Below, piece after piece: positions 1 to 64,000 of a stretch of DNA of 64,000 nucleotides. Made by a program: the position numbers and the translations under genes. The notes under the pieces are model-generated. The model made no database searches, was not told where the DNA came from, and worked only from the letters and a program-made list of their open reading frames with translations. Origin of the DNA: Amycolatopsis circi (GTDB lineage: Bacteria > Actinomycetota > Actinomycetes > Mycobacteriales > Pseudonocardiaceae); NCBI RefSeq assembly GCF_003385235.1, contig NZ_PQIA01000023.1:124001-188000 (forward strand). The letters run 5' to 3'. The stretch's first letter is position 1, and every line of letters starts with the position of its first letter.

Positions 1-1342
1 AGAGCAGGTTCAGGTTGAACGGCGAGTGCAGCGCGGCGGTGATGATCGAGTTGCGCAGGTTGAAGTACCGGTGCCACTCGTCCCAGTCCTTCCAGTGGAA
101 GTCCGCGTGCCACACGCCGGCGCCCGGCAGGGTCACCGTGGGGAAGCCGTATTCGCGGGCGCGGTAGGAGTACTCCGCGTCGTCCCACTGGAAGAAGAAC
201 GGCAGCGGGTAGCCGATGGCCTTGACGACCTCGTACGGGATCAGGCACGACCACCAGCCGTTGTACCCGGCGTCGAGGCGGCGCTCCTGGCGGTTCGGCG
301 CCCCGGTCTCCTCGTCGACGCCGAGCAGGTCCGCGGTGGACAGCGAGTGCTGCACCGGCTGTCCCGGCTCCAGCGTGTTCAGCCGGGCGTACTCGGCTCC
401 GACGTGCAGCTGGTTCGGGTGCAGCAGGTTGAGCATCTGGCCGCCGACGATGATCGGGTTGGCCGAGCGGTTGGAGAACGCCGTCATGCGCACGACGAGG
501 TCCGGCTCGAGCAGCACGTCGTCGTCCATGAACAGCACGTTCGCGTGCTCGGTGGCGGTGTGCCCGGCCACCTCGTACAGGCCGCGGGTGAAGCCGCCTG
601 CTCCGCCGAGGTTCGGCTGCTTGATGTAGTGCAGCTTCTCGCCGAGGTCCTTCGCGACCTGCTCGAAGCCCTCGCGCGATTCGACCAGGTCGGTGCCCTG
701 GTCGGCGACGTAGATGGCGTCGAGCGTGTCGAGCGAGGACACGTCGGCGGCGAGCGCCTGGAGGTTCTTCAGGCAGTCGTCGGCGCGGTTCATCGTGCAG
801 ATGGTGACCGCGGTCGGGCGGATCGACTCCGGCGCGTCGACGGTCCAGCGGACCTGCTCGACCCGCAGCGTCTGGCCGCCCTCGGTCTCGAGGTCGAGCC
901 ACAGCGCGCCGCCGTCGTGGAACTTGTCCAGCTTGCCGGTCAGCTCGACCTTGACGCTCTTCGCGCCGGACACCTGCTGGGCGTCGACGACGCGCGGGTC
1001 GCCGAGCATGTCGGACGCGCCGAGCGACAGCAGCCCGTCGCCGGTGACGACCGCTTCGGCCTTTACCTCGGTCGCGGTGGTCCAGCGCTGCCAGTAGCTC
1101 GCCGGGAAGCGGCCGAAGTAGGTGTTGCCGGTGACCTTCGCGGACGGCTCGAGCGTCACGCTGCCGCGCTCGCGCTGGGCGTTGCCCTGCACGACCTCGG
1201 CGTACATGTCCTTGCTCACGATCGGAGCCGGCCCGGCGTACAGCCCGCGCTGGGCCGTGAGCCTGCCTTCGGGGGCGTGTTCGGCGAACCGCGTCTGGCC
1301 TGCGGGGGCCGCCTCCGCGACCGGGGCTGCTTTACCGGGCAT
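1..1342 (-). CDS. glfT2: Galactofuranosyltransferase GlfT2 (partial, 3' end outside window)
   Basis: Polymerising galactofuranosyltransferase of arabinogalactan synthesis. In mycobacteria it extends the decaprenyl-linked linker with galactofuranose from UDP-Galf at the inner membrane. Only the first 447 residues are present; mycobacterial GlfT2 has roughly 640. The N-terminal third is the beta-sandwich type region. The GT-A domain follows, with an ICTMNR strand, the metal-binding acidic cluster FMDDDV (D273-D275), NGWWS, FFFQWDDAE and WHADFHWKDW, all characteristic of this family. The ATG is preceded by GGAGAA and lies 5 nt after the GtrA stop, so the two are cotranscribed. Its substrate UDP-Galf is made by glf at 9612-10835. 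Identity is firm; the C-terminus cannot be judged. Confidence 0.95.
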   Translation of the reverse strand, partial: MPGKAAPVAEAAPAGQTRFAEHAPEGRLTAQRGLYAGPAPIVSKDMYAEVVQGNAQRERGSVTLEPSAKVTGNTYFGRFPASYWQRWTTATEVKAEAVVTGDGLLSLGASDMLGDPRVVDAQQVSGAKSVKVELTGKLDKFHDGGALWLDLETEGGQTLRVEQVRWTVDAPESIRPTAVTICTMNRADDCLKNLQALAADVSSLDTLDAIYVADQGTDLVESREGFEQVAKDLGEKLHYIKQPNLGGAGGFTRGLYEVAGHTATEHANVLFMDDDVLLEPDLVVRMTAFSNRSANPIIVGGQMLNLLHPNQLHVGAEYARLNTLEPGQPVQHSLSTADLLGVDEETGAPNRQERRLDAGYNGWWSCLIPYEVVKAIGYPLPFFFQWDDAEYSYRAREYGFPTVTLPGAGVWHADFHWKDWDEWHRYFNLRNSIITAALHSPFNLNLL

Positions 1343-1347
1343 CGAAC

Positions 1348-1818
1348 TCAGTTCTCCTTTTTTACCGGCCGTACACGGAACACGACCCACTTGAGCATCA
1401 CAAAATTGATCACGGTGGCCGTCCCCTGGGAAACGACCCAGGCGAGGGTGGCCTTCCACGCCATCTCCGGCAGCACGTTCAGCATGAGCCGATTCACGCC
1501 GATCGTCACGAAGAAGGTCACCGCGTACAGCAGAACGAACCCGCCGACCTGGGCGTTCCCGTCGCGCTTGCCCGCGGCGAAGGTGAACCGCCGGTTCAGG
1601 AAGAACGCGGTGGTCGTGCCCACGACGAAGCTGATCGCGCGAGCGACGTCCGCCCACGGGGCCCCGTCCATGCCGACCGCGCGCAGCAGCGAGTACGTGC
1701 CCAGGTCGAGCAGGGCGCAGAAGCCGCCGATCACCCCGAACCGGATCAGCTGGCCCAGCAGCCCGGGTCCCGCGGGCGCCGGCTGCGCTTGGTCACTCTG
1801 CGGTTCTGTAGCCACCAC
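1348..1818 (-). CDS. GtrA family membrane protein
   Basis: A 156-residue protein with four predicted membrane helices and the GtrA signature: an RFGVIGG start to helix 1, then FFLNRRFTF after helix 2. GtrA proteins are associated with moving or presenting polyprenyl-linked sugars. In mycobacteria a GtrA protein (Rv3789) lies beside dprE1, and here too the gene sits divergently next to dprE1 and just upstream of glfT2. A role in arabinogalactan precursor handling is therefore inferred from context. Translation starts at GTG 1818 or the adjacent GTG 1815; the first 20 residues are Gln/Pro/Ala-rich and probably cytosolic. Confidence 0.88.
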   Translation of the reverse strand: MVATEPQSDQAQPAPAGPGLLGQLIRFGVIGGFCALLDLGTYSLLRAVGMDGAPWADVARAISFVVGTTTAFFLNRRFTFAAGKRDGNAQVGGFVLLYAVTFFVTIGVNRLMLNVLPEMAWKATLAWVVSQGTATVINFVMLKWVVFRVRPVKKEN

Positions 1819-1963
1819 TTGGAATACCTTCTCGGCCTATTGCGTCAGTGTCCTTATTACCCACTTCGACGCTCGGACGCTTGTGCCTTGATGCGCAAAG
1901 TGTAGAAGCGAGCACTTCAGGGTCACGTTCCGGGCGGTGTTCGGCGTGGCTACCCTGGTCCGC

Positions 1964-3331
1964 GTGACCCAAGCACCCGAGACACAGCGCCGCACGCTCA
2001 CCGGCTGGGGCCGCACCGCCGGGACGGTCGCCGACGTGCTGAGCACGCGCGACGTCGAGGCGATCGCCCGCGCCGTCGCCTCCGCAGGCCCGCGCGGGGT
2101 CATCGCTCGCGGCCTCGGCCGGTCCTACGGCGACCCGGCGCAGAACGCGGGCGGCCTGGTCGTCGACATGACCGTGCTCGACCGCATCCACTCGATCGAC
2201 CCGGACTCCGGCCTCGTCGACCTCGACGCGGGCGTCAGCCTCGACAAGCTGATGCGCGAGGCGCTGCCGTACGGCCTGTGGGTCCCGGTCCTGCCGGGCA
2301 CGCGCCAGGTGACGATCGGCGGCGCGATCGCCAACGACATCCACGGCAAGAACCACCACTCGGCGGGCAGCTTCGGCAACCACGTGGTGTCGATGGACCT
2401 GCTCACCGCCGACGGATCCGTGCGCACGCTCACCCCGGAGGGCCCGGATTCGGAGCTGTTCTGGGCGACGGTGGCGGGCATCGGGCTCACCGGGATCATC
2501 GTCCGCGCGACGATCCAGATGACGAAGACCGAGACCGCCTACTTCATCGTCGACAACGACCGCACCGACGACCTCGACGGCACGCTCGCGCTGATCAGCG
2601 ACGGCTCCGACGACAAGTACACCTACTCGTCGGTCTGGTTCGACACGATCAACAAGAACAAGCTCGGCCGGGGCGCGTTCGCTCGCGGCTCGCTGGCCAA
2701 GCTGGACGAACTGCCGCCGAAGCTGCGCGCCGAGCCGCTGAAGTTCTCCGCCCCGCAACTGCTCACGGTGCCGGATTTCCTTCCGAACGGCCTGATGAAC
2801 AAGCTCTCGCTCAGCGCGATCGGCGAGTTCTACTACCGGTCGACTCCCAAGCACGGCCGCGGCGCGATCCAGAACATCACCGCCTTCTACCACATGCTTG
2901 ACCTGGTCGGAGAGTGGAACCGCGGCTACGGCAGCAAGGGTTTCCTGCAGTACCAGTTCAGCACTCCGATCGGTGCGAACGAGAGCCTCCGCGGGATCGT
3001 GGAGAAGGTCGCGCACTCCGGGCACTACTCGGCGCTGAACGTCTTCAAGCAGATGGGCAAGGGCAACCGGGCTCCGCTGTCGTTCCCCGACACCGGCTGG
3101 ATGGTCTGCCTCGACTTCCCGATCAAGCCCGGTCTGAGCGCGCTGTGCACCGAACTGGACCGGATGGTCCTCGAAGCAGGCGGCCGCCTCTACACCGCGA
3201 AGGACTCGCGCACCTCGCCCGAGACGTTCGCGAAGATGTACCCGCGGCTGGAGGAGTGGCGCAAGGTGCGCGCTTCCGTTGACCCCGAAGGCGTTTTCGC
3301 CTCTGACATGAGCCGGAGGCTCGCACTGTGA
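1964..3331 (+). CDS. dprE1: Decaprenylphosphoryl-beta-D-ribose 2'-oxidase DprE1
   Basis: FAD enzyme that oxidises decaprenylphosphoryl ribose at C2, the first half of the epimerisation that yields DPA, the arabinose donor for arabinogalactan. The FAD-binding N-terminus shows [12 protein letters not shown] and [20 protein letters not shown] with the flavin-site histidine, and the C-terminus matches mycobacterial DprE1 ([21 protein letters not shown]). Cys382 in GWMVCLDFP aligns with the cysteine attacked by benzothiazinones in mycobacteria. I chose GTG 1964 because a TACCCT box lies exactly 7 nt upstream (1951-1956), the pattern of a leaderless transcript; an in-frame GTG at 1937 would add 9 residues. 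It overlaps dprE2 by 4 nt. Confidence 0.95.
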
Positions 3332-4083
3332 TCGACGCGGTCGGTAACCCCCAGTCCCTGCTGCTGCTCGGCGGCACGTCCGACATCGCGCTGGCGATCG
3401 CGGAGAAGTACCTCGCGGAGAAGCCGCTGCGGGTCGTGCTGGCCGCCCGTCCTTCGCCGCGGCTGGAGGAAGCCGCGCAGCGCCTGAAGGATCTCGGTGC
3501 CGAAGTGTCCACTGTGGCCTTTGACGCCAAGGACCTCGCGTCGCACCCGAAGGTTCTCGACGAGGCGTTCGCCGGCGGCGACATCGACGTCACGGTGGTC
3601 GCGTTCGGTCTCCTCGGCGAGGCCGAGGAGCTGTGGCAGGACCACGGCAAGGCCGTTGAGCTGGCGACGGTCAACTACACCGCCGCGGTGTCGGTCGGCG
3701 TCGCGCTGTCGGAGAAGCTCAAGACGCAGGGCCACGGCAAGGTCATCGCGCTGTCGTCGGTGGCGGGCGAGCGGGTTCGCCGGTCGAACTTCGTGTACGG
3801 CTCGACCAAGGCCGGTTTCGACGGCTTCTACCTCGGTCTCGGCGAGGCGCTCGCGCCGCACGGCGTGCAGGTGACCGTCGTCCGGTCGGGCCAGGTCAAG
3901 ACCAAGATGACCGCCGGGATGAAGGACGCTCCGCTGACCCGGACCGCCGAGCAGGTCGCCGACGTCGCGGTCGAGGCCGCGCGCAAGGGCAAGGAACTCG
4001 TCTGGTCGCCGTCGGAGTTCCGGCTGGTGATGTCGATCCTGCGGCACGTGCCGCGGCCGATCTTCCGCAAGCTCCCGGTCTGA
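3328..4083 (+). CDS. dprE2: Decaprenylphosphoryl-2-keto-erythro-pentose reductase DprE2
   Basis: Short-chain reductase that completes epimerisation of decaprenylphosphoryl ribose to the arabinose form using NADH, acting with DprE1. 251 residues. The Rossmann motif is [10 protein letters not shown], the active-site serine lies in [14 protein letters not shown], and the YxxxK pair is in VYGSTKAG. The C-terminal [12 protein letters not shown] resembles mycobacterial DprE2. GTG 3328 overlaps the dprE1 stop (GTGA), indicating translational coupling. A strong GC hairpin follows the stop. Confidence 0.94.
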
Positions 4084-4093
4084 CGTTTTCGCG

Positions 4094-4125
4094 GCCCGGC
4101 CTCCACCGTTCGGTGGATGCCGGGC
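4094..4125 (+). terminator. Hairpin after dprE2
   Basis: GCCCGGC (4094-4100) pairs with GCCGGGC (4119-4125), and inside it CCACC pairs with GGTGG around a GTTC loop. The hairpin starts 10 nt after the dprE2 stop. There is no T-tract, which is usual for actinomycete terminators. Confidence 0.55.
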
Positions 4126-4175
4126 TGACCAGCTCGACGATGCCCTGAGGGTGCCCACGCGCCGAAACTCGGGGC

Positions 4176-4808
4176 ATGGGGAACGAATTCCGCTCGTCGC
4201 TGGCCGCGCTGCTGATCGACCTCGGCGCGCCAGTCGGCGGCTACTACCTGCTCCGCGCCTTCGACGTCCCGCCGGTGTGGGCGCTGCTGCTGAGCGGTCT
4301 GCCGCCCGCGCTGCGCGTGCTGTACACGCTGGTCACCCGACGTCGCGTGGACGGGATCGGCCTGCTCGTCCTGATGTTCCTGGCCATCGGCCTGGCCACG
4401 ACCCTGCTGACCGGCGACGCCCGGCTGATGCTCGTGCGCGGCGCCTGGTTCAGCACTCTGGCCGGTGCCTGGCTGCTCGCGAGCATGTTCGTCGGCCAGC
4501 ATCCGACGACCTACCAAGCGGCCCGCGCCCTACTGCCCGGCCGCGGATCCCGGCTGGACGCGGCTTGGGAAGAGCGGCCGTCGTTCCGCCGAGCGTGGCA
4601 GACGCTGACCGTGGTCTGGGGCGTCGGCAGTCTTGTCCACAGTGGACTAAGCATCGGAATGGCGTACACGTTGCCGGTCGACGACGTTCCCGCGCTCGAT
4701 GCCGGGCTGTCGATCGCGTTCTTCGTCGGACTGCAGGTGATCACGCAGATTCTGCTGATCCGCGAGGGCACGCTGCGCCAGGTAATGCGGCCGTCCACAG
4801 TGGACTAG
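4176..4808 (+). CDS. Multipass membrane protein, VC0807-like
   Basis: 210 residues with about five or six hydrophobic segments and short loops (GGYYLLRAF, GLPPALRVLYTLV, a basic RRRVDGIG loop, then a large loop near 115-145 containing a PSFRRAW motif). Layout and composition recall the VC0807 family of small membrane proteins, whose function is unknown; this assignment is tentative. It stands alone between dprE2 and a convergent XRE regulator, overlapping the stop of the latter by 4 nt. Two copies of the palindrome GTCCACAGTGGAC lie inside the gene (4635-4647 and 4793-4805), the second covering its last codons. There is no clear ribosome-binding site. Confidence 0.6.
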   Translation: MGNEFRSSLAALLIDLGAPVGGYYLLRAFDVPPVWALLLSGLPPALRVLYTLVTRRRVDGIGLLVLMFLAIGLATTLLTGDARLMLVRGAWFSTLAGAWLLASMFVGQHPTTYQAARALLPGRGSRLDAAWEERPSFRRAWQTLTVVWGVGSLVHSGLSIGMAYTLPVDDVPALDAGLSIAFFVGLQVITQILLIREGTLRQVMRPSTVD

Positions 4809-5050
4809 TCGGCGGACGGCGGTCGCAGCCCGTCCACCAGCCGGGCCGGATTCACCCCGAGGCCGGCGGCGAACTTGAGCAGGTTGTGCAGATTGATGTT
4901 GCGCAGCCCGCGTTCGACCTGGCTCACGAAGGTCCAGTGCACCCCGGCCAGTTCGGCCAGCTGTTCCTGACTCAGTCCCGCCTCGTTCCGGAATTCGCGT
5001 ACCCGCTCGCCAATAGTGCGCGTCGCGGCGGAGATCGGAGGCTTGGCCAT
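4805..5050 (-). CDS. XRE-family helix-turn-helix regulator
   Basis: 81-residue single-domain DNA-binding protein. Residues about 13-67 form the five-helix XRE fold: GERVREFRNEAGLSQEQLAE, then LAGVHWTFVSQVERGLRNI as helices 2-4 including the recognition helix, then LLKFAAGLGV. There is no effector domain. It lies convergent to the membrane protein gene and divergent from the EspG-like gene across about 200 bp, so that gene or its own promoter is the likely target (inference). Confidence 0.88.
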   Translation of the reverse strand: MAKPPISAATRTIGERVREFRNEAGLSQEQLAELAGVHWTFVSQVERGLRNINLHNLLKFAAGLGVNPARLVDGLRPPSAD

Positions 5051-5256
5051 CGTCGGTTAATCACACACGTCTACCGCCGCCAAGGCCAGAGCAGGAATGC
5101 TCAGAGCATTGATATCTATAGCGTCTACGTCTAGGCGGAGTCGGTTTCGCTAATAACTGCTACCTGTTCTCAATTGCAGACACCAACACCACGCGGGTGA
5201 TCAATCGGCTACCGTGCTAATGGCGATTGCGAAAGCCGGGGGCCGAGGGGGCACAG

Positions 5257-5976
5257 GTGCGGGAGGACGTCGAGCAGACGGTGGCCCTGCCCGTCGAAGC
5301 ATTCTCCGCCGTCTGGGAGATGCTCGACCTCGGGGATCAGCATCCGATGCTGCGCGCGAAACGAGTCTGGGTCAAAACCGGTGCACAGCGCGAACTTCAC
5401 GCCGCCACGGTCGATCTCCTCGCACGGCTCGGCCTCGCGGACGACGACGCGCCGTCCGCGTATTTGCGGGCCACCCTGCAAGTGCTCGCCTACGCCGAAC
5501 GCGAGTACTTCGCCTGGTCGGCATTACGCGGCGGAATCCAGCGGACCGTCATCGTCGCCCAGCGAGAGCAGGCCGCGATTCTGGTATCCGCGCAGGACGG
5601 CCTGGTCGAAATTCAACCCGCCGCGCCGACCCGCCTGGCCACGACGCTTTTCGGCGCCCTTCCGCAAATTCCCGGCGCGCCAGTCCGCTCTGTCTCGGTA
5701 ACGCCCGCCTCGGACACGGCCCCGGACCCGTTCGACGAAACCAACAGCCACGAATATCTCGCTTCGACGCTGAATCAGCCCGTGGAAGCCACCCACGCGC
5801 TCTATGTCGCCCGGCGTGCGAACGGCCGGCACAGCACCGGCGGACCGATCCTCGCCGCCGACGTGAAATCCGGCCGAATTCTCACCTACCGAACGACCGA
5901 CGGCCGGACCGAACTCATCCCCGGCACTCCGCGGGCGATCGTGAAGATCCTCAACGACACTCTCGCCGCCCTTTAG
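5257..5976 (+). CDS. ESX secretion-associated protein, EspG family
   Basis: EspG proteins are cytosolic chaperones of type VII secretion that hold PE/PPE-type substrates. This 239-residue protein has the usual opening, a beta strand followed by FSAVWEMLDLGDQHPML, the central YAEREYFAW segment, and the C-terminal IVKILNDTL helix. Overall length and spacing fit PF14011-type actinomycete EspG proteins, which are highly divergent, so the call rests on pattern rather than invariant residues. GTG 5257 is chosen because GAGGGGG lies 7 nt upstream; an in-frame codon at 5227 is possible. No ESX core genes (EccC, Esx pair) are in the window. It ends overlapping the convergent MerR gene by 4 nt. Confidence 0.72.
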   Translation: MREDVEQTVALPVEAFSAVWEMLDLGDQHPMLRAKRVWVKTGAQRELHAATVDLLARLGLADDDAPSAYLRATLQVLAYAEREYFAWSALRGGIQRTVIVAQREQAAILVSAQDGLVEIQPAAPTRLATTLFGALPQIPGAPVRSVSVTPASDTAPDPFDETNSHEYLASTLNQPVEATHALYVARRANGRHSTGGPILAADVKSGRILTYRTTDGRTELIPGTPRAIVKILNDTLAAL

Positions 5977-6341
5977 CCCAGCACGACCGGGCAATGCGGA
6001 TTCGGCGTCTCCGCCAATTCGATCATCGCCTCGAGCCGCTCACGCGTGCGTTCGAGACCGGAGATGTACTCGTCCAGCCGGGCTTTCTCCCCGCGCAACC
6101 GATCGCGCGACTCCGGCGTGCTGACGCCCGCGTGCAGGCACGGCATCAACTCGCGGATCGTCGCGCTGGACAGCCCGGCCGCGTAAAGCTGCTGGATCAG
6201 CCTGACCCAGGACACCGCGTCCTCGTCGTAGCGACGCTGCCCGCCGGACGTGCGCGTCGACTCGAGCAGCCCTTGCTGCTCGTAGTAGCGCAGCGAACGC
6301 ACGCTGACCCCGGCGCGCTCCGCCACCTCTCCGATCCGCAT
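5973..6341 (-). CDS. MerR-family transcriptional regulator
   Basis: 122 residues. The winged helix-turn-helix is complete at the N-terminus (MRIGEVAERAGVSVRSLRYYEQ, then GGQRRYDEDAV), followed by a long dimerisation helix (about 78-112) and a short tail, PNPHCPVVLG. No metal-binding Cys pair of the MerR/ZntR type is visible, so a redox or small-molecule role like other short MerR proteins is possible. The start ATG is set by the canonical MRIGEVA opening; longer upstream reading is non-homologous. It is divergent from the SDR gene at 6450 with a dyad between, so it likely controls that gene. Confidence 0.92.
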   Translation of the reverse strand: MRIGEVAERAGVSVRSLRYYEQQGLLESTRTSGGQRRYDEDAVSWVRLIQQLYAAGLSSATIRELMPCLHAGVSTPESRDRLRGEKARLDEYISGLERTRERLEAMIELAETPNPHCPVVLG

Positions 6342-6380
6342 CCCCAGCCTCCGGCGTGATCCGCACAACAAACACGAGAA

Positions 6381-6398
6381 CCTGACACCAACGTCAGG
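6381..6398. promoter_or_regulatory. Dyad operator between merR-like and SDR genes
   Basis: CCTGAC (6381-6386) and GTCAGG (6393-6398) form a perfect inverted repeat with 6 nt between. It lies in the 108-bp divergent region. The left half overlaps a plausible -35 (CTGACA) for the SDR gene, and a GATAGC-like -10 lies about 17-19 bp downstream, the long spacing typical of MerR-controlled promoters. Binding is inferred. Confidence 0.5.
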
Positions 6399-6449
6399 AT
6401 CCAGGATAGCCGTTGTCCCCTTCCGACGGCTTTTCCGAGGAGAACTCTC

Positions 6450-7142
6450 ATGCAGATCGCAGGCTCGACCGCGCTGGTCACCGGTGCCGGACGCGGACTC
6501 GGCACCCACTTCGTCCGCGCCCTGCTGGACCGCGGCGCGGCCAAGGTCTACGCCACCGCACGCGGCCCGATCGACCTCGACGGCGCCGTGCCGCTGCGGC
6601 TGGACGTCACCGATCCCGACTCGATCACGGCTGCCGCGGCCGCCGCGCCCGACGTCAACCTGCTGATCAACAACGCCGGAATCGCCGGCTTCACCGACCT
6701 GGTGACCGGCGACCTTGGCGCGATTCGGCGCGAAATGGAGACCAACTTCTTCGGCCCGCTGCAGGTCGTCCGTGCCTTCGCGCCCGGATTGAAGGACGGC
6801 GCGGTTCTGAACGTCCTGTCGGTCCTTTCCTGGGCGGCCTACCAGGGCTCAGCGGGATACGCGGCGTCGAAATCGGCGGCGTGGAGCCTGACCAACTCGG
6901 TGCGGCTGGAACTGCTGGCCCAGCGCACGCTGGTGAGCGGACTGGTCATGGCCAGTACGGACACCGACATGATGGCGGGCTTCGACATCCCGAAGAACGA
7001 CCCGGCCGAGGTCGTCCGGCTCGCGCTGGACGGCCTGGAAGCGGGGGAAATCGAGATCATCGCGGACGCGGACAGCGCGGCGGTGAAAGCCGGGCTGTCC
7101 GAGCATCCGACGGTTTTGTACCCGGCGCTGCTGGGCGAATGA
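6450..7142 (+). CDS. Short-chain dehydrogenase/reductase
   Basis: 230-residue classical SDR. Cofactor motif TGAGRGLG (residues 9-16), NNAG motif (INNAGIAG), serine in LSVLSWAAYQ and the YAASKSAAW YxxxK pair are all present, so it should be an active NAD(P)-dependent oxidoreductase; the substrate is unknown. The start ATG follows a GAGGAGAAC ribosome-binding site. It is divergent from a MerR-type regulator with an operator-like dyad between, an arrangement commonly seen for inducible SDRs in actinomycetes. Confidence 0.88.
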   Translation: MQIAGSTALVTGAGRGLGTHFVRALLDRGAAKVYATARGPIDLDGAVPLRLDVTDPDSITAAAAAAPDVNLLINNAGIAGFTDLVTGDLGAIRREMETNFFGPLQVVRAFAPGLKDGAVLNVLSVLSWAAYQGSAGYAASKSAAWSLTNSVRLELLAQRTLVSGLVMASTDTDMMAGFDIPKNDPAEVVRLALDGLEAGEIEIIADADSAAVKAGLSEHPTVLYPALLGE

Positions 7143-7187
7143 GGTCCCGCGGGCAAGGATTCTGCGCGAAAAGCCTGGGCCGTTGAA

Positions 7188-7835
7188 TCAGTTCCCTGAT
7201 CCGGTGCCAGGGCCAGAGCCGGTGTTGCCGCCGTTCCCATTGCCGAAGCCGGGGCCGTTGTTCTGGTTGCCGCCGTTCTGGCCGTTCGGAACGCGGTGGC
7301 GCTGGCCGGGGCCGCCGTCGTTAAAGCGGTGGCCGCCCTGGTGCTGACTCATGCCGGGGTGGTGCGTCGCGGCCATCACGCCGCCGACGATTCCGCCGCC
7401 AACGACCAAGCCCAGTACTCCCACCGCGACCAGCTGCGTCGCCCGATGGGCCACGAACCGGCGGAAGCCGCTCTGCTTCGGCGGCGGCAGCGGCATGCCC
7501 CACGGGCCGGGTTGCGCGAAGTGGCCGGGCTGAGGCGGCTGCTGGGCGAACGGACCGGGCTGCTGGCCCGCCTGGGACGCTTGTTCCGCAGACGGCGCGG
7601 GGTGCCCTGCCTGATCGGCGGGCGGCGCGGGCTGCCCAAGCTGACTGGTCTGCTCAGCAGGCGGCACCGGCTGGCTCTGCTGCGTGGCTTCCTCGGACGC
7701 GCCCGGCTGACCAGCCGAAGCAGCGGCCGGACCCTCGCCAGCGGAAGCTCCGCCCAGGTCCCCGGCCCGGCCGAACTGCTCAGTCGGCTCCTGCCCGGCG
7801 CGCTCGCCGGACGAGGGGTTCTCGTTGTCGTTCAT
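7188..7835 (-). CDS. Single-pass membrane protein with Pro/Gln-rich and Gly/Asn-rich ends
   Basis: 215 residues, not assigned to a family. Residues 1-45 are acidic/polar, about 45-125 are a low-complexity Pro/Gln/Ala segment with repeated QxxPPA units, and GFRRFVAHRATQ leads into one membrane helix (LVAVGVLGLVVGGGIVGGVM). The extracellular tail has HHPGMSQHQGGH and is very rich in Gly/Asn. A proline-rich cytosolic half with one helix and a flexible exterior tail resembles many actinomycete envelope proteins. The start is ATG 7835 with GGAGGA 8 nt upstream. The 5' leader holds a 15-bp inverted repeat (7934-8024). Confidence 0.75.
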   Translation of the reverse strand: MNDNENPSSGERAGQEPTEQFGRAGDLGGASAGEGPAAASAGQPGASEEATQQSQPVPPAEQTSQLGQPAPPADQAGHPAPSAEQASQAGQQPGPFAQQPPQPGHFAQPGPWGMPLPPPKQSGFRRFVAHRATQLVAVGVLGLVVGGGIVGGVMAATHHPGMSQHQGGHRFNDGGPGQRHRVPNGQNGGNQNNGPGFGNGNGGNTGSGPGTGSGN

Positions 7836-7933
7836 CGTCGGTCCTCCGGGCTGAGCGGGTGGGAGGCGGGCTGTCCCGGCTCCCACCCCCGAGGGTGACC
7901 GTCGATGCTGTGGAGAAGCTGAATCCCAGCTGT

Positions 7934-8024
7934 GTACTAATCCGACCAAAAGTAGGCCGACCCCCACCCGGCACGTAACCGTTGCTACGAAGTCATCAGG
8001 CCGTGGCTGTGGTCGGATTAGTAC
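7934..8024. repeat. Widely spaced 15-bp perfect inverted repeat in leader
   Basis: GTACTAATCCGACCA at 7934-7948 is exactly repeated in inverse at 8010-8024 (TGGTCGGATTAGTAC), with 61 nt between. A further partial half-site, GTAATCCG, follows near 8036. It lies in the 216-bp gap between the ubiA stop and the start of the gene ending at 7835. It could be a pair of regulator sites or a long-stem hairpin. Confidence 0.6.
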
Positions 8025-8051
8025 TGATCAGCACAGTAATCCGCGCGCCGT

Positions 8052-9100
8052 TCACAGGTAGAACGACAGGAACAGGGTCACGACCCAGGTCGCGCCGAGC
8101 ACCTGCAGCACGCGGTCCTTCAGGGCGATCTCGTCGGGCGCGCCGGCGTTGCCGCCGTCCACGTCGACCGCGTAGCGGAGCACCGCGATCACGAACGGGA
8201 CCATCGACACGACCGCCCACACCGAGTTGTGCTCGGCCTGGCGGATCTCGAACGCCCACAGGCAGTAGGACATGATCAGGATCGCCGCGGACGTCGCCCA
8301 CACGAAGCGCAGGTAGCTCGCCGAGTACTTCTTCAGCGAGGACCGGATCTTCGCACCGGTGCGCTCGAACAGCATGATCTCCGCGTACCGCTTGCCCGCC
8401 ACCATGAACAGCGAGCCGAACGCGGTGACCAGCAGGAACCACTGCGACATCGCGATGCCGCCGGCGACACCGCCGGCGACCGAACGCATCAGGAAGCCCG
8501 AGCCGACGATCGCCAGGTCCACCACCGGCTGGTGCTTCAGGCCGAAGCAGTAGCCGAGCTGCACGGCTTCGTAGACCGCCAGCACGATCGCCAGCCGCCA
8601 GTCCGCCGCGAACGACACGGCGAGCCCGGCCAGGAAGAACACCACGGCCGCCGCGTAGGCCACCGGGACCGGGACGATGCCCGCCGCGATCGGGCGGTTG
8701 CGCTTCGTCGGGTGGGCCCGGTCGGCCTCGACGTCGACGGCGTCGTTGATCAGGTAGACCGACGAGGCGGTGAGCGAGAAGGCCACGAACGCGATGAGCG
8801 CGTCGATGACCAGCTCGGTCCGGTTCGTCGCCTTCGAGAACGCGAAGAACGGCGCCGCGAAGACGAGGACGTTCTTCACCCACTGCTTCGGCCGCGCGGT
8901 TTTGATCACTCCGAGCACGAGACCCACTGGGCTCGTGCCGGAAGCCGGGGCCGGGGCGGCCGGGGTCGAAGCCGGAACCTCGGCGTTCTCGACCTTCTCG
9001 GTCTCCTCGGCGACGTCGGTCTTCTCGGCAGCCGATTCCGTCGCTTGCGCGGATTCGGCCGTACCGGACGCGTTTTCGGTTCGCTCGTCGGTCGTTTCGC

Positions 9101-9104
<4 letters not shown>
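8052..9104 (-). CDS. ubiA: Decaprenyl-phosphate phosphoribosyltransferase (UbiA family, DPPR synthase)
   Basis: Integral membrane prenyltransferase that transfers 5-phosphoribose from PRPP to decaprenyl phosphate, the first committed step to the arabinose donor DPA. The UbiA aspartate motifs are visible: NDAVDVEADRAHPTKRNRP in the first half and YAVDVDGGNAGAPDE in the second. About nine hydrophobic helices follow a long acidic, Ala/Thr/Glu-rich N-terminal extension (residues 1-65) that the roughly 300-residue mycobacterial enzyme lacks. ATG 9104 overlaps the stop of the PAP2 gene (ATGA), so it is coupled to it, as in the mycobacterial Rv3807c-Rv3806c order. Confidence 0.93.
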
Positions 9105-10841
<1,737 letters not shown>

Positions 10842-10915
10842 TCAGGGTACGCAGTCGCGCGACCGCCGCCCGAACCGACCTCGGCATCCCGCCAGGTTTT
10901 ACCGGCACTACACAC

Positions 10916-12937
10916 GTGAGAAGCATGCCTGCACCAGACACCTTCTGGACCTATCTCGGCGCGGTCGCCGCCTACGTGGCCGTGCTGGCAGTCCCGGGCG
11001 GCCTCATCGGCCGGGCCGCGGGAGTGCGCGGCTGGGCCCTCGCCGGGCTCGCGCCGCTGCTCAGCTATGCCGTCACCGGCCTGGCCGGGCCCTGGCTGTC
11101 GGCTGTCGGCCTTCCGTACAACGTCTTCACCGCCGCGGCGTGCACCGTGCTGCTGGCGGGGATCGCGTGGGGAATCCGCCGGCTCTTCCTGATCCGCGGC
11201 TGGCTCAAACCCGGCGCGGAGGAGCCTCCGGTCGCCTGGAGCACGCGTGCGCAGTGGTCGGTCGCCACGTGCGTCGTGGTGGCGACCGCGCTGTCGATCG
11301 CCGTGGTGCTGTCCGCGCGCGGCGGAACGACCGCGGTCTTCCAGCGCTGGGACACCGTCTTCCACGCGAACGGCATCCGCTACATCGCCGAGACCGGCGA
11401 CGGCTCGCTCATCGGCATGGGCAAGATCAACTGGTACCCGGACGGCTCGTTCTACCCGAACGGCTACCACCTGGTCGGCGCGCTGGTGTACCAGATCTCC
11501 GGGACGAGCATCCCGGTCACGCTGAACGCCATCACCATGCCGATCGCGGGCATCTTCGCGCTGTCGATGGTCGCGCTGGTCCGTCAGATGGGCGGCCGGG
11601 CGGTCTTCGCGGGCTGCGCGGCTCTCATCGCCGCCACGGCAACCACGGGCGCGTACGAGTCGGTGTCGAGCGGCCTGCTGCCGTACGCGCTGGGCATCGT
11701 TCTCACGCCGCTTACGGTGGTCGCGCTGCAACGCTTCCTCGTACGCCCGGGCGTCGACTCCGGCCTGGTGTTCGCGCTGGCCGCGGACGGTCTGCTCACC
11801 GCCCACTCAAGCGCGCTGTTCGGCGGGATCCTCTTCGCGGCGCCGCTGGTGCTGCAGCGCTGGTATCGGTCGCTTCGCCGGCTTCGGGTGGACGGGGTGC
11901 CCGAGGGACGCAGCGGGCTGCGCGTGATCGGCGGCGACATCGTGCGCACAGTGCCGGTCATGGCGGCCGCGGTCGTCTTCGCCGCGCCGCAGATCCTGGG
12001 CGCGATCAGCTTCACCTCCGGCGCGTACCCGTATCAGCCGTGGAATTCAGACCTGCCAGTCCTGTCGGCGCTGAACATGCTCGGCACGTTCCAGCAGGTG
12101 CTGCACACGCCGCAACTCTGGCTCACCGTGCTGCTAGTGGTCGGCGTGCTGAGCTTCCGCACGCTCGGCCGGATGCGCTGGCTGACCTTGTCCGCGATCG
12201 GGCTGTCCGGGCTGTTCGTGCTGGTCACGTCTTACGGCGCCTCGCCGCTGGTGATCTCGCTGTCGCGGCCGTGGTGGAACGACCGGTTCCGTCTGATGGC
12301 GCTGGCCGCGATCCCGCTGTGCCTGCTCGCCGGGCACGGCATGGCGGAGCTGCAGCGCTGGACCGCGCAGCGGATCCGCTCGATCAACTGGGCGAAGGCG
12401 CGGCCGAAGGTGGTTTCGCGGCTCGGGATCGCGGCGGCGGCGGTCGTCGTGGCCCTGACCGCCGTGCTGACCGGCGGGTTCTACCGCACCGCGAACGCCA
12501 CCGCGGTGTCGTTCCTGTACTACAACGGGCCGGAGGGCGAGGTCACGCCGCCGGTCAGCCCGGACGAGATCGCGGCGATGGACTTCCTCGGCCGGATGGG
12601 CATCCCGGCGGACCAGAAGGTGCTGAACGACCGGCTGGACGGCACCGCGTGGATGTACGCGCTGACCGGGGTGCACCCGGTCGCCGGCCACTACGACGGC
12701 GGCGGCCCGGTTTCGCCGGACGCGACGTACCTGTCGCTGCACTTCCGCGACTACGACCACGACGTGCGCGTGCGCGAGGCGGTGCGGCGGCTGAAGGTGC
12801 ACCACGTGCTGGTGGGCAGCGGTTCGATCGCCAGAGGAGCGCCGATCTCGCCTGGGCTGCGCGACCTCATGGGCAGCGATTTCCTGCGCCTCGACTACAA
12901 CAACCCCGGCGCGCAGATCTACACGATCATCAGGTGA
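10916..12937 (+). CDS. Large multipass membrane protein, DUF6541-like, putative GT-C glycosyltransferase (copy 1)
   Basis: 673 residues with about a dozen hydrophobic segments and a soluble C-terminal domain of roughly 150 residues. The first large exterior loop carries RWDTVFHANGIRYIAETGDG, an aspartate-bearing motif like the catalytic loop of GT-C enzymes, followed by GMGKINWYPDG. The C-terminal domain contains NDRLDGTAWMYAL and FRDYDHD. It is clearly paralogous to the protein at 17372-19294. The family (which I recall as DUF6541) has no established function; position among arabinogalactan genes makes a lipid-linked sugar transferase likely (inference). Start GTG 10916 or ATG 10925 cannot be separated. 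Confidence 0.75.
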   Translation: MRSMPAPDTFWTYLGAVAAYVAVLAVPGGLIGRAAGVRGWALAGLAPLLSYAVTGLAGPWLSAVGLPYNVFTAAACTVLLAGIAWGIRRLFLIRGWLKPGAEEPPVAWSTRAQWSVATCVVVATALSIAVVLSARGGTTAVFQRWDTVFHANGIRYIAETGDGSLIGMGKINWYPDGSFYPNGYHLVGALVYQISGTSIPVTLNAITMPIAGIFALSMVALVRQMGGRAVFAGCAALIAATATTGAYESVSSGLLPYALGIVLTPLTVVALQRFLVRPGVDSGLVFALAADGLLTAHSSALFGGILFAAPLVLQRWYRSLRRLRVDGVPEGRSGLRVIGGDIVRTVPVMAAAVVFAAPQILGAISFTSGAYPYQPWNSDLPVLSALNMLGTFQQVLHTPQLWLTVLLVVGVLSFRTLGRMRWLTLSAIGLSGLFVLVTSYGASPLVISLSRPWWNDRFRLMALAAIPLCLLAGHGMAELQRWTAQRIRSINWAKARPKVVSRLGIAAAAVVVALTAVLTGGFYRTANATAVSFLYYNGPEGEVTPPVSPDEIAAMDFLGRMGIPADQKVLNDRLDGTAWMYALTGVHPVAGHYDGGGPVSPDATYLSLHFRDYDHDVRVREAVRRLKVHHVLVGSGSIARGAPISPGLRDLMGSDFLRLDYNNPGAQIYTIIR

Positions 12938-12939
12938 CC

Positions 12940-12974
12940 CTCGTGACCGCGGCCTCCCCTGCCGCGGTCACGAG
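12940..12974. terminator. Bidirectional hairpin terminator
   Basis: A perfect 14-bp stem (12940-12953 with 12961-12974, arm CTCGTGACCGCGGC) and a 7-nt loop lie in the 40-bp gap between two convergent genes. It begins 2 nt after one stop codon and ends 3 nt before the other. Confidence 0.75.
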
Positions 12975-12977
12975 CGG

Positions 12978-13895
12978 TTACTCGGCCTTGAGGCCCGGCA
13001 GCACTTCTTCGACGACCTTCTCCAGCACCGACTCGTGCCCCTCGTACGGCCCGCTCGAGCGCGGCCAGTGCGCGATGACGTCGGTGAAGCCCAGCTCACG
13101 AGCCCGTTCGGTGGCCTCGCGGAACGCCGCGACGCTGCTGAGCGAGAACACCGGAGCCGCGTCGAGGCTCAGGTACCGCTGGATGCCCGCCGGTTCCCGA
13201 CCGGCCGCTTCGAGCCGCTGGTCGAACGTGCGGACCAGCTCGGCGATACCCGTCCACCATTCGTCGAGGGTGTCCCCGCCGCGGCCGGTGGTGACCCAGC
13301 CCGCCCCGAACCGCGCGGCCAGCGTCATGGTGCGCGGGCCGTTGGCCGCGACCAGGAACGGCAGCCGCGGGCGCTGCACGGTGCCGGGCAGATTCCGCGC
13401 GCCGCGCGCGGAGTAGTACTCGCCGGAGAAGTCGAAGTTGTCGGTCATCAGGAGCCCGTCGAGGGCTTCGACGAACTCGGTGAAACGGTCGACCCGCTGC
13501 CGCGCGGTCAGCTCCGGCGCGGCGAGCACCTGCGCGTCGTACCGCGAACTGTCCACGCCGGCTCCGACACCCAGCACGAACCGTCCGTCGGAGACGTCGT
13601 CCAGGGTGATCAGCTCGCGCGCGAACGGCACTGGGTGCCGCGCGACCGGCGAGGCGACGAAGGTGCCCAGCCGGATCGTGGAGGTGACCATGGCGGCCGC
13701 GGTCAGGGTGGGCACGGCGGAGAACCACGGCCCGTCGACCAGCGATCGCCAGCCGAGATGGTCGTAGGTCCACGCGTGGTCGAAGCCGTACTCCTCGGCC
13801 GCGCGCCATTTCGGTTCGGCCGCCCACCAGCGGTCTTCAGGGAGAATTACGATGCCTGCTCGCACGAGGCCGACCGTAACGTCCAGCACTGACAT
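12978..13895 (-). CDS. LLM-class F420-dependent oxidoreductase
   Basis: 305-residue luciferase-like TIM-barrel oxidoreductase of the F420 group. It opens with a beta strand, AGIVILPEDRWW, then YGFDHAWTYDHLGWRSL, TIRLGTFVASP, and the signature ELITLDDVSDGRFVLGVGAG near residue 100; VAANGPRTMTLAARFGAGWV follows. F420 is common in actinomycetes and the substrate cannot be predicted. ATG 13895 is used; GTG 13865 just before AGIVILPE is an alternative and gives a more typical N-terminus. It is divergent from the HAD hydrolase by 27 nt and convergent with the putative GT-C gene, sharing a terminator. Confidence 0.87.
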   Translation of the reverse strand: MSVLDVTVGLVRAGIVILPEDRWWAAEPKWRAAEEYGFDHAWTYDHLGWRSLVDGPWFSAVPTLTAAAMVTSTIRLGTFVASPVARHPVPFARELITLDDVSDGRFVLGVGAGVDSSRYDAQVLAAPELTARQRVDRFTEFVEALDGLLMTDNFDFSGEYYSARGARNLPGTVQRPRLPFLVAANGPRTMTLAARFGAGWVTTGRGGDTLDEWWTGIAELVRTFDQRLEAAGREPAGIQRYLSLDAAPVFSLSSVAAFREATERARELGFTDVIAHWPRSSGPYEGHESVLEKVVEEVLPGLKAE

Positions 13896-13922
13896 TCGCT
13901 CGAACGGGCGGCGACCGGGAGA

Positions 13923-14747
13923 ATGGGACGCGTGGAGAAACCCCGGTTGATCGCGTCCGATGTCGACGGCACCCTGCTCGGACCCAGCGAACAAGTGACG
14001 CCGCGCACGGTGTCGGCCGTCCAGCGGGTACTGGCCGACGACGTGCCGTTCGTGCTGTGCACCGGCCGCCCGCCGCGCTGGATCGCGCCGATCGCCGGTC
14101 CGCTCGGCCTGACCGGGTACGCGGTGTGCGCCAACGGAGCCGTGCTGCTCGACATCGGACGCGACTCGGTGGTCGCGGTGCACGGCGAACTCGAGCCGGT
14201 GCTGCTGCACGACCTGGCCTCGGCGCTGGACAAGGCGCTGCCCGGCTGCCGGCTGGCCGCGGAACGGATCGGCACCGGATCGGTGGAGGCCGAACTGCGC
14301 AATTTCGTGATCGAGCCGGAGTACCACAACCCGTGGGGCGACGAGGAGAGCCGGATCGCGCCGCGCGCCGAGGTGCTCGGGAAAACCGCGATCAAGCTGC
14401 TGGTCAGCCGCCGCGGGATGACGTCGGGGGAAATGGCCGAGGCGGCGAGCGCGGTGCTCGACGGCGCGGTGGACGTCACGTACTCGTCCACCGGCGGGCT
14501 GATCGAACTGTCCGCGCACGGCGTGACGAAGGCGACCGGGCTCGCGGACATCGCCGAACGCTTCGACGTGCCGCAGTCATCGGTGATCGCCTTCGGCGAC
14601 ATGCCCAACGACGTCGAGATGCTGCAGTGGGCCGGGCACGGCGTCGCGATGGCCAACGGCCACCCGGCCGTGCTGGCCGTGGCGGACGAGGTGACCGGCC
14701 CGGCCGCGGAGGACGGCGTGGCGCAGGTGCTGGATCGCTGGTTCTAA
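13923..14747 (+). CDS. HAD-superfamily hydrolase, Cof type
   Basis: 274-residue phosphatase of the Cof/YbiV-like HAD IIB group. Motif I is DVDGTLL (nucleophile and acid/base Asp, near residue 13), motif II the CTGR threonine region, the motif III lysine is in GKTAIKLL or the later ATGL region, and motif IV is GDMPNDVEM. The central cap spans about 85-185. Members remove phosphate from sugars and flavin precursors; the substrate here is unknown. ATG 13923 has GGGAGA upstream; GTG 13932 (VEKPRLIASD) is equally plausible. A 55-bp palindrome follows. Confidence 0.88.
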   Translation: MGRVEKPRLIASDVDGTLLGPSEQVTPRTVSAVQRVLADDVPFVLCTGRPPRWIAPIAGPLGLTGYAVCANGAVLLDIGRDSVVAVHGELEPVLLHDLASALDKALPGCRLAAERIGTGSVEAELRNFVIEPEYHNPWGDEESRIAPRAEVLGKTAIKLLVSRRGMTSGEMAEAASAVLDGAVDVTYSSTGGLIELSAHGVTKATGLADIAERFDVPQSSVIAFGDMPNDVEMLQWAGHGVAMANGHPAVLAVADEVTGPAAEDGVAQVLDRWF

Positions 14748-14776
14748 GCGCGGCGTCCCTGGTGCGCGATGCCAAG

Positions 14777-14831
14777 GTCCGTGAAGGACTCCTTGAGGGA
14801 ATCTGATTCCCTCAAGGAGTCCTTCACGGAC
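14777..14831. repeat. 55-bp perfect palindrome, probable bidirectional terminator (copy 1)
   Basis: Arms 14777-14803 and 14805-14831 are perfect 27-bp inverse complements around one central base. The arm contains GTGAAGGACTCCTTGAGG, itself partly self-complementary (AAGGACTCCTT). It lies 29 nt after the HAD stop and 31 nt before the PlsC stop, the place for a shared terminator. A near-identical element with paired changes is at 46408-46460. Confidence 0.85.
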
Positions 14832-14862
14832 GTCTGAGGGAGAGCATCGGGGAGTTACGCGG

Positions 14863-15594
14863 TTACTGGCGGCGGTCGAGTGCGGCGGCTTCCTCGGGAG
14901 TCGGCGCGCTGCCGCCCAGGTGCGCGGGCAGCCACCAGCGTTCGGCGTCGCTCTCCGGGGCCTCCGGGTACTCCGCCTGCGCCTTTTCCAGCAGCTCCGA
15001 CATCCGGGCGCGCAGGTCGCTCGTCAGCGCCTCGCACGAGTCGTCCGGGCCGGGGCGCATCGGCTCGCCGATCACCACGGAAATCGGCACGTGCCGATGA
15101 GTGAGGTCCTTCGGACGGCCCTTCGTCCACAGCCGCTGCGTGCCCCACAGCGCCATCGGGATCACCGGAACGCCCGCCTCGGCGGCCATGCGGACCGCGC
15201 CGGTCTTGATGTCCTTCACGGTGAACGACCGGCTGATCGTCGCCTCCGGGAAGACGCCGACGACCTCGCCCGCGCGCAGCCGGGCCACGGCCTCGTCGTA
15301 GGACGCCTGCCCGGCCGCGCGGTCCACCGGGATGTGGTGCATGCCGCGCATCAGCGGACCGGCGACCGGGTTGCTGAAGATCTCCTGCTTGGCCATGAAC
15401 CGCACGAGCCGCTTCGCCGGACGGGCGCCGAGGCCGCAGTAGATGAAGTCCAGGTAGCTGACGTGCGTGCAGGCGAGCACCGCGCCGCCGCGGGCGGGCA
15501 CGTGCTCGGCCCCGGTCACCCGGAGCCGGTTGTCGAGCAGCCGGAACATCAGCCGCGCGGCAACCAGGACGGGCGGGTACACGAAATCAGCCAT
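14863..15594 (-). CDS. 1-acyl-glycerol-3-phosphate acyltransferase family protein (PlsC-like)
   Basis: 243-residue membrane-associated acyltransferase. The HX4D catalytic motif is CTHVSYLDF, the second block is FPEATISRSF (usual FPEGT, here with Ala), and VPVIPMALWGTQ is the third. An N-terminal hydrophobic segment anchors it. Likely role is acylation of lysophosphatidic acid or a related lipid; the exact acceptor is unknown. TAACCT lies 7 nt before ATG 15594 (15602-15607), a leaderless pattern. It is downstream of the AftB-like gene on the same strand with a 65-bp gap. Confidence 0.87.
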   Translation of the reverse strand: MADFVYPPVLVAARLMFRLLDNRLRVTGAEHVPARGGAVLACTHVSYLDFIYCGLGARPAKRLVRFMAKQEIFSNPVAGPLMRGMHHIPVDRAAGQASYDEAVARLRAGEVVGVFPEATISRSFTVKDIKTGAVRMAAEAGVPVIPMALWGTQRLWTKGRPKDLTHRHVPISVVIGEPMRPGPDDSCEALTSDLRARMSELLEKAQAEYPEAPESDAERWWLPAHLGGSAPTPEEAAALDRRQ

Positions 15595-15659
15595 GCGACC
15601 CAGGTTACGGGACCGTAGGTTTCCCGCCGGTAAGTCGCGCGGGTCGGCTCCGCCACACT

Positions 15660-17204
15660 TCAGGGGCAGGATACGTAGCGGAAATCCGGGGCGCGGTCGA
15701 GTTCGTCGACGAGCCGGCTGGCGTCGTCGGCGCGCGGGTACACCGAGATCCAGAACGGCGTGCCGGTGCGCCGGAAGGTCGCGACGCGGTACCAAGCGGG
15801 CAGGTCGTCGGCACAATTCTGCCGATCGGCGTACCCCGACCGGCCGGGCATGGCGAGCGTCGACCGTTCCGCGTCGAGCCCGACCACCAGCACCCGCGAA
15901 CCGGCGCGGCTCGCAAGCAGCCCCGGCGATCCAGCGCTCACGACGGACCCGGGCGGCAGGTAGCGGGCGAGCCAGTCGCCGACCTCGGCCAGTTGCGCAC
16001 CCTGCGTGCTCCAGGCCTGCACGCGCTCCAGCACCTCGGGGCTGAGCACCGAGACCGCCACCGCGACCCCGGTGAGCGCGGCAGTGGCGGCCGGAACCAC
16101 CCGAGAAACCGCACGCGGCCGCGGTACCGGCGTGAGGACGCCGCAGCCGGCCACCGCCGCGACCGCCAGCAGCGGCGGCACCGGCACGAGCAGCCGCCAC
16201 GAAAGTCCCGGATCCTCTTCGAAGAGCACCACGAACGCGGTGTGCCCGAGGGCGAGCGCGAGCAGCAGCCACAGCGCTGACCGGGCTTCCGTCGCGCGTC
16301 CCCGGGCCGCCACCAGTACCGCGACCGCCGCGGCCGGGACGAGAAAACCCAAGTGCGCCAAGGTGAAGCCGCCCAGATACGGCCAATCCGGCCCGGGCGG
16401 CAGGCTCGCGTCCGGCACGAAACGGTCGTAGTAAGTGATCCGCCAAGCCGTCCACGGAACCAGGAACACCAGCGCGCCCAGCACGAAACCGACCGGAGCC
16501 CACCAGGTGTGCCGCCCGCGCGCCGCGGCGAAAACAAGCCATCCCGCGCCGACGACAGCGAGCACGAGCCCTTCCGGCCGCGTCATCACCGCGCTGGCCA
16601 CGAGCACCCCGGCAACCAACGGACGGCCCGCCACCAGCGCGTACGCGACGCAGAGCACGAGCAACGCGAACATCGGCAGCTCAGTGCCCGAAAGCCCGTA
16701 CACCGCGAGCCCGTTCGCCCCCGCGGTCAGCAACGCCGCCGCGACCCCGACCGCCCGCCGCGGCTCAACCCCTTCCGGCGACGCGAGCGCGGCAATGCGA
16801 TTGGCGAGGAAATACGCCATCAACACGCATCCCAACGCGGCCGCGCCACTCAATACGACGGCTCCGGTCGGCACTTCCGCACCGAATGCCCCGCGCGGCA
16901 AAGCGATCACCACGAGCCAGAGGAAATTGGCGTACGTCTCGCTGCGATCGCCGGTATTGAAAACCGGGCCGACGCCGTCGGCGATGTTCTGCGCGTACCG
17001 GAAACTGACGTACGCGTCCTCGGTGGCAGTGGCGAACAACAGCTGGTGCAGCAGCGAAAACCCGAGAACGAGAAGAAGGACCGCGACCCGCCACCGCCGG
17101 TCCTGGCCCATCCGCCGCCAGGCGGCGACGACCAGCGCGGCCAGCGCCAGCCATCCCCCCACGACCGCGTAAACCACGCGTCCCCAGCCTCCCGAGCCCC
17201 TCAC
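15660..17204 (-). CDS. GT-C membrane glycosyltransferase, AftB-like arabinofuranosyltransferase
   Basis: 514 residues with about ten hydrophobic helices and a C-terminal soluble part of around 120 residues. The exterior loop after helix 1-2 has TEDAYVSFRYAQNIADG and GPVFNTGDRSETYANFLWL, the acidic motif and layout of the DPA-using AftB/GT89-type enzymes that place terminal beta-1,2 arabinofuranose. AftB lies next to ubiA in mycobacteria; here it is 6 kb away but still in the arabinogalactan region. The fold is confident, AftB equivalence moderate. The C-terminal domain contains CADDLPAWYRVATFR and ends with Cys-Pro. The start GTG is preceded by no obvious ribosome-binding site. Confidence 0.72.
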   Translation of the reverse strand: MRGSGGWGRVVYAVVGGWLALAALVVAAWRRMGQDRRWRVAVLLLVLGFSLLHQLLFATATEDAYVSFRYAQNIADGVGPVFNTGDRSETYANFLWLVVIALPRGAFGAEVPTGAVVLSGAAALGCVLMAYFLANRIAALASPEGVEPRRAVGVAAALLTAGANGLAVYGLSGTELPMFALLVLCVAYALVAGRPLVAGVLVASAVMTRPEGLVLAVVGAGWLVFAAARGRHTWWAPVGFVLGALVFLVPWTAWRITYYDRFVPDASLPPGPDWPYLGGFTLAHLGFLVPAAAVAVLVAARGRATEARSALWLLLALALGHTAFVVLFEEDPGLSWRLLVPVPPLLAVAAVAGCGVLTPVPRPRAVSRVVPAATAALTGVAVAVSVLSPEVLERVQAWSTQGAQLAEVGDWLARYLPPGSVVSAGSPGLLASRAGSRVLVVGLDAERSTLAMPGRSGYADRQNCADDLPAWYRVATFRRTGTPFWISVYPRADDASRLVDELDRAPDFRYVSCP

Positions 17205-17371
17205 CCGTCCAGCCGACCCCTGGTGGACGGTTCCTCACCGCTTCCAGTCAAGCGCGCGGCCACGCTCCCCGGACATCAGCCGTTCGGGTGCATATGGGGT
17301 GCGGCTAGCCTAGTGCCCGATTCCCATCCGCCACGGGGAGACAGGCGGACGCCCAGGATTTGAGGAAGACT

Positions 17372-19294
17372 GTGCCGAGCGACCCCACCTCGTTGTCCGT
17401 GGCAGCCAGCATCGCCTGCTGTCTGCTCGTGCTCGGGATTCCCGGGCTCATCACCGGCGCCGCCGCCGGATTGCGCGGTTGGCTGCTGGCCGGCCTGACC
17501 CCGCTGCTGAGCTACGCCGTCGGCGGCCTCGCGGGTCCGTGGACCGCGGCGATCGGACTGCCCTTCAACGCCTGGACCTATGCGCTGGCCACCGTGCTCT
17601 TCGCGGCTGTCGCGTTTGGACTCCGGCGGCTCACCGCGCACCGGTGGCCGCACGAGCCGGAGGTGCGGGCCTGGGAACCGCGGGCGAACTGGGCGGTCGG
17701 CGCGTGTCTCGTGCTCGCGACCGTGATCGGGTTCTACACAGCCGTGCACGGCATGGGCCACCTCGGCGCGATCGCGCAGGGCGGCGACGCGCCGTACGCG
17801 GCCAACGGCGTGCGCTACATCGCCGAAACCGGCGACGGCAGCCTCTTCGGCATGGGCAAGGTGAACTGGTACGGCGACGGTTCGCCGCCTTTCTACCCCA
17901 ACGCGTACCACCTGCTCGCCTCCGTGCAGTACACGCTCAGCGGCGGTTCGATCCCGCTCACCCTGGACGTGAACACTGCCTTGCTGCCGGGTTTGCTGGC
18001 GCTTTCCCTCGTGGTGCTGGTGCGGGCGTTCCGCGGCCGCGCCGTGCTGGCCGGAGCTGTCGCGCTCGCCTCGGTCGCGCCGGTGATGGGCATGTACGAG
18101 TCGATGGACCGCGGGCCGCTGTACCCGTTCCTGCTGGGCATGGCGCTCACCCCGTTGGCCGCCGTGGTGCTGCGCCGGTACCTCGACCGGGTCGCCCCGG
18201 ACACCGGCTTCGTGCTGATGGTCGCGGCGGTCGGGTTGCTGTGCATCCACTCGTCCACGTTGTTCGGCGCGATCCTGTTCGCCGGACCGCTGCTGGCCCA
18301 GCGCTGGATAGAGAACTGGCGCTCGATCGGCAGGGACCTGCTGGCGCTGCTGCCGATCGCGGCGGTGGCGATGCTCGCGGCGTGGCTGCAATTGTTCGGC
18401 GCGCTCGGGCTGGCGAACAGCTCGACGGTGGAATATCTCGGTTGGCCCCCCGAATGGCGCGCGACAACCGCGCTCGGTGCGCTGCTCGGATTTCAGCATT
18501 ACGAACCACAGCCGCAGATCCTGCTGTCGGTGGCCCTGCTGGCCGGTTTCATCTTCTTCCGCAGGCTGGGCGCACTGCGCTGGATCGGCTTGACCGCGCT
18601 GGTCACCGGCCTGTTCTACCTGGCGGTCTCGTCCTCGGACGCACCGCTGGTGATGGCGCTGGCGCGGCCGTGGTGGGACGACCCGTACCGGTTCATCACG
18701 ATGGCGATCGTGCCGCTGTCGTTCATCGCGGGCCACGGAATCGCGGCGCTGCACGAGTGGCTGAAGGAACGGCTGCCCGCGCGAGTGCCGCCCGCCGCGC
18801 TCGCCGCGGTGGTGCTGCTCGCCTTCGTGGGAGCCACGAACGGCCTGTACACCGAGTCCAACAGCGAAGTGGTCGCGAAGGGGTACCACCGTCCCAACCC
18901 GCGCACCCTGGAAATCACGCCCGGCGAAGAACGCGCGATGGCGGAACTGGGCAAGCTCGCGAAACCGGGTCAATGGGCGATGAACGACCGATGGGACGGC
19001 ACGCCGTGGACTTACGCACTCAGCGGCGTCCGCACCGTCGCCGCCCACGACGACGGCACGAAACCGCCGTCGGACGCGGTGCTGCTCGCCGCGAAATTCC
19101 GCGACTACGACACGGACCCGGCAGTCCGCGCCGCGGTACAGCGGCTGAACATCCACTGGGTGATCCTGGGCCGCCCGGCGGACCCGCCGAAACGCCCGTA
19201 CGCGGACCCAGGCGTGAACGGACTGGCCGGACTGCCGTTCCTGAAAGAGGTGTACCGCAATGAGGACTCGGTGATCTACCAGCTGAATCGCTGA
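17372..19294 (+). CDS. Large multipass membrane protein, DUF6541-like, putative GT-C glycosyltransferase (copy 2)
   Basis: 640 residues, paralogue of the protein at 10916-12937. Shared blocks include RYIAETGDGSLFGMGK, FYPNAYHLL, LARPWWDDPYRF (copy 1 has a matching SRPWWNDRFR), NDRWDGTPWTYAL and AKFRDYDTD. Copy 2 has GGDAPYAANG where copy 1 has WDTVFHANG, so both keep an acidic residue before the conserved Asn-Gly. Function is unknown; a transferase using lipid-linked sugars is inferred from topology and neighbours. I chose GTG 17372, with GAGGAAG just upstream; TTG 17360 is in frame. A TAGCCT box at 17306-17311 may be its -10. The 219 bp after the gene hold only a small GC hairpin (19465-19482). 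Confidence 0.75.
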   Translation: MPSDPTSLSVAASIACCLLVLGIPGLITGAAAGLRGWLLAGLTPLLSYAVGGLAGPWTAAIGLPFNAWTYALATVLFAAVAFGLRRLTAHRWPHEPEVRAWEPRANWAVGACLVLATVIGFYTAVHGMGHLGAIAQGGDAPYAANGVRYIAETGDGSLFGMGKVNWYGDGSPPFYPNAYHLLASVQYTLSGGSIPLTLDVNTALLPGLLALSLVVLVRAFRGRAVLAGAVALASVAPVMGMYESMDRGPLYPFLLGMALTPLAAVVLRRYLDRVAPDTGFVLMVAAVGLLCIHSSTLFGAILFAGPLLAQRWIENWRSIGRDLLALLPIAAVAMLAAWLQLFGALGLANSSTVEYLGWPPEWRATTALGALLGFQHYEPQPQILLSVALLAGFIFFRRLGALRWIGLTALVTGLFYLAVSSSDAPLVMALARPWWDDPYRFITMAIVPLSFIAGHGIAALHEWLKERLPARVPPAALAAVVLLAFVGATNGLYTESNSEVVAKGYHRPNPRTLEITPGEERAMAELGKLAKPGQWAMNDRWDGTPWTYALSGVRTVAAHDDGTKPPSDAVLLAAKFRDYDTDPAVRAAVQRLNIHWVILGRPADPPKRPYADPGVNGLAGLPFLKEVYRNEDSVIYQLNR

Positions 19295-19513
19295 CACTTT
19301 TCTGGTCGGCGGCAGGTCTTCCGGTGACACCTCCTTGTCCCCGGGACGACCGGGCACCTCGCGCGCATTACCCCTCCACGAAAGCGTGCTCGGCCGGGCA
19401 GCCGCGCTGGATCGGCATGAGCAAACGACGAGCGAAGAACGGGACGAACTCCTGAAGCCTGGCGAGGTTGCCCCGGCAACCTGGTATCGACCCGGGCTAG
19501 AGATGCGGTTCGC

Positions 19514-19933
19514 CTACTCCAGGATTACATACGGCGCCTGAAGCACCCGAAAGATGCAGCCGCCACGTGCGTCCCGGTCGATCAACGTGCGAAAATATGC
19601 CGCACTAAGCACGGCGTACGTCGTTTCCTCAAGGAACTCCTTCGCGGAGAGAAGGTGGCCGTCCTTCGAATCGTCCGATTCGACAACCGCGGGCTTCCAC
19701 TTGACGATTACCCCGTAAGGCGGCCCCGCGTTGACCTCGATCACCGCGCCGGCCTCCGCGGCGGCCCACGGCCCGCCCTCCGTCCGCACGGCGGCGGGAA
19801 TCCCCATCCGCGCCAGCTCGGCACGGGCGAGTTCCGCCAGTTCGATCCACGACCGGACCGCTTCCGCCGAAGCCTTGACCGACGCTTCGCCCCCCGCCAA
19901 GAAGTTTTCCATCAACTGAAGCGGCTCGGTCAC
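19514..19933 (-). CDS. Candidate immunity protein B, paralogue of upstream gene
   Basis: 139-residue soluble alpha/beta protein with no recognised family. It shares with the preceding gene the pattern WIELAELARAELARMGIPA, a variable strand pair, PPYGVIVKWKPAVVES, then a helix and a C-terminal FRVLQAP strand. It is the last gene after the deaminase-toxin gene and starts at GTG 19933 overlapping the previous stop by 4 nt, so it is made with it. Position and duplication are those of immunity genes in polymorphic toxin loci. I infer protection against the toxin or a related one; no direct evidence of binding exists. Confidence 0.62.
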   Translation of the reverse strand: MTEPLQLMENFLAGGEASVKASAEAVRSWIELAELARAELARMGIPAAVRTEGGPWAAAEAGAVIEVNAGPPYGVIVKWKPAVVESDDSKDGHLLSAKEFLEETTYAVLSAAYFRTLIDRDARGGCIFRVLQAPYVILE

Positions 19934-20397
19934 AGCGCACTCCCTGCTTCGCCTGTCGGCGCGGCCAGCACTCGGAACTCGTGGTCCATATGCGCTGAAT
20001 TGTCAACAAGCACTCGGAATCCGGCCTTTTCCAGCAATTTGTGCGCAGCACGCGACATGAGGCTCTGGACATGTCGCTCATAAACAAGAAACGGGTCGTC
20101 ATTCGCTTGCGCGATCAACTTGGCACGGTAGCCCGGCGAATCGAAAACCGCGGTTTTCCATCTCACCTCGACTCCATACGGAGCCCCTCTGCTCACGTGA
20201 ACGTCCACCCCGGGAGGCACGCTGCGAGAATCGCCTTCCACCGAGATCGACGCGGGCACTCCCATTCGCCCGAACTCCGCACATGCCAGCTCCGCCAGTT
20301 CGATCCAGGATTCAACCGCATCGGCAGGGGCCAGGAGTTCGTCTTCATCATGCTCCCGAAGCAGGCTTCTCCTCGAGAACGTGAAGGGATCAGTCAT
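19930..20397 (-). CDS. Candidate immunity protein A for the deaminase-like toxin
   Basis: 155-residue soluble protein, no family recognised. The core WIELAELACAEFGRMGVPASISVEGD, GAPYGVEVRWKTAVFDSPG and the C-terminal EFRVLAAP match the next gene. The start is ATG 20397 with GAGGAAAC upstream; the stop overlaps the next start (GTGA). It lies 115 nt after the toxin stop on the same strand, the standard place for a cognate immunity gene. Having two diverged copies suggests either double protection or one copy kept against a different toxin variant. Function is inferred from context only. Confidence 0.65.
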   Translation of the reverse strand: MTDPFTFSRRSLLREHDEDELLAPADAVESWIELAELACAEFGRMGVPASISVEGDSRSVPPGVDVHVSRGAPYGVEVRWKTAVFDSPGYRAKLIAQANDDPFLVYERHVQSLMSRAAHKLLEKAGFRVLVDNSAHMDHEFRVLAAPTGEAGSAL

Positions 20398-20512
20398 CTC
20401 GTTTCCTCGCATAGCCGAACCTGCCCAGGGTGGCCCGGCGCGCCGCCGGACCACCCTCAGTTGCTGTCAGAACGCCCCGAACAACTACTCAGCAGTCAAC
20501 GCCTGACCGCCC

Positions 20513-23500
20513 CTACCATGCCGCAACACGATCTTTCACGAGTTCCCATAATGTTTGCCAGTCGTAATCCTTCATATACGTTACCGCAAACTCCACCACC
20601 GTACCAGGGTTCAATTCGCTCTCCAAGAGCGGACCGCACACGGGACAGGGAGAACGTTCGGTGAACATTCGTTCAATGTTTTTCGGAGTGAAACCCTGAG
20701 CGCGGATAGCGTCGAATATCAACTGCTCAGAGTGCTGCCCCGGCCCGTTGCTTACCGCGCCAACATATCCATCTGGAAGAAGTTTGAGCGGATCTTTATA
20801 ACCTGGAACTTTAGCGATCGCGATGTTCTTCTTCATCGCATCCATGAACGACCATCTGCGGTCCATGCGATACTTGAATGCAATATTCGCCAGATCCAGC
20901 TCGTTCGCGCTCGCGTGCCGGTACAGGACCGCCACGACGTTGATCGGGCAGGGAACACCAGCCGCGACGCCACGGCTCGCGGGCGCGAAGGTCGGGCACG
21001 ACACCCCGACGTTGCGGATGAAATTCAGGGCGAGGTCGCCCAGTTTGTTGCGGACTGTGATCCCCTGGAGGAACTCCTCCTGGCTCAGCGCGCCCAACCT
21101 CGACGCGAGCAGTGAATCGCTCGCGGCACCCGTCAGGAGATCCGCTCCGATAGTGATCTCGATACCTACACCGGCCGCCTCCGCCAGTGCGCCGGCTGAG
21201 GCACCAGCCAAGGCACCCACCAATGGGGCGGTGCACGTCTCGGCACAAACGATCCCCACTACAACAGCGACTCCGGCGACGATCGCGCCCGCGATCCCCC
21301 ACCAGCGGTCCGTGTCCGCCTCGTCCTCGGCCTTTTCCTTCGCGTCCGAGATCGCCTTGTTGATCAGGTACGTCAGCGCCGGGTTGTACGCGCCCTTGAG
21401 GCAGTCGTTGAACGTCTGCTCGCTGTACTGCTTAAGCTGGTTGCAGACAGCGACGTTTCGCTCCGACTCACCCTTCGGGTCGTTGACCATCCGAGTAGCC
21501 CGCGCAACGCAGTCATCGTGATCCGGGCCCCCCGGAATAGCGTTGCAGGCGTTGTTGACGTCGTCGGAGAACTTCTTCTTGGCGTCGGCGATTTCTTGAT
21601 TCGCCTTGGCTATCGCCTTGTCCCGCGCCTCGTTCGCGGCCTTGACCGCGTCGTTCGCGTCCTTGCCGGCATCGATCGCGTCCTGGTATGCCTGACGCGC
21701 TGCGGCGATAGCGCTCTGCGCGTACCGCGTTGCGATGTTCGCCGAGTGCCGTGCGGAAGCCGCCGACTGCGACGCCCGAACAGCCGCTTGCGATGCCCGC
21801 TTCGCCGCATCAGCGGCTTGCGCGGCGGACTGATTGGCTTGCCGCGCGGATTCCTGCGCGTCCCGTGCGGACTGGACAGCCTGAGTTGCCGACGCCACCG
21901 CGTCTTTGGCATAGCCACGAGCCTGTGCGGCGTAGGCTTCCGCGTCCTTGGCCGCGTTGCGCGCGGTCGCCGCGACAGACTGCGCGGTAGCCGCGTTTTC
22001 CGCCGCCTTAGCCGCGATCGACGTGGCTTCCGAGACCAAACCCGCGACAACCGCGTTGTGTGCGACGGATTCCTGGTCATGCCGGGTCGCGGTGTACTGG
22101 CCGTTGAGCCGGTACTGCCGCACTATGTCCGGCGAACCCGCCAGCGCGGCCTGCGCGAGCATCCGCGCTTCCGGACCGGTGTTCTGGTTCGCGATGAGCT
22201 GATTCAGCGCGATCCGGTCGTCCTTCTCCCGGGCGATGTTCTGCCCGGTGTCCAGGAAATTCCGGTAGGCCTCGACCGTTCCGGTGTCGAGCGCCTTCTG
22301 TGCTTCGGACACGACGACGGCATCGCCGGACGTGCGAGCCGCGGCCAGCACCTGGTCGACCTGGATCCGGAAGTCGTTGTTCTCGCCCGGATAATCCGGA
22401 GCCGCCAGGAACTGCTTGACGTCGGCGTCGCTTCCGGCCAGTGCCTTTTCCGCCGCGGCTTTCTTCGCAGGCACCGCGTCGGCGATAAGCTCCTGCAGCG
22501 TCTCCCGGTCGTCCTGTCCTGCGGCACGGGTGATGCCGGTCTGGACGAACTCGAGTACCTCGCGGTCGGTGCTGGAAAGCGCCCCTTCGGCCGCCGATTT
22601 CGTCCACGGGCCGCCGGTCGTCAGCAGCCGCAACGCCACCTTGCGACCATCGGTCACCGCCAGTGCCGGATCTGTTCCCGGCGCGATCGCTTCAGCAAGC
22701 AGCCTGTTCGTTTCGGCGTCACGCTGCGCTTCCTGCGCCGCGTTCCACTTGCGAGTGAGCCCGAGTTGGTCCTGAACCTCGAGTGCCTGGTGCGCTGCTT
22801 CCGTCGCCTGATCAGCCTGGATAGCGAGACGGTCGGCGTCGGCCTTCCGGGCGGCGTCGTAAATGCGTTTGGCCTGCGCCGCCGCATCACTGGCGATCTT
22901 CGCCGCGGCTGTCGCCGCGTTCGCGTGCTCCGTTGCCAGCTGAGCAGCGTGCTCAGCCTCGCCCGCGTGCTGCGCGGCATCGTCCGCAGCGGCCGCGGCC
23001 AACGCCGCGTCCACCACAGCCCGGCCGGCGAGTTCGCGAGCCTGTGCCGCGGCGGCGTCAGCCTCGTCGGCGAAGGCCCGAGCCGCAGCAGCCGAACGAT
23101 TCGCCCGGTCGGCCTCGCGGGCTGCCTTCGCGGCCGCTGCCTCCGCCTGGCGGGCATCCGCACCGGCGCTCTGCGCCCATTTGACCGCTGCCCGCGCGGA
23201 TGCGGCGGACTTCTCCGCGTTTTGCCCGGCCGAACCTGCCGCGTCGACCGCTTCTCGCGCATGACCGAGTGCCACCCGGGCCAAATCGATCGCGTCCTGG
23301 GCCTGCTTCGCATCGATCGACGCGGCCGCCGCGCTCTTCGCAGCCTGCGAAGCTTCCCCAGCCTTGCCACGATCCACCCGTGCCGCGGCGGCCGCGTTCC
23401 ACGCAGCCGCCGAGGCGTTACCGGCCTTCGATGCCGCGGCGGCCGCGCGCGAAGCAGCTTGTGCCGCGACCCGCGCCGCAGCGGTAGCCGCGTTGGCCGC

Positions 23501-24484
23501 ACCCATCGCGGCCTGAGCCGCGCTCGCTGCCCGATTCGCTGCCGTCGCCGCGCGGCCAGCCGCGTCCGCTGCGCCGGCCGCGTTGTCCTTGGCCGCTTCA
23601 GCGGCCTTCTCCGCGAATTCGGCGGCTTGCCTGGCCTTGTCGGCTTCCTCCAGCGCGCGGGCCGCGGAGTCCTTCGCCGCCTGAGTCTTCTCCGCAGCCT
23701 GTTGCCCGGCGATCTTCGCCGAGCCCAGCAGCTGCTGGATGCTGTCAGTCTCCTGATCACGAGCCGCCGCGACTTCCCACTCGCGGTCGAGGAAGATCCG
23801 CAGCGCGTTCGGGGAACCGTCGCCAAGGGCGGTCTGTGCGGCGGCCTGCACTTCCTTGCCACCGATGGCCAGGATCTGGTTGACCCGCACCCGCAGGTCG
23901 ACTGCCTCCGCCTTCGCCGCGGTGGTATTCAGGAACTCGTGCAGGGCGTCCGAACTGCCGTCGTCCAACGCCGTCTGGGCGGCCTTGCGCACCTGCGGAC
24001 CGCCGGCGGCGAGGATCTGATTGACCCGCACCCGGAGATCGGTGGTCTCCGCCGTGCCCCAGCCGGTGTCCAGGAAATTCCGCAGCGCCTTGGGATCCGT
24101 GTCCGCGGCGTCGAGTGCCCGCTGAGCGGCACTCTTCATCGCGGGACCGCCGGAGGCGAGGAGCTGGTCGACCGCGATCCGGTCGTCCAGCGTGGTCAGC
24201 CGGTCGAGGTTGTCCTGCAGGAACGCGTTGACATCCGCGTCCGATCCGGTCAACGCTCGCTCTGCGGCAGCCTTCGTCTGGGATCCGGCGTCCCGCCAAA
24301 TGATCAGGACCTTGCCCCGCGGGCTCAAGATCGGACCGTCTGATGCGGACGCCGCGGTCGCCGCGGCTGGCTGGGCCGGTTCGGCCGTTGCTTGCCGGAC
24401 GCCGAGTTGCATGGTCAGAGCCATCACGAGGATGGCGATCAGGCTGGCGCGCCATGCCCGCCACGTTCTTCGAACCAGTTTCAT
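20513..24484 (-). CDS. Secreted ALF-repeat/coiled-coil polymorphic toxin with C-terminal deaminase-like domain
   Basis: 1323 residues. A Sec signal peptide (1-34, ending QATA) is followed by ALF-type repeats (about 45-245; units like AAQRALD..D..AL..FLDTG and RVRVNQILAAGGP), a long Ala-rich heptad coiled coil (about 250-598), a second ALF block (about 610-795), another coiled coil (about 808-965), a Cys-containing linker, and a hydrophobic Gly/Ala stretch (about 1061-1100). The last 140 residues hold a deaminase-fold zinc site: H1251 and E1253 in GQHSEQ, C1280 and C1283 in SPCPVCG. This HxE...CxxC arrangement is that of nucleic acid/nucleotide deaminase toxins. ATG 24484 is chosen because it begins a clean signal peptide. 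Two small paralogous genes downstream are likely immunity genes. The deaminase substrate is not predictable. Confidence 0.82.
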   Translation of the reverse strand: MKLVRRTWRAWRASLIAILVMALTMQLGVRQATAEPAQPAAATAASASDGPILSPRGKVLIIWRDAGSQTKAAAERALTGSDADVNAFLQDNLDRLTTLDDRIAVDQLLASGGPAMKSAAQRALDAADTDPKALRNFLDTGWGTAETTDLRVRVNQILAAGGPQVRKAAQTALDDGSSDALHEFLNTTAAKAEAVDLRVRVNQILAIGGKEVQAAAQTALGDGSPNALRIFLDREWEVAAARDQETDSIQQLLGSAKIAGQQAAEKTQAAKDSAARALEEADKARQAAEFAEKAAEAAKDNAAGAADAAGRAATAANRAASAAQAAMGAANAATAAARVAAQAASRAAAAASKAGNASAAAWNAAAAARVDRGKAGEASQAAKSAAAASIDAKQAQDAIDLARVALGHAREAVDAAGSAGQNAEKSAASARAAVKWAQSAGADARQAEAAAAKAAREADRANRSAAAARAFADEADAAAAQARELAGRAVVDAALAAAAADDAAQHAGEAEHAAQLATEHANAATAAAKIASDAAAQAKRIYDAARKADADRLAIQADQATEAAHQALEVQDQLGLTRKWNAAQEAQRDAETNRLLAEAIAPGTDPALAVTDGRKVALRLLTTGGPWTKSAAEGALSSTDREVLEFVQTGITRAAGQDDRETLQELIADAVPAKKAAAEKALAGSDADVKQFLAAPDYPGENNDFRIQVDQVLAAARTSGDAVVVSEAQKALDTGTVEAYRNFLDTGQNIAREKDDRIALNQLIANQNTGPEARMLAQAALAGSPDIVRQYRLNGQYTATRHDQESVAHNAVVAGLVSEATSIAAKAAENAATAQSVAATARNAAKDAEAYAAQARGYAKDAVASATQAVQSARDAQESARQANQSAAQAADAAKRASQAAVRASQSAASARHSANIATRYAQSAIAAARQAYQDAIDAGKDANDAVKAANEARDKAIAKANQEIADAKKKFSDDVNNACNAIPGGPDHDDCVARATRMVNDPKGESERNVAVCNQLKQYSEQTFNDCLKGAYNPALTYLINKAISDAKEKAEDEADTDRWWGIAGAIVAGVAVVVGIVCAETCTAPLVGALAGASAGALAEAAGVGIEITIGADLLTGAASDSLLASRLGALSQEEFLQGITVRNKLGDLALNFIRNVGVSCPTFAPASRGVAAGVPCPINVVAVLYRHASANELDLANIAFKYRMDRRWSFMDAMKKNIAIAKVPGYKDPLKLLPDGYVGAVSNGPGQHSEQLIFDAIRAQGFTPKNIERMFTERSPCPVCGPLLESELNPGTVVEFAVTYMKDYDWQTLWELVKDRVAAW

Positions 24485-24748
24485 GACCCTCTTCTCGAGA
24501 ATGTCTTGTTTTTGACAAAAGGACATGACAAAGAAAGCCGAGCAGCAGAATCGAGATCGGCGAACAGGCCTGGAAAAGACTCGGACTAACCCGCAGAGAA
24601 GCCGCGAACGCGACGCGGCAATATCAGGTTAGCAATCAACGGTAATCAGAATGACTGTGACGCTCATCACGTCAAGGACGAGTAATATCCGCACTTCACC
24701 GGCGATAGCAATGCGGACGAGCTGTTGCGATCAATCGAACGGATTGAC

Positions 24749-25282
24749 ATGCACATCAAGAAACTGGGGATAAGCGCCGTCGCCGCGGCGGCAGTTATTA
24801 CCTCATTCAGCCTATGGACCGCGGAAGCTTCTACTGATAATCCGCGTGCCGCGGCCGACGAAGCCGGTTCTCTCGTGGAGGACTATTCCTACCCGGGTGC
24901 CGCCTTAATTCAGCAGAAGTACAACGTGCTTCTCACGTCCGGTGACGGGCACATTGTTTTCGCTGACTGCGCGACCCCGGCCGACGGAAACGTTGGCGTG
25001 CTCCAGATCCGCTCTACGGAAAACGTAGGAAAGGACGGACTCGTCTGCTTCAAGGTTCTCGCGGCCACCGGACGCCTCGCGCTTCGGGTCCCCGCGGTCT
25101 TCGAGATCCGCGGTGACGGCCGGGTCTCCGGAGCCGGCCACAAGATGAAGGCCGACCTCACCACCGACGCCGGCCAGCACTCGACAGTCGATGTAGCCGG
25201 TTACGGCAGCACCCCGGTCGGGATCGGAAGCAACCCGAACAACGCTCCCACCACGCTCCTCCAGCTCACGGTCAACCCTTGA
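24749..25282 (+). CDS. Small secreted protein, unknown function
   Basis: 177 residues with a clear signal peptide (MHIKKLGISAVAAAAVITSF, cleavage near AEA) and a compact all-beta looking domain containing two cysteines (FADCATP and LVCFKV) likely to form a disulfide. No family is recognised. It is divergent from the toxin gene across 264 bp of comparatively AT-rich DNA and 47 bp upstream of the pseudo-protease/lectin gene, so both are probably transcribed together, away from the toxin. The ATG at 24749 lacks a strong ribosome-binding site; a TTG at 24725 would add 8 residues before the signal peptide. Confidence 0.7.
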   Translation: MHIKKLGISAVAAAAVITSFSLWTAEASTDNPRAAADEAGSLVEDYSYPGAALIQQKYNVLLTSGDGHIVFADCATPADGNVGVLQIRSTENVGKDGLVCFKVLAATGRLALRVPAVFEIRGDGRVSGAGHKMKADLTTDAGQHSTVDVAGYGSTPVGIGSNPNNAPTTLLQLTVNP

Positions 25283-25329
25283 GCCAGCACAAGGCCAGCA
25301 CACCACCGCACCGCGAAGGAAGACCGTCT

Positions 25330-26850
25330 GTGCCTCGAAAAACCCCGAGAATCCTAGTTCTCTCCGCCACTCTGCTCACCGGCGGCGTGCTCACCGCGAT
25401 CCCGGCGCACGCGGTTTCCGGCGGCACCACCGTGCCCGCCGGAACGTCCGGTTACCTCGCGCGCATCGCCACTCCCACGAAGGCGTGCTCGGCCGCGCTG
25501 ATCGATCCGTCCTGGGTCCTCACCTCAGCGAGCTGCCTGACCGCTGAAGCGAACGGGGCTCCGACGGAGAACGCGACTGTCAGCGTCGGCGCGGTCGATG
25601 TCGGCACCGGAGCCGGGACGAGGGCCAAGGTCGTCAAGGTGATCGGCCGCAGCGACCGCGACGTCGCGCTGGCCAAGCTCGACAAGCCGGCCGCCGGGAT
25701 CACGCCGGTCGCGCTGGCCACCACCGCTCCGACGAGCGGGGAGACGCTCCAGCTGGCCGGATTCGGCCGCACCGCGACCGAATGGGTGCCCGCCCGGCCG
25801 TCCACCGCGTCGTTCGCGGTCTCCGCAGTGAATGCCACTGAGGTATCGGTGACCTCCGCGAGCGGTTCGGACACCTGCCTCGGCGACGCCGGCGGCCCGG
25901 CTCTGCGCACCGTGGGCGACAAGGTCGAGGTCGTCGCGGTCAACAGCCGGTCCTGGCAGCACGGTTGCCTCGCGGTGACCGAAACGCGCGAAGGCAGCAC
26001 CGAAGCCCGAGTAGACGACCTCGCCGACTGGGTCCGGCAGAACACCGTCCCGGCCCCGGTGAGCTGCCCGAACGGCGCGACCGTGTGGGACGCCCGGTCC
26101 GACGGCTCGATGTGGCGCTACGTGCACCGCGATCCGGCGAACGGCACCGTCTCCTGGGCCGAGCCGACCGGGGCGGTCGGAACCGGGTGGACCGGACGTC
26201 AGGTCGCCGGCAAGGACGGGGTCGTCTGGGACGTCCACCGCAACCTCGGCGCGGGCGACAGCGTCCCCAGCGGCGTGCTCCGGCGCTGGACGTGGAGCGC
26301 GGCCAACGGCTGGGGCGGCGGCAACGGGGTCGGCGGCGGCTGGGAGAAGTTCCTCACTCCGGAGTTCCAGAACCGCGTCACCGTCGACCAGGCCGGACGC
26401 ATCATCACCGTCGACCAGCAGGGCCAGCTGAAGGTGTACCTCTGGAACGACGCCACCAGCACGTGGGTCAACGGAAACGGCCAGGTCATCGACACCGGCT
26501 GGGGAAAGTTCGACTCCATCACCGCGGCCGGCGACGGAGTCCTCTATGCCCGTACCCCGGCTGGCAACCTGTACCGCTTCGTCTACGACTTCGGCGCCGG
26601 AAAGTGGACCCAGCGCGACAAGTCCGCCGGCGTGGGCTGGAACATGTTCACCGAGATCTTCTCGCCGGGAGCCGACATCCTGTACGGCCGCGGCGCGAGC
26701 TTGTCGGGCAATCCGACCCTGCTCTGGTACCGCTATTCGCCCAACACCGACACCTGGTCCGCGAACGGCGCGGGCACTCCCGTCGGATACGGGTGGAACA
26801 CCGACATCCACGTGACCGCGGCACCGGACTCCTGCCGGTTCGCCGACTGA
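25330..26850 (+). CDS. Secreted S1 trypsin-fold pseudoprotease fused to a tachylectin-like beta-propeller
   Basis: 506 residues: signal peptide (ends AHA), S1 protease fold (about 33-240), then five repeated beta-blade units (about 255-500) such as GWGKFDSITAAGDGVLYAR and VGWNMFTEIFSPGADILYG, typical of tachylectin-2 sugar-binding propellers. The protease is predicted inactive. The usual TAAHC reads TSASC (Ser at 68), and GDSGGP reads GDAGGP (Ala at 187), while the Asp (D111 in RDVALAKL) and the cysteines around the Ser site remain. So the fold is kept without catalysis, suggesting a binding or scaffold role on glycans. GTG 25330 has GAAGGAAG upstream. A strong T-tailed terminator follows. 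Confidence 0.85.
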   Translation: MPRKTPRILVLSATLLTGGVLTAIPAHAVSGGTTVPAGTSGYLARIATPTKACSAALIDPSWVLTSASCLTAEANGAPTENATVSVGAVDVGTGAGTRAKVVKVIGRSDRDVALAKLDKPAAGITPVALATTAPTSGETLQLAGFGRTATEWVPARPSTASFAVSAVNATEVSVTSASGSDTCLGDAGGPALRTVGDKVEVVAVNSRSWQHGCLAVTETREGSTEARVDDLADWVRQNTVPAPVSCPNGATVWDARSDGSMWRYVHRDPANGTVSWAEPTGAVGTGWTGRQVAGKDGVVWDVHRNLGAGDSVPSGVLRRWTWSAANGWGGGNGVGGGWEKFLTPEFQNRVTVDQAGRIITVDQQGQLKVYLWNDATSTWVNGNGQVIDTGWGKFDSITAAGDGVLYARTPAGNLYRFVYDFGAGKWTQRDKSAGVGWNMFTEIFSPGADILYGRGASLSGNPTLLWYRYSPNTDTWSANGAGTPVGYGWNTDIHVTAAPDSCRFAD

Positions 26851-26869
26851 GCCCGCTCCGCTGAACCGA

Positions 26870-26896
26870 GGAGGCCGTCCGGACCGGACGGCCTCC
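26870..26896 (+). terminator. Rho-independent terminator of the pseudoprotease operon
   Basis: Thirteen-base arms GGAGGCCGTCCGG (26870-26882) and CCGGACGGCCTCC (26884-26896) are followed by TTCTTTAT, a rare T-rich tail for this GC content. It starts 19 nt after the stop. Confidence 0.85.
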
Positions 26897-26987
26897 TTCT
26901 TTATCGCTTCCGGCGCGCAGGTGAGAAGCCGCGCCCGCGTCGTCGGCCTGCCACGGCGGCTTCCCCCTCCGCCGGATTCCATGAAAA

Positions 26988-27017
26988 AGGAGGCCGCCCG
27001 AATCCGGACGACCTCCT
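26988..27017 (-). terminator. Rho-independent terminator of the lipid/sugar operon
   Basis: On the minus strand a 13-bp stem (27017-27005 with 27000-26988) pairs fully if two G-U pairs are allowed. It is followed by TTTTTC. On the plus strand those two pairs are mismatched, so it is oriented to stop transcription from the gene ending at 27030. Confidence 0.8.
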
Positions 27018-27029
27018 CGTAAAGCGGAA

Positions 27030-28043
27030 TCAGGCAGCGTCCACCGGAACGGGCCGTCGAGCGGCCAGCTTCGCGGCGAGCGCGGCGAAACCGGCCGTGA
27101 GCAGGTCCGCCACCGTGAACATCACCCGGGAGGCGATCGCGAACGCCGTCGCTTGGCCGACCGTCAGCCCGCTCGCCGTGAGGACCGCGACCTGGGCGAC
27201 CTCGCGAACGCCGACGCCGCTGGGGAGGATGAACGCGAAGGTGCCGACCGTCATCGCGACGGCCATCGCGCCCACGCACAAGATCAGGCCGCTGAACCCC
27301 GGGGCGCCGACCGAGTTCGCCAGCAGCCACAGGTGCACGCCCTGCAGCACCCAGGCTCCCATCGACGCGCCGAAGGTCTTGCACACCACGCCCCAGCCGA
27401 GCGGCTCGGCGAGCGGCGGACGGCGCAGGAGCTTCAGCACGAGCGACGTGCCCCAGGTCAGGATGCGCGGGTGCAGCAGCGCGAGCCCGACCGGGATCAG
27501 CACGAACAGCCACATCGCCCTCGGGCTGTTGCTGAACACCGCGGGCGCGGCCAGCAGCGACACGACCAGCGCAGAAACGACGCCCACGCCCAGCTGGATC
27601 AGAGAGCCGGTGAAGATCCGGGCCCTCGCCAAGCCTGCCTTGCGGCCCAGCTCCATCTGCAGCAGGTACGCCCACACCGAACCGGGCACGTACTTGCCGA
27701 GCGAGCCGACCAGGCAGATCTGCGCGCCGCGGGCGTAGCCGATCGGCTTGCCGAGGTGATCGACCAGGACCTGCCAGCCCCAGGTCGACACGAGGATCGA
27801 CACGATCAGCGCCACCAGGCTCAGCGCCGACGACTGCCAGGCGACGTCGGACAGCGTGTGCCAGAACTCGTCCCAGTTGGACGCCAGGCTCTTCGCCGCG
27901 AAGCCGATCACCAAGAGGATGGCGACCCACCGCACGACGTCGAGCACTCGCGCCTTGGTGGACTTGCGGGCTTTTCCGGTGGTCGCGGTGTCCTCAGTGG
28001 ACGGGGTGTCGTCCCCCGGCGTCTCCGTACGAACGGTCGTCAC
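27030..28043 (-). CDS. Flippase-like membrane protein (LPG synthase TM / AglD-type family)
   Basis: 337 residues, about eight hydrophobic helices after a polar Thr/Asp-rich N-terminus. The family pattern is visible: WGWQVLVDHLG, then GSLGKYVPGSVWAYLLQMELGR, and the late PSGVGVREVAQVAVL motif of the UPF0104/lysylphosphatidylglycerol-synthase membrane domain. Members without the soluble synthase domain are often linked with lipid or polyprenyl-sugar transport. It is the last gene of the seven-gene operon with LpxA-like, ACP, FabG-like, ligase, LuxE and LuxC proteins, so it may translocate their lipid product (inference). Confidence 0.8.
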   Translation of the reverse strand: MTTVRTETPGDDTPSTEDTATTGKARKSTKARVLDVVRWVAILLVIGFAAKSLASNWDEFWHTLSDVAWQSSALSLVALIVSILVSTWGWQVLVDHLGKPIGYARGAQICLVGSLGKYVPGSVWAYLLQMELGRKAGLARARIFTGSLIQLGVGVVSALVVSLLAAPAVFSNSPRAMWLFVLIPVGLALLHPRILTWGTSLVLKLLRRPPLAEPLGWGVVCKTFGASMGAWVLQGVHLWLLANSVGAPGFSGLILCVGAMAVAMTVGTFAFILPSGVGVREVAQVAVLTASGLTVGQATAFAIASRVMFTVADLLTAGFAALAAKLAARRPVPVDAA

Positions 28044-28057
28044 TGCCTCTCAGCTCC

Positions 28058-29302
28058 TCAGGCCTGTACCGTGACCAGGCGGCTGAACTCGGACAGCAGA
28101 TCGTAGCCGTCCCAGACCCCGGCGAACGTGAGGGCCGAGCCGAAGGGCACGACCCGGTCCACCCCGCGTCCGGCGAGCGCCGTCACGAATCCGGTCAGTT
28201 CCTCGCGGGTGAACCCGAACTGGCTCACCGTCTGGTCTTTGCGCTGCACGATCGGCACCAGCTCGTCCAGCGACGCCACCGAGGCGTTCGCGAACGTGCC
28301 CGCGCCCAGCCATTCGCGCGGCATCACCGTGGCGTCGGCCAGCTCGAGCGTCGCCAGCGCGTTGCCGTCGAAGCGGATCGACGACACGAGCCCGTCGACC
28401 GCCGCGCCGTACGCCGACACCCGCTTCTGCACGGCCATCGCCGGCTCGGTGACGTGCTGCTTCGCTGTCAGCACCTGGGCGAGCAGCTCGCGGAACTCAT
28501 GTCCGGCGGCTTGCGCGCCCGACGCGTCGCCGACCCAGAACACCGCGCGCGGCGACGAGCAGGCGGCCTGGTCGAACCAGTACGAGTCGTTGTAGAAGCC
28601 CTCGGCGGCAGCCTTGCGCTCCTCCGGGGCGGCCTCCTGCCAGCCGCGCACCGACGCGATCGCGAACGACGAGCGGTCCGGGAACGTGAGGTCGCGGGCG
28701 TGCGGGGCCAGCGGGTACTTCCGCAGCGCGGCCACCGAACTGTCGCCGCCCCAGATCACCCGCAGGTCCGCGGCCAGCGACAACGCGCCGCTGACCTCGT
28801 CGCTGCGGTCATAGGTGACCATGCGCTGGGTGGCCCGGATGGCGGCCGCGGTTTCCGGCGACACGTCTTCCATCGCCGCGTTCAGCGCCTCCAGCACCGC
28901 CTCGGCGGCGCCGGCCGAGCGCGAAGACACGCGCACGACGTTGCTGTTGCCCGCCAACGCGGACAGCGCCCAGGAGTACACGAAAATGGTGTCCACGTTG
29001 GCCGGCGGCACGTGGAAAACCAGGCCGCGCGGGAACCGCAGCGAATCGCCGCTGGTTTCCAAAGTGGACAGTGATTTCGCCAGTTCCCCCTTGCGCAGGA
29101 AGAAACCCAGCGACGCCAGCTCCGGGAAGCGCCGCGCCAGCGCGGGCGCGAGCAGCTTGCGCGCGAACTTGGTGACGAACTCGACCACCCGCGGGTCGCC
29201 GACTGTCAACCGGCCGCCGGACGGCTCCTCGCGCAGCTCGTCCAGCAACGCACCGGCCGAAACCGGGTCACCGAGCGGAAAACGCTGTTCCAAGGCACTC
29301 AC
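28058..29302 (-). CDS. LuxC-type acyl-CoA/acyl-protein reductase
   Basis: NADPH-dependent reductase that converts a fatty acyl group, received as a thioester from LuxE or CoA, into the aldehyde. 414 residues, shorter than Vibrio LuxC (about 480). The nucleotide-site block HVPPANVDTIFVYSW, LAGNSNVVRVSS and the catalytic cysteine C248 in FDQAACSSPR are all present. GTG 29302 overlaps the luxE-like stop by 4 nt; reading farther upstream only extends into the luxE-like gene in another frame. No luciferase genes are nearby, so the aldehyde must serve envelope or secondary metabolism. Confidence 0.88.
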   Translation of the reverse strand: MSALEQRFPLGDPVSAGALLDELREEPSGGRLTVGDPRVVEFVTKFARKLLAPALARRFPELASLGFFLRKGELAKSLSTLETSGDSLRFPRGLVFHVPPANVDTIFVYSWALSALAGNSNVVRVSSRSAGAAEAVLEALNAAMEDVSPETAAAIRATQRMVTYDRSDEVSGALSLAADLRVIWGGDSSVAALRKYPLAPHARDLTFPDRSSFAIASVRGWQEAAPEERKAAAEGFYNDSYWFDQAACSSPRAVFWVGDASGAQAAGHEFRELLAQVLTAKQHVTEPAMAVQKRVSAYGAAVDGLVSSIRFDGNALATLELADATVMPREWLGAGTFANASVASLDELVPIVQRKDQTVSQFGFTREELTGFVTALAGRGVDRVVPFGSALTFAGVWDGYDLLSEFSRLVTVQA

Positions 29303-30351
29303 GCGGCGGCTCCAGTGAACGTGTCCGAGCACCCGCGGGCCTCGGCCTTCGGCAGCCTGCCGAGCACGGAGAAGTGCTTGCCCGGCCAGTCGCCGTCGTC
29401 GATTCCGTTGCAGACGCCCAGATCTTCGGTGAGCAGCACGTGTCCCGGGTAGGACCGCGGCAGCGTGCTCACTACCTCGATGACGCCCGGCTTGCCGACC
29501 GGCTGCTCTTCCCAGGTCTCCGGGTCGCGGATCACGACGTCGGCGAAATCGGGGCAGTACAAGGAGTTCCCGGACGGACCCTCGAGGAACACGGTGCCGA
29601 TCTGCTCGATCATCCCGTAGTAGTTGTGGATTCGGGTGAGCCCGGTGTCCTCTTTGAACCGGCGGCGGAACTCGCTGTTGTCGACCGCGCGGTCGATCAG
29701 CTTCTTCCAGCCGCCGGAGTGGATGAGGATGCCGTTCGACAGGTCGAGCTTGTGCTCGCGGGCGACCTCGTACAGGTATTGCCACACCATGAAGGTGAAG
29801 CCGAAGATCAGGAACGGCCGGTCGCCGTACTCGGCGAGGAACTTCTTCACTGCCTCGACGTCCGGCTTGTCGTTCTCGTCCAGCACGTAGGTGTGCTTGC
29901 GGCCGAAGTTCGCCATGCCGAGCACCCCGGCGCCGCGCGCGGAGAACGACCGGCGGTTCTTGATGATGCCGATGGTGTCGACCATCAGCATCGGCAGCCG
30001 CTCGCCGCCCAGCACCTCCTGCAGGGTGGCGCCGAGCTGCTTGGTCTGCGCGCCCGCCGCCTCCTTGTCCAGGTAGATCCGCGACGCGCCGGCCCCGGTG
30101 GTGCCCGAGGACGTGAGGGTTTTGAAGACCTCCGCGTCCGGAATGGACTTCAGGTCGTGCGTTTTGAACATGCGCACCGGTAGCCACGGCAGGTCGGCGA
30201 TCGTGCCGAACGACGCGTCCGGCGCGAAACCGAGCGAGGCCAGGATGCGCTCGTACCCGGCGGAGTTCGCCCGGTGGTGCGCGGTCAGCTCCGCCAGCTC
30301 AGGGAGCAGCGCCGCCTCTCGCTCCGCCTGCGAGCGCGTGAACACACTCAT
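29299..30351 (-). CDS. LuxE-type acyl-protein synthetase
   Basis: 350-residue ANL-superfamily enzyme that activates a fatty acid with ATP and holds it on a cysteine before passing it to LuxC. The nucleotide loop is LTSSGTTGAGAS (79-90). YYGMIEQIGTVFLEG matches the conserved adenylate region. Cys341, the tenth residue from the C-terminus in RGCSDTFTG, corresponds to the mobile C-terminal cysteine that carries the acyl group in Photobacterium LuxE. Overlaps with both neighbours (ATGA, GTGA) show tight coupling to the AMP-ligase and LuxC genes. Confidence 0.88.
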   Translation of the reverse strand: MSVFTRSQAEREAALLPELAELTAHHRANSAGYERILASLGFAPDASFGTIADLPWLPVRMFKTHDLKSIPDAEVFKTLTSSGTTGAGASRIYLDKEAAGAQTKQLGATLQEVLGGERLPMLMVDTIGIIKNRRSFSARGAGVLGMANFGRKHTYVLDENDKPDVEAVKKFLAEYGDRPFLIFGFTFMVWQYLYEVAREHKLDLSNGILIHSGGWKKLIDRAVDNSEFRRRFKEDTGLTRIHNYYGMIEQIGTVFLEGPSGNSLYCPDFADVVIRDPETWEEQPVGKPGVIEVVSTLPRSYPGHVLLTEDLGVCNGIDDGDWPGKHFSVLGRLPKAEARGCSDTFTGAAA

Positions 30352-31757
30352 ACCCGTCCTTCCAGCGACCGGTAGTCGATCTTCCCGCTGGCCAGCAGCG
30401 GCACTGTGTCGATCGGACGCACGTCGAACCCGCTGGCGTGCAGGTGCAGCCGCTCCGCCAGCGCCCGCGCCGCGTCCTTGCAGATCGCCTTCGCGCCGTC
30501 GCCCTCGGGCAACTCGGCGAACAGCACGACCTTGTCGCCTGCAGGCACCGCGGCCACCACGTCGATGCCCACCGCGGCCGTGCGCACGGCCTGCTCCAGG
30601 TCGTCCAGGCTGACCCGGTTGCCGAACACCTTGCCGATCCGCTTCAGCCTGCCGGTGATGTACAGGTACCCCTCGTCGTCGAGGTACCCGAGATCCCCGG
30701 TGGCCAGCATTCCGGCGTATTCGTCGCCCGCGGCCAGCCCTGCTTCGTCCTCGGCATAACCCATCATCACGTTGGGTCCACGGTAAAGGACCTCACCGAC
30801 AATTTTGGGATGCGTCGTTTCCTCGCCGTCGTCACGGCGGATGGCGAACGCGCCGCCGGGCAGCGCCGGACCGGCCGAGCCGATCTTGTCCGCGAGCCGC
30901 TCGGCGGGCACCGTCGTCATGCGCGGGGACGCCTCGGTCTGGCCGTACATGACGTACATCCGGCCGCCGACCGCGAGCATCTTGTCGTTGAACTCGGCGA
31001 CCAGTTCGTCCCGCAGTTTTCCCCCCGCCTGGGTGAGGGTCCGCAGGGTCGGGTACTTCGCCGGGTCGAACTTCAGCCGGCGCAGCATTTCGTAGTGATA
31101 GGGCACCCCGGACAGCGAGGTCACGCCGTGTTCCTTCACCGCGTCCCAGAATCCGCGACCAAGCACGCCAGAGGTTTCGATAACCACGGTCGCGCCGCGC
31201 AGAAGATGCGAATTCAGCACCGAAAGGCCGTAGCTGTAGTGCAGCGGCAGACAGGTGGGCGCGACCTCGTCCGCGTCGATCGCCAGCACCTGCGCGATGG
31301 CGTCGGCGTTGGCCAGCAGGCCCTGCCGGGACAGCCGGACGAGCTTCGGGTTGCCGGTGGAACCGCTGGTGGGGAGCAGAACGGCGAGGTCGGGATGCGG
31401 GACGGTGCCGTCGGCCGCCTCGCGCACCCAGTGCCCGTCTTCGGCCCGGTAGCCCTCCGGCGCGTCCGCTTCAGGCGCGGCCAGCACGGCGGCCGGCCGG
31501 AAACGGGTGATCAGGCCTTCGAGCACCTCCGCGTCCAGCGCCGGGTCGATCAGCGCGATCGCCCGTCCCGCTTCGAACGCGCCGAGATACCGCAGCACGC
31601 TGTCGAGGTCCAGCGACATCCGCGCGAACAGCACGCCGGGCGGGAGGTCCGCCAGCGCGGCCGCGGACCGCTTGACCTCCGCCGCGAGCTCGTCGCCCGC
31701 CAGCGTGCGGCCCCCGGCCACGTCGACCAGCCGGGACCCTTCGCCAACCAGATTCAC
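30348..31757 (-). CDS. AMP-dependent acyl ligase
   Basis: 469-residue ANL enzyme that adenylates a carboxylic acid for transfer to CoA or, given the next-door carrier protein, to ACP. Motifs: LLPTSGSTGNPKLV (P-loop-like), MYGQTEASPRM, GDLGYLDDEGYLYITGR, KVFGNRVSLDD and the C-terminal lysine in LASGKIDYRSL. It is shorter than typical acyl-CoA synthetases at the N-terminus. It overlaps luxE by 4 nt and lies 56 bp after the FabG-like gene. Loading fatty acid onto the operon ACP is the favoured role (inference). Confidence 0.86.
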   Translation of the reverse strand: MNLVGEGSRLVDVAGGRTLAGDELAAEVKRSAAALADLPPGVLFARMSLDLDSVLRYLGAFEAGRAIALIDPALDAEVLEGLITRFRPAAVLAAPEADAPEGYRAEDGHWVREAADGTVPHPDLAVLLPTSGSTGNPKLVRLSRQGLLANADAIAQVLAIDADEVAPTCLPLHYSYGLSVLNSHLLRGATVVIETSGVLGRGFWDAVKEHGVTSLSGVPYHYEMLRRLKFDPAKYPTLRTLTQAGGKLRDELVAEFNDKMLAVGGRMYVMYGQTEASPRMTTVPAERLADKIGSAGPALPGGAFAIRRDDGEETTHPKIVGEVLYRGPNVMMGYAEDEAGLAAGDEYAGMLATGDLGYLDDEGYLYITGRLKRIGKVFGNRVSLDDLEQAVRTAAVGIDVVAAVPAGDKVVLFAELPEGDGAKAICKDAARALAERLHLHASGFDVRPIDTVPLLASGKIDYRSLEGRV

Positions 31758-31813
31758 CGAACCTCCTCGTCGTGCTCGTGTGCGTTCACACCGGCTCTAC
31801 CCGGCATGAACAC

Positions 31814-32545
31814 TCACAACACCAAGCCGCCGTCGATGCCGAGGATCTGACCGGTCACGAAGGCCGCCTCGTCGCTCGCCAGGAAGCGGATCGCCTTCGC
31901 GACCTCCTCCGGCTTGCCGAGCCTGCCCAGCGCCGTGTCCTCGATGCGCTCGGCGATGACCTTTTCGCCGAGGTGGGAGGTCATGTCGGTCTCGATCACG
32001 CCGGGCGCGACCGCGTTGACCCGGATGTTGTGCCTGCCCAGTTCCTTGGCCGCGGACCGGGCGATGTTGCCGACGGCGGCCTTGGACGCGGCGTATGCGG
32101 TCTGTCCCGCACTGCCGTTCTCGCCGACGATCGAAGCCAGCAGGACGATCGCGCCGGACTTGCGCCTGCTCATCACGCGCGACGCGGCCTGCACGGTGTT
32201 GATCGTGCCGCCGACGTTCGTCTTGAACATGCGGTCGACCAGGTCTTCGCTGATCATGCCGAGCAGCGCGTCCTCGAGGACACCGGCGTTGGCGACGACG
32301 ATGTCGAGCGCGCCGTGCTCCTTCGCGACGCCGCGCACCAGCGACGAGACCGCCTTCGCGTCGGTGACGTCGAGTGCGAGACCGGCCGCGGCCCCCGCGT
32401 CAGCGGCGACTTCCTTCGCCCGGTCTTCGTCCCGCCCGGTCAGCACGACGGTGGCGCCCGCTTCGACGAGCGCGCGCACGGTGGCCAGCCCGATGCCGCG
32501 CGTCCCGCCCGTGACGAGCGCGACGCGTCCGGTCAGATCAGTCAT
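31814..32545 (-). CDS. FabG-like 3-oxoacyl reductase (SDR)
   Basis: 243-residue SDR. TGGTRGIGLATV cofactor loop, NAGV, serine in LLASIVGENG, YAASKAAVGN catalytic Tyr/Lys and the C-terminal TGQILGIDGGLVL identical in style to FabG. Probably reduces a 3-oxoacyl group bound to the ACP encoded immediately upstream, whose stop it overlaps by 8 nt. This would give a 3-hydroxyacyl-ACP, the type of acyl donor LpxA enzymes use. The substrate assignment is inference from linkage. Confidence 0.87.
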   Translation of the reverse strand: MTDLTGRVALVTGGTRGIGLATVRALVEAGATVVLTGRDEDRAKEVAADAGAAAGLALDVTDAKAVSSLVRGVAKEHGALDIVVANAGVLEDALLGMISEDLVDRMFKTNVGGTINTVQAASRVMSRRKSGAIVLLASIVGENGSAGQTAYAASKAAVGNIARSAAKELGRHNIRVNAVAPGVIETDMTSHLGEKVIAERIEDTALGRLGKPEEVAKAIRFLASDEAAFVTGQILGIDGGLVL

Positions 32546-32810
32546 TCTTCGACACGAGGCCGGCGACCATGTCCACGGCGACCTTGAAGCTCGACATGTC
32601 GATCACCTGGTCGGTGTCGAATTCGATGTCGAAGTCGTCCTCGATCGCGGCGACGAGCGCCATGTGGCCGACCGAGTCCCAAGCGTCGATGTCGCGGTAC
32701 TTGAGGTTCTCGACGTCCACGTCCCCGTCGAGGTCCAGCGCCTCGACGAAGACCTCGCGCAGCTTGGGGGCGACTTCTGGCGTCGCGGCCTGAGCGTCAG
32801 ACACAGTCAT
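32538..32810 (-). CDS. Acyl carrier protein
   Basis: 90-residue acidic carrier protein. The phosphopantetheine serine is S46 in AWDSVGHMALV; note DSV rather than the DSL of fatty-acid ACP, common in dedicated carrier proteins. Helix 1 (PKLREVFVEAL) and helix 3 (SSFKVAVDMVAGLV) are clear. It lies 13 nt after the LpxA-like gene and overlaps the FabG-like gene, so it is the shared acyl carrier of this operon rather than the housekeeping ACP. Confidence 0.92.
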   Translation of the reverse strand: MTVSDAQAATPEVAPKLREVFVEALDLDGDVDVENLKYRDIDAWDSVGHMALVAAIEDDFDIEFDTDQVIDMSSFKVAVDMVAGLVSKND

Positions 32811-32823
32811 CGTTCCTTCGTCT

Positions 32824-33555
32824 TCAATGTTCGTCGCGCGGACGTGCGTCCCACGCCCTCACCAAGGTAGAGAGGTCTTCGGGCAGGCCGTCGTCCGGGA
32901 GGTCGCCTTTGCCCTTGACCCACGGACCGAGTGCCTCTACGGCGGCCTCGTCGAGGCCGCGGCGCGACAGGCCCACCGTATTGACGCCGGTGACCCGGGC
33001 GGGGTTGCCGACCGTGATGGTGAACGCACCCACCTCGCGGCGGACCGCCGAACCCATCCCGACCATCGCGCCGGGGCCGATGCTGCCGCCCTGGTGCACG
33101 ACCGTGCCCATGCCGAGGTTGGCGAACGGCCAGACGTGCGTGTGACCGCCCAGCATGACGTTGCAGGCGAGCGTGACCTGGTCGTCGACCAGCACGTCGT
33201 GCCCGATGTGGCTGCCGCGCAGCACGTAGCAGTCGTCGCCGAGTGTCGTGGCGCGCCAGGTGCCCTGCTGGATGCTGGTGTACTCCCGGATCCGGTTGCG
33301 GCTGCCGATGACGACGCCGTGGCCGTCCTCCGCCGGGTCTCCGGTCGGTGCGCCCTCCCAGGCGACCGGGTGCGGACCGCCCCGGTCCTCGCCCGGAGTG
33401 CCGATGGTCACGTGCGGGCCGATCCAGTTGCCGTCGCCGACGCGGGTCGGGCCCACGATGACCGCATAGGGGCCGATGATGTTGCCTTCGCCCAGCTCCA
33501 CGCCCTCGCCGAGGACTGCCGTGGGGTGGATCCGGTTGGGTGCCGCAGGTGACAC
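32824..33555 (-). CDS. LpxA-type UDP-sugar acyltransferase
   Basis: 243-residue left-handed beta-helix acyltransferase with the full E. coli LpxA plan: IHPTAVLGEGVELGEG, GSRNRIREYTSI, SHIGHDV, LACNVMLGGH and the terminal GVNTVGLSRRGLDEAAV, which parallels LpxA GVNIEGLKRRG. H116 and H119 align with LpxA H122 and catalytic H125. An insertion near 53-80 (rich in Gly/Pro/Asp) and a shorter C-terminal helical part differ. LpxA moves a hydroxyacyl chain from ACP to UDP-GlcNAc; an ACP gene follows directly. Start GTG 33555 precedes the first conserved strand; the upstream reading frame has no homology. Acceptor is likely an amino-sugar nucleotide made by the divergent genes. Confidence 0.85.
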   Translation of the reverse strand: MSPAAPNRIHPTAVLGEGVELGEGNIIGPYAVIVGPTRVGDGNWIGPHVTIGTPGEDRGGPHPVAWEGAPTGDPAEDGHGVVIGSRNRIREYTSIQQGTWRATTLGDDCYVLRGSHIGHDVLVDDQVTLACNVMLGGHTHVWPFANLGMGTVVHQGGSIGPGAMVGMGSAVRREVGAFTITVGNPARVTGVNTVGLSRRGLDEAAVEALGPWVKGKGDLPDDGLPEDLSTLVRAWDARPRDEH

Positions 33556-33746
33556 AGTCGGTGATCCGTTTCGTCGCTTCCGGCCTGGACGGCCTGGGGT
33601 CAAGGGCTGGCTGCGGCGCCCGGTAACGTGTGGCCCGCGTGCATGCAGGGCGGCCGGGCGCAGAACCGGCGGCTTTCCGGCCTCGCGGCCGGAGCGCCTA
33701 GCACTGTACCGGACGCATCGATTTCCCCAGCCGAGAGAGACTGCCG

Positions 33747-34853
33747 ATGATCCCCATTACCGTGGTCGACGTCCGAGACGCGGAGGACCTGGTCGTCGAG
33801 GTGCTGCGATCCGGCGCCATCGCACAGGGGCCGATGGTCAAGCGCTTCGAGGACGCGTTCGCGCACGTCGCGGGCACGAAGCACGCCATCGCCGTGAACA
33901 ACGGGACGACCGCGCTCGTCGCGTCGCTGCAGGCGTTGGACCTTCAGCCCGGGGACGAGGTGGTGACCTCGCCGTTCACCTTCGTCGCGACGCTGAACGC
34001 GATCCTGGAGGCCGGCGCGACCGTGCGGTTCGCCGACATCCGGCGCGACGACTTCGCGATCGACTCGGACGCCGTCGCCGCCGCGGTCACCGATCGCACC
34101 AAGGTGCTGATGCCGGTGCACCTGTACGGCCAGACCGCGGACATGGGCAAGCTCGCGCCGCTCGCTGCCGAGCACGGGCTGCAGGTCATCGAGGACTCCG
34201 CGCAGGCCGTCGGGGCGTCGTTCGAGGGCAAGCAGGCCGGGTCGTACGGCATCGGCTGCTTCTCGCTGTACGCGACGAAGAACGTGACCACCGCCGAGGG
34301 CGGCGTGATCACCACGGACGACGACGCGCTGGCCGACAAGCTGCGCGTGATGCGCAACCAGGGCATGAAGGCCCGCTACCAGTACGAGATGGCCGGGCAC
34401 AACTACCGGATGACGGACCTGCACGCCGCCGTCGGCATCCCGCAGCTGGAGAAGCTCGACCAGCTCACCGCGGCCCGCCAGGCCAACGCGAAGCGGCTGT
34501 CCGAGGGTCTCGCCGGCACGCCGGGCATCGAGGCGCCGCAGGTGCTGCCCGGCCGCGAGCACGTGTGGCACCAGTACACCGTGCTGGTCGGCCCGCACGC
34601 GATGCTCTCGCGCGACGAGCTCGCCGCCGCGTTGACCGAAAAGGGCATCGGCAACGGGATCTACTACCCGAAGATCGTCTTCGACTACGACTGCTACCGC
34701 GGGCACCCGCTGATCCCGGACGCCCGGGTCGAAGACTTCCCGGCGGCCGCCGCTGTCGCCGCGCAGGCGCTTTCGCTGCCGGTGCACCCGCGGCTGACCG
34801 AGTCCGAGCTTGACCAGATCATCGAGGCCGTTCGCGAGGTACTGGGCGCATGA
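33747..34853 (+). CDS. DegT/DnrJ/EryC1 sugar aminotransferase (GnnB/WbpE-like)
   Basis: 368-residue PLP aminotransferase acting on keto-sugar nucleotides. NNGTTALVASLQAL binds phosphate, PVHLYGQTADM and VIEDSAQAVGA are family motifs, and the PLP lysine is K178 in SLYATKNVTTAEGG. The C-terminal GIYYPKIV and LSLPVHPRLTE are typical. ATG 33747 has GAGAGA upstream. It overlaps the Gfo/Idh gene by 4 nt and is divergent, across 191 bp, from the LpxA-like operon. The oxidoreductase-aminotransferase pair suggests replacement of a sugar hydroxyl, probably C3, by an amine; the exact position is inferred. Confidence 0.88.
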   Translation: MIPITVVDVRDAEDLVVEVLRSGAIAQGPMVKRFEDAFAHVAGTKHAIAVNNGTTALVASLQALDLQPGDEVVTSPFTFVATLNAILEAGATVRFADIRRDDFAIDSDAVAAAVTDRTKVLMPVHLYGQTADMGKLAPLAAEHGLQVIEDSAQAVGASFEGKQAGSYGIGCFSLYATKNVTTAEGGVITTDDDALADKLRVMRNQGMKARYQYEMAGHNYRMTDLHAAVGIPQLEKLDQLTAARQANAKRLSEGLAGTPGIEAPQVLPGREHVWHQYTVLVGPHAMLSRDELAAALTEKGIGNGIYYPKIVFDYDCYRGHPLIPDARVEDFPAAAAVAAQALSLPVHPRLTESELDQIIEAVREVLGA

Positions 34854-35803
34854 CACACCGCATCGCACTCGTCGGCACCGGCAACATGGGCTCGCTGCAC
34901 GCGCGGGTCCTCTCGCAGAACGACCGGGTGGACCTGGCCCGTGTGATCGACCCGCGCGAGGAAGCCGGCCGCGCGGTCGCCGACCGCTACGAAACCCAGT
35001 GGACGCCCGAAATCGGCTCGCTGTCCGATGTGGACGCGGTGGTGCTCGCTTCGGCCACCGAGGTGCATTACGAGCTGGCACAGGAGATTCTCGGCCAGGG
35101 CAAGCCGCTGCTGGTCGAGAAGCCGGTGTGCAACAGCCTCGAGTTCTCGCAGGAAATCGTTGCCCTGTCGGCGAAGAAGGACGTCCCGCTGATGTGCGGG
35201 CTCCTGGAGCGCTACAACCCGGCCGTGATGACCGCGCGGGCTCTGGTGAACGAACCGGTGCACCTGATGGCGCGCCGGCACGGCCCGTACGCGCCGCGGA
35301 TCAAGACCGGCGTCGCGTGGGACCTGCTGGTGCACGACGTCGACCTCGCGATCCAGTTCTTCGGCGGCGCCACGCCGGGCCGGGTCACCTCCAGCGCGGG
35401 CTACTTCCACCCGCAGTCGGTCACCGGGGCCGAGGACACCATCGAAACGGTGCTCTCGTTCCCCAGCGGGCTGGCCACGGTTTCGGCTTCGCGGCTGGCA
35501 CAGCGCAAGGTCCGGTCGCTCATGGTGTCCGAACTGGACCGCATGGTGGAGGTCGACCTGCTGCGCCGCGACGTGACGATCTACCGGCACGTCTCGCACG
35601 ATTCGGTCACCCCGGACGGCCTCGGCTACCGGCAGCAGACCGTCATAGAGATTCCGGAACTGGTCACCGCGCGCGAACCACTGGCGACTCAGCTGGACCG
35701 GTTCGTCGATCTGCTCGAGGGCAAGGTCGACGCGGAGGTCGAGCGGGCGCTGATCCTGCCGTCGCACGAGGTCGTGGCGCAGGTGCTGGCCGAGGCCGCC
35801 TGA
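34850..35803 (+). CDS. Gfo/Idh/MocA oxidoreductase (GnnA/WbpB-like)
   Basis: 317-residue NAD(P) sugar dehydrogenase. Rossmann motif VGTGNMGSLHARVL at the N-terminus, the EKPV motif with catalytic lysine (LLVEKPVCNSLEF), and WDLLVHDVDLAIQFFGG with the H-D pair are present. ATG 34850 overlaps the aminotransferase stop, so the proteins are coupled; it likely makes the keto-sugar nucleotide the aminotransferase uses. It ends directly against the convergent membrane-regulator gene with no spacer. Confidence 0.88.
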   Translation: MTHRIALVGTGNMGSLHARVLSQNDRVDLARVIDPREEAGRAVADRYETQWTPEIGSLSDVDAVVLASATEVHYELAQEILGQGKPLLVEKPVCNSLEFSQEIVALSAKKDVPLMCGLLERYNPAVMTARALVNEPVHLMARRHGPYAPRIKTGVAWDLLVHDVDLAIQFFGGATPGRVTSSAGYFHPQSVTGAEDTIETVLSFPSGLATVSASRLAQRKVRSLMVSELDRMVEVDLLRRDVTIYRHVSHDSVTPDGLGYRQQTVIEIPELVTAREPLATQLDRFVDLLEGKVDAEVERALILPSHEVVAQVLAEAA

Positions 35804-36538
35804 TTACTTGGTGAGGCGTTTGCCGTCCGCGGAGTAGGCGACCAAGGGGGTCGCCCTCTCGGCGGACGGCACGTCGTCCTGGTCGAACCAGAACACGACC
35901 ACCTCGGGGTCCTCGCTCCAGCGCGCCGTGTGCGCCGGGATCGTGCGACCGTCCACTGTGGTCTCGATGCGGGCGGCCGGACCGCTGAAATAGCCGTACA
36001 CCGGCACCCAGATGTCGGAGACGGTCGTGCCGCCTGACGTGGCGTGGAAGCCGAAAGAGCGGTCCTTGCCGTCGGATTCGTTGGCGAGGTAGAGCGGACG
36101 CAGGTTTCCGTCCGGCTCGTACAGGCTGGCCATCACTCCGAATTGGACAGCCGGCAGGTTCTCCGCGTCATCGATTTCCGTCGCGTAGAAGACAAGTTCC
36201 GCGCCGTCGGTGTAGGTGCCGGTGGAGATCACCTCGCCGAGCGGCCGCTCGGCCGACGTCGGAGCCGGGACCGGGGTCGACGAGGCCACGCTCGTCACCA
36301 TTGGCGCTGGCGACGCCGCCGCATGCACCTGCTCCGGAGCACCGCCCGGCGAACGCAACCAAGCCGCACCGAACACCACCGCGACCACCGCCACCGCCGC
36401 GCCCGAGGACGTCAGAAACCGCCGCCGACGCCGAATCCGGCCGCCTTCTTTGATGATCCGGTCGAGATCGGGTTCAGCGAAGGGTTCCGCGGGCGCTTCC
36501 TGAAGCGCGGCACGCAACCGGTCGAGTTCGTCGGTCAC
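35804..36538 (-). CDS. Membrane-anchored putative regulator partner of a SigE-family sigma factor
   Basis: 244 residues: a cytosolic N-terminus of about 40 (MTDELDRLRAAL..., with a basic RIRRRRRF stop-transfer), one helix (SSGAAVAVVAVVFGAAWL), a Ser/Thr/Pro linker, and an exterior beta-rich domain (about 95-244) ending SADGKRLTK. No zinc-binding HCC anti-sigma motif is seen, so calling it an anti-sigma factor would rest on linkage alone. GTG 36538 overlaps the sigma gene stop by 4 nt. This short-cytosolic-tail pairing is common for SigE-family sigma genes in actinomycetes. Confidence 0.7.
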   Translation of the reverse strand: MTDELDRLRAALQEAPAEPFAEPDLDRIIKEGGRIRRRRRFLTSSGAAVAVVAVVFGAAWLRSPGGAPEQVHAAASPAPMVTSVASSTPVPAPTSAERPLGEVISTGTYTDGAELVFYATEIDDAENLPAVQFGVMASLYEPDGNLRPLYLANESDGKDRSFGFHATSGGTTVSDIWVPVYGYFSGPAARIETTVDGRTIPAHTARWSEDPEVVVFWFDQDDVPSAERATPLVAYSADGKRLTK

Positions 36539-37035
36539 GCGGTCACCTCCCCGACCAGAGCGTCACCGTCGACGCGCAGTTTCGCCAGCGCACGCGAATT
36601 GGTGCTCTTGACCGTGCCGACGGACACGCCCAGTTCCTCGGCCACCTGGTGTTCCGGCAAATCGAAGAAATGCCGGAGAACCACTACGGCGCGTTCGCGG
36701 GCGGTGAGCCGGGTCAACGCGTCGGAAAGCCATTCCCGATCGGTGACGGCGTGCGAGATGTCGGGCACCTTCGCCGGTTCCGGCATTTCCTCGGTGGCGT
36801 ATTCGCGAATCGGCCGGCGCCAGATGTCGATGACATGATTGGCGAGCACGCGGCGGGCGTAGGCGTACGGATTCTTGCGCCGCACCCTCGGCCATGCGGC
36901 ATAGGTGCGGGTGAAGGCGGTCTGCGCGGCATCCTCGGCCTGATGACGGTCGCCGGTGAGCAGGAAAGCCGCGTGGGTGAGCCGGGCAGAACAGGACCGC
37001 ACGAAGTCGGCGAACTCGTCGTCCCCGCGCACCAT
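36535..37035 (-). CDS. SigE-family RNA polymerase sigma factor (ECF type)
   Basis: 166 residues with region 2 (about 5-75: FLLTGDRHQAEDAAQTAFTR, then NPYAYARRVLANHVID) and region 4 (about 105-160: LTARERAVVVLRHFFDLPEHQ, then VSVGTVKSTNSRAL). It matches the actinomycete SigE-like ECF group, which travels with a membrane protein gene coded directly downstream as here. No target promoter can be assigned. The start GTG lacks a clear ribosome-binding site. Confidence 0.9.
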   Translation of the reverse strand: MVRGDDEFADFVRSCSARLTHAAFLLTGDRHQAEDAAQTAFTRTYAAWPRVRRKNPYAYARRVLANHVIDIWRRPIREYATEEMPEPAKVPDISHAVTDREWLSDALTRLTARERAVVVLRHFFDLPEHQVAEELGVSVGTVKSTNSRALAKLRVDGDALVGEVTA

Positions 37036-37156
37036 CCCACCCCTGTTCCCGGTTGCCTTGCTGTCCAGGTTACGGGGGCGGGGGACGTGCGTCGATGTAA
37101 TGGCTGGTCAGTCTCGTCTCAACGGCGACGCATGGTGTTCGGGGAGGTGCTTGGCG

Positions 37157-37387
37157 TCAGCGTTGGGCTCGCGGGTCGAGCTTCACCGGCGGATCCACAA
37201 TCCAGTAACGCTCAATCCCGGCATCGGCATACACGGCTTCCGTGACCTCAGCCGAGGTCACGACGACGTCCGGGACGCGGATCGTCAGCGGGGTCTCGCC
37301 CAGGAGCAACTCCGCCTCGGCACCGACGACTTCGACCCGGACCCCCGGTTCCTCCGGAAATCCCGCCCAAACCTCAAGAGCCAGCAA
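37157..37387 (-). pseudogene. Decayed Uma2-family gene fragment
   Basis: A 76-codon open remnant of the neighbouring Uma2 gene. It keeps ETPLTIRVPDVVVTSAEV, YADAGIERYWIVD and PVKLDPRAQR. It has lost about 30 residues containing the catalytic ELVIEVLSPGTK block, the later SMIAYRL...EIAGA strand region and LNALI. Bases 37235-37325 are almost identical to 37691-37781 of the intact gene (a handful of differences), so the duplication is recent or has been converted. The frame stays open across the deletions but a functional nuclease fold is unlikely. This remnant fills most of the 366-bp gap between the sigma gene and the intact Uma2 gene. Confidence 0.75.
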
Positions 37388-37402
37388 AGTGCGATACGAG
37401 AG

Positions 37403-37999
37403 TCAGCGTTGGGCGCGCGGATCGATCAACGCGTTCAGGTCGAGCTTCACCGGCGCACCCGCGATCTCCAGCTCGACGCTGCCGGAATACTCGCCGAAAT
37501 TCTCGTAATCGCCGCCGATGAGCCGGTACGCGATCATGCTGACCGGCGGATCCACATCCACAATCCAGTAATGCTCGATACCCGCATCGGCATACTCGAA
37601 AAGCTTCGCACCCTGGTCGACGTGCTTCGTGCCCGGGGAAAGCACCTCGATCACCAGCTCGGCGTCGGCCGCCTCGATGCGCGCCGGGTTGGCTTCCGCG
37701 ACCTCAGCCGAGGTCACGACGACGTCCGGGACGCGGATCGTCAGCGGGGTCTCGCACAGGAGCAGCTCCGCCTCGGCACCGGCGCTCATCTCCGGGCAGA
37801 GTTGCTCGTCGAGAAGGAACGCCAACCGCGTCACTGACCGCAGGTGGAACCACATCGGACGCGGCGACGGGACAAGAACCCCGGCAACGACCTCAGTTCG
37901 TCCCTCTGGCAGAGCTGCCCAGCCGTCTCGGGTCAGCAGATACTGCCGAGGCTGATTTCCTCTGTGGCCAGAGACCGGTTCACTTCCCGCTGAAGTCAC
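37403..37999 (-). CDS. Uma2-family PD-(D/E)xK nuclease-like protein
   Basis: 198 residues of the Uma2 (DUF820) family, a restriction-endonuclease fold abundant in actinomycetes and cyanobacteria, of unsettled function. RVPDVVVT supplies the active-site Asp, AELVIEVLSPGT the Glu, and the lysine is in the following TKHVDQGAK helix region; YADAGIEHYWIVDVDPP is the hallmark. GTG 37999 lies inside the 3' end of the O-acetyltransferase gene (20-nt overlap), with no later good start before conserved sequence. A decayed copy follows immediately downstream. Confidence 0.85.
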   Translation of the reverse strand: MTSAGSEPVSGHRGNQPRQYLLTRDGWAALPEGRTEVVAGVLVPSPRPMWFHLRSVTRLAFLLDEQLCPEMSAGAEAELLLCETPLTIRVPDVVVTSAEVAEANPARIEAADAELVIEVLSPGTKHVDQGAKLFEYADAGIEHYWIVDVDPPVSMIAYRLIGGDYENFGEYSGSVELEIAGAPVKLDLNALIDPRAQR

Positions 38000-38597
38000 C
38001 TGACGGGGAACCCCAGCCGGACGAGTCGTCCGACAACTCGCGGCGGCGGGCGTTTTCCTCGCGGACCCGCTTCACCTCCGCCTCGATGTACTCCTCGTCG
38101 TAGCGCTGGAACACTCGCGCCGGGTTGCCCGCGACCAGCGAGCGCGCCGGGACGTCCTTCGCGACCACCGAGTTCGGCTGCACCGTCGCGAAGTCACCGA
38201 TCGTGACTCCCGGCATGATCACCACTAGGCCGCCGATGAAGCAGCCCTTGCCGATTTTCACCGGCTTGCGTTCGATCAAATCGCTGCCGGAATGGTTTTC
38301 CAGCGCCATGTTCGCGAGCCAACTCGAATGCGTGAACACCAGCGTGTTCAGCCCGATGCTGGTGTGCTCGCCGATTTCCAGCCCGCCGCTGGCGTCGAGG
38401 GTCGCGCCCTCGCCGACCCAGCAGTGCTCGCCCATGGTGAGGTTGTCCGGGCTGACGATCTTGACGCGTTCGCGCACCCGGCACGACTCCGGCAAGCCGT
38501 AGAAAGCGGCTCGCTCGGCGTCGTTCAGGTACTGCGAAACCACATCGGTAAGGATCATCGGGCGCAACCGGTTGCTGCGCTCGTCGTCGAAGAACAT
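37980..38597 (-). CDS. Hexapeptide-repeat O-acetyltransferase
   Basis: 205-residue left-handed beta-helix acetyltransferase of the LacA/NodL/maltose acetyltransferase group. It has hexapeptide turns (LTMGEHCWVGEGATL, LEIGEHTSIGLNT), the acceptor-site histidine in VFTHSSWL, the IGKGCFIGGLVVIMPGVTIGDFATV coil and the terminal SLVAGNPARVFQRYDEEY. It probably acetylates a sugar hydroxyl of a surface glycan. ATG 38597 overlaps the stop of the glycosyltransferase gene (ATGA). The C-terminal tail is charged and coiled-coil-like. Confidence 0.85.
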   Translation of the reverse strand: MFFDDERSNRLRPMILTDVVSQYLNDAERAAFYGLPESCRVRERVKIVSPDNLTMGEHCWVGEGATLDASGGLEIGEHTSIGLNTLVFTHSSWLANMALENHSGSDLIERKPVKIGKGCFIGGLVVIMPGVTIGDFATVQPNSVVAKDVPARSLVAGNPARVFQRYDEEYIEAEVKRVREENARRRELSDDSSGWGSPSGDFSGK

Positions 38598-39814
38598 CAG
38601 TTGTCCGCCACCAGTTTCGTGAGCACCCGCAGGTGTTCTTCGGCCACTACGTCCAGTCCGAAGTTGTCCCGGACCATCGACGCTTCCCGCTCGGCGATCC
38701 GCGCGCGTTCCTTCGGGTCGTCCAAAAGGGACAGCACAGTGGTCTTGACCGCTTCGGAATCGTTCGGCCGCACCAGCAGGATGTTCTCGCCGTTGTGCAG
38801 TTCGATGCCGGGGTAGTTGTCCTCGGTGACCGACGCGATCGTCGCGGTGCCGGACAGCATCGCCTCCAGCGACGCGGTGCCGCAGCCGCCGTTGAGGTCG
38901 TGCGTGACGATGTCCGCGGCAGCGAAGTACGCCGGCACGTCCGCCTTCGGCACCGCGCCGGTGACGATCAGCGCGTCCGCCACACCCAGTTCCTCGGCCC
39001 GGCGCTGGAACGCGTCGTGGTACACCCGGCCGACGATCACCACGCGCAGCCCGGGGTGCTTCTCCAGGATCGCCGGCAGCGCCTCGATCAGCGGCAGCCG
39101 GTTGCGCAGCGGGATCACGTGCCCGAGCGACACGATCAGCGGCGCGTCCCCGATTTCCAGTTCCGCCCGCACGTCCTTGGTCACCGGCTTGGCGAAGTGC
39201 CCGGTGTCCACCGCGATCGGGAAGTACTCGGAGTTGTCGTCGCTCGTGCCGTAGCGCTCGACGCAGTAGTCCACGCCGAGCTTGTCGAGGATGACGTAGC
39301 GCGGCCGGAGGTATTTGAGCACCGGCTTGACCAGCATCGCGTCCAGTGCCCGGAAGACCCGGCCGTACATCTTGTTCTCGCTGATCAGCAGCGTGTGGAT
39401 GGTCAGCAGAACGGGCAGCTTGTGCCGGCGCGCGTAGATGCCGACCATCCAGGACAGGTCGAAGAACTGTCCGTGCAGGTGCACCGCGTCCGGTTTGAAC
39501 TCGTTCAGCAGCTTCCACAGCCGCCGCCAGTTGCCCGGCCGCATCGACGCGAACGTCATGTCGAAGTCGATCGACAGGCCGAGCTGCGGCATCTTCACCG
39601 CGGGCAGGCGCACGACGCGGTAGCCGTCGCGCTCCTCTTCCGCCGGCGCGTCACCGTAGGCAGCGGTGATCGCCAGCACTTCGTTCCCGGCGGCCGCGTA
39701 CTCGGCGGCCAAGGAGGCCGACATGTGCGCGCTTCCGCCCACTCGCGGCGGGAAGAAGTTGTTCACCACCACGATTCGCATGGGCTTTCCTTCGGCCGGG
39801 CCCGCAGTGCTCAT
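38597..39814 (-). CDS. GT4-family glycosyltransferase
   Basis: 405-residue GT-B retaining glycosyltransferase. N-terminal VVNNFFPPRVGGSAH and VHLHGQFFDLSWMVG are GT4 acceptor-domain features; donor-domain signals are LIVSLGHVIPLRNR, VGRVYHDAF and the EX7E motif region in ASLEAMLSGTATIASV. Donor and acceptor are unknown. Two starts have good ribosome-binding sites: ATG 39814 (GAGGAAG) and ATG 39781 (GAAGGAAAG, beginning MRIVVVNN). The gene lies between an epimerase and an O-acetyltransferase, in an apparent surface-glycan operon running from 41938 to 37980. Confidence 0.88.
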   Translation of the reverse strand: MSTAGPAEGKPMRIVVVNNFFPPRVGGSAHMSASLAAEYAAAGNEVLAITAAYGDAPAEEERDGYRVVRLPAVKMPQLGLSIDFDMTFASMRPGNWRRLWKLLNEFKPDAVHLHGQFFDLSWMVGIYARRHKLPVLLTIHTLLISENKMYGRVFRALDAMLVKPVLKYLRPRYVILDKLGVDYCVERYGTSDDNSEYFPIAVDTGHFAKPVTKDVRAELEIGDAPLIVSLGHVIPLRNRLPLIEALPAILEKHPGLRVVIVGRVYHDAFQRRAEELGVADALIVTGAVPKADVPAYFAAADIVTHDLNGGCGTASLEAMLSGTATIASVTEDNYPGIELHNGENILLVRPNDSEAVKTTVLSLLDDPKERARIAEREASMVRDNFGLDVVAEEHLRVLTKLVADN

Positions 39815-39851
39815 TCCGCTTCCTCTACAGAAGACGCGCCGACGGGGAGGC

Positions 39852-40781
39852 TCACTCGGAGTCCCGCACCAGGGCGCGCATGCCTTCTTCGACGGTGATC
39901 TGCGGTTCCCAGCCGAGCACCTCGCGGGCCCGGGTGATGTCCGCGGCGCGGCGCGACACGAGGACGTCGCGCTTGTTGAACACCGGCTCGACGTCGACGC
40001 CGACCGCCTCGATCAGGATCTTCGCCAGCGTGGCGATCGAGGTGTCGATGCCGGTGCCGATGTTGATCGGCAGGTTCGCCTGCTCCGACTCCAGCGCGGC
40101 GACGACGCCCTTGGCGAGGTCGGTCACGTGCACGAAGTCCATCGACTGGTCGCCCGCGCCGTCGATCGTCGGCGGCTGGCCGGCGCGCAGGCGCTGGATG
40201 AAGTGGTTGATGACCGAGGTGTAGTACGCCTCGATCTTCTGGCCCGGGCCGTACACGTTGAAGAAGCGCAGGGCGTTCCAGGAGAGGCCCTTGGTGCGCT
40301 CGTAGAAGCCCAGCAGGTCCTCGCCCGCGCGCTTGGAGATGCAGTACGGGGTGAGCGGGTTCAGCTTGTCGTCCTCGTGCATCGGCAGCTTCTCCGGCTC
40401 GCCGTACACCGAGGCGCTGGAGGCGAACACCAGGCGCTCGACGCCCTCGTCGGCCGCGGCCGCGAAGACGTTGTTGTTGCCGACCATGTTGATGTCGATC
40501 GACTCGCCCGGGTCCGCGATCGACTTGTTGATCGACACGGTGGCGAAGTGGATCGCGTGCGTGCAGCCGCGCATGGCCTCGCGGACGCCGACGCCGTAGC
40601 GCACGTCCTTCTCGATCAGTTCGACCTTGCCGGTGGCGACGAACTCGTTGACGCGGTCACGGTCGCCGCGGGTCATGTTGTCGAAGATCCGGACCGTGTA
40701 GTCCTTCTCCAGCAGGATCGGGATCACGTGCGAGGCGATGAAACCGCCGGCGCCGGTGAAGAAAACTTTCTTGTCGGACAT
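39852..40781 (-). CDS. NAD-dependent sugar-nucleotide epimerase (GalE-like)
   Basis: 309-residue extended SDR. FFTGAGGFIASHV is the NAD loop, ASSASVYGEPEKLP supplies the Ser/Thr, and the catalytic pair is in YCISKRAGED. RFFNVYGPGQ and DFVHVTDLAKGV are typical of UDP-glucose/UDP-GlcNAc 4-epimerases and related dehydratases. It probably makes UDP-galactose, UDP-GalNAc or a related sugar for the adjacent glycosyltransferase or, possibly, UDP-Galp for glf. ATG 40781 has GAGGAGAACC upstream. Confidence 0.88.
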   Translation of the reverse strand: MSDKKVFFTGAGGFIASHVIPILLEKDYTVRIFDNMTRGDRDRVNEFVATGKVELIEKDVRYGVGVREAMRGCTHAIHFATVSINKSIADPGESIDINMVGNNNVFAAAADEGVERLVFASSASVYGEPEKLPMHEDDKLNPLTPYCISKRAGEDLLGFYERTKGLSWNALRFFNVYGPGQKIEAYYTSVINHFIQRLRAGQPPTIDGAGDQSMDFVHVTDLAKGVVAALESEQANLPINIGTGIDTSIATLAKILIEAVGVDVEPVFNKRDVLVSRRAADITRAREVLGWEPQITVEEGMRALVRDSE

Positions 40782-40807
40782 GGGTTCTCCTCAGGAAGGT
40801 CGGCGGG

Positions 40808-41938
40808 TCAGGAAAGAGCGGACACGGCTTCGCGCACGGTGGTGACCACGCGCTCGACTTCGCTGTCGGTGAGTTCCGCGTGCATCGGTATCGCCAGCTG
40901 GCGACGGAAAGCGTCGGCGGAAACGGGCAGCGGCTGCTGCTCGCCGTACACCGGCTGCAGGTGGGAGGCGTAGGTGCCGAAGTTGCACTGCACGCCCTGC
41001 TCGCGGATCCGCAGCGCCAGGGCGTCGCGGCTGACCTCCGGGGCCACCGTCATCAGGTATGCCTGCCAGGGGTGCTCGCGGTCCGGGGCTTCGACGGGCA
41101 CGGTCAGCGCGTCGACGTCCTCGAAGGCCTCGTGGTAGCGCTTGGCCACCGAGCGGCGGGCGGCGAGCAGGTCGGGCAGCCGGTCGAGCTGGACGCCCAT
41201 GATCGCGGCCTGGATGTCCGACAGCCGGAAGTTCCAGCCCAGCTCGTGGAAGGTCGGGATCGGCAGCGTGTCCGAGCCCTCGCGGCTGATCGCCGGCTCG
41301 ATCCCGTAGGTGTGGATCTTGCGCGCGTGCGCGATCAGATCCTCGCGGTTCGAGACCAGCGCGCCGCCCTCGCCCGCGGTGATGCCCTTGCGGCCGTGGA
41401 AGGAGAACGCGGCCAGGTCGGCGAGGCTGCCGGCCGGGCGGTTGCGGTAGGTCGCGCCCGCGGAGCAGGCGGCGTCCTCGAACAGCCACAGGCCGTGCTT
41501 GTCGGCGATGGCGCGGTATTCGTCGAAGTCGCCGGGCTGGCCCGCGACGTCGACGGCCAGGATGCCGACCGTGCGCGGCGTGATGAGCGCTTCGATCGCG
41601 GCCGGGTCGGCGCTGAAGATGTCCGGGCGGATGTCGGCGAAGACCGGCTTCGCGCCGGCCTGCAGCACGGCGTGGCCGGTCGCCGGGAAGGTGTAGTCGC
41701 CGACGATCACCTCGTCGCCAGGCTGGACGCCGAGCACCTTCAGGCCCAGAAACAGGGCAGAGCCGCAGTTGCTGGTGGTCAGAGCGTGCGCGGTGCCGGT
41801 CAGCTGCGCGAACCGCTCCTCGAAACGACGGCAGGCCGGGCCCGCGCCGGCCAGCCAGCCGGAACGGAACACTTCGGCGACGGCTGCGAGCTCTTCGTCG
41901 CCGACGGTCGGCTTCCCGAGCAGGACGGGTTCGCCCAC
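40808..41938 (-). CDS. DegT/DnrJ/EryC1 sugar aminotransferase (second copy in window)
   Basis: 376-residue PLP aminotransferase. TSNCGSALFLGL, VDVAGQPGDFDEY, LFEDAACSAGA and the PLP lysine in FSFHGRKGITAGEGG are clear; GYDTYFP-type substrate segments appear as QCNFGTYASHLQPVY. It resembles the sugar-nucleotide aminotransferases of O-antigen loci and is only distantly similar to the copy at 33747. GTG 41938 is chosen for the AGGAG 7 nt upstream; the very long open frame farther upstream lies antisense to the AfsR-like gene and is not coding. First gene of the surface-glycan operon. Confidence 0.86.
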   Translation of the reverse strand: MGEPVLLGKPTVGDEELAAVAEVFRSGWLAGAGPACRRFEERFAQLTGTAHALTTSNCGSALFLGLKVLGVQPGDEVIVGDYTFPATGHAVLQAGAKPVFADIRPDIFSADPAAIEALITPRTVGILAVDVAGQPGDFDEYRAIADKHGLWLFEDAACSAGATYRNRPAGSLADLAAFSFHGRKGITAGEGGALVSNREDLIAHARKIHTYGIEPAISREGSDTLPIPTFHELGWNFRLSDIQAAIMGVQLDRLPDLLAARRSVAKRYHEAFEDVDALTVPVEAPDREHPWQAYLMTVAPEVSRDALALRIREQGVQCNFGTYASHLQPVYGEQQPLPVSADAFRRQLAIPMHAELTDSEVERVVTTVREAVSALS

Positions 41939-42070
41939 GGTAGATCTCCTGTGCATCGGGGTGTCCCGCATTGCGCGGGGTCGCGCCAAAGTGTATAGAA
42001 GTCGCGTTTGACGCCCTTTTCGGGGATAGAACCCACGGGTAAGCACCCGATTGGGGCATAGGCTCGCGGA

Positions 42071-45000
42071 ATGCGGATCGGGGTGCTGGGGGGCGTCGTC
42101 GCGTGGGACGGCGCGGGCGGGACGGTCGCCGTCGGCGGGCCGCGAGGCCGGGCGCTGCTTGCCTTGCTCGCGGCGGACGCCGGGCGGTTCGTGTCCGCCG
42201 AGCGGCTCATCGACGGCCTCTACGGCGAGGAACCTCCGGACGGCGCGGCCAACGCGCTCCAATCGCAGGTCTCGCGGCTGCGCAGCGCGCTGAAACTGCC
42301 GATCGAACTCACCTCGGCGGGGTACCGCCTCCGGATCGAACCGGACGAAGTGGACGCCCACCGCTTCGAACGACTGGCCAGCGAGGGCCGCCGCGAACTG
42401 GCCGAGGGCGACCCGACGCGGGCCAGCGACCTGCTCGGCGAGGCTCTGGCGCTGTGGCGCGGACCGGCGTTCGCCGACGTCTCTGCCGCTGAGGTCCAGT
42501 CCACCCGGCTGACCGAGCTGCGCGCCGAGGCGGCGGCCGACCGAGCCGACGCGGAGATCTCGCTCGGGCGCGCCGCCGATGTCCTCGACGAACTGCGCAC
42601 CGCCATCGCCGAGGATCCGCAGCGCGAACGGCCGCGGGCCCAGCTGGTGCGAGCGCTGCACGCGGCTGGCCGGACAGCCGAGGCGCTGGCCGCGTTCGAG
42701 GACGCCCGTCGCACGCTCGCCGACGAACTGGGCGCGGACCCTGGTCCAGACCTCACCGAGGCGCATCTGGCCGCCCTGCGCGGCGAGTCCGCGAACGCCG
42801 CGACGCCGTTGCCCGCACAGCTCACCAGCTTCGTCGGCCGGGACAGCGAGCTGAAGCAGGTCGCGGATCTCCTGCGGCAGGCCCGGCTCGTCACGCTGCT
42901 CGGCCCGGGCGGGACCGGGAAGACCCGGCTGGCCGTCGAAGCCGCGGCGGACGCGGGACCGTGCGTCTTCGTGGAGCTGGCCCCGCACGTCGCCGACGAC
43001 GTTCCGCAGGCCGTTCTCACCGCGCTCGGCCTGCGCGAAGGGGCCCGCGGTCGGCAGGATCCCGTCGACCGACTTGTCTCGGCATTGCGCGACCAAGCGA
43101 CGTTGCTGGTGCTGGACAACTGCGAACACGTCATCGCCGCGGCCGCGCGGTTGGTCGCGCAACTGCTGCCCGCCTGCCCCGGCCTGCGCGTCCTCGCGAC
43201 GAGCCGGGAACCGCTCGGCATCACCGGCGAACAGCTGGTGCCGATCCCCCGCCTGGCCGTTCCGCCGCCCGGCGCGCCCGCCGCCGAGATCTATCCCGCG
43301 GTCCGGCTGTTCCTCGACCGCGCTCGGGCGAGCGACCCCGCGTTCCGGCTGACCGACGAGACGGCGGCCGACGTCGTACGGATCTGCACCGCGCTCGACG
43401 GCCTTCCGCTCGCCCTGGAACTGGCCGCCGCCCGCGTGCGCACTCTGCCGGTCGCCGACATCGCCGCGCGGCTCGACGACCGCTTCCAGCTCCTCGCCCG
43501 CGGCAGCCGCACTGCCGACGAGCGGCACCAGTCGCTCCGCGGCGTCGTGGAGTGGAGCTGGGATCTCCTCGATGACGACGAACGCCGCCTCGCCCGGAGG
43601 CTGACCGTCTTCACCGGCGGCGCGACCCTCGCGTACGCCGAGCAGGTGTGCGACGTTCCCGTCGATCTGCTCCCCGAACTCGCCGACAAGTCGCTTGTCG
43701 AACCTGCGAGCGGGCGCTACCGAATGCTGGAGACGATCCGCGCGTTCTGCGCGGAAAAGCTCGATGCCGCAGGCGAGACCGAGCGTTTCCGGCACGCCCA
43801 CGCACAGGCCTTCCTGCGGCTCGCCGAAGAAGCCGACCCGAAGCTGCGCACTGCGGAACAGCTGGACTGGCTGCGGAAAATCGACGCTGAATACGACAAC
43901 ATCGTGGCCGCGCTCAGATGGTCGGCCGCGGCAGATCCGTCGACTGCCTTGCGGATCGCCACCGCATTGTCGATGTATTGGTGGCTGCGCGGACGACGTT
44001 ACGAAGGCGCGGCGCTGTCGATGGACGTCGTGCGCCACTGCGAAGCGGAGCCGCCGGAAGGACACCGCGAGCAATTCCTCATGTGCCTGCTGACCGCGAT
44101 GGCCGGTGCTCCCGAAGCCGCCGAGACGGCCAGCTCTCGGTCCTATGTGGAGCGATACCTGGTGGACAGTTCCTGGACCCCGGAGCATCCGATGATGCTC
44201 ATGCTGTCCGGCGTCGTGCTCGGACCGCCGGAGGACGACGACGCGCGGCTCCGGCTGTCCGGGCTCGAGAAGCATCCCGACCCGTGGCTCACCGCGCTCG
44301 TGCCGATGGGCGACGGGCTGCGCTCGATTCTCGCCGGGAAACTCGACGAAGCCGAACGCGGTCTCCGAGAAGGCGAAGCACGTTACCGAGCGCTCGGCGA
44401 ACGCTGGGGATTGTCGATGGCGCTCGACCACCTGTCGCAGCTGCTGGTTTTGCGCGGCCGTCACGAAGAAGCACTCGCCGCGATGACCGAGTCCCTGTCG
44501 CTGATGCAGACGCTCGGCGCGACCGACGACTACGCGGACCTGCTGTGCCGTCGCGGCGACAGCCGGGCGTTGCGCGGCGATTTCGAAGGCGCGAAGGCCG
44601 ACTACGAGCGAACCGTCGAGCTGGCCCACCGCACCGGCATGCCCGAGACGCGAGGCAGCGGTCACGTCGGCTTGTCGCACCTCGCGCGCCGCTCCGGCGA
44701 CCTGGCCGGCGCGCGGACCCTCGCCGAGCAAGCGCTCGCCGAATGCGCCGCGGACTCGTTCTCGGCCGCCATCGTGCGGGCAGTCGCGTCGATCGCGCTC
44801 GGCTGGATCGACGTGGCCGAGCACCGCCCGGAGGACGCCCGCCGCCGGATGCGGCTGGCGGTCGAGATCGCGCACCGCTGGCATGACCACGGGTCACTGG
44901 CCACCGCGTTCGAGGGAGTCGCCGGGGTCTTCGCCGAGGAAGGCCGGTTCGCCGACGCCGCTACTCTGCTCGGCGCGGCCGCCGCGGTGCGCGGGACCGC

Positions 45001-45148
45001 CGTGCCCGGCCAGCACGATGTCGCGCAGGTCACCGTGGCCGCGGAGAAGGCACTCGGATCCGGCGGGTTCGCCGCCGCCTACACCGCCGGCAAGCAGCTC
45101 GAACCGCATCAACGGCTCGCGTTGGCCGGATTGTCCCCGGTTCAGTGA
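42071..45148 (+). CDS. AfsR/SARP-type regulator with NB-ARC ATPase and TPR domains
   Basis: 1025 residues: winged-helix OmpR-like DNA-binding domain (1-80, LANRGRAL-type start PRGRALLALLA and NALQSQVSRLRSAL), bacterial transcriptional activation domain (about 85-240), NB-ARC ATPase with Walker A GPGGTGKTRL (near 278), Walker B LLVLDNCEHV, ATSREPLG and GLPLALELAAARV, and a TPR-rich C-terminal half (about 580-1010). This plan belongs to large SARP-like regulators of actinomycete secondary metabolism. TAGGCT lies 6 nt before the ATG (42059-42064), a leaderless pattern. It is divergent from the glycan operon by 132 bp; a regulatory link is possible but unproven. Confidence 0.88.
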   Translation: MRIGVLGGVVAWDGAGGTVAVGGPRGRALLALLAADAGRFVSAERLIDGLYGEEPPDGAANALQSQVSRLRSALKLPIELTSAGYRLRIEPDEVDAHRFERLASEGRRELAEGDPTRASDLLGEALALWRGPAFADVSAAEVQSTRLTELRAEAAADRADAEISLGRAADVLDELRTAIAEDPQRERPRAQLVRALHAAGRTAEALAAFEDARRTLADELGADPGPDLTEAHLAALRGESANAATPLPAQLTSFVGRDSELKQVADLLRQARLVTLLGPGGTGKTRLAVEAAADAGPCVFVELAPHVADDVPQAVLTALGLREGARGRQDPVDRLVSALRDQATLLVLDNCEHVIAAAARLVAQLLPACPGLRVLATSREPLGITGEQLVPIPRLAVPPPGAPAAEIYPAVRLFLDRARASDPAFRLTDETAADVVRICTALDGLPLALELAAARVRTLPVADIAARLDDRFQLLARGSRTADERHQSLRGVVEWSWDLLDDDERRLARRLTVFTGGATLAYAEQVCDVPVDLLPELADKSLVEPASGRYRMLETIRAFCAEKLDAAGETERFRHAHAQAFLRLAEEADPKLRTAEQLDWLRKIDAEYDNIVAALRWSAAADPSTALRIATALSMYWWLRGRRYEGAALSMDVVRHCEAEPPEGHREQFLMCLLTAMAGAPEAAETASSRSYVERYLVDSSWTPEHPMMLMLSGVVLGPPEDDDARLRLSGLEKHPDPWLTALVPMGDGLRSILAGKLDEAERGLREGEARYRALGERWGLSMALDHLSQLLVLRGRHEEALAAMTESLSLMQTLGATDDYADLLCRRGDSRALRGDFEGAKADYERTVELAHRTGMPETRGSGHVGLSHLARRSGDLAGARTLAEQALAECAADSFSAAIVRAVASIALGWIDVAEHRPEDARRRMRLAVEIAHRWHDHGSLATAFEGVAGVFAEEGRFADAATLLGAAAAVRGTAVPGQHDVAQVTVAAEKALGSGGFAAAYTAGKQLEPHQRLALAGLSPVQ

Positions 45149-45209
45149 ACGGGTACCACGCCGTCGGGGGGTACGCAGCGCCGCACCGGAGCGCGTAGCC
45201 TTCCCTGCC

Positions 45210-46394
45210 GTGCGGAATGTAGTTGTGATCGGTGGGGGAATCGTCGGGCTGTCGGTCGCGTGGGAGCTGTCCCAGCGCGGTCAGGACGTGACGGTGCTCG
45301 AAAAGGAAGCTAGCTGGGCGGCGCACCAGACCGGGCACAACTCCAATGTCGTGCACGCTGGGCTCTACTACAAGCCGGGCTCGTTCAAGGCGCGGATGTC
45401 GGTCGGCGGCAACCGGTCCATTGTGGATTTCGCCCGGCAGTACGGGGTGCCCGTCGAGGTGTGCGGCAAGCTCGTCGTGGCCACGCGGGAGGAGGAGATC
45501 CCCGCGCTGGACACGCTGGCCCAGCGGGCCGAGGCCAACGGCGTGCCGGCCAAGCGGATCACCCCCGAACAGGCCCGCGAGTACGAGCCGGAGGTGTCCT
45601 GCGTCGCCGCGCTGCGCGTCGAGTCGACCGGGATCATCGACTTCCCGGCGGTGTGCGCGGCGCTCGTGCGACTGCTCGACGAGGCGGACGCGGACCTGCG
45701 GCTGAACACGCCCGCGCTGGGCATCCGCCCGGCTCGCGGCGGCGGGGTCGAGGTGGCCACCGGCTCCGAGGTGCTGCACGCGGACGCGCTGGTCAACTGC
45801 GCCGGCCTGCACGCGGACCGCGTCGCCGAACTGGCCGGCCTCACGCCGAGCGCGCGCATCGTGCCGTTCCGCGGCGAGTACTACGAGCTGAAGCCGGAGC
45901 GCCGCCACCTCGTGCGAGGCCTGATCTATCCGGTGCCGGACCCGACGCTGCCGTTCCTCGGCGTGCACCTGACCCGCATGCTGGACGGCAGCGTCCACGC
46001 TGGCCCGAACGCCGTGCTCGCGCTGCGCCGCGAGGGTTACCGCTGGGCGGACGTGTCGGTGAAGGACCTCGCCGACGTCGCCCGCTTCCCGGGGGTCTGG
46101 AAGCTCGCGCGGAAGTACGCGTACCCGACCGGCCTCGAAGAGGTGCTGCGGTCGTTCTCGAAGAAGCGGTTCGCCGCCAGCCTCGCGCAGCTCGTGCCCG
46201 CGGTCACCGAGGACGACATCGTGCGCCACGGTTCGGGCGTGCGGGCACAGGCGCTGCGCCCGGACGGTTCGCTGGTGGACGACTTCCTCATCGAGTCCGC
46301 GAAGGACCAGGTGCACGTGCTCAACGCGCCGAGCCCGGCGGCGACGAGCGCGCTGGAGATCGCCAAGTACATCGCCGACCAGGTGACTGACTGA
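45210..46394 (+). CDS. lhgO: L-2-hydroxyglutarate oxidase
   Basis: 394-residue FAD oxidoreductase of the DAO family that oxidises L-2-hydroxyglutarate to 2-oxoglutarate. VIGGGIVGLSVAWEL binds FAD; TGHNSNVVHAGLYYKPGS, ESTGIIDFPAV, VPFRGEYYEL and the C-terminal PSPAATSALEIA are hallmark LhgO blocks. GTG 45210 lies 8 nt after a TAGCCT box (45196-45201), suggesting a leaderless message. A 53-bp palindrome follows the stop, shared with the convergent lipoprotein gene. Confidence 0.9.
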   Translation: MRNVVVIGGGIVGLSVAWELSQRGQDVTVLEKEASWAAHQTGHNSNVVHAGLYYKPGSFKARMSVGGNRSIVDFARQYGVPVEVCGKLVVATREEEIPALDTLAQRAEANGVPAKRITPEQAREYEPEVSCVAALRVESTGIIDFPAVCAALVRLLDEADADLRLNTPALGIRPARGGGVEVATGSEVLHADALVNCAGLHADRVAELAGLTPSARIVPFRGEYYELKPERRHLVRGLIYPVPDPTLPFLGVHLTRMLDGSVHAGPNAVLALRREGYRWADVSVKDLADVARFPGVWKLARKYAYPTGLEEVLRSFSKKRFAASLAQLVPAVTEDDIVRHGSGVRAQALRPDGSLVDDFLIESAKDQVHVLNAPSPAATSALEIAKYIADQVTD

Positions 46395-46407
46395 CGCCTG
46401 GCCAAGT

Positions 46408-46460
46408 GCCGTGAAGGGCCCCTTGAGGGAATCTGATTCCCTCAAGGGGCCCTTCACGGC
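46408..46460. repeat. 53-bp perfect palindrome, probable bidirectional terminator (copy 2)
   Basis: Perfect 26-bp arms (46408-46433, 46435-46460) flank a single base. It matches the element at 14777-14831 except for paired substitutions in both arms (GGACTCC becomes GGGCCCC), which keep pairing. It lies between two convergent stop codons. Confidence 0.85.
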
Positions 46461-46490
46461 TCCGCAGCTGGCAAGTCCGATGTAGACGGT

Positions 46491-47492
46491 TCAGGAGGGC
46501 AGATTCCCCGACACCATCGGGATTCCCGCCTTGATCACGTCGCACGCCTTGGTCTTGTCGGACAGCTGCCCGCTGACGATCTGGATCGAGGCGGTGTCCG
46601 AAACCGAGAGCCCGGCCGCGCAGATCACGCCGCCGGAATCGTTGAAGTTCGGGAACAGCGACCACTTCCGGCCGTTCGCGTCGATCTGCTCGGTCGGCGC
46701 GACGTCCATGCCGGGCCAGCGTTTCAGCGGCACGTCCGGGCCGACCCAGACCTCGAACGGCTTCTGCCCGCCGTCGCCGTCGGTGTCTTTCCACAGGCAG
46801 TAGGTCACGTTGGGCGTGATGACCTTGGAGCTGTCCAGTTCGCCGTTCGGCACCATCTTCAACTGCTGCGCCTGCTCCGGCTTCAGCAGCTGACACGGGT
46901 TGACCGACGCGAGCGGCCCGGTCGGCGCGGTGCCCTCCGGCGGGGTGCTCGGCGTGATCGGCGGCGCGGGCTGCCCGCCCGGCAGATGCGCGGCCGCCTG
47001 CGGAATGACCTTCTTCGCGCGCTCGCACGCCTGTGCTTCGTCCGAAAAGGACACGCTCACGAAGGCGAACGACTTCGGCCCGAGCGTCGTGTACAGGTCG
47101 CAGCTGCCGCCCATGAACCCGGCGTAGCGCGTCCACGGAAACCCGCCCAGTTGCACCGGATCGGCCTTCTTGATCGCGCCCTGGAGGTAGTCGTCGAGGC
47201 TCAGGTCCACCGACCAGCCGACGGACATGACGATCGTGTGCTCGGTGTCCGTCGCGGTCCACAGGCACATCGCGGGCGCGCGCTGCGCCTTGCTGGCCTT
47301 CACCGACCTGCCCGGCGGCTTGTAACCGAGCCCGGCGAGCTGCTTCGCGTCGAGCAGCGAGCACGGGTCGACGACCTGCGTGACCGGCCCCTGTCCCGGC
47401 ACCGGCGAAGCCACGCCGCTCACCTGCTGCGTGCACCCGGCGAGCAGCATCGCGACCGCCGCCAGGGCGACCGCCGCTCCCTTGAACCTCAT
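46491..47492 (-). CDS. DUF3558-type lipoprotein with two repeats
   Basis: 333-residue lipoprotein: signal peptide with lipobox LLAGC (Cys20), then two similar halves, each with a Pro-Cys-x-Leu-Leu opening (DPCSLLDAKQLAGLGY and NPCQLLKPEQAQQLKM) and a central Cys-Leu-Trp (AMCLWTAT, TYCLWKDT), joined by a Pro/Thr linker near 175-205. This is the actinomycete DUF3558 fold in tandem. Function is unknown; it is outside the membrane. ATG follows GGAGGCAGC. Confidence 0.85.
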   Translation of the reverse strand: MRFKGAAVALAAVAMLLAGCTQQVSGVASPVPGQGPVTQVVDPCSLLDAKQLAGLGYKPPGRSVKASKAQRAPAMCLWTATDTEHTIVMSVGWSVDLSLDDYLQGAIKKADPVQLGGFPWTRYAGFMGGSCDLYTTLGPKSFAFVSVSFSDEAQACERAKKVIPQAAAHLPGGQPAPPITPSTPPEGTAPTGPLASVNPCQLLKPEQAQQLKMVPNGELDSSKVITPNVTYCLWKDTDGDGGQKPFEVWVGPDVPLKRWPGMDVAPTEQIDANGRKWSLFPNFNDSGGVICAAGLSVSDTASIQIVSGQLSDKTKACDVIKAGIPMVSGNLPS

Positions 47493-47569
47493 CAGCTGCC
47501 TCCTCCGCTCCGCACCCTACTGACCAGCGGGGTCCGGCACCTGCGGAACGGGAAGGAACAACCCGGCGA

Positions 47570-48043
47570 TCACGGTTTCGGTACCGCGCGGCGCAGAACG
47601 GCCGCGCTCACCCCGGAAGCGAGCACGACCGCTGCCGCCGCGACGAGCACGATCGCCATCGTGGCCCCGCTCACCTGCGGACGGTTCGGATGCGAGTTCG
47701 GCACCGTCAGCACGACCCCGGCGCCTGCCGTCGCGACCACCAGCCCGAGCAGCCAGATCCGCAGCGAGCCCTGGCGAAGCGTGGTGCTGAATTTCGCGTC
47801 GGCAGAACGGAAAAACGGCCGCCGGTCCCGCCCGCGGAGCAGCATGACCCCGCTGATGACCGCGCAGAACGCCGCGGCGGCGATCAGCATCAGCCCGAAC
47901 TGGAACGACGGATGCGTGCGCGGCTGCGCGGTGAACAGCAACCAGCAAGCGGTCGCGAACACCGCGAAGGCCAGCGCATAGTCCACTGTGGCCAGTAGGC
48001 CCGCCTTGCGCAGGGCAGGGAAGAGGGCTCTGTCGGATTCCAT
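47570..48043 (-). CDS. Four-helix membrane protein, unknown function
   Basis: 157 residues with four hydrophobic helices (about 18-37, 48-70, 95-115, 128-150) and a positively charged middle loop (LLRGRDRRPFFRSADAKF). No family recognised. It lies 26 bp after serS and 77 bp before the DUF3558 gene on the same strand and could be read from either unit. The palindromic GTCCACTGTGG motif is at 47981-47991 within the coding sequence. Confidence 0.68.
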   Translation of the reverse strand: MESDRALFPALRKAGLLATVDYALAFAVFATACWLLFTAQPRTHPSFQFGLMLIAAAAFCAVISGVMLLRGRDRRPFFRSADAKFSTTLRQGSLRIWLLGLVVATAGAGVVLTVPNSHPNRPQVSGATMAIVLVAAAAVVLASGVSAAVLRRAVPKP

Positions 48044-48069
48044 CTGAGGTTGTCTCGCCTTCGCGAAGA

Positions 48070-49338
48070 TCAGCGCTTGACCGGCTCCAGGACCTCAAGC
48101 CCGCCGAGGAACGGACGCAGCGCCACGGGCACCCGGACCGAACCGTCGGGCTGCTGGTGGTTTTCCACGATCGCGACGATCCAGCGCGTGGTCGCCAGCG
48201 TGCCGTTCAGCGTGGCGGCCGTCTGCGGTTTGCCGTTGTCGTCGCGGTAGCGGACCGACAGCCGGCGGGCCTGGAACGTGGTGCAGTTGGACGTCGAGGT
48301 CAGCTCGCGGTAGGTCTCCTGCGTCGGGACCCACGCCTCGCAGTCGTACTTGCGGTAGGCGGACGTGCCGAGGTCGCCGGTCGCGGTGTCGATGACCCGG
48401 TACGGGACCTCGATCGCGGCGAGCATGTCCTCTTCCCAGCCCAGCAGCCGCTCGTGTTCGGCCTCGGCCTCCTCCGGCTTGGCGAAGACGAACATCTCGA
48501 CCTTGTCGAACTGGTGCACGCGGATGATGCCGCGGGTGTCCTTGCCGTACGACCCGGCCTCGCGGCGGTAACACGACGACCAGCCGGCGTAGCGGCGCGG
48601 ACCGGCTCCGAGGTCGAGGATCTCGTCCGAGTGGTAGCCCGCGAGCGGGACCTCCGACGTGCCGACCAGGTACAGGTCGTCGTCGCGCAGCCGGTACACC
48701 TCCGACGAGTGCGCGCCGAGGAAGCCGGTGCCGGCCATGATCTCCGGGCGCACCAGCGACGGCGTGATCATCGGCGTGAAGCCGTTCGCCATCGCGCGCG
48801 CCACGGCCATGTTCAGCAGGGCCAGCTGCAGCTGCGCGCCGACGCCGCACAGGAAGTAGAACCGCGAGCCCGACACCTTCGCGCCGCGCTCCATGTCGAG
48901 CGCGCCGAGGCCTTCCATCAGCTCGAGGTGGTCGCGCGGGGCGAAGTCGAACGACGGCACCTCGCCGACGGTCTTCAGCACCGCGAAGTCGTCCTCGCCG
49001 CCGATCGGCGCGTCCGGGTGCACCAGGTTCGGCAGGACGCGGAACAGCTGGTCGAACTCCTCCGAGGCCTCGTTCTGCTCGACCTCGGCGGCCTTGACCT
49101 GCGCCGACAGGTCCTTGGCGCGGGCGAGCAGGGCGGGCTTCTCCTCCGGGGAGGCCTTCGGCACCTGCTTGGACACGGACTTCTGCTCGGCCCGCAGCTT
49201 GTCGGCGGTGGCGATCGCAGAGCGGCGACGCGTGTCGAGGCCGAGCAGCTTGTCGACCACTCCCTCGTCCTCGCCACGGGCACGCTGCGACGCGCGCACG
49301 GCTTCCGGGTCTTCGCGCAGAGTCCTGGGGTCAATCAC
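48070..49338 (-). CDS. serS: Seryl-tRNA synthetase
   Basis: Class II aminoacyl-tRNA synthetase charging tRNA-Ser, 422 residues as usual. The N-terminal helical arm (about 30-105) is followed by the catalytic core: motif 2 in [17 protein letters not shown] and [23 protein letters not shown], and motif 3 in [18 protein letters not shown] 49338 begins [12 protein letters not shown], the normal SerRS start. TACCCT lies 7 nt upstream (49346-49351), so the message is probably leaderless. Confidence 0.97.
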
Positions 49339-49491
49339 GGACAGAAGGGTAGTCGCAGGCCAGCCGTGAGTTCGACGCGGTTTCCCGTACACACTGTGCG
49401 GCGCCCTGAAGACAACCCGACAGTCTGATCGTTGTCGCCCGTTTCCCGCGCTCCCCATACTCGCTAGAACCCCGGAGCGGAGGGAACTCAC

Positions 49492-50772
49492 ATGACCGAC
49501 GACCTGCTCTCGCGCCACCGCGCGGTGCTCCCGTCCTGGATGTCCCTGCTGTACGACGAGCCGATCGAAATCGTGCACGCGCAGGATCGCCGGCTCACCG
49601 ATTCCGCCGGCCGCACCTACCTCGACTTCTTCGCCGGCGTGCTCACCAACGCCATGGGCTACGACATCGCCGCGATCAGCGACGCCGTCCGCAAGCAGCT
49701 GGACACCGGCGTCCTGCACACCTCGACGCTGTACCTGATCCGCTCGCAGGTGGAGCTTGCCGAGCGGATCGCGGAGCGCTCCGGCATCCCGGACGCGAAG
49801 GTGTTCTTCACCAACTCCGGCAGCGAGGCGAACGACACCGCGCTGATGCTCGCCACCCAGTACCGCCGCAGCAACCAGGTGCTGGCGATGCGGAACTCCT
49901 ACCACGGCCGGTCGTTCGGAACGGTCGCGATCACCGGCAACCGCGGCTGGTCGGCGTCTTCGCTGAGCCCGATCAAGGTCAACTACGTCCACGGCGGCTA
50001 CCGCTACCGCAGCCCCTTCCGCGACCTGCCCGACGCGGCCTACATCGACGCCTGCGTCGCCGACCTGGTGGAACTCCTGGAAACCGCCACCGCGGGCGAC
50101 GTGGCCTGCCTGATCGCCGAGCCGATCCAGGGCGTCGGCGGTTTCAGCTCGCCGCCGGACGGCCTGTTCAAGGCGATGAAGGAAGTCCTGGACGAGCACG
50201 GCATCCTGTTCGTCTCCGACGAGGTCCAGACCGGCTGGGGCCGCACCGGCGACCACTACTGGGGCATCCAGGCCCACGACGTGGTGCCGGACATGATGAC
50301 CTTCGCCAAGGGACTGGGAAACGGCCTGGCAGTAGGCGGCGTGGTCGCCAGGGGCGACGTCATGGACTGCTTCCAGGCAGAGTCGTTCTCCACCTTCGGC
50401 GGCAACCCGGTGTCCATGCAGGGCGCGCTCGCCGTCCTGGACTACATCGACGACCACGACCTGCAAGCCAACTGCAAAGCCCGGGGCGACCAGCTGATGC
50501 GGGGCCTGCGCGCGGCGAACAGCCCCTTCGTCGGCGAAGTACGCGGCAAGGGCCTGATGATCGGCGTGGAACTCGTCGAACCCGGCACCACGACGCCGAA
50601 TGTCGCCGCCGCCAAACAGATGCTGGAAGAAACCAAAAAGCGCGGCCTGCTCATCGGAAAGGGCGGTCTGCACAAAAACGTACTGCGCATCGGCCCGCCG
50701 ATGACGCTCACCGAAGCCGAGGCCGCCGAAGGGCTGCAGATCCTGCTCGACTCACTGGCCGCTCTGTCCTGA
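49492..50772 (+). CDS. Class III aminotransferase (AGXT2-like)
   Basis: 426-residue PLP enzyme. [13 protein letters not shown] and SYHGRSFG bind cofactor, [12 protein letters not shown] and [17 protein letters not shown] carry the Asp, and the PLP lysine is in [26 protein letters not shown] and [12 protein letters not shown] are typical. Closest general group is alanine-glyoxylate/beta-alanine-pyruvate aminotransferases; the natural substrate is not certain. ATG follows GGAGGGAAC. Intergenic 49339-49491 contains the divergent promoter region with serS. Confidence 0.88.
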
Positions 50773-50821
50773 CCGCTCGGCCCCGCGGTTTTGTCGTACC
50801 CCGGTGCGAAGATCCGTGCTC

Positions 50822-51358
50822 ATGAAGACCGAACAGTTCTGGGCCCTGATCGACGAGGCACGCGGTCAGGCGTCCGCACCGGACGACAGCTACGAAGTAG
50901 CCGAACAAGCCTGCGCGCTGCTCGCCGCGCGTCCGCGGAAGGAGATCGTGGCCGCCCAGCAGATCATCTGCGACCTGCTGGACGACTCCTACCGCGGGCC
51001 GCTGTGGGCAGCCGCCTACCTGGTCAACGGCGGCTGCTCCGACGACGGCTTCGACTACTTCCGCGGCTGGCTGATCCTGCGAGGCCGGGAAGTCTTCGAG
51101 CGGATCGTGGCCGCCCCGGACGAACTGGACGACCTGCCCGCGGCGCGCGAGGCCGTGACGGACGGCGAAGAACTGGAGTGCGAAGCCACCCTGGGCATCG
51201 CTTCGAGCGCGCACCTCGACGCGACCGGAGAGGAGCTTCCCGCTGACTCGTTCACCATCCGGTACCCGCCGCTGGACCCCGACTGGGAGTTCGATTACGA
51301 GGACGCCGCCGAGATGCGGCGCAGGCTGCCTCGCTTGGCCGCGGTCTGCTTGAACTGA
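50822..51358 (+). CDS. DUF4240-family protein
   Basis: 178 residues. MKTEQFWALIDEAR at the start, DDSYRGPLWAAAYLVNGGCSDDGFDYFRGWLI in the middle and RLPRLAAVC at the end are the DUF4240 pattern. The family is found in actinomycetes near immunity and regulatory genes, without an assigned activity. It follows the aminotransferase by 50 bp on the same strand. ATG 50822 begins the conserved helix; no other start fits. Confidence 0.8.
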   Translation: MKTEQFWALIDEARGQASAPDDSYEVAEQACALLAARPRKEIVAAQQIICDLLDDSYRGPLWAAAYLVNGGCSDDGFDYFRGWLILRGREVFERIVAAPDELDDLPAAREAVTDGEELECEATLGIASSAHLDATGEELPADSFTIRYPPLDPDWEFDYEDAAEMRRRLPRLAAVCLN

Positions 51359-51391
51359 TTCCGCGGCACTGCATCCTGCCCGGCTGGCCGG

Positions 51392-52297
51392 TCAGCGCCG
51401 GACGAAGCGGGCCACGTGCTCGGCGAGCGCCTCCCCCGCGTCCTCCTGCAGGAAGTGCCCGGCGCCGGCGATCGTCGGGTGGTCCAGACCAGCCGCCCCG
51501 CGCATCGACCGCTGCAGAATCGGCCCCATCGCCCCGGTGATCGGATCCCCATCGGAGAACGCACACAGGAACGGCACGTCCAACTCCGTCAGTACAGCCC
51601 AAGCCGCCCGGTTGGCCTCCGACGCCGGATCATCCGGCCGCGTCGGCACCAGCCCGGGCATGGCCCGCGGTCCAGCCTTGTACATCTCGTTCGGGAACGG
51701 CGCGTCGTAAGCCGCCCGGACCTCCTCCGACAGCGGCGTCTGGCACCCAGACTGCACACACCGCCCGACGTCCAGGATCTGCGCGCCCTCGACCGCCTCG
51801 CGGAACTTGTGCCACACCGGCGGCATGTCCACGTCTCCGGTCGGCAGCCCGGTGTTGGCCGCGACCACCCCGGCGATCCGCCCCGGGTTCTCGGCCACCA
51901 GCCGCAGCCCGATCAGCCCGCCCCAGTCCTGCCCCACGACCGTGACGCCGTTCAGCCCCAGGACGTCGAACGAGAACCGGCGCATCCACTCGACGTGCCG
52001 CGCGTAGCTGTGGTCGACGATCTCCGCGGGCTTGTCCGACCGGCCGAACCCGACCAGGTCCGGCGCGATCGCCCGCAGCCCGGCGTCGGCCAGCACCGGA
52101 AGCATCTTCCGGTAGAGGTAGGACCAGCTCGGCTCGCCGTGGAGCAGCAGAACGGGCGGCCCGTCCGCGGGCCCGGCCTCGACGTAGCCGACTCTGATCA
52201 GCCCGCCGTCCGGGTCGGACAGATCGGTGTAGCGAGGTTCGAAGGCGAAATCGGGCAGGTCCGCGAACCGGTCTTCCGGCGTCCTGAGGAGTCGCAC
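51392..52297 (-). CDS. Haloalkane dehalogenase-like alpha/beta hydrolase
   Basis: 301-residue alpha/beta hydrolase with haloalkane dehalogenase features: HGEPSWSYLYRKM oxyanion region, nucleophile Asp and adjacent Trp in VGQDWGG (Asp about 124), LTELDVPFLCAFSDGDPI with the late Asp, and catalytic His in AGAGHFLQED. The Asp-Trp pair is the halide-site signature, so dehalogenation is plausible, though some members act on other substrates. GTG 52297 is chosen because TAACGT lies 7 nt upstream (leaderless pattern); an in-frame GTG at 52306 adds three residues. A perfect dyad (52300-52319) covers the promoter. Confidence 0.82.
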   Translation of the reverse strand: MRLLRTPEDRFADLPDFAFEPRYTDLSDPDGGLIRVGYVEAGPADGPPVLLLHGEPSWSYLYRKMLPVLADAGLRAIAPDLVGFGRSDKPAEIVDHSYARHVEWMRRFSFDVLGLNGVTVVGQDWGGLIGLRLVAENPGRIAGVVAANTGLPTGDVDMPPVWHKFREAVEGAQILDVGRCVQSGCQTPLSEEVRAAYDAPFPNEMYKAGPRAMPGLVPTRPDDPASEANRAAWAVLTELDVPFLCAFSDGDPITGAMGPILQRSMRGAAGLDHPTIAGAGHFLQEDAGEALAEHVARFVRR

Positions 52298-52299
52298 GG

Positions 52300-52319
52300 T
52301 TCCCACGTTAGTGGGAACG
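52300..52319. promoter_or_regulatory. Operator-like dyad over the dehalogenase promoter
   Basis: GTTCCCAC (52300-52307) and GTGGGAAC (52312-52319) are perfect inverse arms with 4 nt between. The presumed -10 box TAACGT sits inside the dyad and the start codon follows 7 nt later. A bound repressor would block transcription; the binding protein is unknown. Confidence 0.5.
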
Positions 52320-52343
52320 GGACCGCGCGGCAGTGCGCGAACG

Positions 52344-52796
52344 CTACGAAATCGCCACCGCGACGACCAGCCCGAGCCCGAGGTGCGCCGCCGCGACGAC
52401 GACGCTCGCCGGCGCGAACTTGTCGCTCTGGATCGTGGACCCGACGTCGATCCGGGTCGCCCACTCCAGCAGCCGTACCCCCAGCACCTGCACGATGACC
52501 CCGATCAGGCCGTAGACCAGCGACGTGATCAGCCCGGCGGTCAGGTCGCTCGCGGAGCTGTAGATCGCCACGACCACGATGAACGCCATCGACAGCAGCC
52601 CGGACGCGGTCACGATCACCGCGTTCGGCAGCCCTCGGGTGACCAGCTTCGACAGCTTGCCCGGGGTGGTGAAGTCGATCGCATAGAAGCCGGCGAACAT
52701 CAGCAGCAGGCCGACGATGCCGTACAGCAGGATCGCGCCGATGCCGCGCACGAGGTCGGAACCGAACGTTGCGGGCAGCGCGAGCGTCGTGGACAC
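52344..52796 (-). CDS. DUF350 membrane protein (YjfL-like)
   Basis: 150 residues, four hydrophobic helices in two DUF350 halves (GIGAILLYGIVGLLLMFAGF with YAIDFTTPGKL; then LITSLVYGLIGVIVQVLG with LEWATRIDV). Last gene of an operon with YgiC-like and YgiB-like proteins. In enterobacteria the yjfL gene (DUF350) is linked with the matching yjfM-yjfC pair, so the association is conserved across distant bacteria. Biochemical role unknown; envelope stress has been suggested for such loci. Confidence 0.85.
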   Translation of the reverse strand: MSTTLALPATFGSDLVRGIGAILLYGIVGLLLMFAGFYAIDFTTPGKLSKLVTRGLPNAVIVTASGLLSMAFIVVVAIYSSASDLTAGLITSLVYGLIGVIVQVLGVRLLEWATRIDVGSTIQSDKFAPASVVVAAAHLGLGLVVAVAIS

Positions 52797-52850
52797 GAAG
52801 TCTCCCTGGATGGCCGAGTCAGCTCAGCAAATCGGACATCCAGGGTTTTA

Positions 52851-54017
52851 TCACGACTCCGGAATGCGGTGCGGGACAAACGCCGCACCGTCGTCGGTGA
52901 CGAGTCCGCTGGTCTCGCGGATGCCGAGCCCCGCCGAGGAGTCCCCGACGATCCACGCGCCGAGCGCGGGCCGGTACCCGTCGAACTCCGGCAGCGGATC
53001 GAACGCCTGGTAGACGTAGCCCTCCGCGCCGTAGACGCCGTCGGTCTGCGTTTCGTACCCGGTGGCGACGATCTGCACGTTCGCGCCCTCGCGGCCGAGC
53101 TTCGGCTTGCGCACGTACTCGGTGAGCAGGCCGGGGTCGTCAGCGAACGCGGGCAGCAGGTTCGGGTGCCCGGGGTAGTTCTCCCACAGCACCGCCAGCA
53201 GCGTCTTGTTCGACAGCAGCATCTTCCACAGCGGCTCGACCCACAGCGTGCGCGGCATGGTCTCGATCGCGAACTTGCCGAACTCCTCGTCGACGACCCA
53301 TTCCCACGGGTACAGCTTCACCACCGTGGACATCTGCGCCTCGGCGAGGTCGACGAACCGCTTGAGCACCGGGTCCCAGCCGATCTCCTCGATCGCGAGC
53401 CCCACCGTGTCGAGCCCGGCCTCGGCCGCGGTCTCCTGCAGGTACGCCGTGGTCACGTGGTCCTCGCCGCTCGGGTCGGCCGCGGACCAGGTGAAGTGCA
53501 GTTCGTTCGACGGCAGCTTGCCGCCGATCTCCGCCCAGCGCTCCACCAGCTTCTCGTGGATGGAGTTCCACTGGTCGTCCTCCGGGAAGACGTCGGTCTT
53601 CCAGTGCCACTGCAGCAGCGACGCCTCGAGCAGCGTGGTCGGCGTGTCCGCGTTGTACTCCAGCAGCTTGGCCGGCGATTTGCCGTCGTAGCGCAGGTCG
53701 AAGCGGCCGTAGACGTGCGGATCCTGGCGCTTCCACGACTCCGCGATGTGCGGCCACACCCACTCCGGGATGCCGAAGCGCTGGTACTGCTCGGTGGTCA
53801 CGACGTTGTCGACGGCCTCCAGGCACATCGAGTGCAGCAGTTCGACGTCCGCCTCGAGCGAGAGCACCTCGTCCATGTCGAAGACGTAGTGCACCGACTC
53901 GTCCCAGTACGGCCGCGGCTTGCCGGTGCCGTCGCGCGCCGGGGTGCCGTAGACCAGGCCCTGCTCTTCGACGATCCGCTGCCAGTCGCGGCGCGGTTCC
54001 CGCCGGTCCCGATACAC
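52851..54017 (-). CDS. Glutathionylspermidine synthase-family ATP-grasp protein (YgiC/YjfC-like)
   Basis: 388 residues of the pre-ATP-grasp/ATP-grasp family. Blocks typical of YgiC are seen: YWDESVHYVFDMDEV, FGIPEWVWPHIAESW, GRFDLRYDGKSPAKLLEYNADTPT, and the ATP-grasp end with LWENYPGHPNLLP, RKPKLGREGANV and GYVYQAF. The amidase half of true bifunctional glutathionylspermidine synthase is absent, so this is a ligase-type enzyme joining an amine to an unknown peptide or protein. Actinomycetes lack glutathione in general, so the substrate differs. GTG 54017 abuts the previous stop codon with no gap. Confidence 0.86.
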   Translation of the reverse strand: MYRDRREPRRDWQRIVEEQGLVYGTPARDGTGKPRPYWDESVHYVFDMDEVLSLEADVELLHSMCLEAVDNVVTTEQYQRFGIPEWVWPHIAESWKRQDPHVYGRFDLRYDGKSPAKLLEYNADTPTTLLEASLLQWHWKTDVFPEDDQWNSIHEKLVERWAEIGGKLPSNELHFTWSAADPSGEDHVTTAYLQETAAEAGLDTVGLAIEEIGWDPVLKRFVDLAEAQMSTVVKLYPWEWVVDEEFGKFAIETMPRTLWVEPLWKMLLSNKTLLAVLWENYPGHPNLLPAFADDPGLLTEYVRKPKLGREGANVQIVATGYETQTDGVYGAEGYVYQAFDPLPEFDGYRPALGAWIVGDSSAGLGIRETSGLVTDDGAAFVPHRIPES

Positions 54018-54638
54018 CTACGAGCCTCCGCTCTTGCCGGTTCCGCCGGTGCCTCCGGAGGTGCCGCTCTTGCCGCTGATGCCGAACCCGCCCCGCTGGA
54101 TGCTGGAGCCCGACTTGGTCGAAACGTTGGTGTTGCCCGACGGCGCGGTGTAGCTGCCGCCGGAGACGCGCTGCCCGACGTTGCCGGTGCCGCCGTAGTT
54201 GTAGTGGTACTGCGAGTAGCCGCCGCCCGGGAGCGGGATGAACCAGAACCCGCCGCTGTAGTGCCCGCCGTGGGTCTGGGCGTAGTTCTCGGTGCAGTAG
54301 TCGTCGTTCTGGATGACCCCGTCGGACGTGGTGCAGACCGCGGTGACCTCGGCGGGCTTCGCGATCGTGTAGAACGTCGCGACCAGCCCGACCAGACCGA
54401 CGGTGACCCCGCTGCCGATCAGGATCTTGCGTTTGGTGGCCGCCTTCGCGTCCGCCGCCTCCCGCGCCGCGGCGGCTTCCTGCCGTTCGCGTTCCTGGTC
54501 GGCGAGGGCCTGTTTGCGGGCCCGTTGTTCGGCCACCGAGGGCTGCCGCGGCTGCGTGTTCGCGTCCTGGAACCGCATCGAACCCGGCTTCGTCGGCTCC
54601 TCGGGCGGCTGCACGCCGCTGTTGTCGTCTTGCGTCAT
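54018..54638 (-). CDS. YgiB/DUF1190-like membrane-anchored protein
   Basis: 206 residues: an N-terminal cytosolic polar/charged helix (about 35-70, Arg/Ala/Glu-rich), one membrane helix (about 72-92), and an exterior domain with two cysteines (AVCTTSDG, DDYCTENYAQ), SGGFWFIPLPGGGYSQYHY and a Gly/Ser tail with QRGGFGISGKSG. SGSFWMP and RGGFG elements at the same places occur in E. coli YgiB, the partner of YgiC, which is encoded next here. The family call rests on these motifs plus linkage. First gene of the operon; ATG has GGAG 5 nt upstream. Confidence 0.72.
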   Translation of the reverse strand: MTQDDNSGVQPPEEPTKPGSMRFQDANTQPRQPSVAEQRARKQALADQERERQEAAAAREAADAKAATKRKILIGSGVTVGLVGLVATFYTIAKPAEVTAVCTTSDGVIQNDDYCTENYAQTHGGHYSGGFWFIPLPGGGYSQYHYNYGGTGNVGQRVSGGSYTAPSGNTNVSTKSGSSIQRGGFGISGKSGTSGGTGGTGKSGGS

Positions 54639-54735
54639 GTGCGCTCCGTAATCCCCCAGCACTGCAAACCCCGCGTTCCACCCTAATCGACCCGGCACAC
54701 GCGCGGTTCATGCGGCGCGGGCATCATGGGTATCG

Positions 54736-55719
54736 ATGTCTCAACGCTCGGAGCGGTTCCCTTCGCGTATGCAGACCCTGACCACCCGCGTGGTGATGGC
54801 CGGGGTGTTCTTCGGCGCGGTCATCGCGCTGGCCTTGAGCGTCGCCTTCTCCTGGACCGACACGCTCGCCGGCGGCGCGGGCGGCGGGGAGGGCAAGCTC
54901 AGCGAGGCCGCTCAGCAGGCGTTCCACTCGCCGCCGGGCACCTGCCTGGCCTGGAACGCCAAGGACGCCTCGGACGCGCACCAGGTGCCGTGCGAGCAGC
55001 CGCACCTGTTCGAGGTCACCACGGTGGTCGACATCGGCGCGAAGTTCCCGCAGCAGGCTCCGTTCCCGAGCCTCGACCAGTGGCAGGACATCGCGCAGCA
55101 GCAGTGCAACAGCGACGTGCGGCCGTACCTCGGCCACCCGCTCGACCCGTACGGCAAGCTCACCACGAACCTGCTGCGGCCGACCTCGGCGCAGTGGTCC
55201 CAGGGCGACCGCCAGCTGCGCTGCGGCCTGCAGTTCGCCGGTCCGGGCGGAACCCTGCAGCCCACCACGGGCGCGGCGAAGACCCAGGACCAGTCGATGG
55301 TGTGGGCCCCGGGCACCTGCCTCGCGCTGGTGGGCAAGGGCGTCGGCGATCCGGTCGACTGCAGCAAGCCGCACTCCTACGAAATGATCGCGACGCTCGA
55401 CCTCGCCTCGCACTTCAAGGACGGCTACCCGAAGCTGGACGACCAGAAGGCCTGGCTCGACACCGAGTGCAACAAGGCCGCGAAGGACTACACCGGCACC
55501 TCCGACCTGTCGTCGAAGAAGCTCACGCTGGGCTGGGACTCGCGCGAGCAGGAGAGCTGGGACGCCGGGTCCACCAAGGTCAACTGCAAGGTCGCGGCCA
55601 CGCTGCAGGACGGCAGCGGGTTCCAGGCGGTCACCGGCAGCGTGAAGAGCGGGTCGTCCGGATCGTCCGGTCAGCAGCAGAGCCCGCCGCCCAGTTCGGG
55701 CGCCACCGGAGGCAACTGA
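54736..55719 (+). CDS. Septum-formation-like secreted/anchored protein
   Basis: 327 residues: one N-terminal membrane helix (about 18-42), then two similar exterior halves, each starting with a Pro-Gly-Thr-Cys-Leu block (SPPGTCLAWNAKD, APGTCLALVGKGV) followed by VPCEQPHLFEV or VDCSKPHSYEM. This Cys...CxxPH pattern is that of the actinomycete Septum_form domain. The tail is Ser/Gly/Gln-rich. It is divergent from the YgiB-like gene and 3 nt upstream of the zincin gene. Role in septation is only by family name. Confidence 0.8.
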   Translation: MSQRSERFPSRMQTLTTRVVMAGVFFGAVIALALSVAFSWTDTLAGGAGGGEGKLSEAAQQAFHSPPGTCLAWNAKDASDAHQVPCEQPHLFEVTTVVDIGAKFPQQAPFPSLDQWQDIAQQQCNSDVRPYLGHPLDPYGKLTTNLLRPTSAQWSQGDRQLRCGLQFAGPGGTLQPTTGAAKTQDQSMVWAPGTCLALVGKGVGDPVDCSKPHSYEMIATLDLASHFKDGYPKLDDQKAWLDTECNKAAKDYTGTSDLSSKKLTLGWDSREQESWDAGSTKVNCKVAATLQDGSGFQAVTGSVKSGSSGSSGQQQSPPPSSGATGGN

Positions 55720-55722
55720 GGC

Positions 55723-56073
55723 ATGCCGGTCGAGATGAGCCAGGCCCGGTTCGAGGAACTCGTGGCCGACGCGCTCGACCAGGTGCCCGCGGAGTTCGCC
55801 GCGGCGATGGACAACGTCGTGGTGCTGGTCGAGGAGTTCAATGAAGAAGCGCCGGACATCCTCGGGCTCTACCACGGCATCGCGCTCACCGAGCGCACCA
55901 GCCACTACAGCGGAGCGCTGCCGGACCGGATCTCGATCTACCGGGAGCCGATCCTCGGCATCTGCGACACCGAGGACGACGTCGTCGAGGAAGTGCTGAT
56001 CACCGTGATGCACGAACTCGGCCACCACTTCGGCATCGACGACGAGCGGTTGCACGAACTCGGCTGGGGCTGA
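55723..56073 (+). CDS. Minimal zinc metallopeptidase (DUF1025/zincin-like)
   Basis: 116-residue single-domain zincin. The zinc motif is HELGHHFGIDDERLHELG at residues about 93-110: HExxH plus an aspartate and a downstream acidic residue as third ligand candidate. The N-terminal FEELVADALDQVP and LGLYHGIALTER segments are typical of this small family. It is read with the septum-formation-like gene (3-nt gap). Substrates are unknown. Confidence 0.88.
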   Translation: MPVEMSQARFEELVADALDQVPAEFAAAMDNVVVLVEEFNEEAPDILGLYHGIALTERTSHYSGALPDRISIYREPILGICDTEDDVVEEVLITVMHELGHHFGIDDERLHELGWG

Positions 56074-56075
56074 TT

Positions 56076-56093
56076 CCGGCGGAATCCCGCCGG
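56076..56093 (+). terminator. Hairpin after the zincin gene
   Basis: CCGGCGG (56076-56082) pairs with CCGCCGG (56087-56093) around AATC, 2 nt after the stop. Short but fully paired. Confidence 0.45.
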
Positions 56094-56214
56094 CCCGTTG
56101 ATCTTCCCTGCTCGACTTCGCACCGCCACCACGGAAAACACCGAAGGTCACCAAAGCGTCACGGAACGCCGTTGATCTCTTTAGACTGTCCTGATCAGGC
56201 AGTTTCCTGTTCCC

Positions 56215-57468
56215 GTGAGGTGGTTTGTGTCGCATCGGACGACGGACGGCCGGCTGCGCTGGCTGCTCGCTTCGAGCGGCATGTCGAACCTCGCCGATGG
56301 CATCGCCAAGGTCGCCTTCCCGCTGCTAGCCACCAAGCTCACCCATGATCCGGTGGAGATCGCCGCGCTGTCGGCGGTGCAGTTCCTGCCGTGGCTGCTG
56401 TTCGCCATCCCGGCCGGCACGCTCGTCGACCGGATCGACCGCAAGAAGGCGATGGTCGCCGCGAACGCGGTGCGCGCGCTCGTGGTCGCCGGGGTCACCG
56501 CGCTGCTCGCGTTCGGTTCGGTGGAGATCTGGACGATCTACGTCGCGTCGCTGCTCGTGGGCATCGCGGAGACGGTCGCGGAGAGCGCGGCGAACGTGCT
56601 GCCGCCCTCGCTGGTCGAGGCGGACCGGCTGGAGAGCGCCAACAGCAAGCTGCAGGCCTGCGAGATCGTCGGCCAGACCTTCCTCGGCGGGCCGGTCGGC
56701 AGCGCCACCTTCGCGATGTTCGCGGTCTTCCCGTTCCTGCTCTCCTCGGTCGGGTTCGCGGTCGGCGCCGCGGTGCTGCTGGGCATGGCGGGCAGCTACC
56801 GGCCGCGGCAGGAAACCAAGTCGCAGATCCGCGCGGATTTCGCGGACGGCTTCCGCTGGCTGCGCGGGCATTCACTGCTGTTGCGGCTGCTCACGATCGC
56901 TGGCCTGCTCAGCCTGATCAGTGAGCTGGCCCAGGCGCAACTGGTCCTGTACGCGCTGGAAGACCTGCATTTGTCCGACGCCACGTTCGGCGCTTTCGCG
57001 TTCGTCGGCGGTGCCGGTGGCCTGCTCGGAGCCGGGCTGACGCCGCGGCTGGTCCGGCGCATCGGACGGCGGACGGTCCTGGTCGGCGGGGTGTTGTTCT
57101 GCGCGCTCGGCTTCGGTGGCATGGGGCTGGTTCGCCAGCCGGTGGTGTCCGCGGTGCTGTTCGGCGTCTTCGCGGCAGCGGTGGTGGCGGTGAACGTGGT
57201 GCTCGCGACAGCGCGCCACACGCTCGTGCCGGGCGAGCTGCTCGGCCGCGTGCTCGGGGTCTGGCGCACCGTCGTCTGGGGCGCGATTCCGCTCGGCGCG
57301 CTGCTCGGCGGACTGCTCACGAAGTGGCTCGGTTCGGCGGGCGACACCTTCACCGCTTCCGGCGTTCTGCTGCTGTTCGTGACCGCCTATGCACTGTTCG
57401 CGCTGCGTGGCCGCCCGCTCGATGACAAAACGGCCTCGACCGGGGACGGAGCCCGTTCGCAGCAGTGA
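56215..57468 (+). CDS. MFS exporter
   Basis: 417 residues, 12 hydrophobic helices. The first loop after helix 2 is LVDRIDRKKAMV, the MFS motif A, and the N-terminal SSGMSNLADGIAKVAFPLL is that of EntS/macrolide-efflux (MFS_3) exporters. Probably a drug or siderophore exporter driven by protons. Start GTG 56215 or, with GAGGTGG just upstream, GTG 56227. The gene stands between the zincin and a short membrane-anchored protein gene. Confidence 0.86.
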   Translation: MRWFVSHRTTDGRLRWLLASSGMSNLADGIAKVAFPLLATKLTHDPVEIAALSAVQFLPWLLFAIPAGTLVDRIDRKKAMVAANAVRALVVAGVTALLAFGSVEIWTIYVASLLVGIAETVAESAANVLPPSLVEADRLESANSKLQACEIVGQTFLGGPVGSATFAMFAVFPFLLSSVGFAVGAAVLLGMAGSYRPRQETKSQIRADFADGFRWLRGHSLLLRLLTIAGLLSLISELAQAQLVLYALEDLHLSDATFGAFAFVGGAGGLLGAGLTPRLVRRIGRRTVLVGGVLFCALGFGGMGLVRQPVVSAVLFGVFAAAVVAVNVVLATARHTLVPGELLGRVLGVWRTVVWGAIPLGALLGGLLTKWLGSAGDTFTASGVLLLFVTAYALFALRGRPLDDKTASTGDGARSQQ

Positions 57469-57524
57469 TCCGGCCCGGTTTTGGTGCTGAAATAGCAGCT
57501 CACCCCGGCCGCCGGAGGTACGTG

Positions 57525-57983
57525 ATGACTGCGCTCGACACTCCGCCGCTGCCAGACGACGACCGCGACACCGAGCTTGAATCACCACCGCCTGCTTCAC
57601 GGCGGCCGCTCGTTCTCGCCGCCGTCGCCGGGTTCGTGCTCGGCATCTGCGTGGTCGGGCTGCTGTGGGGGTTGTCCGGCCAGCGCGCCGGAGCGAATGT
57701 CGACGCCGCGGCCGCGTGCGCCGCTTTCGCTCGCGCTGGGCACATCCCGGACACCACCGGCGGCGTCGACGCGGCACAGTTCACCCGGATGTCCGACGAT
57801 TCGGTGCACCGCGTCACTGGCGCGACGGAGCTGGCCAAGGCGGCGGCGACGTTCGACGGCGAGTACCAGCCGCTGGCCAAGAGCCTGGACGCGGTGAACA
57901 AGATGGTGCTCAGCAGCCGCTTCGACAACCGCGATCAGCAGGCCGCGGTCGTCCAGGTCGAACAACTCTGCGCGCGGGGCTGA
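57525..57983 (+). CDS. Single-pass membrane-anchored protein, unknown function
   Basis: 152 residues: acidic cytosolic N-terminus, one helix (about 26-48, LVLAAVAGFVLGICVVGLLW), and an exterior helical domain with two cysteines (AAACAAFARAGH and VEQLCARG) likely bonded. No family recognised; many actinomycetes have such proteins. GGAGG precedes ATG 57525. The stop codon is inside a hairpin shared with the convergent lipoprotein gene. Confidence 0.72.
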   Translation: MTALDTPPLPDDDRDTELESPPPASRRPLVLAAVAGFVLGICVVGLLWGLSGQRAGANVDAAAACAAFARAGHIPDTTGGVDAAQFTRMSDDSVHRVTGATELAKAAATFDGEYQPLAKSLDAVNKMVLSSRFDNRDQQAAVVQVEQLCARG

Positions 57984-57997
57984 CCCCACGCGCAGAG
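57966..57997. terminator. Hairpin overlapping a stop codon, between convergent genes
   Basis: 57966-57979 (CTCTGCGCGCGGGG) pairs with 57984-57997 with one mismatch on the plus strand, which becomes G-U on the minus strand. The 4-nt loop contains the TGA of the plus-strand gene. It can serve both convergent genes. Confidence 0.65.
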
Positions 57998-58010
57998 CTA
58001 TTTGCGCTGG

Positions 58011-58676
58011 TCAGTCCTTGTGCACGGTCTTCACGCCGAGCTGCTTGCCCGGGATGTTCGTGCCCGCGCAGCCGAGGCCGTCGAGCGGCACGAACTTCGA
58101 CGCCGTCTCCTGCGGCAGGTATACGCGAAGCCCCTTGACCTGGGTCGGCTTGCAGACGGCCGGGTCGAAGTTGCGCACCTGCGCGAACTGCAGGTCGGCC
58201 GCGGCAGTCTGGCCGGGAGCCAGCTTCACCGGCGCGCCCTTGGTGCCGTCGCGATCGGCGGCCGGGCCGATCTGCGCGCCGTTTTCACCGCCGACATAGG
58301 ACACGCCCGGGAAGCCCTGGATCGTGCACGGCGTGCTGCTGGTGTTCTTGATCAGCAGCGGCCGGTACTCCGAACCCGCACCGGCGTCGCCGCCGCCCAG
58401 CGACAGGGAAACGTCGCCCGCCTTGCACAGGCCGTTGTCAGCTGGCGGTTTCTCGGCCGGTGCCGCACCGCCGCTCGGGGCGGCCGACGTGGAAGAAGGG
58501 GCAGAAGACGCGGCGGACGATGCCGACGACATCGGACTGCTCGACGGGGTGTCCGAACTCGCCGGGCCGCTCGCGGCGGGAGCGCCCTGGCCGCACGCGG
58601 AAAGCAGCAGCGCCCCCGACGCGCCCACTGCGGACAGGAAGACCAGGGAAAACCACGGTTTCTTCGTGTTTGCCAT
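58011..58676 (-). CDS. DUF4232-type lipoprotein
   Basis: 221 residues: signal peptide with lipobox LLLSAC (Cys28), a Ser/Ala/Pro linker (about 30-80), then a beta-sandwich domain with CKAGDVSLSLGGGDAGAGS, LLIKNTSSTPCTIQGFPGVSYV and the final PLDGLGCAGTN, the DUF4232 pattern with a conserved disulfide. Function unknown; surface lipoprotein. A long gap (58677-58864) behind it holds its promoter and the palindrome at the end of the phosphatase gene. Confidence 0.86.
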   Translation of the reverse strand: MANTKKPWFSLVFLSAVGASGALLLSACGQGAPAASGPASSDTPSSSPMSSASSAASSAPSSTSAAPSGGAAPAEKPPADNGLCKAGDVSLSLGGGDAGAGSEYRPLLIKNTSSTPCTIQGFPGVSYVGGENGAQIGPAADRDGTKGAPVKLAPGQTAAADLQFAQVRNFDPAVCKPTQVKGLRVYLPQETASKFVPLDGLGCAGTNIPGKQLGVKTVHKD

Positions 58677-58827
58677 CTCACTCGCCTCGCTGTGCTGGTG
58701 AACGCCGAACTGGTGGAACCTTCATCCGGAGGACGTGCCAGGTCCGGACGGGGTTGCTCCGCATCCGGTGAGTTCCCCACCGGCCCCGGCTTCACTCAGC
58801 GTTTCCCCGCACGAGTGAGCTGGCTCT

Positions 58828-58869
58828 CGTGAGTGGCAATCCCGGTTCTAACCGGGATTGCCACTCACG
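58828..58869. repeat. 42-bp palindrome touching a stop codon (probable terminator)
   Basis: Perfect 20-bp arms (58828-58847, 58850-58869) separated by CT. The right arm includes the TGA stop of the histidine phosphatase gene at 58865-58867, so on the minus strand the hairpin begins two bases before the stop. It differs in sequence from the two long palindromes elsewhere. Confidence 0.75.
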
Positions 58870-59482
58870 ACAGCCACGTGTCCACCCACCGCACGCACTC
58901 CCACCCGCTCTCCCGGGCCCGCAACTCCACAAACTTCGTATTCGGGATCAACGCTTCATTCGCCAGCTCCGCAGGCACGTTCGAGGCCAGCCACTCCCCG
59001 GCGAGCCGAATCGCCCCGCCGTGACTCACCAACACCACCACCCCGTCCGGCGAAGTTTCCTCGTGCTTGGCCCGCAGCTCGTTGGCCGCGCCGAGCATCC
59101 GGTCGCGCACCTGCGTGCCGGTCTCGCCGCCGGGGATCGCGACGTCCAGGTCGCCTTCGGTCCACGCCTTCACGACGCGCAGGTAGATCCCGATCGAGTC
59201 CAGGTCGGTGTTGCCCTCGAGATCCCCGGCGTCGACCTCCTTGACGCCCTCGATCACCTGCACGTCGAACCCGAACGCCTCGGCCAGCGGCGCCGCGGTC
59301 TGCTGCGCACGCACCGCTTCCGACGCGTACACCGCCACGATCGGCTCGGATTTCAGCTGCTCAGCGAGCGCCGCAGCCTGCTCCCGGCCGAGTTCGGTGA
59401 GCGGCGGACCCGGCAACGCGGTGTCCAGCGCGCGGCGGACGTTGCCTTCCGTCTGCCCATGCCGGACCAGCAACAACCTCAT
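58865..59482 (-). CDS. Histidine phosphatase (phosphoglycerate mutase-like)
   Basis: 205-residue phosphatase of the histidine phosphatase superfamily. LLVRHGQTEGN at the N-terminus holds the phospho-histidine, YASEAVRAQQTA the second Arg, and VVLVSHGGAIR the second His. Its size and single domain point to a phosphatase rather than a glycolytic mutase. ATG 59482 overlaps the pheA stop (ATGA), so it is cotranscribed with prephenate dehydratase, a common actinomycete pairing. Confidence 0.9.
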   Translation of the reverse strand: MRLLLVRHGQTEGNVRRALDTALPGPPLTELGREQAAALAEQLKSEPIVAVYASEAVRAQQTAAPLAEAFGFDVQVIEGVKEVDAGDLEGNTDLDSIGIYLRVVKAWTEGDLDVAIPGGETGTQVRDRMLGAANELRAKHEETSPDGVVVLVSHGGAIRLAGEWLASNVPAELANEALIPNTKFVELRARESGWECVRWVDTWLS

Positions 59483-60384
59483 GCGCCTTCTCCCTTCAAA
59501 ACCGCATCGACCCACGCCTGCGCGTCGAGGAAATCCTGGTTCCCCGCACCGTCCTCGATCGTGGCCGCGACCTCGTCAGCCCGTGGATACGAACCGAGAA
59601 AGCGCAGGTGAGAGCGTCGGCGCAGGGCGGCCATCGCGTCGATGATCCGCGGCTCGGCGAGGTGGCCCTCGAAGTCGATGAAGAACCGGTACTCGCCGAA
59701 GTTGTTGCGGGTCGGCCGGGCGTCGATCCGGGTCAGGTTGATCCCGCGACCGGCCAGCTCGACCAGCAGGTCGGACAGCGTGCCGGTGCGGTTGACCGCG
59801 GCCGCGACGATCGACGTGCGGTCGGCACCGGTGGGCGCGGGCAGTTCGCCGGGGCGGCGCACCATCAGGAACCGGGTCTGCGCGTCGCGGACGTCGGCGA
59901 CACCGGTCGCCAGCTCCTCCAGCGGGTAGTGCTCGATCGCGACCGGCGCGGACACCGCCGCGTCGAAATCGCCCTCGACCACGCCGACCGCCGCCGCCGC
60001 GGTGGACGACGAGGCGACCGGGGTGGCGTCCGGCAGGTTCGCCTCCAGCCATTCGCGCACCTGGGCGAGCGCGTGCGGATGGCTGGCGACGGTGCGGATT
60101 TCGCCGCTGCCCGGCCGTTTGAGCACGCTGAAGTGGATGGGCAGGATCGTCTCGGCGGTGGCGACAAGCGGGTCCCCGTCGCTGAGTCCGTCGAGCGTCG
60201 CGGGGACGACGCCTTCGACGGAGTTCTCGATGGGCACGCACGCGGCGTCCGCGGTGCCGTCGCGGACGGCCTGCAGCGCCAGCCGGACGGTCTCGTAGGG
60301 GGTCAGGTCCTCGCCCGGCGCGAGCGCGCGGGCGGCCTGCTCGGTGAACGTGCCCTGAGGGCCGAAATACGCGATCCGCAACAC
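59479..60384 (-). CDS. pheA: Prephenate dehydratase
   Basis: 301-residue monofunctional enzyme turning prephenate into phenylpyruvate for phenylalanine. The dehydratase domain (1-180) has YFGPQGTFTEQAA, PIENSVEGVV and the TRFL motif (DAQTRFLMVRR). The ACT regulatory domain (about 190-270) has GTLSDLLVELAGRGINLTRI with the GALxxxL-like and ESRP-like (DARPTRN) segments, so phenylalanine feedback is expected. GTG 60384 is supported by TAGCCT exactly 7 nt upstream (60392-60397), a leaderless pattern. Confidence 0.95.
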   Translation of the reverse strand: MLRIAYFGPQGTFTEQAARALAPGEDLTPYETVRLALQAVRDGTADAACVPIENSVEGVVPATLDGLSDGDPLVATAETILPIHFSVLKRPGSGEIRTVASHPHALAQVREWLEANLPDATPVASSSTAAAAVGVVEGDFDAAVSAPVAIEHYPLEELATGVADVRDAQTRFLMVRRPGELPAPTGADRTSIVAAAVNRTGTLSDLLVELAGRGINLTRIDARPTRNNFGEYRFFIDFEGHLAEPRIIDAMAALRRRSHLRFLGSYPRADEVAATIEDGAGNQDFLDAQAWVDAVLKGEGA

Positions 60385-60482
60385 GACCGTCAGGCTAGCG
60401 ACCGCGCGCGTGGCGCTTTTCACTCGGACAGCCGGTGGCTAAACCGGTTACGCCGGGTGGCGTTTTTTGCCATGCTTGCACG

Positions 60483-61106
60483 GTGACCGCCGACTCAGGC
60501 ACACACGCCGGGCACGGGGAAGCCGTTTCGCCGGATCCTCCCCGAACGCCGGAATTGGTGCTGTGCGCCGTCGATGAACCGCTCGCCGCGGCGTGGACCT
60601 CCGCCGTGGCGGGCTTCGGCGGCTCCGTCCGGGTGCACCGCGGTTCGGTGCTCGACATCGCCGCGCAAGCCGTCGTCAGCCCGGCCAACTCCTACGGCTG
60701 GATGCGCGGCGGGATCGACGCGGTCTACGCGCGGGCGTTCCCCGGCATCGAGCAGAGCGTGCGCAGCGCGGTACTGGCTTCTTACGGCGGTGAGCTGCCG
60801 ATCGGCGAGTCGGTGATCGTCCCGACCGGCGAGCCCGAACCGGCGTGGCTGATCAGCGCGCCGACCATGCGCGAGCCCGGCGAACGGCTGCCCGCCGACA
60901 CCGTCCACCCGTATCTCGCGGCGCGCGCGGTGTTCCTGCAATGGCGGCGCGGACAGCTGGATTCCGGCCCGGTCGCCTCGGCCGTGCGGACGATCGCGAT
61001 GCCCGGACTCGGCACCGGAGTCGGCGGCGTGGCGCCGGCTACGTGCGCCCGGCAGGTCGCCGCGGCGTGGCAGGAAGTCTTCGGGGCCAACGGTCACCTT
61101 CGGTGA
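60483..61106 (+). CDS. Macro-domain protein
   Basis: 207 residues with a macro domain (about 20-190). The nucleotide loop reads VVSPANSYGWMRGGIDAVY rather than the common NAAN...GGGV; the phosphate loop is in MPGLGTGVGG. Such variants are found in phages and actinomycetes and may bind or hydrolyse ADP-ribose derivatives; activity is uncertain because the loop differs. Start GTG 60483, with a CATGCT -10-like box 6 nt upstream, again suggesting a leaderless message. It is divergent from pheA. Confidence 0.8.
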   Translation: MTADSGTHAGHGEAVSPDPPRTPELVLCAVDEPLAAAWTSAVAGFGGSVRVHRGSVLDIAAQAVVSPANSYGWMRGGIDAVYARAFPGIEQSVRSAVLASYGGELPIGESVIVPTGEPEPAWLISAPTMREPGERLPADTVHPYLAARAVFLQWRRGQLDSGPVASAVRTIAMPGLGTGVGGVAPATCARQVAAAWQEVFGANGHLR

Positions 61107-61238
61107 TCGCTCCCTCCCGGATCCGGGGTGCGTGCATCACATCACAGCGCGTTCACGCGCGGTAAGCCCTACCGTTGATACGGCGTTACGGAAGTAGCGC
61201 AGACGGAGCCAGCGCAGGCGACGGCCGAGGAGTGTGCG

Positions 61239-62174
61239 ATGCCCACACGGGTCCGTGAACTCAGCCCTTATGTAGAGCTGCATCGGGAACAGTGGCGGGA
61301 GCTGCGCAGCTCCACTCCGCTGCCGCTGACCGCGGACGAGCTGGTCCGGCTCCGCGGGCTCGGGGAGCAGATCGATCTCGCCGAGGTCGCCGACGTGTAC
61401 CTGCCGCTTTCGCGGCTGATCAACCTCCAGGTGAAGGCCCGGCAACAGCTGTACGAGGCCACCACGACGTTCCTCGGCGAGGACTGTCGCAACACCAAGG
61501 CTCCGTTCGTGATCGGCGTCGCGGGCAGTGTCGCGGTCGGCAAGTCGACCACCGCCCGGATCCTGCGCACCCTGCTCGCCCGCTGGCCCGACCACCCGCG
61601 CGTCGACCTCGTGACGACCGACGGGTTCCTCTACCCGCGCGACGAGCTGACCCGGCGCGGGATCATGCACCGCAAGGGTTTCCCGGAAAGCTACGACCGG
61701 CGCGCGCTGCTGCGGTTCGTCACCGAGGTGAAGTCCGGGGCCGAACGGGTCGCCGCGCCGGTGTACTCGCACCTGGCCTACGACATCCTCCCGGACCAGG
61801 AACAGGTCGTGGAACGGCCGGACATCCTCATCATCGAGGGGCTGAACGTCCTGCAGCCCGGGCCGAGCCTGACCGTTTCCGATCTGTTCGACTTTTCGAT
61901 TTACGTCGACGCGCACATCGACGACATCGAGCATTGGTACGTCGAGCGATTCCTGAAGCTGCGGCACACCGCGTTCGCCGACCCGGCCTCGCACTTCCAC
62001 CACTTCGCCGGCCTGGACGACGACGAGGCCCGCGAAGAAGCGCGGCACCTCTGGCGCACCATCAACGAGCCGAACCTGATGGAGAACATCAAGCCGACTC
62101 GTCCCCGTGCGACTCTCGTGCTCCGCAAGGACGCCGACCACGCCATCAACCGTGTTCGACTGCGGAAACTCTGA
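61239..62174 (+). CDS. coaA: Pantothenate kinase type I
   Basis: 311-residue CoaA, the first and regulated step of coenzyme A synthesis. Walker A is [13 protein letters not shown] (residues about 93-105); [23 protein letters not shown], and IIEGLNVLQ follow, all typical. The C-terminal [12 protein letters not shown] and [10 protein letters not shown] match the CoA-binding type. The preceding 130 bp contain no clear element except a possible -10 near 61178. ATG follows GGAGTGTGCG. Confidence 0.96.
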
Positions 62175-62336
62175 CCTTCACCCACACGCGTCTCACTAGT
62201 CTCCCTCTGCACAACGGCGGGGTAATTGACCGATCGGCCAGCGTCTTCGTAACCACTTGGCCGATACCAGCGCACCCGTCCGCAAGCGACCCTGAAAGCA
62301 GCAGGAATTCGCACTTGACCTGCGAAGGAGGCCACG

Positions 62337-62486
62337 ATGTTGACTATCGTCCTGACGTGGGTCGGCGCGGTATTGGGGTTGATGCTGCTGGTCGCGATGG
62401 CTGCGGGGGCGTTCGTCGTCGACTTCGACGACGCACTGCGCGAACGGCGCGTGAAGGCCCGCGGCACGGCGGAGCCGACCAGCTGA
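62337..62486 (+). CDS. Small single-pass membrane protein (49 aa)
   Basis: 49 codons: MLTIVLTWVGAVLGLMLLVA-type membrane helix (residues 2-27), then FVVDFDDALRERRVK and a short tail. GAAGGAGG lies exactly upstream of ATG 62337 with ideal spacing, which makes translation very likely. No family recognised. It lies between coaA and the acidic protein gene on the same strand. The 162 bp before it hold no feature I can name. Confidence 0.72.
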   Translation: MLTIVLTWVGAVLGLMLLVAMAAGAFVVDFDDALRERRVKARGTAEPTS

Positions 62487-62520
62487 GGCCCGAGCTTGCG
62501 GTCCGGGCAAGATGTGCGGC

Positions 62521-64000
62521 ATGAGTCCGGTGAGCCGCGCGCGCAAGAAGAGTTCCCTACCCACCGCCCCCAGCGTCAACGGTCTGTTCAAGGACGTGCT
62601 GCGGGACTTCTCCGCGGTCGCGGCCGAGCCCGGTCCGTTCGACATCGACCTGCTCGGTTCCGAGATCGTCGGGCAGTGGCGGGACGTCGTCGTGGAGGAC
62701 GAACCGGAAAGCCAGCTCGGACTTGAGCTGATCGCGTTCGCACAGCGCAAGATCACGCCCGGCGCGGCCGCGCTGCTGGCCGCGCTGAAGGTGCTGGCCG
62801 AGTCCGAAGAGGAGCGTGCGGCGGCGGCCGAGGCGCTCGGCGTCGTGCTCGGCCGCGGCATCCCGGAGCCGGAGTGGGCCGCCGAGGTCGGGCAGGTCAG
62901 CGTCGGCGACTGCTGGCGCACCGGGGACGTTTACGGCGACGAATCGTCGCTGCTGTGCGTCTTTTCCCGCGGTGACCACTCGCTCGGCCTGCTCGCGCTG
63001 CTGGACTTCACCGAGGGCGGCCGGGTGCGCGACCTGGTGGTCATCGAGGAGCCGCACGAGGTGCTCGCCGAAATGCGCTCGCAGGTCGAGGAAGACGGCG
63101 AGCTGGTCGTCATGGAAAAGATCGAGCCCGCCGACGCGCACCGGCTGCTGGTGTCCGGAATCGCGGCCACGGACGCGCTGGACGAGCCGGACGTCGGCGA
63201 AGACTACACGCGATTCCACGCCATCGCGCTGACCTGGGCGCGTTCGCTGCCGGAGCCCACTGAGGTTCCGCCGGTTGCCGAGTGGACTGCCGCACAGCGC
63301 GAGGAAGCGGTCACCCAGTTCCTCGCCGACACGAACCTGCCGGACGCTGACGCCGCCCGCGAAATCGCCAACCTGCTGGTGGACCACGGCTGCCGCACCG
63401 AACCGGCGAACCCGCTGCGCGTCGGTCCGGAAAAGCTGGCGCGGTTCCTCGAATCCTTGCTGGACGGCGAATACGAGCTGGAAGACGAGGACGCCGTCGC
63501 GCCGGTCGTGCTGTCCTGGGCCCGTTGGGCCGCGACTCGCGCCGGACTGTCCGAAGTCGCTGTCGCGGCTTTGCTGGAAGAAGTCACCGAATACCTCGGC
63601 GAATACCTCTCGGACGACGACGAGGAAGAAGACGACTTCAGCGACTACCTCGACGGCACCGAATCCGCCGAGGAAGCCCTGGAAGTGGTGGAACGACGCC
63701 GTTTCGCGGTGCCCGAACTGTCCACAGTGATCGGTGACGAGGAACTGACCGACCTGGACCCGGGCGACCCGGAACAGCGCCGCCTGCTGGTGATCGGCGC
63801 GCACCCGGAGTACCACGAGTCGCTGGCCGCGGAAGAATTCGACGGCGCCGACGGGCTCCGCCTCGCCCTTGAGACGTCCATTGTGGATCAACTGTGGGAC
63901 GACGAGCCCGCCGAAGTGTGGACCGCCGCGCAGAACCTGTTGCAGCAGGACCTTTCCCGCACCGACGTCCTCGAACGCTTGGTGACTGTCCTCGAAGGAC
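62521..64000 (+). CDS. Acidic protein, unknown function (partial, 3' end outside window)
   Basis: Starts MSPVSRARKKSSLPTAPSV and stays open for 493 codons to the right edge. Very rich in Glu/Asp/Leu/Ala, with no signal peptide and no membrane helix. Sections such as FDIDLLGSEIVGQWRDVVV, LLCVFSRGDHSLGLLALLDF and a charged SDDDEEEDDFSDY loop suggest a multi-domain helical/beta soluble protein. It resembles actinomycete proteins of unknown function; I do not assign a family. The start ATG 62521 lacks a strong ribosome-binding site. Confidence 0.7.
   Translation, partial: MSPVSRARKKSSLPTAPSVNGLFKDVLRDFSAVAAEPGPFDIDLLGSEIVGQWRDVVVEDEPESQLGLELIAFAQRKITPGAAALLAALKVLAESEEERAAAAEALGVVLGRGIPEPEWAAEVGQVSVGDCWRTGDVYGDESSLLCVFSRGDHSLGLLALLDFTEGGRVRDLVVIEEPHEVLAEMRSQVEEDGELVVMEKIEPADAHRLLVSGIAATDALDEPDVGEDYTRFHAIALTWARSLPEPTEVPPVAEWTAAQREEAVTQFLADTNLPDADAAREIANLLVDHGCRTEPANPLRVGPEKLARFLESLLDGEYELEDEDAVAPVVLSWARWAATRAGLSEVAVAALLEEVTEYLGEYLSDDDEEEDDFSDYLDGTESAEEALEVVERRRFAVPELSTVIGDEELTDLDPGDPEQRRLLVIGAHPEYHESLAAEEFDGADGLRLALETSIVDQLWDDEPAEVWTAAQNLLQQDLSRTDVLERLVTVLEG

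What the first reader, a model, noticed from the sequence alone, without database searches (positions are those of the whole stretch)
27030..35803. GnnA/GnnB/LpxA-like amino-sugar acylation cluster in an actinomycete
Seen: divergent genes for a Gfo/Idh oxidoreductase and DegT aminotransferase (coupled, ATGA) face an operon starting with an LpxA-type beta-helix acyltransferase (H116/H119 where LpxA has H122/H125, plus the LpxA-like GVNTVGLSRRG end) and its own ACP. Known: in Acidithiobacillus and Leptospira, GnnA (Gfo/Idh), GnnB (aminotransferase) and LpxA make UDP-GlcNAc3N and N-acylate it from ACP for lipid A. Inference: this organism, which has no lipid A, makes an N-acylated 3-amino-sugar nucleotide as head of an unknown glycolipid or wall decoration, exported by the flippase-like last gene. 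Such a combination is, to my knowledge, not described for Gram-positive bacteria.
Basis: partly seen in the sequence, partly recalled or inferred. Interest (0 to 1): 0.85.

Follow-up and report, generated by a model that had tools for sequence, protein, structure and literature searches.

The report
Amino-sugar acylation cluster in an actinomycete
A set of neighbouring genes in a soil bacterium looks built to put an unusual small acid group on an amino sugar, probably for the cell wall, using a five-gene module that other bacteria carry beside surface-sugar genes.

Summary
Observation confirmed: at 27030-35803 lie a divergent DegT aminotransferase (H) + Gfo/Idh oxidoreductase (I) pair and a seven-gene operon: LpxA-like acyltransferase (G), ACP (F), FabG-like SDR (E), AMP ligase (D), LuxE-like (C), LuxC-like (B), flippase-like (A). 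Interpretation partly supported. G is closer to LpxA than to WbpD/QdtC and keeps LpxA's catalytic residues, but misses both LpxA cut-offs, falls beside rather than inside the LpxA clade and lacks LpxA's substrate loop; the genome has no LpxC match. I is GnnA-like; H could not be tested against GnnB. The reason given does not name LuxE/LuxC. The run ACP-SDR-ligase-LuxE-LuxC is a portable cassette with a printed counterpart (same gene kinds, same order) in Aeromonas flagellin-glycosylation islands; its LuxE is nearer that of rfbKLMN-like (tetronate-type) fusions than bioluminescence LuxE. In 59 of 74 family genomes holding G (>=55%) it lies just downstream; 15 lack it. Best reading: I+H make a 3-amino sugar nucleotide (probably UDP-GlcNAc3N), the cassette builds a short hydroxyacyl-ACP, G N-acylates the sugar, and it decorates a wall polymer, perhaps arabinogalactan. 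A lipid head group is less likely. New variant of a known kind. Aside: an lpxA-lpxD-lpxC run in a few related genomes.

The parts
32824..33555 (-). G: LpxA-like left-handed beta-helix acyltransferase, 243 aa; catalytic H119, also H116/H138/H154/Q155/N192/R198
   Evidence: Hexapep PF00132, PF13720 25.5 bits (33 of 82 positions); NCBIfam LpxA 161.8 bits below cut-off 226; PDB LpxA 6.7e-34 and 8e62 1.7e-30; residue map
32538..32810 (-). F: dedicated acyl carrier protein, Ser in WDSVGH
   Evidence: NCBIfam ACP 28.4 bits (below cut-off); Ser kept in 84 of 84 filtered rows
31814..32545 (-). E: FabG-like SDR, proposed to reduce the aldehyde (or a 3-oxoacyl group)
   Evidence: TIGR01830 237.2 bits (cut-off 297.75); Tyr/Lys 96 of 96 filtered rows
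30348..31757 (-). D: AMP-forming acyl ligase, proposed to load F
   Evidence: PF00501 154.6 bits
29299..30351 (-). C: LuxE-like acyl-protein synthetase
   Evidence: PF04443 153.7 bits; C-terminal Cys 103 of 103 filtered rows
28058..29302 (-). B: LuxC-like acyl reductase (GTG start overlapping the LuxE stop)
   Evidence: PF05893 102.1 bits; start; Cys 99 of 99 filtered rows
27030..28043 (-). A: flippase-like membrane protein
   Evidence: PF03706 LPG_synthase_TM 62.7 bits
33747..34853 (+). H: DegT sugar aminotransferase, proposed to aminate the 3-keto sugar nucleotide
   Evidence: PF01041 394 bits; best NCBIfam PseC 299.6 (cut-off 423.5); PDB perosamine synthase, ArnB, WbpE; Lys 69 of 69 filtered rows
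34850..35803 (+). I: Gfo/Idh oxidoreductase, GnnA-like
   Evidence: UDP-GlcNAc 3-dehydrogenase NF040723 142.3 bits (cut-off 450); PDB 7bvj 2.3e-22; EKP 63 of 63 filtered rows
38597..39814 (-). N: GT4 glycosyltransferase, candidate user of the sugar; a >=40% relative lies in 25 of 39 named G loci
   Evidence: PF00534
37980..38609 (-). M: hexapeptide acetyltransferase (reading frame end; start not settled)
   Evidence: PF00132
39852..40781 (-). O: NAD-dependent sugar epimerase/dehydratase; >=60% relative in 10 of 39 named G loci (stretches often end before it)
   Evidence: PF01370
40808..41950 (-). P: second DegT aminotransferase (start not settled)
   Evidence: PF01041 343.6 bits
17360..19294 (+). 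DUF6541 polytopic membrane protein; a relative often lies 3' of A in other species
   Evidence: PF20176 376 bits; DUF6541 in 27 of 39 named G loci

Best explanation
I oxidises C3 of a UDP-sugar (probably UDP-GlcNAc) and H aminates it. In the operon, LuxE (C) adenylates one carboxylate of a small dicarboxylic acid and hands it to LuxC (B), which reduces it to an aldehyde; the SDR (E) reduces that to an alcohol; the ligase (D) loads the other carboxylate on the ACP (F). G moves the resulting short hydroxyacyl group (for instance a 2,4-dihydroxybutanoyl, C4H6O3) from ACP to the new amine. A glycosyltransferase puts the sugar on a lipid carrier, A helps it across the membrane, and it ends on a wall polymer, perhaps in or beside arabinogalactan. 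Shown: gene content, order, conserved catalytic residues, coupling of G with the cassette and with H/I/A, neighbourhood. Inferred: every reaction, the acid, the sugar, the carrier, the final polymer.
For: G and cassette: 59 of 74 genomes with G >=55% have LuxE just downstream on the same strand; of 70 LuxE genomes, 59 are these (genomes are related, so Fisher p 1.7e-36 overstates). Order F-E-D-C-B in 86 of 103 loci with LuxE; in 10 no ACP was detected, in 6 neither ACP nor SDR, in 1 no SDR (some contigs are short and the ACP is small). Within G, R172 is R in 32 of 32 cassette-linked rows against 1 of 5 close rows without cassette and 0 of 9 rows of the 42-50% class; K216 in 29 of 32 against 0 of 5 (a gap in the 9), fitting a basic ACP dock. 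G's chain-length position is M167 (E. coli G173; P. aeruginosa M), which recalled LpxA work links to shorter chains. LuxE bits against window C: 19 chosen cassette loci 258-499; fused LuxE:LuxC beside ACP, ligase and Fe-ADH in three Vibrionaceae 177-181; 27 loci of the bioluminescence class 32-79; three other Vibrionaceae LuxE-like genes 75, 55 and no hit. The cassette lies beside PseB/PseC or PseI in two Micromonosporaceae loci; of the 41 named cassette loci without G, 27 have a DegT relative within 10 kb and 5 a strong PglD-like match. V. cholerae tetronate genes: passages of PMC3441752 and PMC12208996. An unidentified 102 Da moiety in the flagellin glycan of A. piscicola AH-3, a Group II strain with the five genes (passages of PMC7874193), equals C4H6O3 102.03.
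Against: 15 of 74 genomes keep G >=55% with no LuxE match at E<=1e-40, and such members nest inside the cassette-linked clade in two places, so G can work without the cassette or has been retuned. Three named loci have H+I and cassette without adjacent G (L109, L126, L131). E56, which also separates the 32 from the 5 rows, is E in 9 of 9 of the unlinked 42-50% class and in 8e62, so it is no ACP mark; M167 is shared by cassette-free rows and 8e62 too. The SDR is not the Fe-ADH of the tetronate set, and LuxE/LuxC are not fused. The residue contrast rests on 5 rows, about two events. Most of the 41 cassette loci without G (30) showed no LbH transferase at E 1e-4, so the transferase partner varies or is unseen. 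In the Ponticoccus plasmid no glycan gene is annotated nearby and LuxC is on the other strand. The 102 Da match is numerical only; other formulae fit, and the passages seen report no deletion of a cassette gene. Sugar and polymer are untested.
Confidence: 0.45

Rival explanations
1. G is an acetyl-CoA N-acetyltransferase making a diacetamido sugar; the cassette feeds another step (for example another transferase in the same glycan locus).
For: G without cassette in 15 of 74 genomes, and in 14 of 37 G loci read at about 20 kb, with H retained in 10 of those 14; acetylated 2,3-diamino sugars are known in Streptomyces walls (passages); 8e62, second best profile match, shares the M at the ruler position.
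Against: Downstream linkage of the cassette to G in 59 genomes; R172 and K216 differ in cassette-free rows.
Confidence: 0.22
2. One reading: a long-chain acyl group is placed on UDP-GlcNAc3N as head of a glycolipid exported by A.
For: LpxA-like fold family and catalytic set, G clade sister to LpxA, own ACP, GnnA-like I.
Against: LuxE/LuxC are not needed for it; M167 ruler; no LpxC, LpxA cut-offs missed; LuxE nearer tetronate-type than bioluminescence type.
Confidence: 0.12
3. The SDR is a true 3-oxoacyl-ACP reductase and the cassette makes a 3-hydroxybutanoyl-ACP, with LuxE/LuxC acting in supply or proofreading.
For: E's best NCBIfam model is FabG (237.2 bits, below cut-off); 3-hydroxybutanoyl amino sugars are known (recalled).
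Against: Does not explain LuxE and LuxC, whose Cys are kept in 103 of 103 and 99 of 99 filtered rows.
Confidence: 0.14
4. LuxE/LuxC make a free aldehyde or alcohol (luminescence-like or a secondary metabolite).
For: Pfam names; a luciferase-like monooxygenase match lies at 12978-14519; the Ponticoccus locus shows no annotated glycan gene.
Against: 54.7 bits against the LuxE cut-off 550 and 46.1 against 750 for LuxC; the luciferase-like frame is about 12.5 kb away; surface-sugar genes stand beside the cassette in the Deinococcus and Micromonosporaceae loci read.
Confidence: 0.05

Closest known systems
ACP / 3-oxoacyl-ACP reductase / AMP synthetase / luxE / luxC set of Aeromonas Group II and enterobacterial flagellin glycosylation islands (PMC7874193, PMC4875605; passages seen)
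   Same: The same five gene kinds, listed in the same order for Aeromonas; also beside amino-sugar genes
   Different: There beside pseudaminate genes, and the passages seen name no LpxA-like transferase; no biochemistry of the set in the passages seen; its sequences were not compared here directly
Vibrio cholerae O1 tetronate genes rfbKLMNO (PMC3441752, PMC12208996; passages seen; roles of RfbK, M, N, O recalled)
   Same: ACP, AMP ligase, dehydrogenase, LuxE and LuxC; acyl group on an amino sugar of a surface glycan
   Different: Fe-ADH in place of SDR, LuxE:LuxC fused (seen in the Vibrionaceae look-alikes L196-L198; Fe-ADH and fusion checked by Pfam in L196), LuxE 32-34% identical; V. cholerae's own sequence was not fetched
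GnnA/GnnB/LpxA of Acidithiobacillus and Leptospira (recalled; GnnA/GnnB passage PMC8036547)
   Same: 3-dehydrogenase-like + aminotransferase + LpxA-like transferase + ACP
   Different: No LpxC in the genome; G not an LpxA by cut-off or tree; extra LuxE/LuxC cassette; one coil shorter than E. coli LpxA and no QDLKY loop
WbpB/WbpE/WbpD pathway (PMC10622841 passages) and Streptomyces teichuronic polymers with GlcNAc3NAcA/ManNAc3NAcA (PMC13274773 passages)
   Same: 3-amination and 3-N-acylation of a UDP-GlcNAc-type sugar for a surface polymer
   Different: Acetyl group, uronic acid, WbpD-type transferase; G is not WbpD-like

Membership tests
LpxA | Curated score cut-offs (NF003657 226; TIGR01852 231) | tested here: not met
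   161.8 and 151.0 bits
LpxA | Catalytic and ligand residues H122, H125, H144, H160, Q161, N198, R204 (roles recalled) | tested here: met
   Window H116, H119, H138, H154, Q155, N192, R198; each in 32 of 32 cassette-linked rows
LpxA | QDLKY substrate loop | tested here: not met
   Window has GEDRGG: the D is kept (D57), E. coli K76 aligns with G59
LpxA | Groups inside LpxA in a tree | tested here: not met
   LpxA clade (1.00) is sister (0.95) to the G clade (0.90); 43 rows, FastTree, three reference LpxA of which two partial
LpxA | Genome makes lipid A (LpxC present) | tested here: not met
   No PF03331 match in the own genome
LpxA | C-terminal helical domain (PF13720) | tested here: inconclusive
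   25.5 bits (cut-off 24.5) over 33 of 82 positions
GnnA | UDP-GlcNAc 3-dehydrogenase sequence family | tested here: inconclusive
   NF040723 142.3 of 450 needed, but best model; best PDB match 7bvj
GnnB | Groups with GnnB | not tested
   No GnnB sequence was in hand; H resembles PseC, ArnB and perosamine synthases generally
WbpD/QdtC/NeuD N-acetyltransferases | Closer to these than to LpxA | tested here: not met
   18 PDB sequences at E<=1e-20: 17 with LpxA-type labels and 8e62, none WbpD/QdtC/NeuD
Flagellin-island LuxE/LuxC cassette | Five kinds of gene in the order ACP, reductase, ligase, LuxE, LuxC | tested here: met
Tetronate (rfbKLMN) set | Fe-ADH and fused LuxE:LuxC | tested here: not met
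   SDR and separate genes
Tetronate (rfbKLMN) set | Product 3-deoxytetronyl on an amino sugar | not testable with these tools
   Needs chemistry
Bioluminescence luxCDE | LuxE and LuxC equivalog cut-offs (550, 750) | tested here: not met
   54.7 and 46.1 bits; a Vibrionaceae LuxE as control scores 707.5

The most novel reading that the evidence does not exclude
Amycolatopsis and kin decorate arabinogalactan or a companion wall polymer with a 3-amino sugar carrying a dihydroxybutanoyl-type group built by a LuxE/LuxC hydroxyacyl-ACP cassette, and this cassette is a general surface-glycan acylation module across at least six phylum-level groups that also explains the unidentified 102 Da moiety of Aeromonas flagellin.
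Probability: 0.22. Interest if true: 0.78.

Novelty: new variant of a known kind. Interest (0 to 1): 0.55.

Why it matters
If true, wall glycans of a major antibiotic-producing family carry an undescribed acylated amino sugar, and an uncharacterised gene cassette seen in many bacteria gets a testable chemical role. Surface glycans with acylated amino sugars serve as toxin and phage receptors (umbrella-toxin receptor in Streptomyces, PMC13274773 passages; O1 antigen and phage ICP1, PMC3441752 passages).

Tried and rejected
Considered and rejected: bioluminescence-type function (scores); G as WbpD/QdtC-type; G as LpxA proper. A tree of LuxE was built but its display failed on three row names and was not repeated; only its BLAST table is used. 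Paper searches: ten used. The rows listed (titles and abstract starts; one search listed 10 of 23) showed no paper on this cluster or on a LuxE/LuxC cassette in actinomycetes; the library holds open-licence papers only, so this is weak evidence of absence. What PDB 8e62 does was not found.

Row choices: the 99 G places were split at 55% identity; the 42-48% class (21 places; 0 adjacent to the cassette, 6 in genomes that hold it) and the 4 places at <=40% are outside the 74. The neighbourhoods in the family are 40 stretches of at most 19.9 kb chosen by me for spread from the 98 G genomes; their counts are no random sample, and 3 of the 40 held no G at >=41%. One search printed only loci without G. 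Residue counts use rows that passed identity and length filters. Rows with an internal stop (3 of 113) were left out of the alignment. One search compares 32 with 5 rows after removing near-duplicates; 9 rows of the 42-50% class and 3 LpxA-like rows are shown apart. One search used 19 cassette loci picked by me.

I lowered the probability of the novel case from 0.25 to 0.22 for this.
Full report
What is there. On the plus strand H (33747-34853, DegT aminotransferase) and I (34850-35803, Gfo/Idh oxidoreductase) overlap as ATGA. Facing them, 191 bp away, a tight minus-strand operon (gaps -8 to +56 bp) encodes G (LpxA-like acyltransferase), F (ACP), E (FabG-like SDR), D (AMP ligase), C (LuxE-like), B (LuxC-like, start at 29302) and A (flippase-like, PF03706). 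The closest named relatives of the block are Amycolatopsis (L111 A. nivea and L122 A. orientalis: the nine proteins 93-98% identical), so the window is very probably Amycolatopsis.

G against LpxA. G's best NCBIfam model is LpxA, but below both cut-offs (161.8/226, 151/231). A profile of 19 G sequences finds 18 PDB sequences at E<=1e-20: 17 with LpxA-type labels and 8e62, a 189-aa chain named UDP-N-acetylglucosamine acyltransferase; no WbpD, QdtC or NeuD chain. The residues aligned with E. coli H122, H125, H144, H160, Q161, N198 and R204 are kept in 32 of 32 cassette-linked rows. The QDLKY loop is absent and one coil is missing against E. coli LpxA. In a 43-row tree the LpxA clade (1.00) is sister (0.95) to the G clade (0.90), with the 42-48% class and 8e62 further out. 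So G is LpxA's near kin but not LpxA. The LpxA-like tail is shared with 8e62, so it does not prove lipid chemistry. The own genome has one PF13720 match, G itself, and no LpxC match.

The pair H and I. I's best PDB match is 7bvj (2.3e-22 over residues 4-287; recalled as A. ferrooxidans GnnA) and its best NCBIfam model UDP-GlcNAc 3-dehydrogenase, 142.3 of 450 bits. H is a sugar aminotransferase nearest PseC, perosamine synthase and ArnB types; GnnB was not available for comparison.

The cassette. F-E-D-C-B are found in this order in 86 of 103 loci with LuxE (23 family stretches and 80 named loci); in 10 no ACP was detected, in 6 neither ACP nor SDR, in 1 no SDR (some loci are short contigs). 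Plasmid records added Deinococcus, Ponticoccus, Rhizobium and Nonomuraea (14 of 72,556 records matched). In Deinococcus the cassette follows sugar transferases and precedes a PglD-like transferase. In a Rhizobium plasmid an LbH transferase, ACP, ligase, LuxE and LuxC lie together. In Ponticoccus LuxC is on the other strand and no glycan gene is annotated nearby. In two Micromonosporaceae loci it sits beside PseB (over cut-off) and PseC (407 of 423.5) (L101) and PseI (over cut-off) (L142). Of the 41 named loci without G, 27 have a DegT relative within 10 kb, 5 a strong PglD-like match, 11 any LbH match at E 1e-4. The same five gene kinds in the same order are described for Aeromonas Group II islands, and similar sets for Enterobacteriaceae (passages of PMC7874193 and PMC4875605).

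What the cassette may make. Two adenylating enzymes plus a LuxC suggest that two carboxylates are handled: one reduced, one loaded on ACP. That is the logic proposed for V. cholerae tetronate (passages; detailed gene roles recalled). Among 247 Vibrionaceae genomes, 40 have LuxE; three of these carry ACP, ligase, Fe-ADH-like and an 825-827 aa LuxE:LuxC fusion in a row (domains confirmed in one of the three). The window's LuxE scores 177-181 bits against these fusions and 32-79 against the 27 bioluminescence-class loci, one of which was confirmed by NCBIfam at 707.5 bits. An unknown 102 Da moiety is reported in the flagellin glycan of A. piscicola AH-3, a Group II strain; C4H6O3 is 102.03. The 376.14 Da pseudaminate derivative also equals Pse5Ac7Ac with one acetyl exchanged for C4H6O3 (376.148), but the paper's introduction speaks of a pseudaminate derivative also in single-sugar strains, so this is weak.

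Linkage of G and the cassette. Of 297 family genomes, 98 hold a G relative at E<=1e-20 (99 places) and 70 hold LuxE at E<=1e-40. Of 74 genomes with G at >=55%, 59 have LuxE 1.6-4.7 kb downstream on the same strand and 15 have none. Of 21 places in the 42-48% class none is adjacent; 6 lie in genomes with a cassette elsewhere. Five LuxE genomes have no G. Outside the family G is rare: 4 of the 395 other genomes of a phylum sample at E<=1e-20, one of them above 50% identity. Comparing 32 cassette-linked with 5 cassette-free close relatives, E56, R172 and K216 differ most clearly; of these E56 is E in the unlinked 42-50% class as well, so only R172 and K216 fit loss of an ACP dock, and they rest on about two events. 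The cassette-free members nest inside the linked clade, so dependence is not absolute.

Where the product goes. The window's left part has UDP-galactopyranose mutase (9612-10835), a UbiA prenyltransferase (8052-9104), DprE1/DprE2-like genes and two DUF6541 membrane proteins; the DPPR-synthase, DprE and AftB readings are recalled, and the AftB-like protein (15660-17204) had no Pfam match. In 30 of 39 named G loci a relative of Glf, UbiA, DprE1 or the AftB-like protein lies in the same stretch, against 1 of 41 loci without G; but 25 of the 30 have the AftB-like gene and only 7 have Glf, UbiA or DprE1. In the family stretches the figures are 17 of 37, with 9 having Glf, UbiA or DprE1. These are related species, and the stretches are short. 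A wall polymer is a fair guess, arabinogalactan a weaker one.

Verdict. Real, conserved, and mostly as described; the interpretation needs the LuxE/LuxC cassette, which changes the likely acyl group from lipid-like to short and hydroxylated. New variant of a known kind.

Noticed in passing
L050:8096-10628 (-) in G114; L049:7562-10255 (-) in G009: An lpxA-lpxD-lpxC run in actinomycetes of the same family. In L050 LpxA scores 234.6 bits (NF003657 cut-off 226; TIGR01852 219.7, below 231) and LpxD 307.5 (cut-off 242.5), with LpxC directly following; L049 reads alike (LpxC, LpxD by eye). G027 has LpxC about 1.1 kb from its LpxA-like gene. LpxC is found in 6 of 297 family genomes, one of them in two pieces; G158 has LpxA (230.7 bits) without LpxC. 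LpxB was not looked for, contamination not excluded, no paper search made. It may be more surprising than the finding itself.
   Followed up: partly
window 12978-14519 (-): Reading frame with a luciferase-like monooxygenase match (PF00296 145.7 bits), about 12.5 kb from the LuxE/LuxC operon; no sign that it belongs to the block.
   Followed up: partly
L101, L142 (Micromonospora, Salinispora): The LuxE/LuxC cassette beside PseB/PseC/PseI-type pseudaminate genes in Gram-positive actinomycetes.
   Followed up: partly
window 10916-12937 and 17360-19294 (+): Two DUF6541 membrane proteins of unknown function; four matches in the genome. One often lies 3' of A in relatives; possible GT-C-type transferases (inference).
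   Followed up: no
L103 (record titled Rhodococcus rhodnii NRRL B-16535): Carries a Kibdelosporangium-like copy of the block with nearly the same layout as L104 (Kibdelosporangium aridum); perhaps a mislabelled or contaminated record.
   Followed up: no
window 35804-37999 (-): A sigma-factor-like gene with its neighbour (35804-37035) and a Uma2-like gene (37403-37999), all read by eye, sit between the block and the second sugar-gene set; their conservation was not examined.
   Followed up: no
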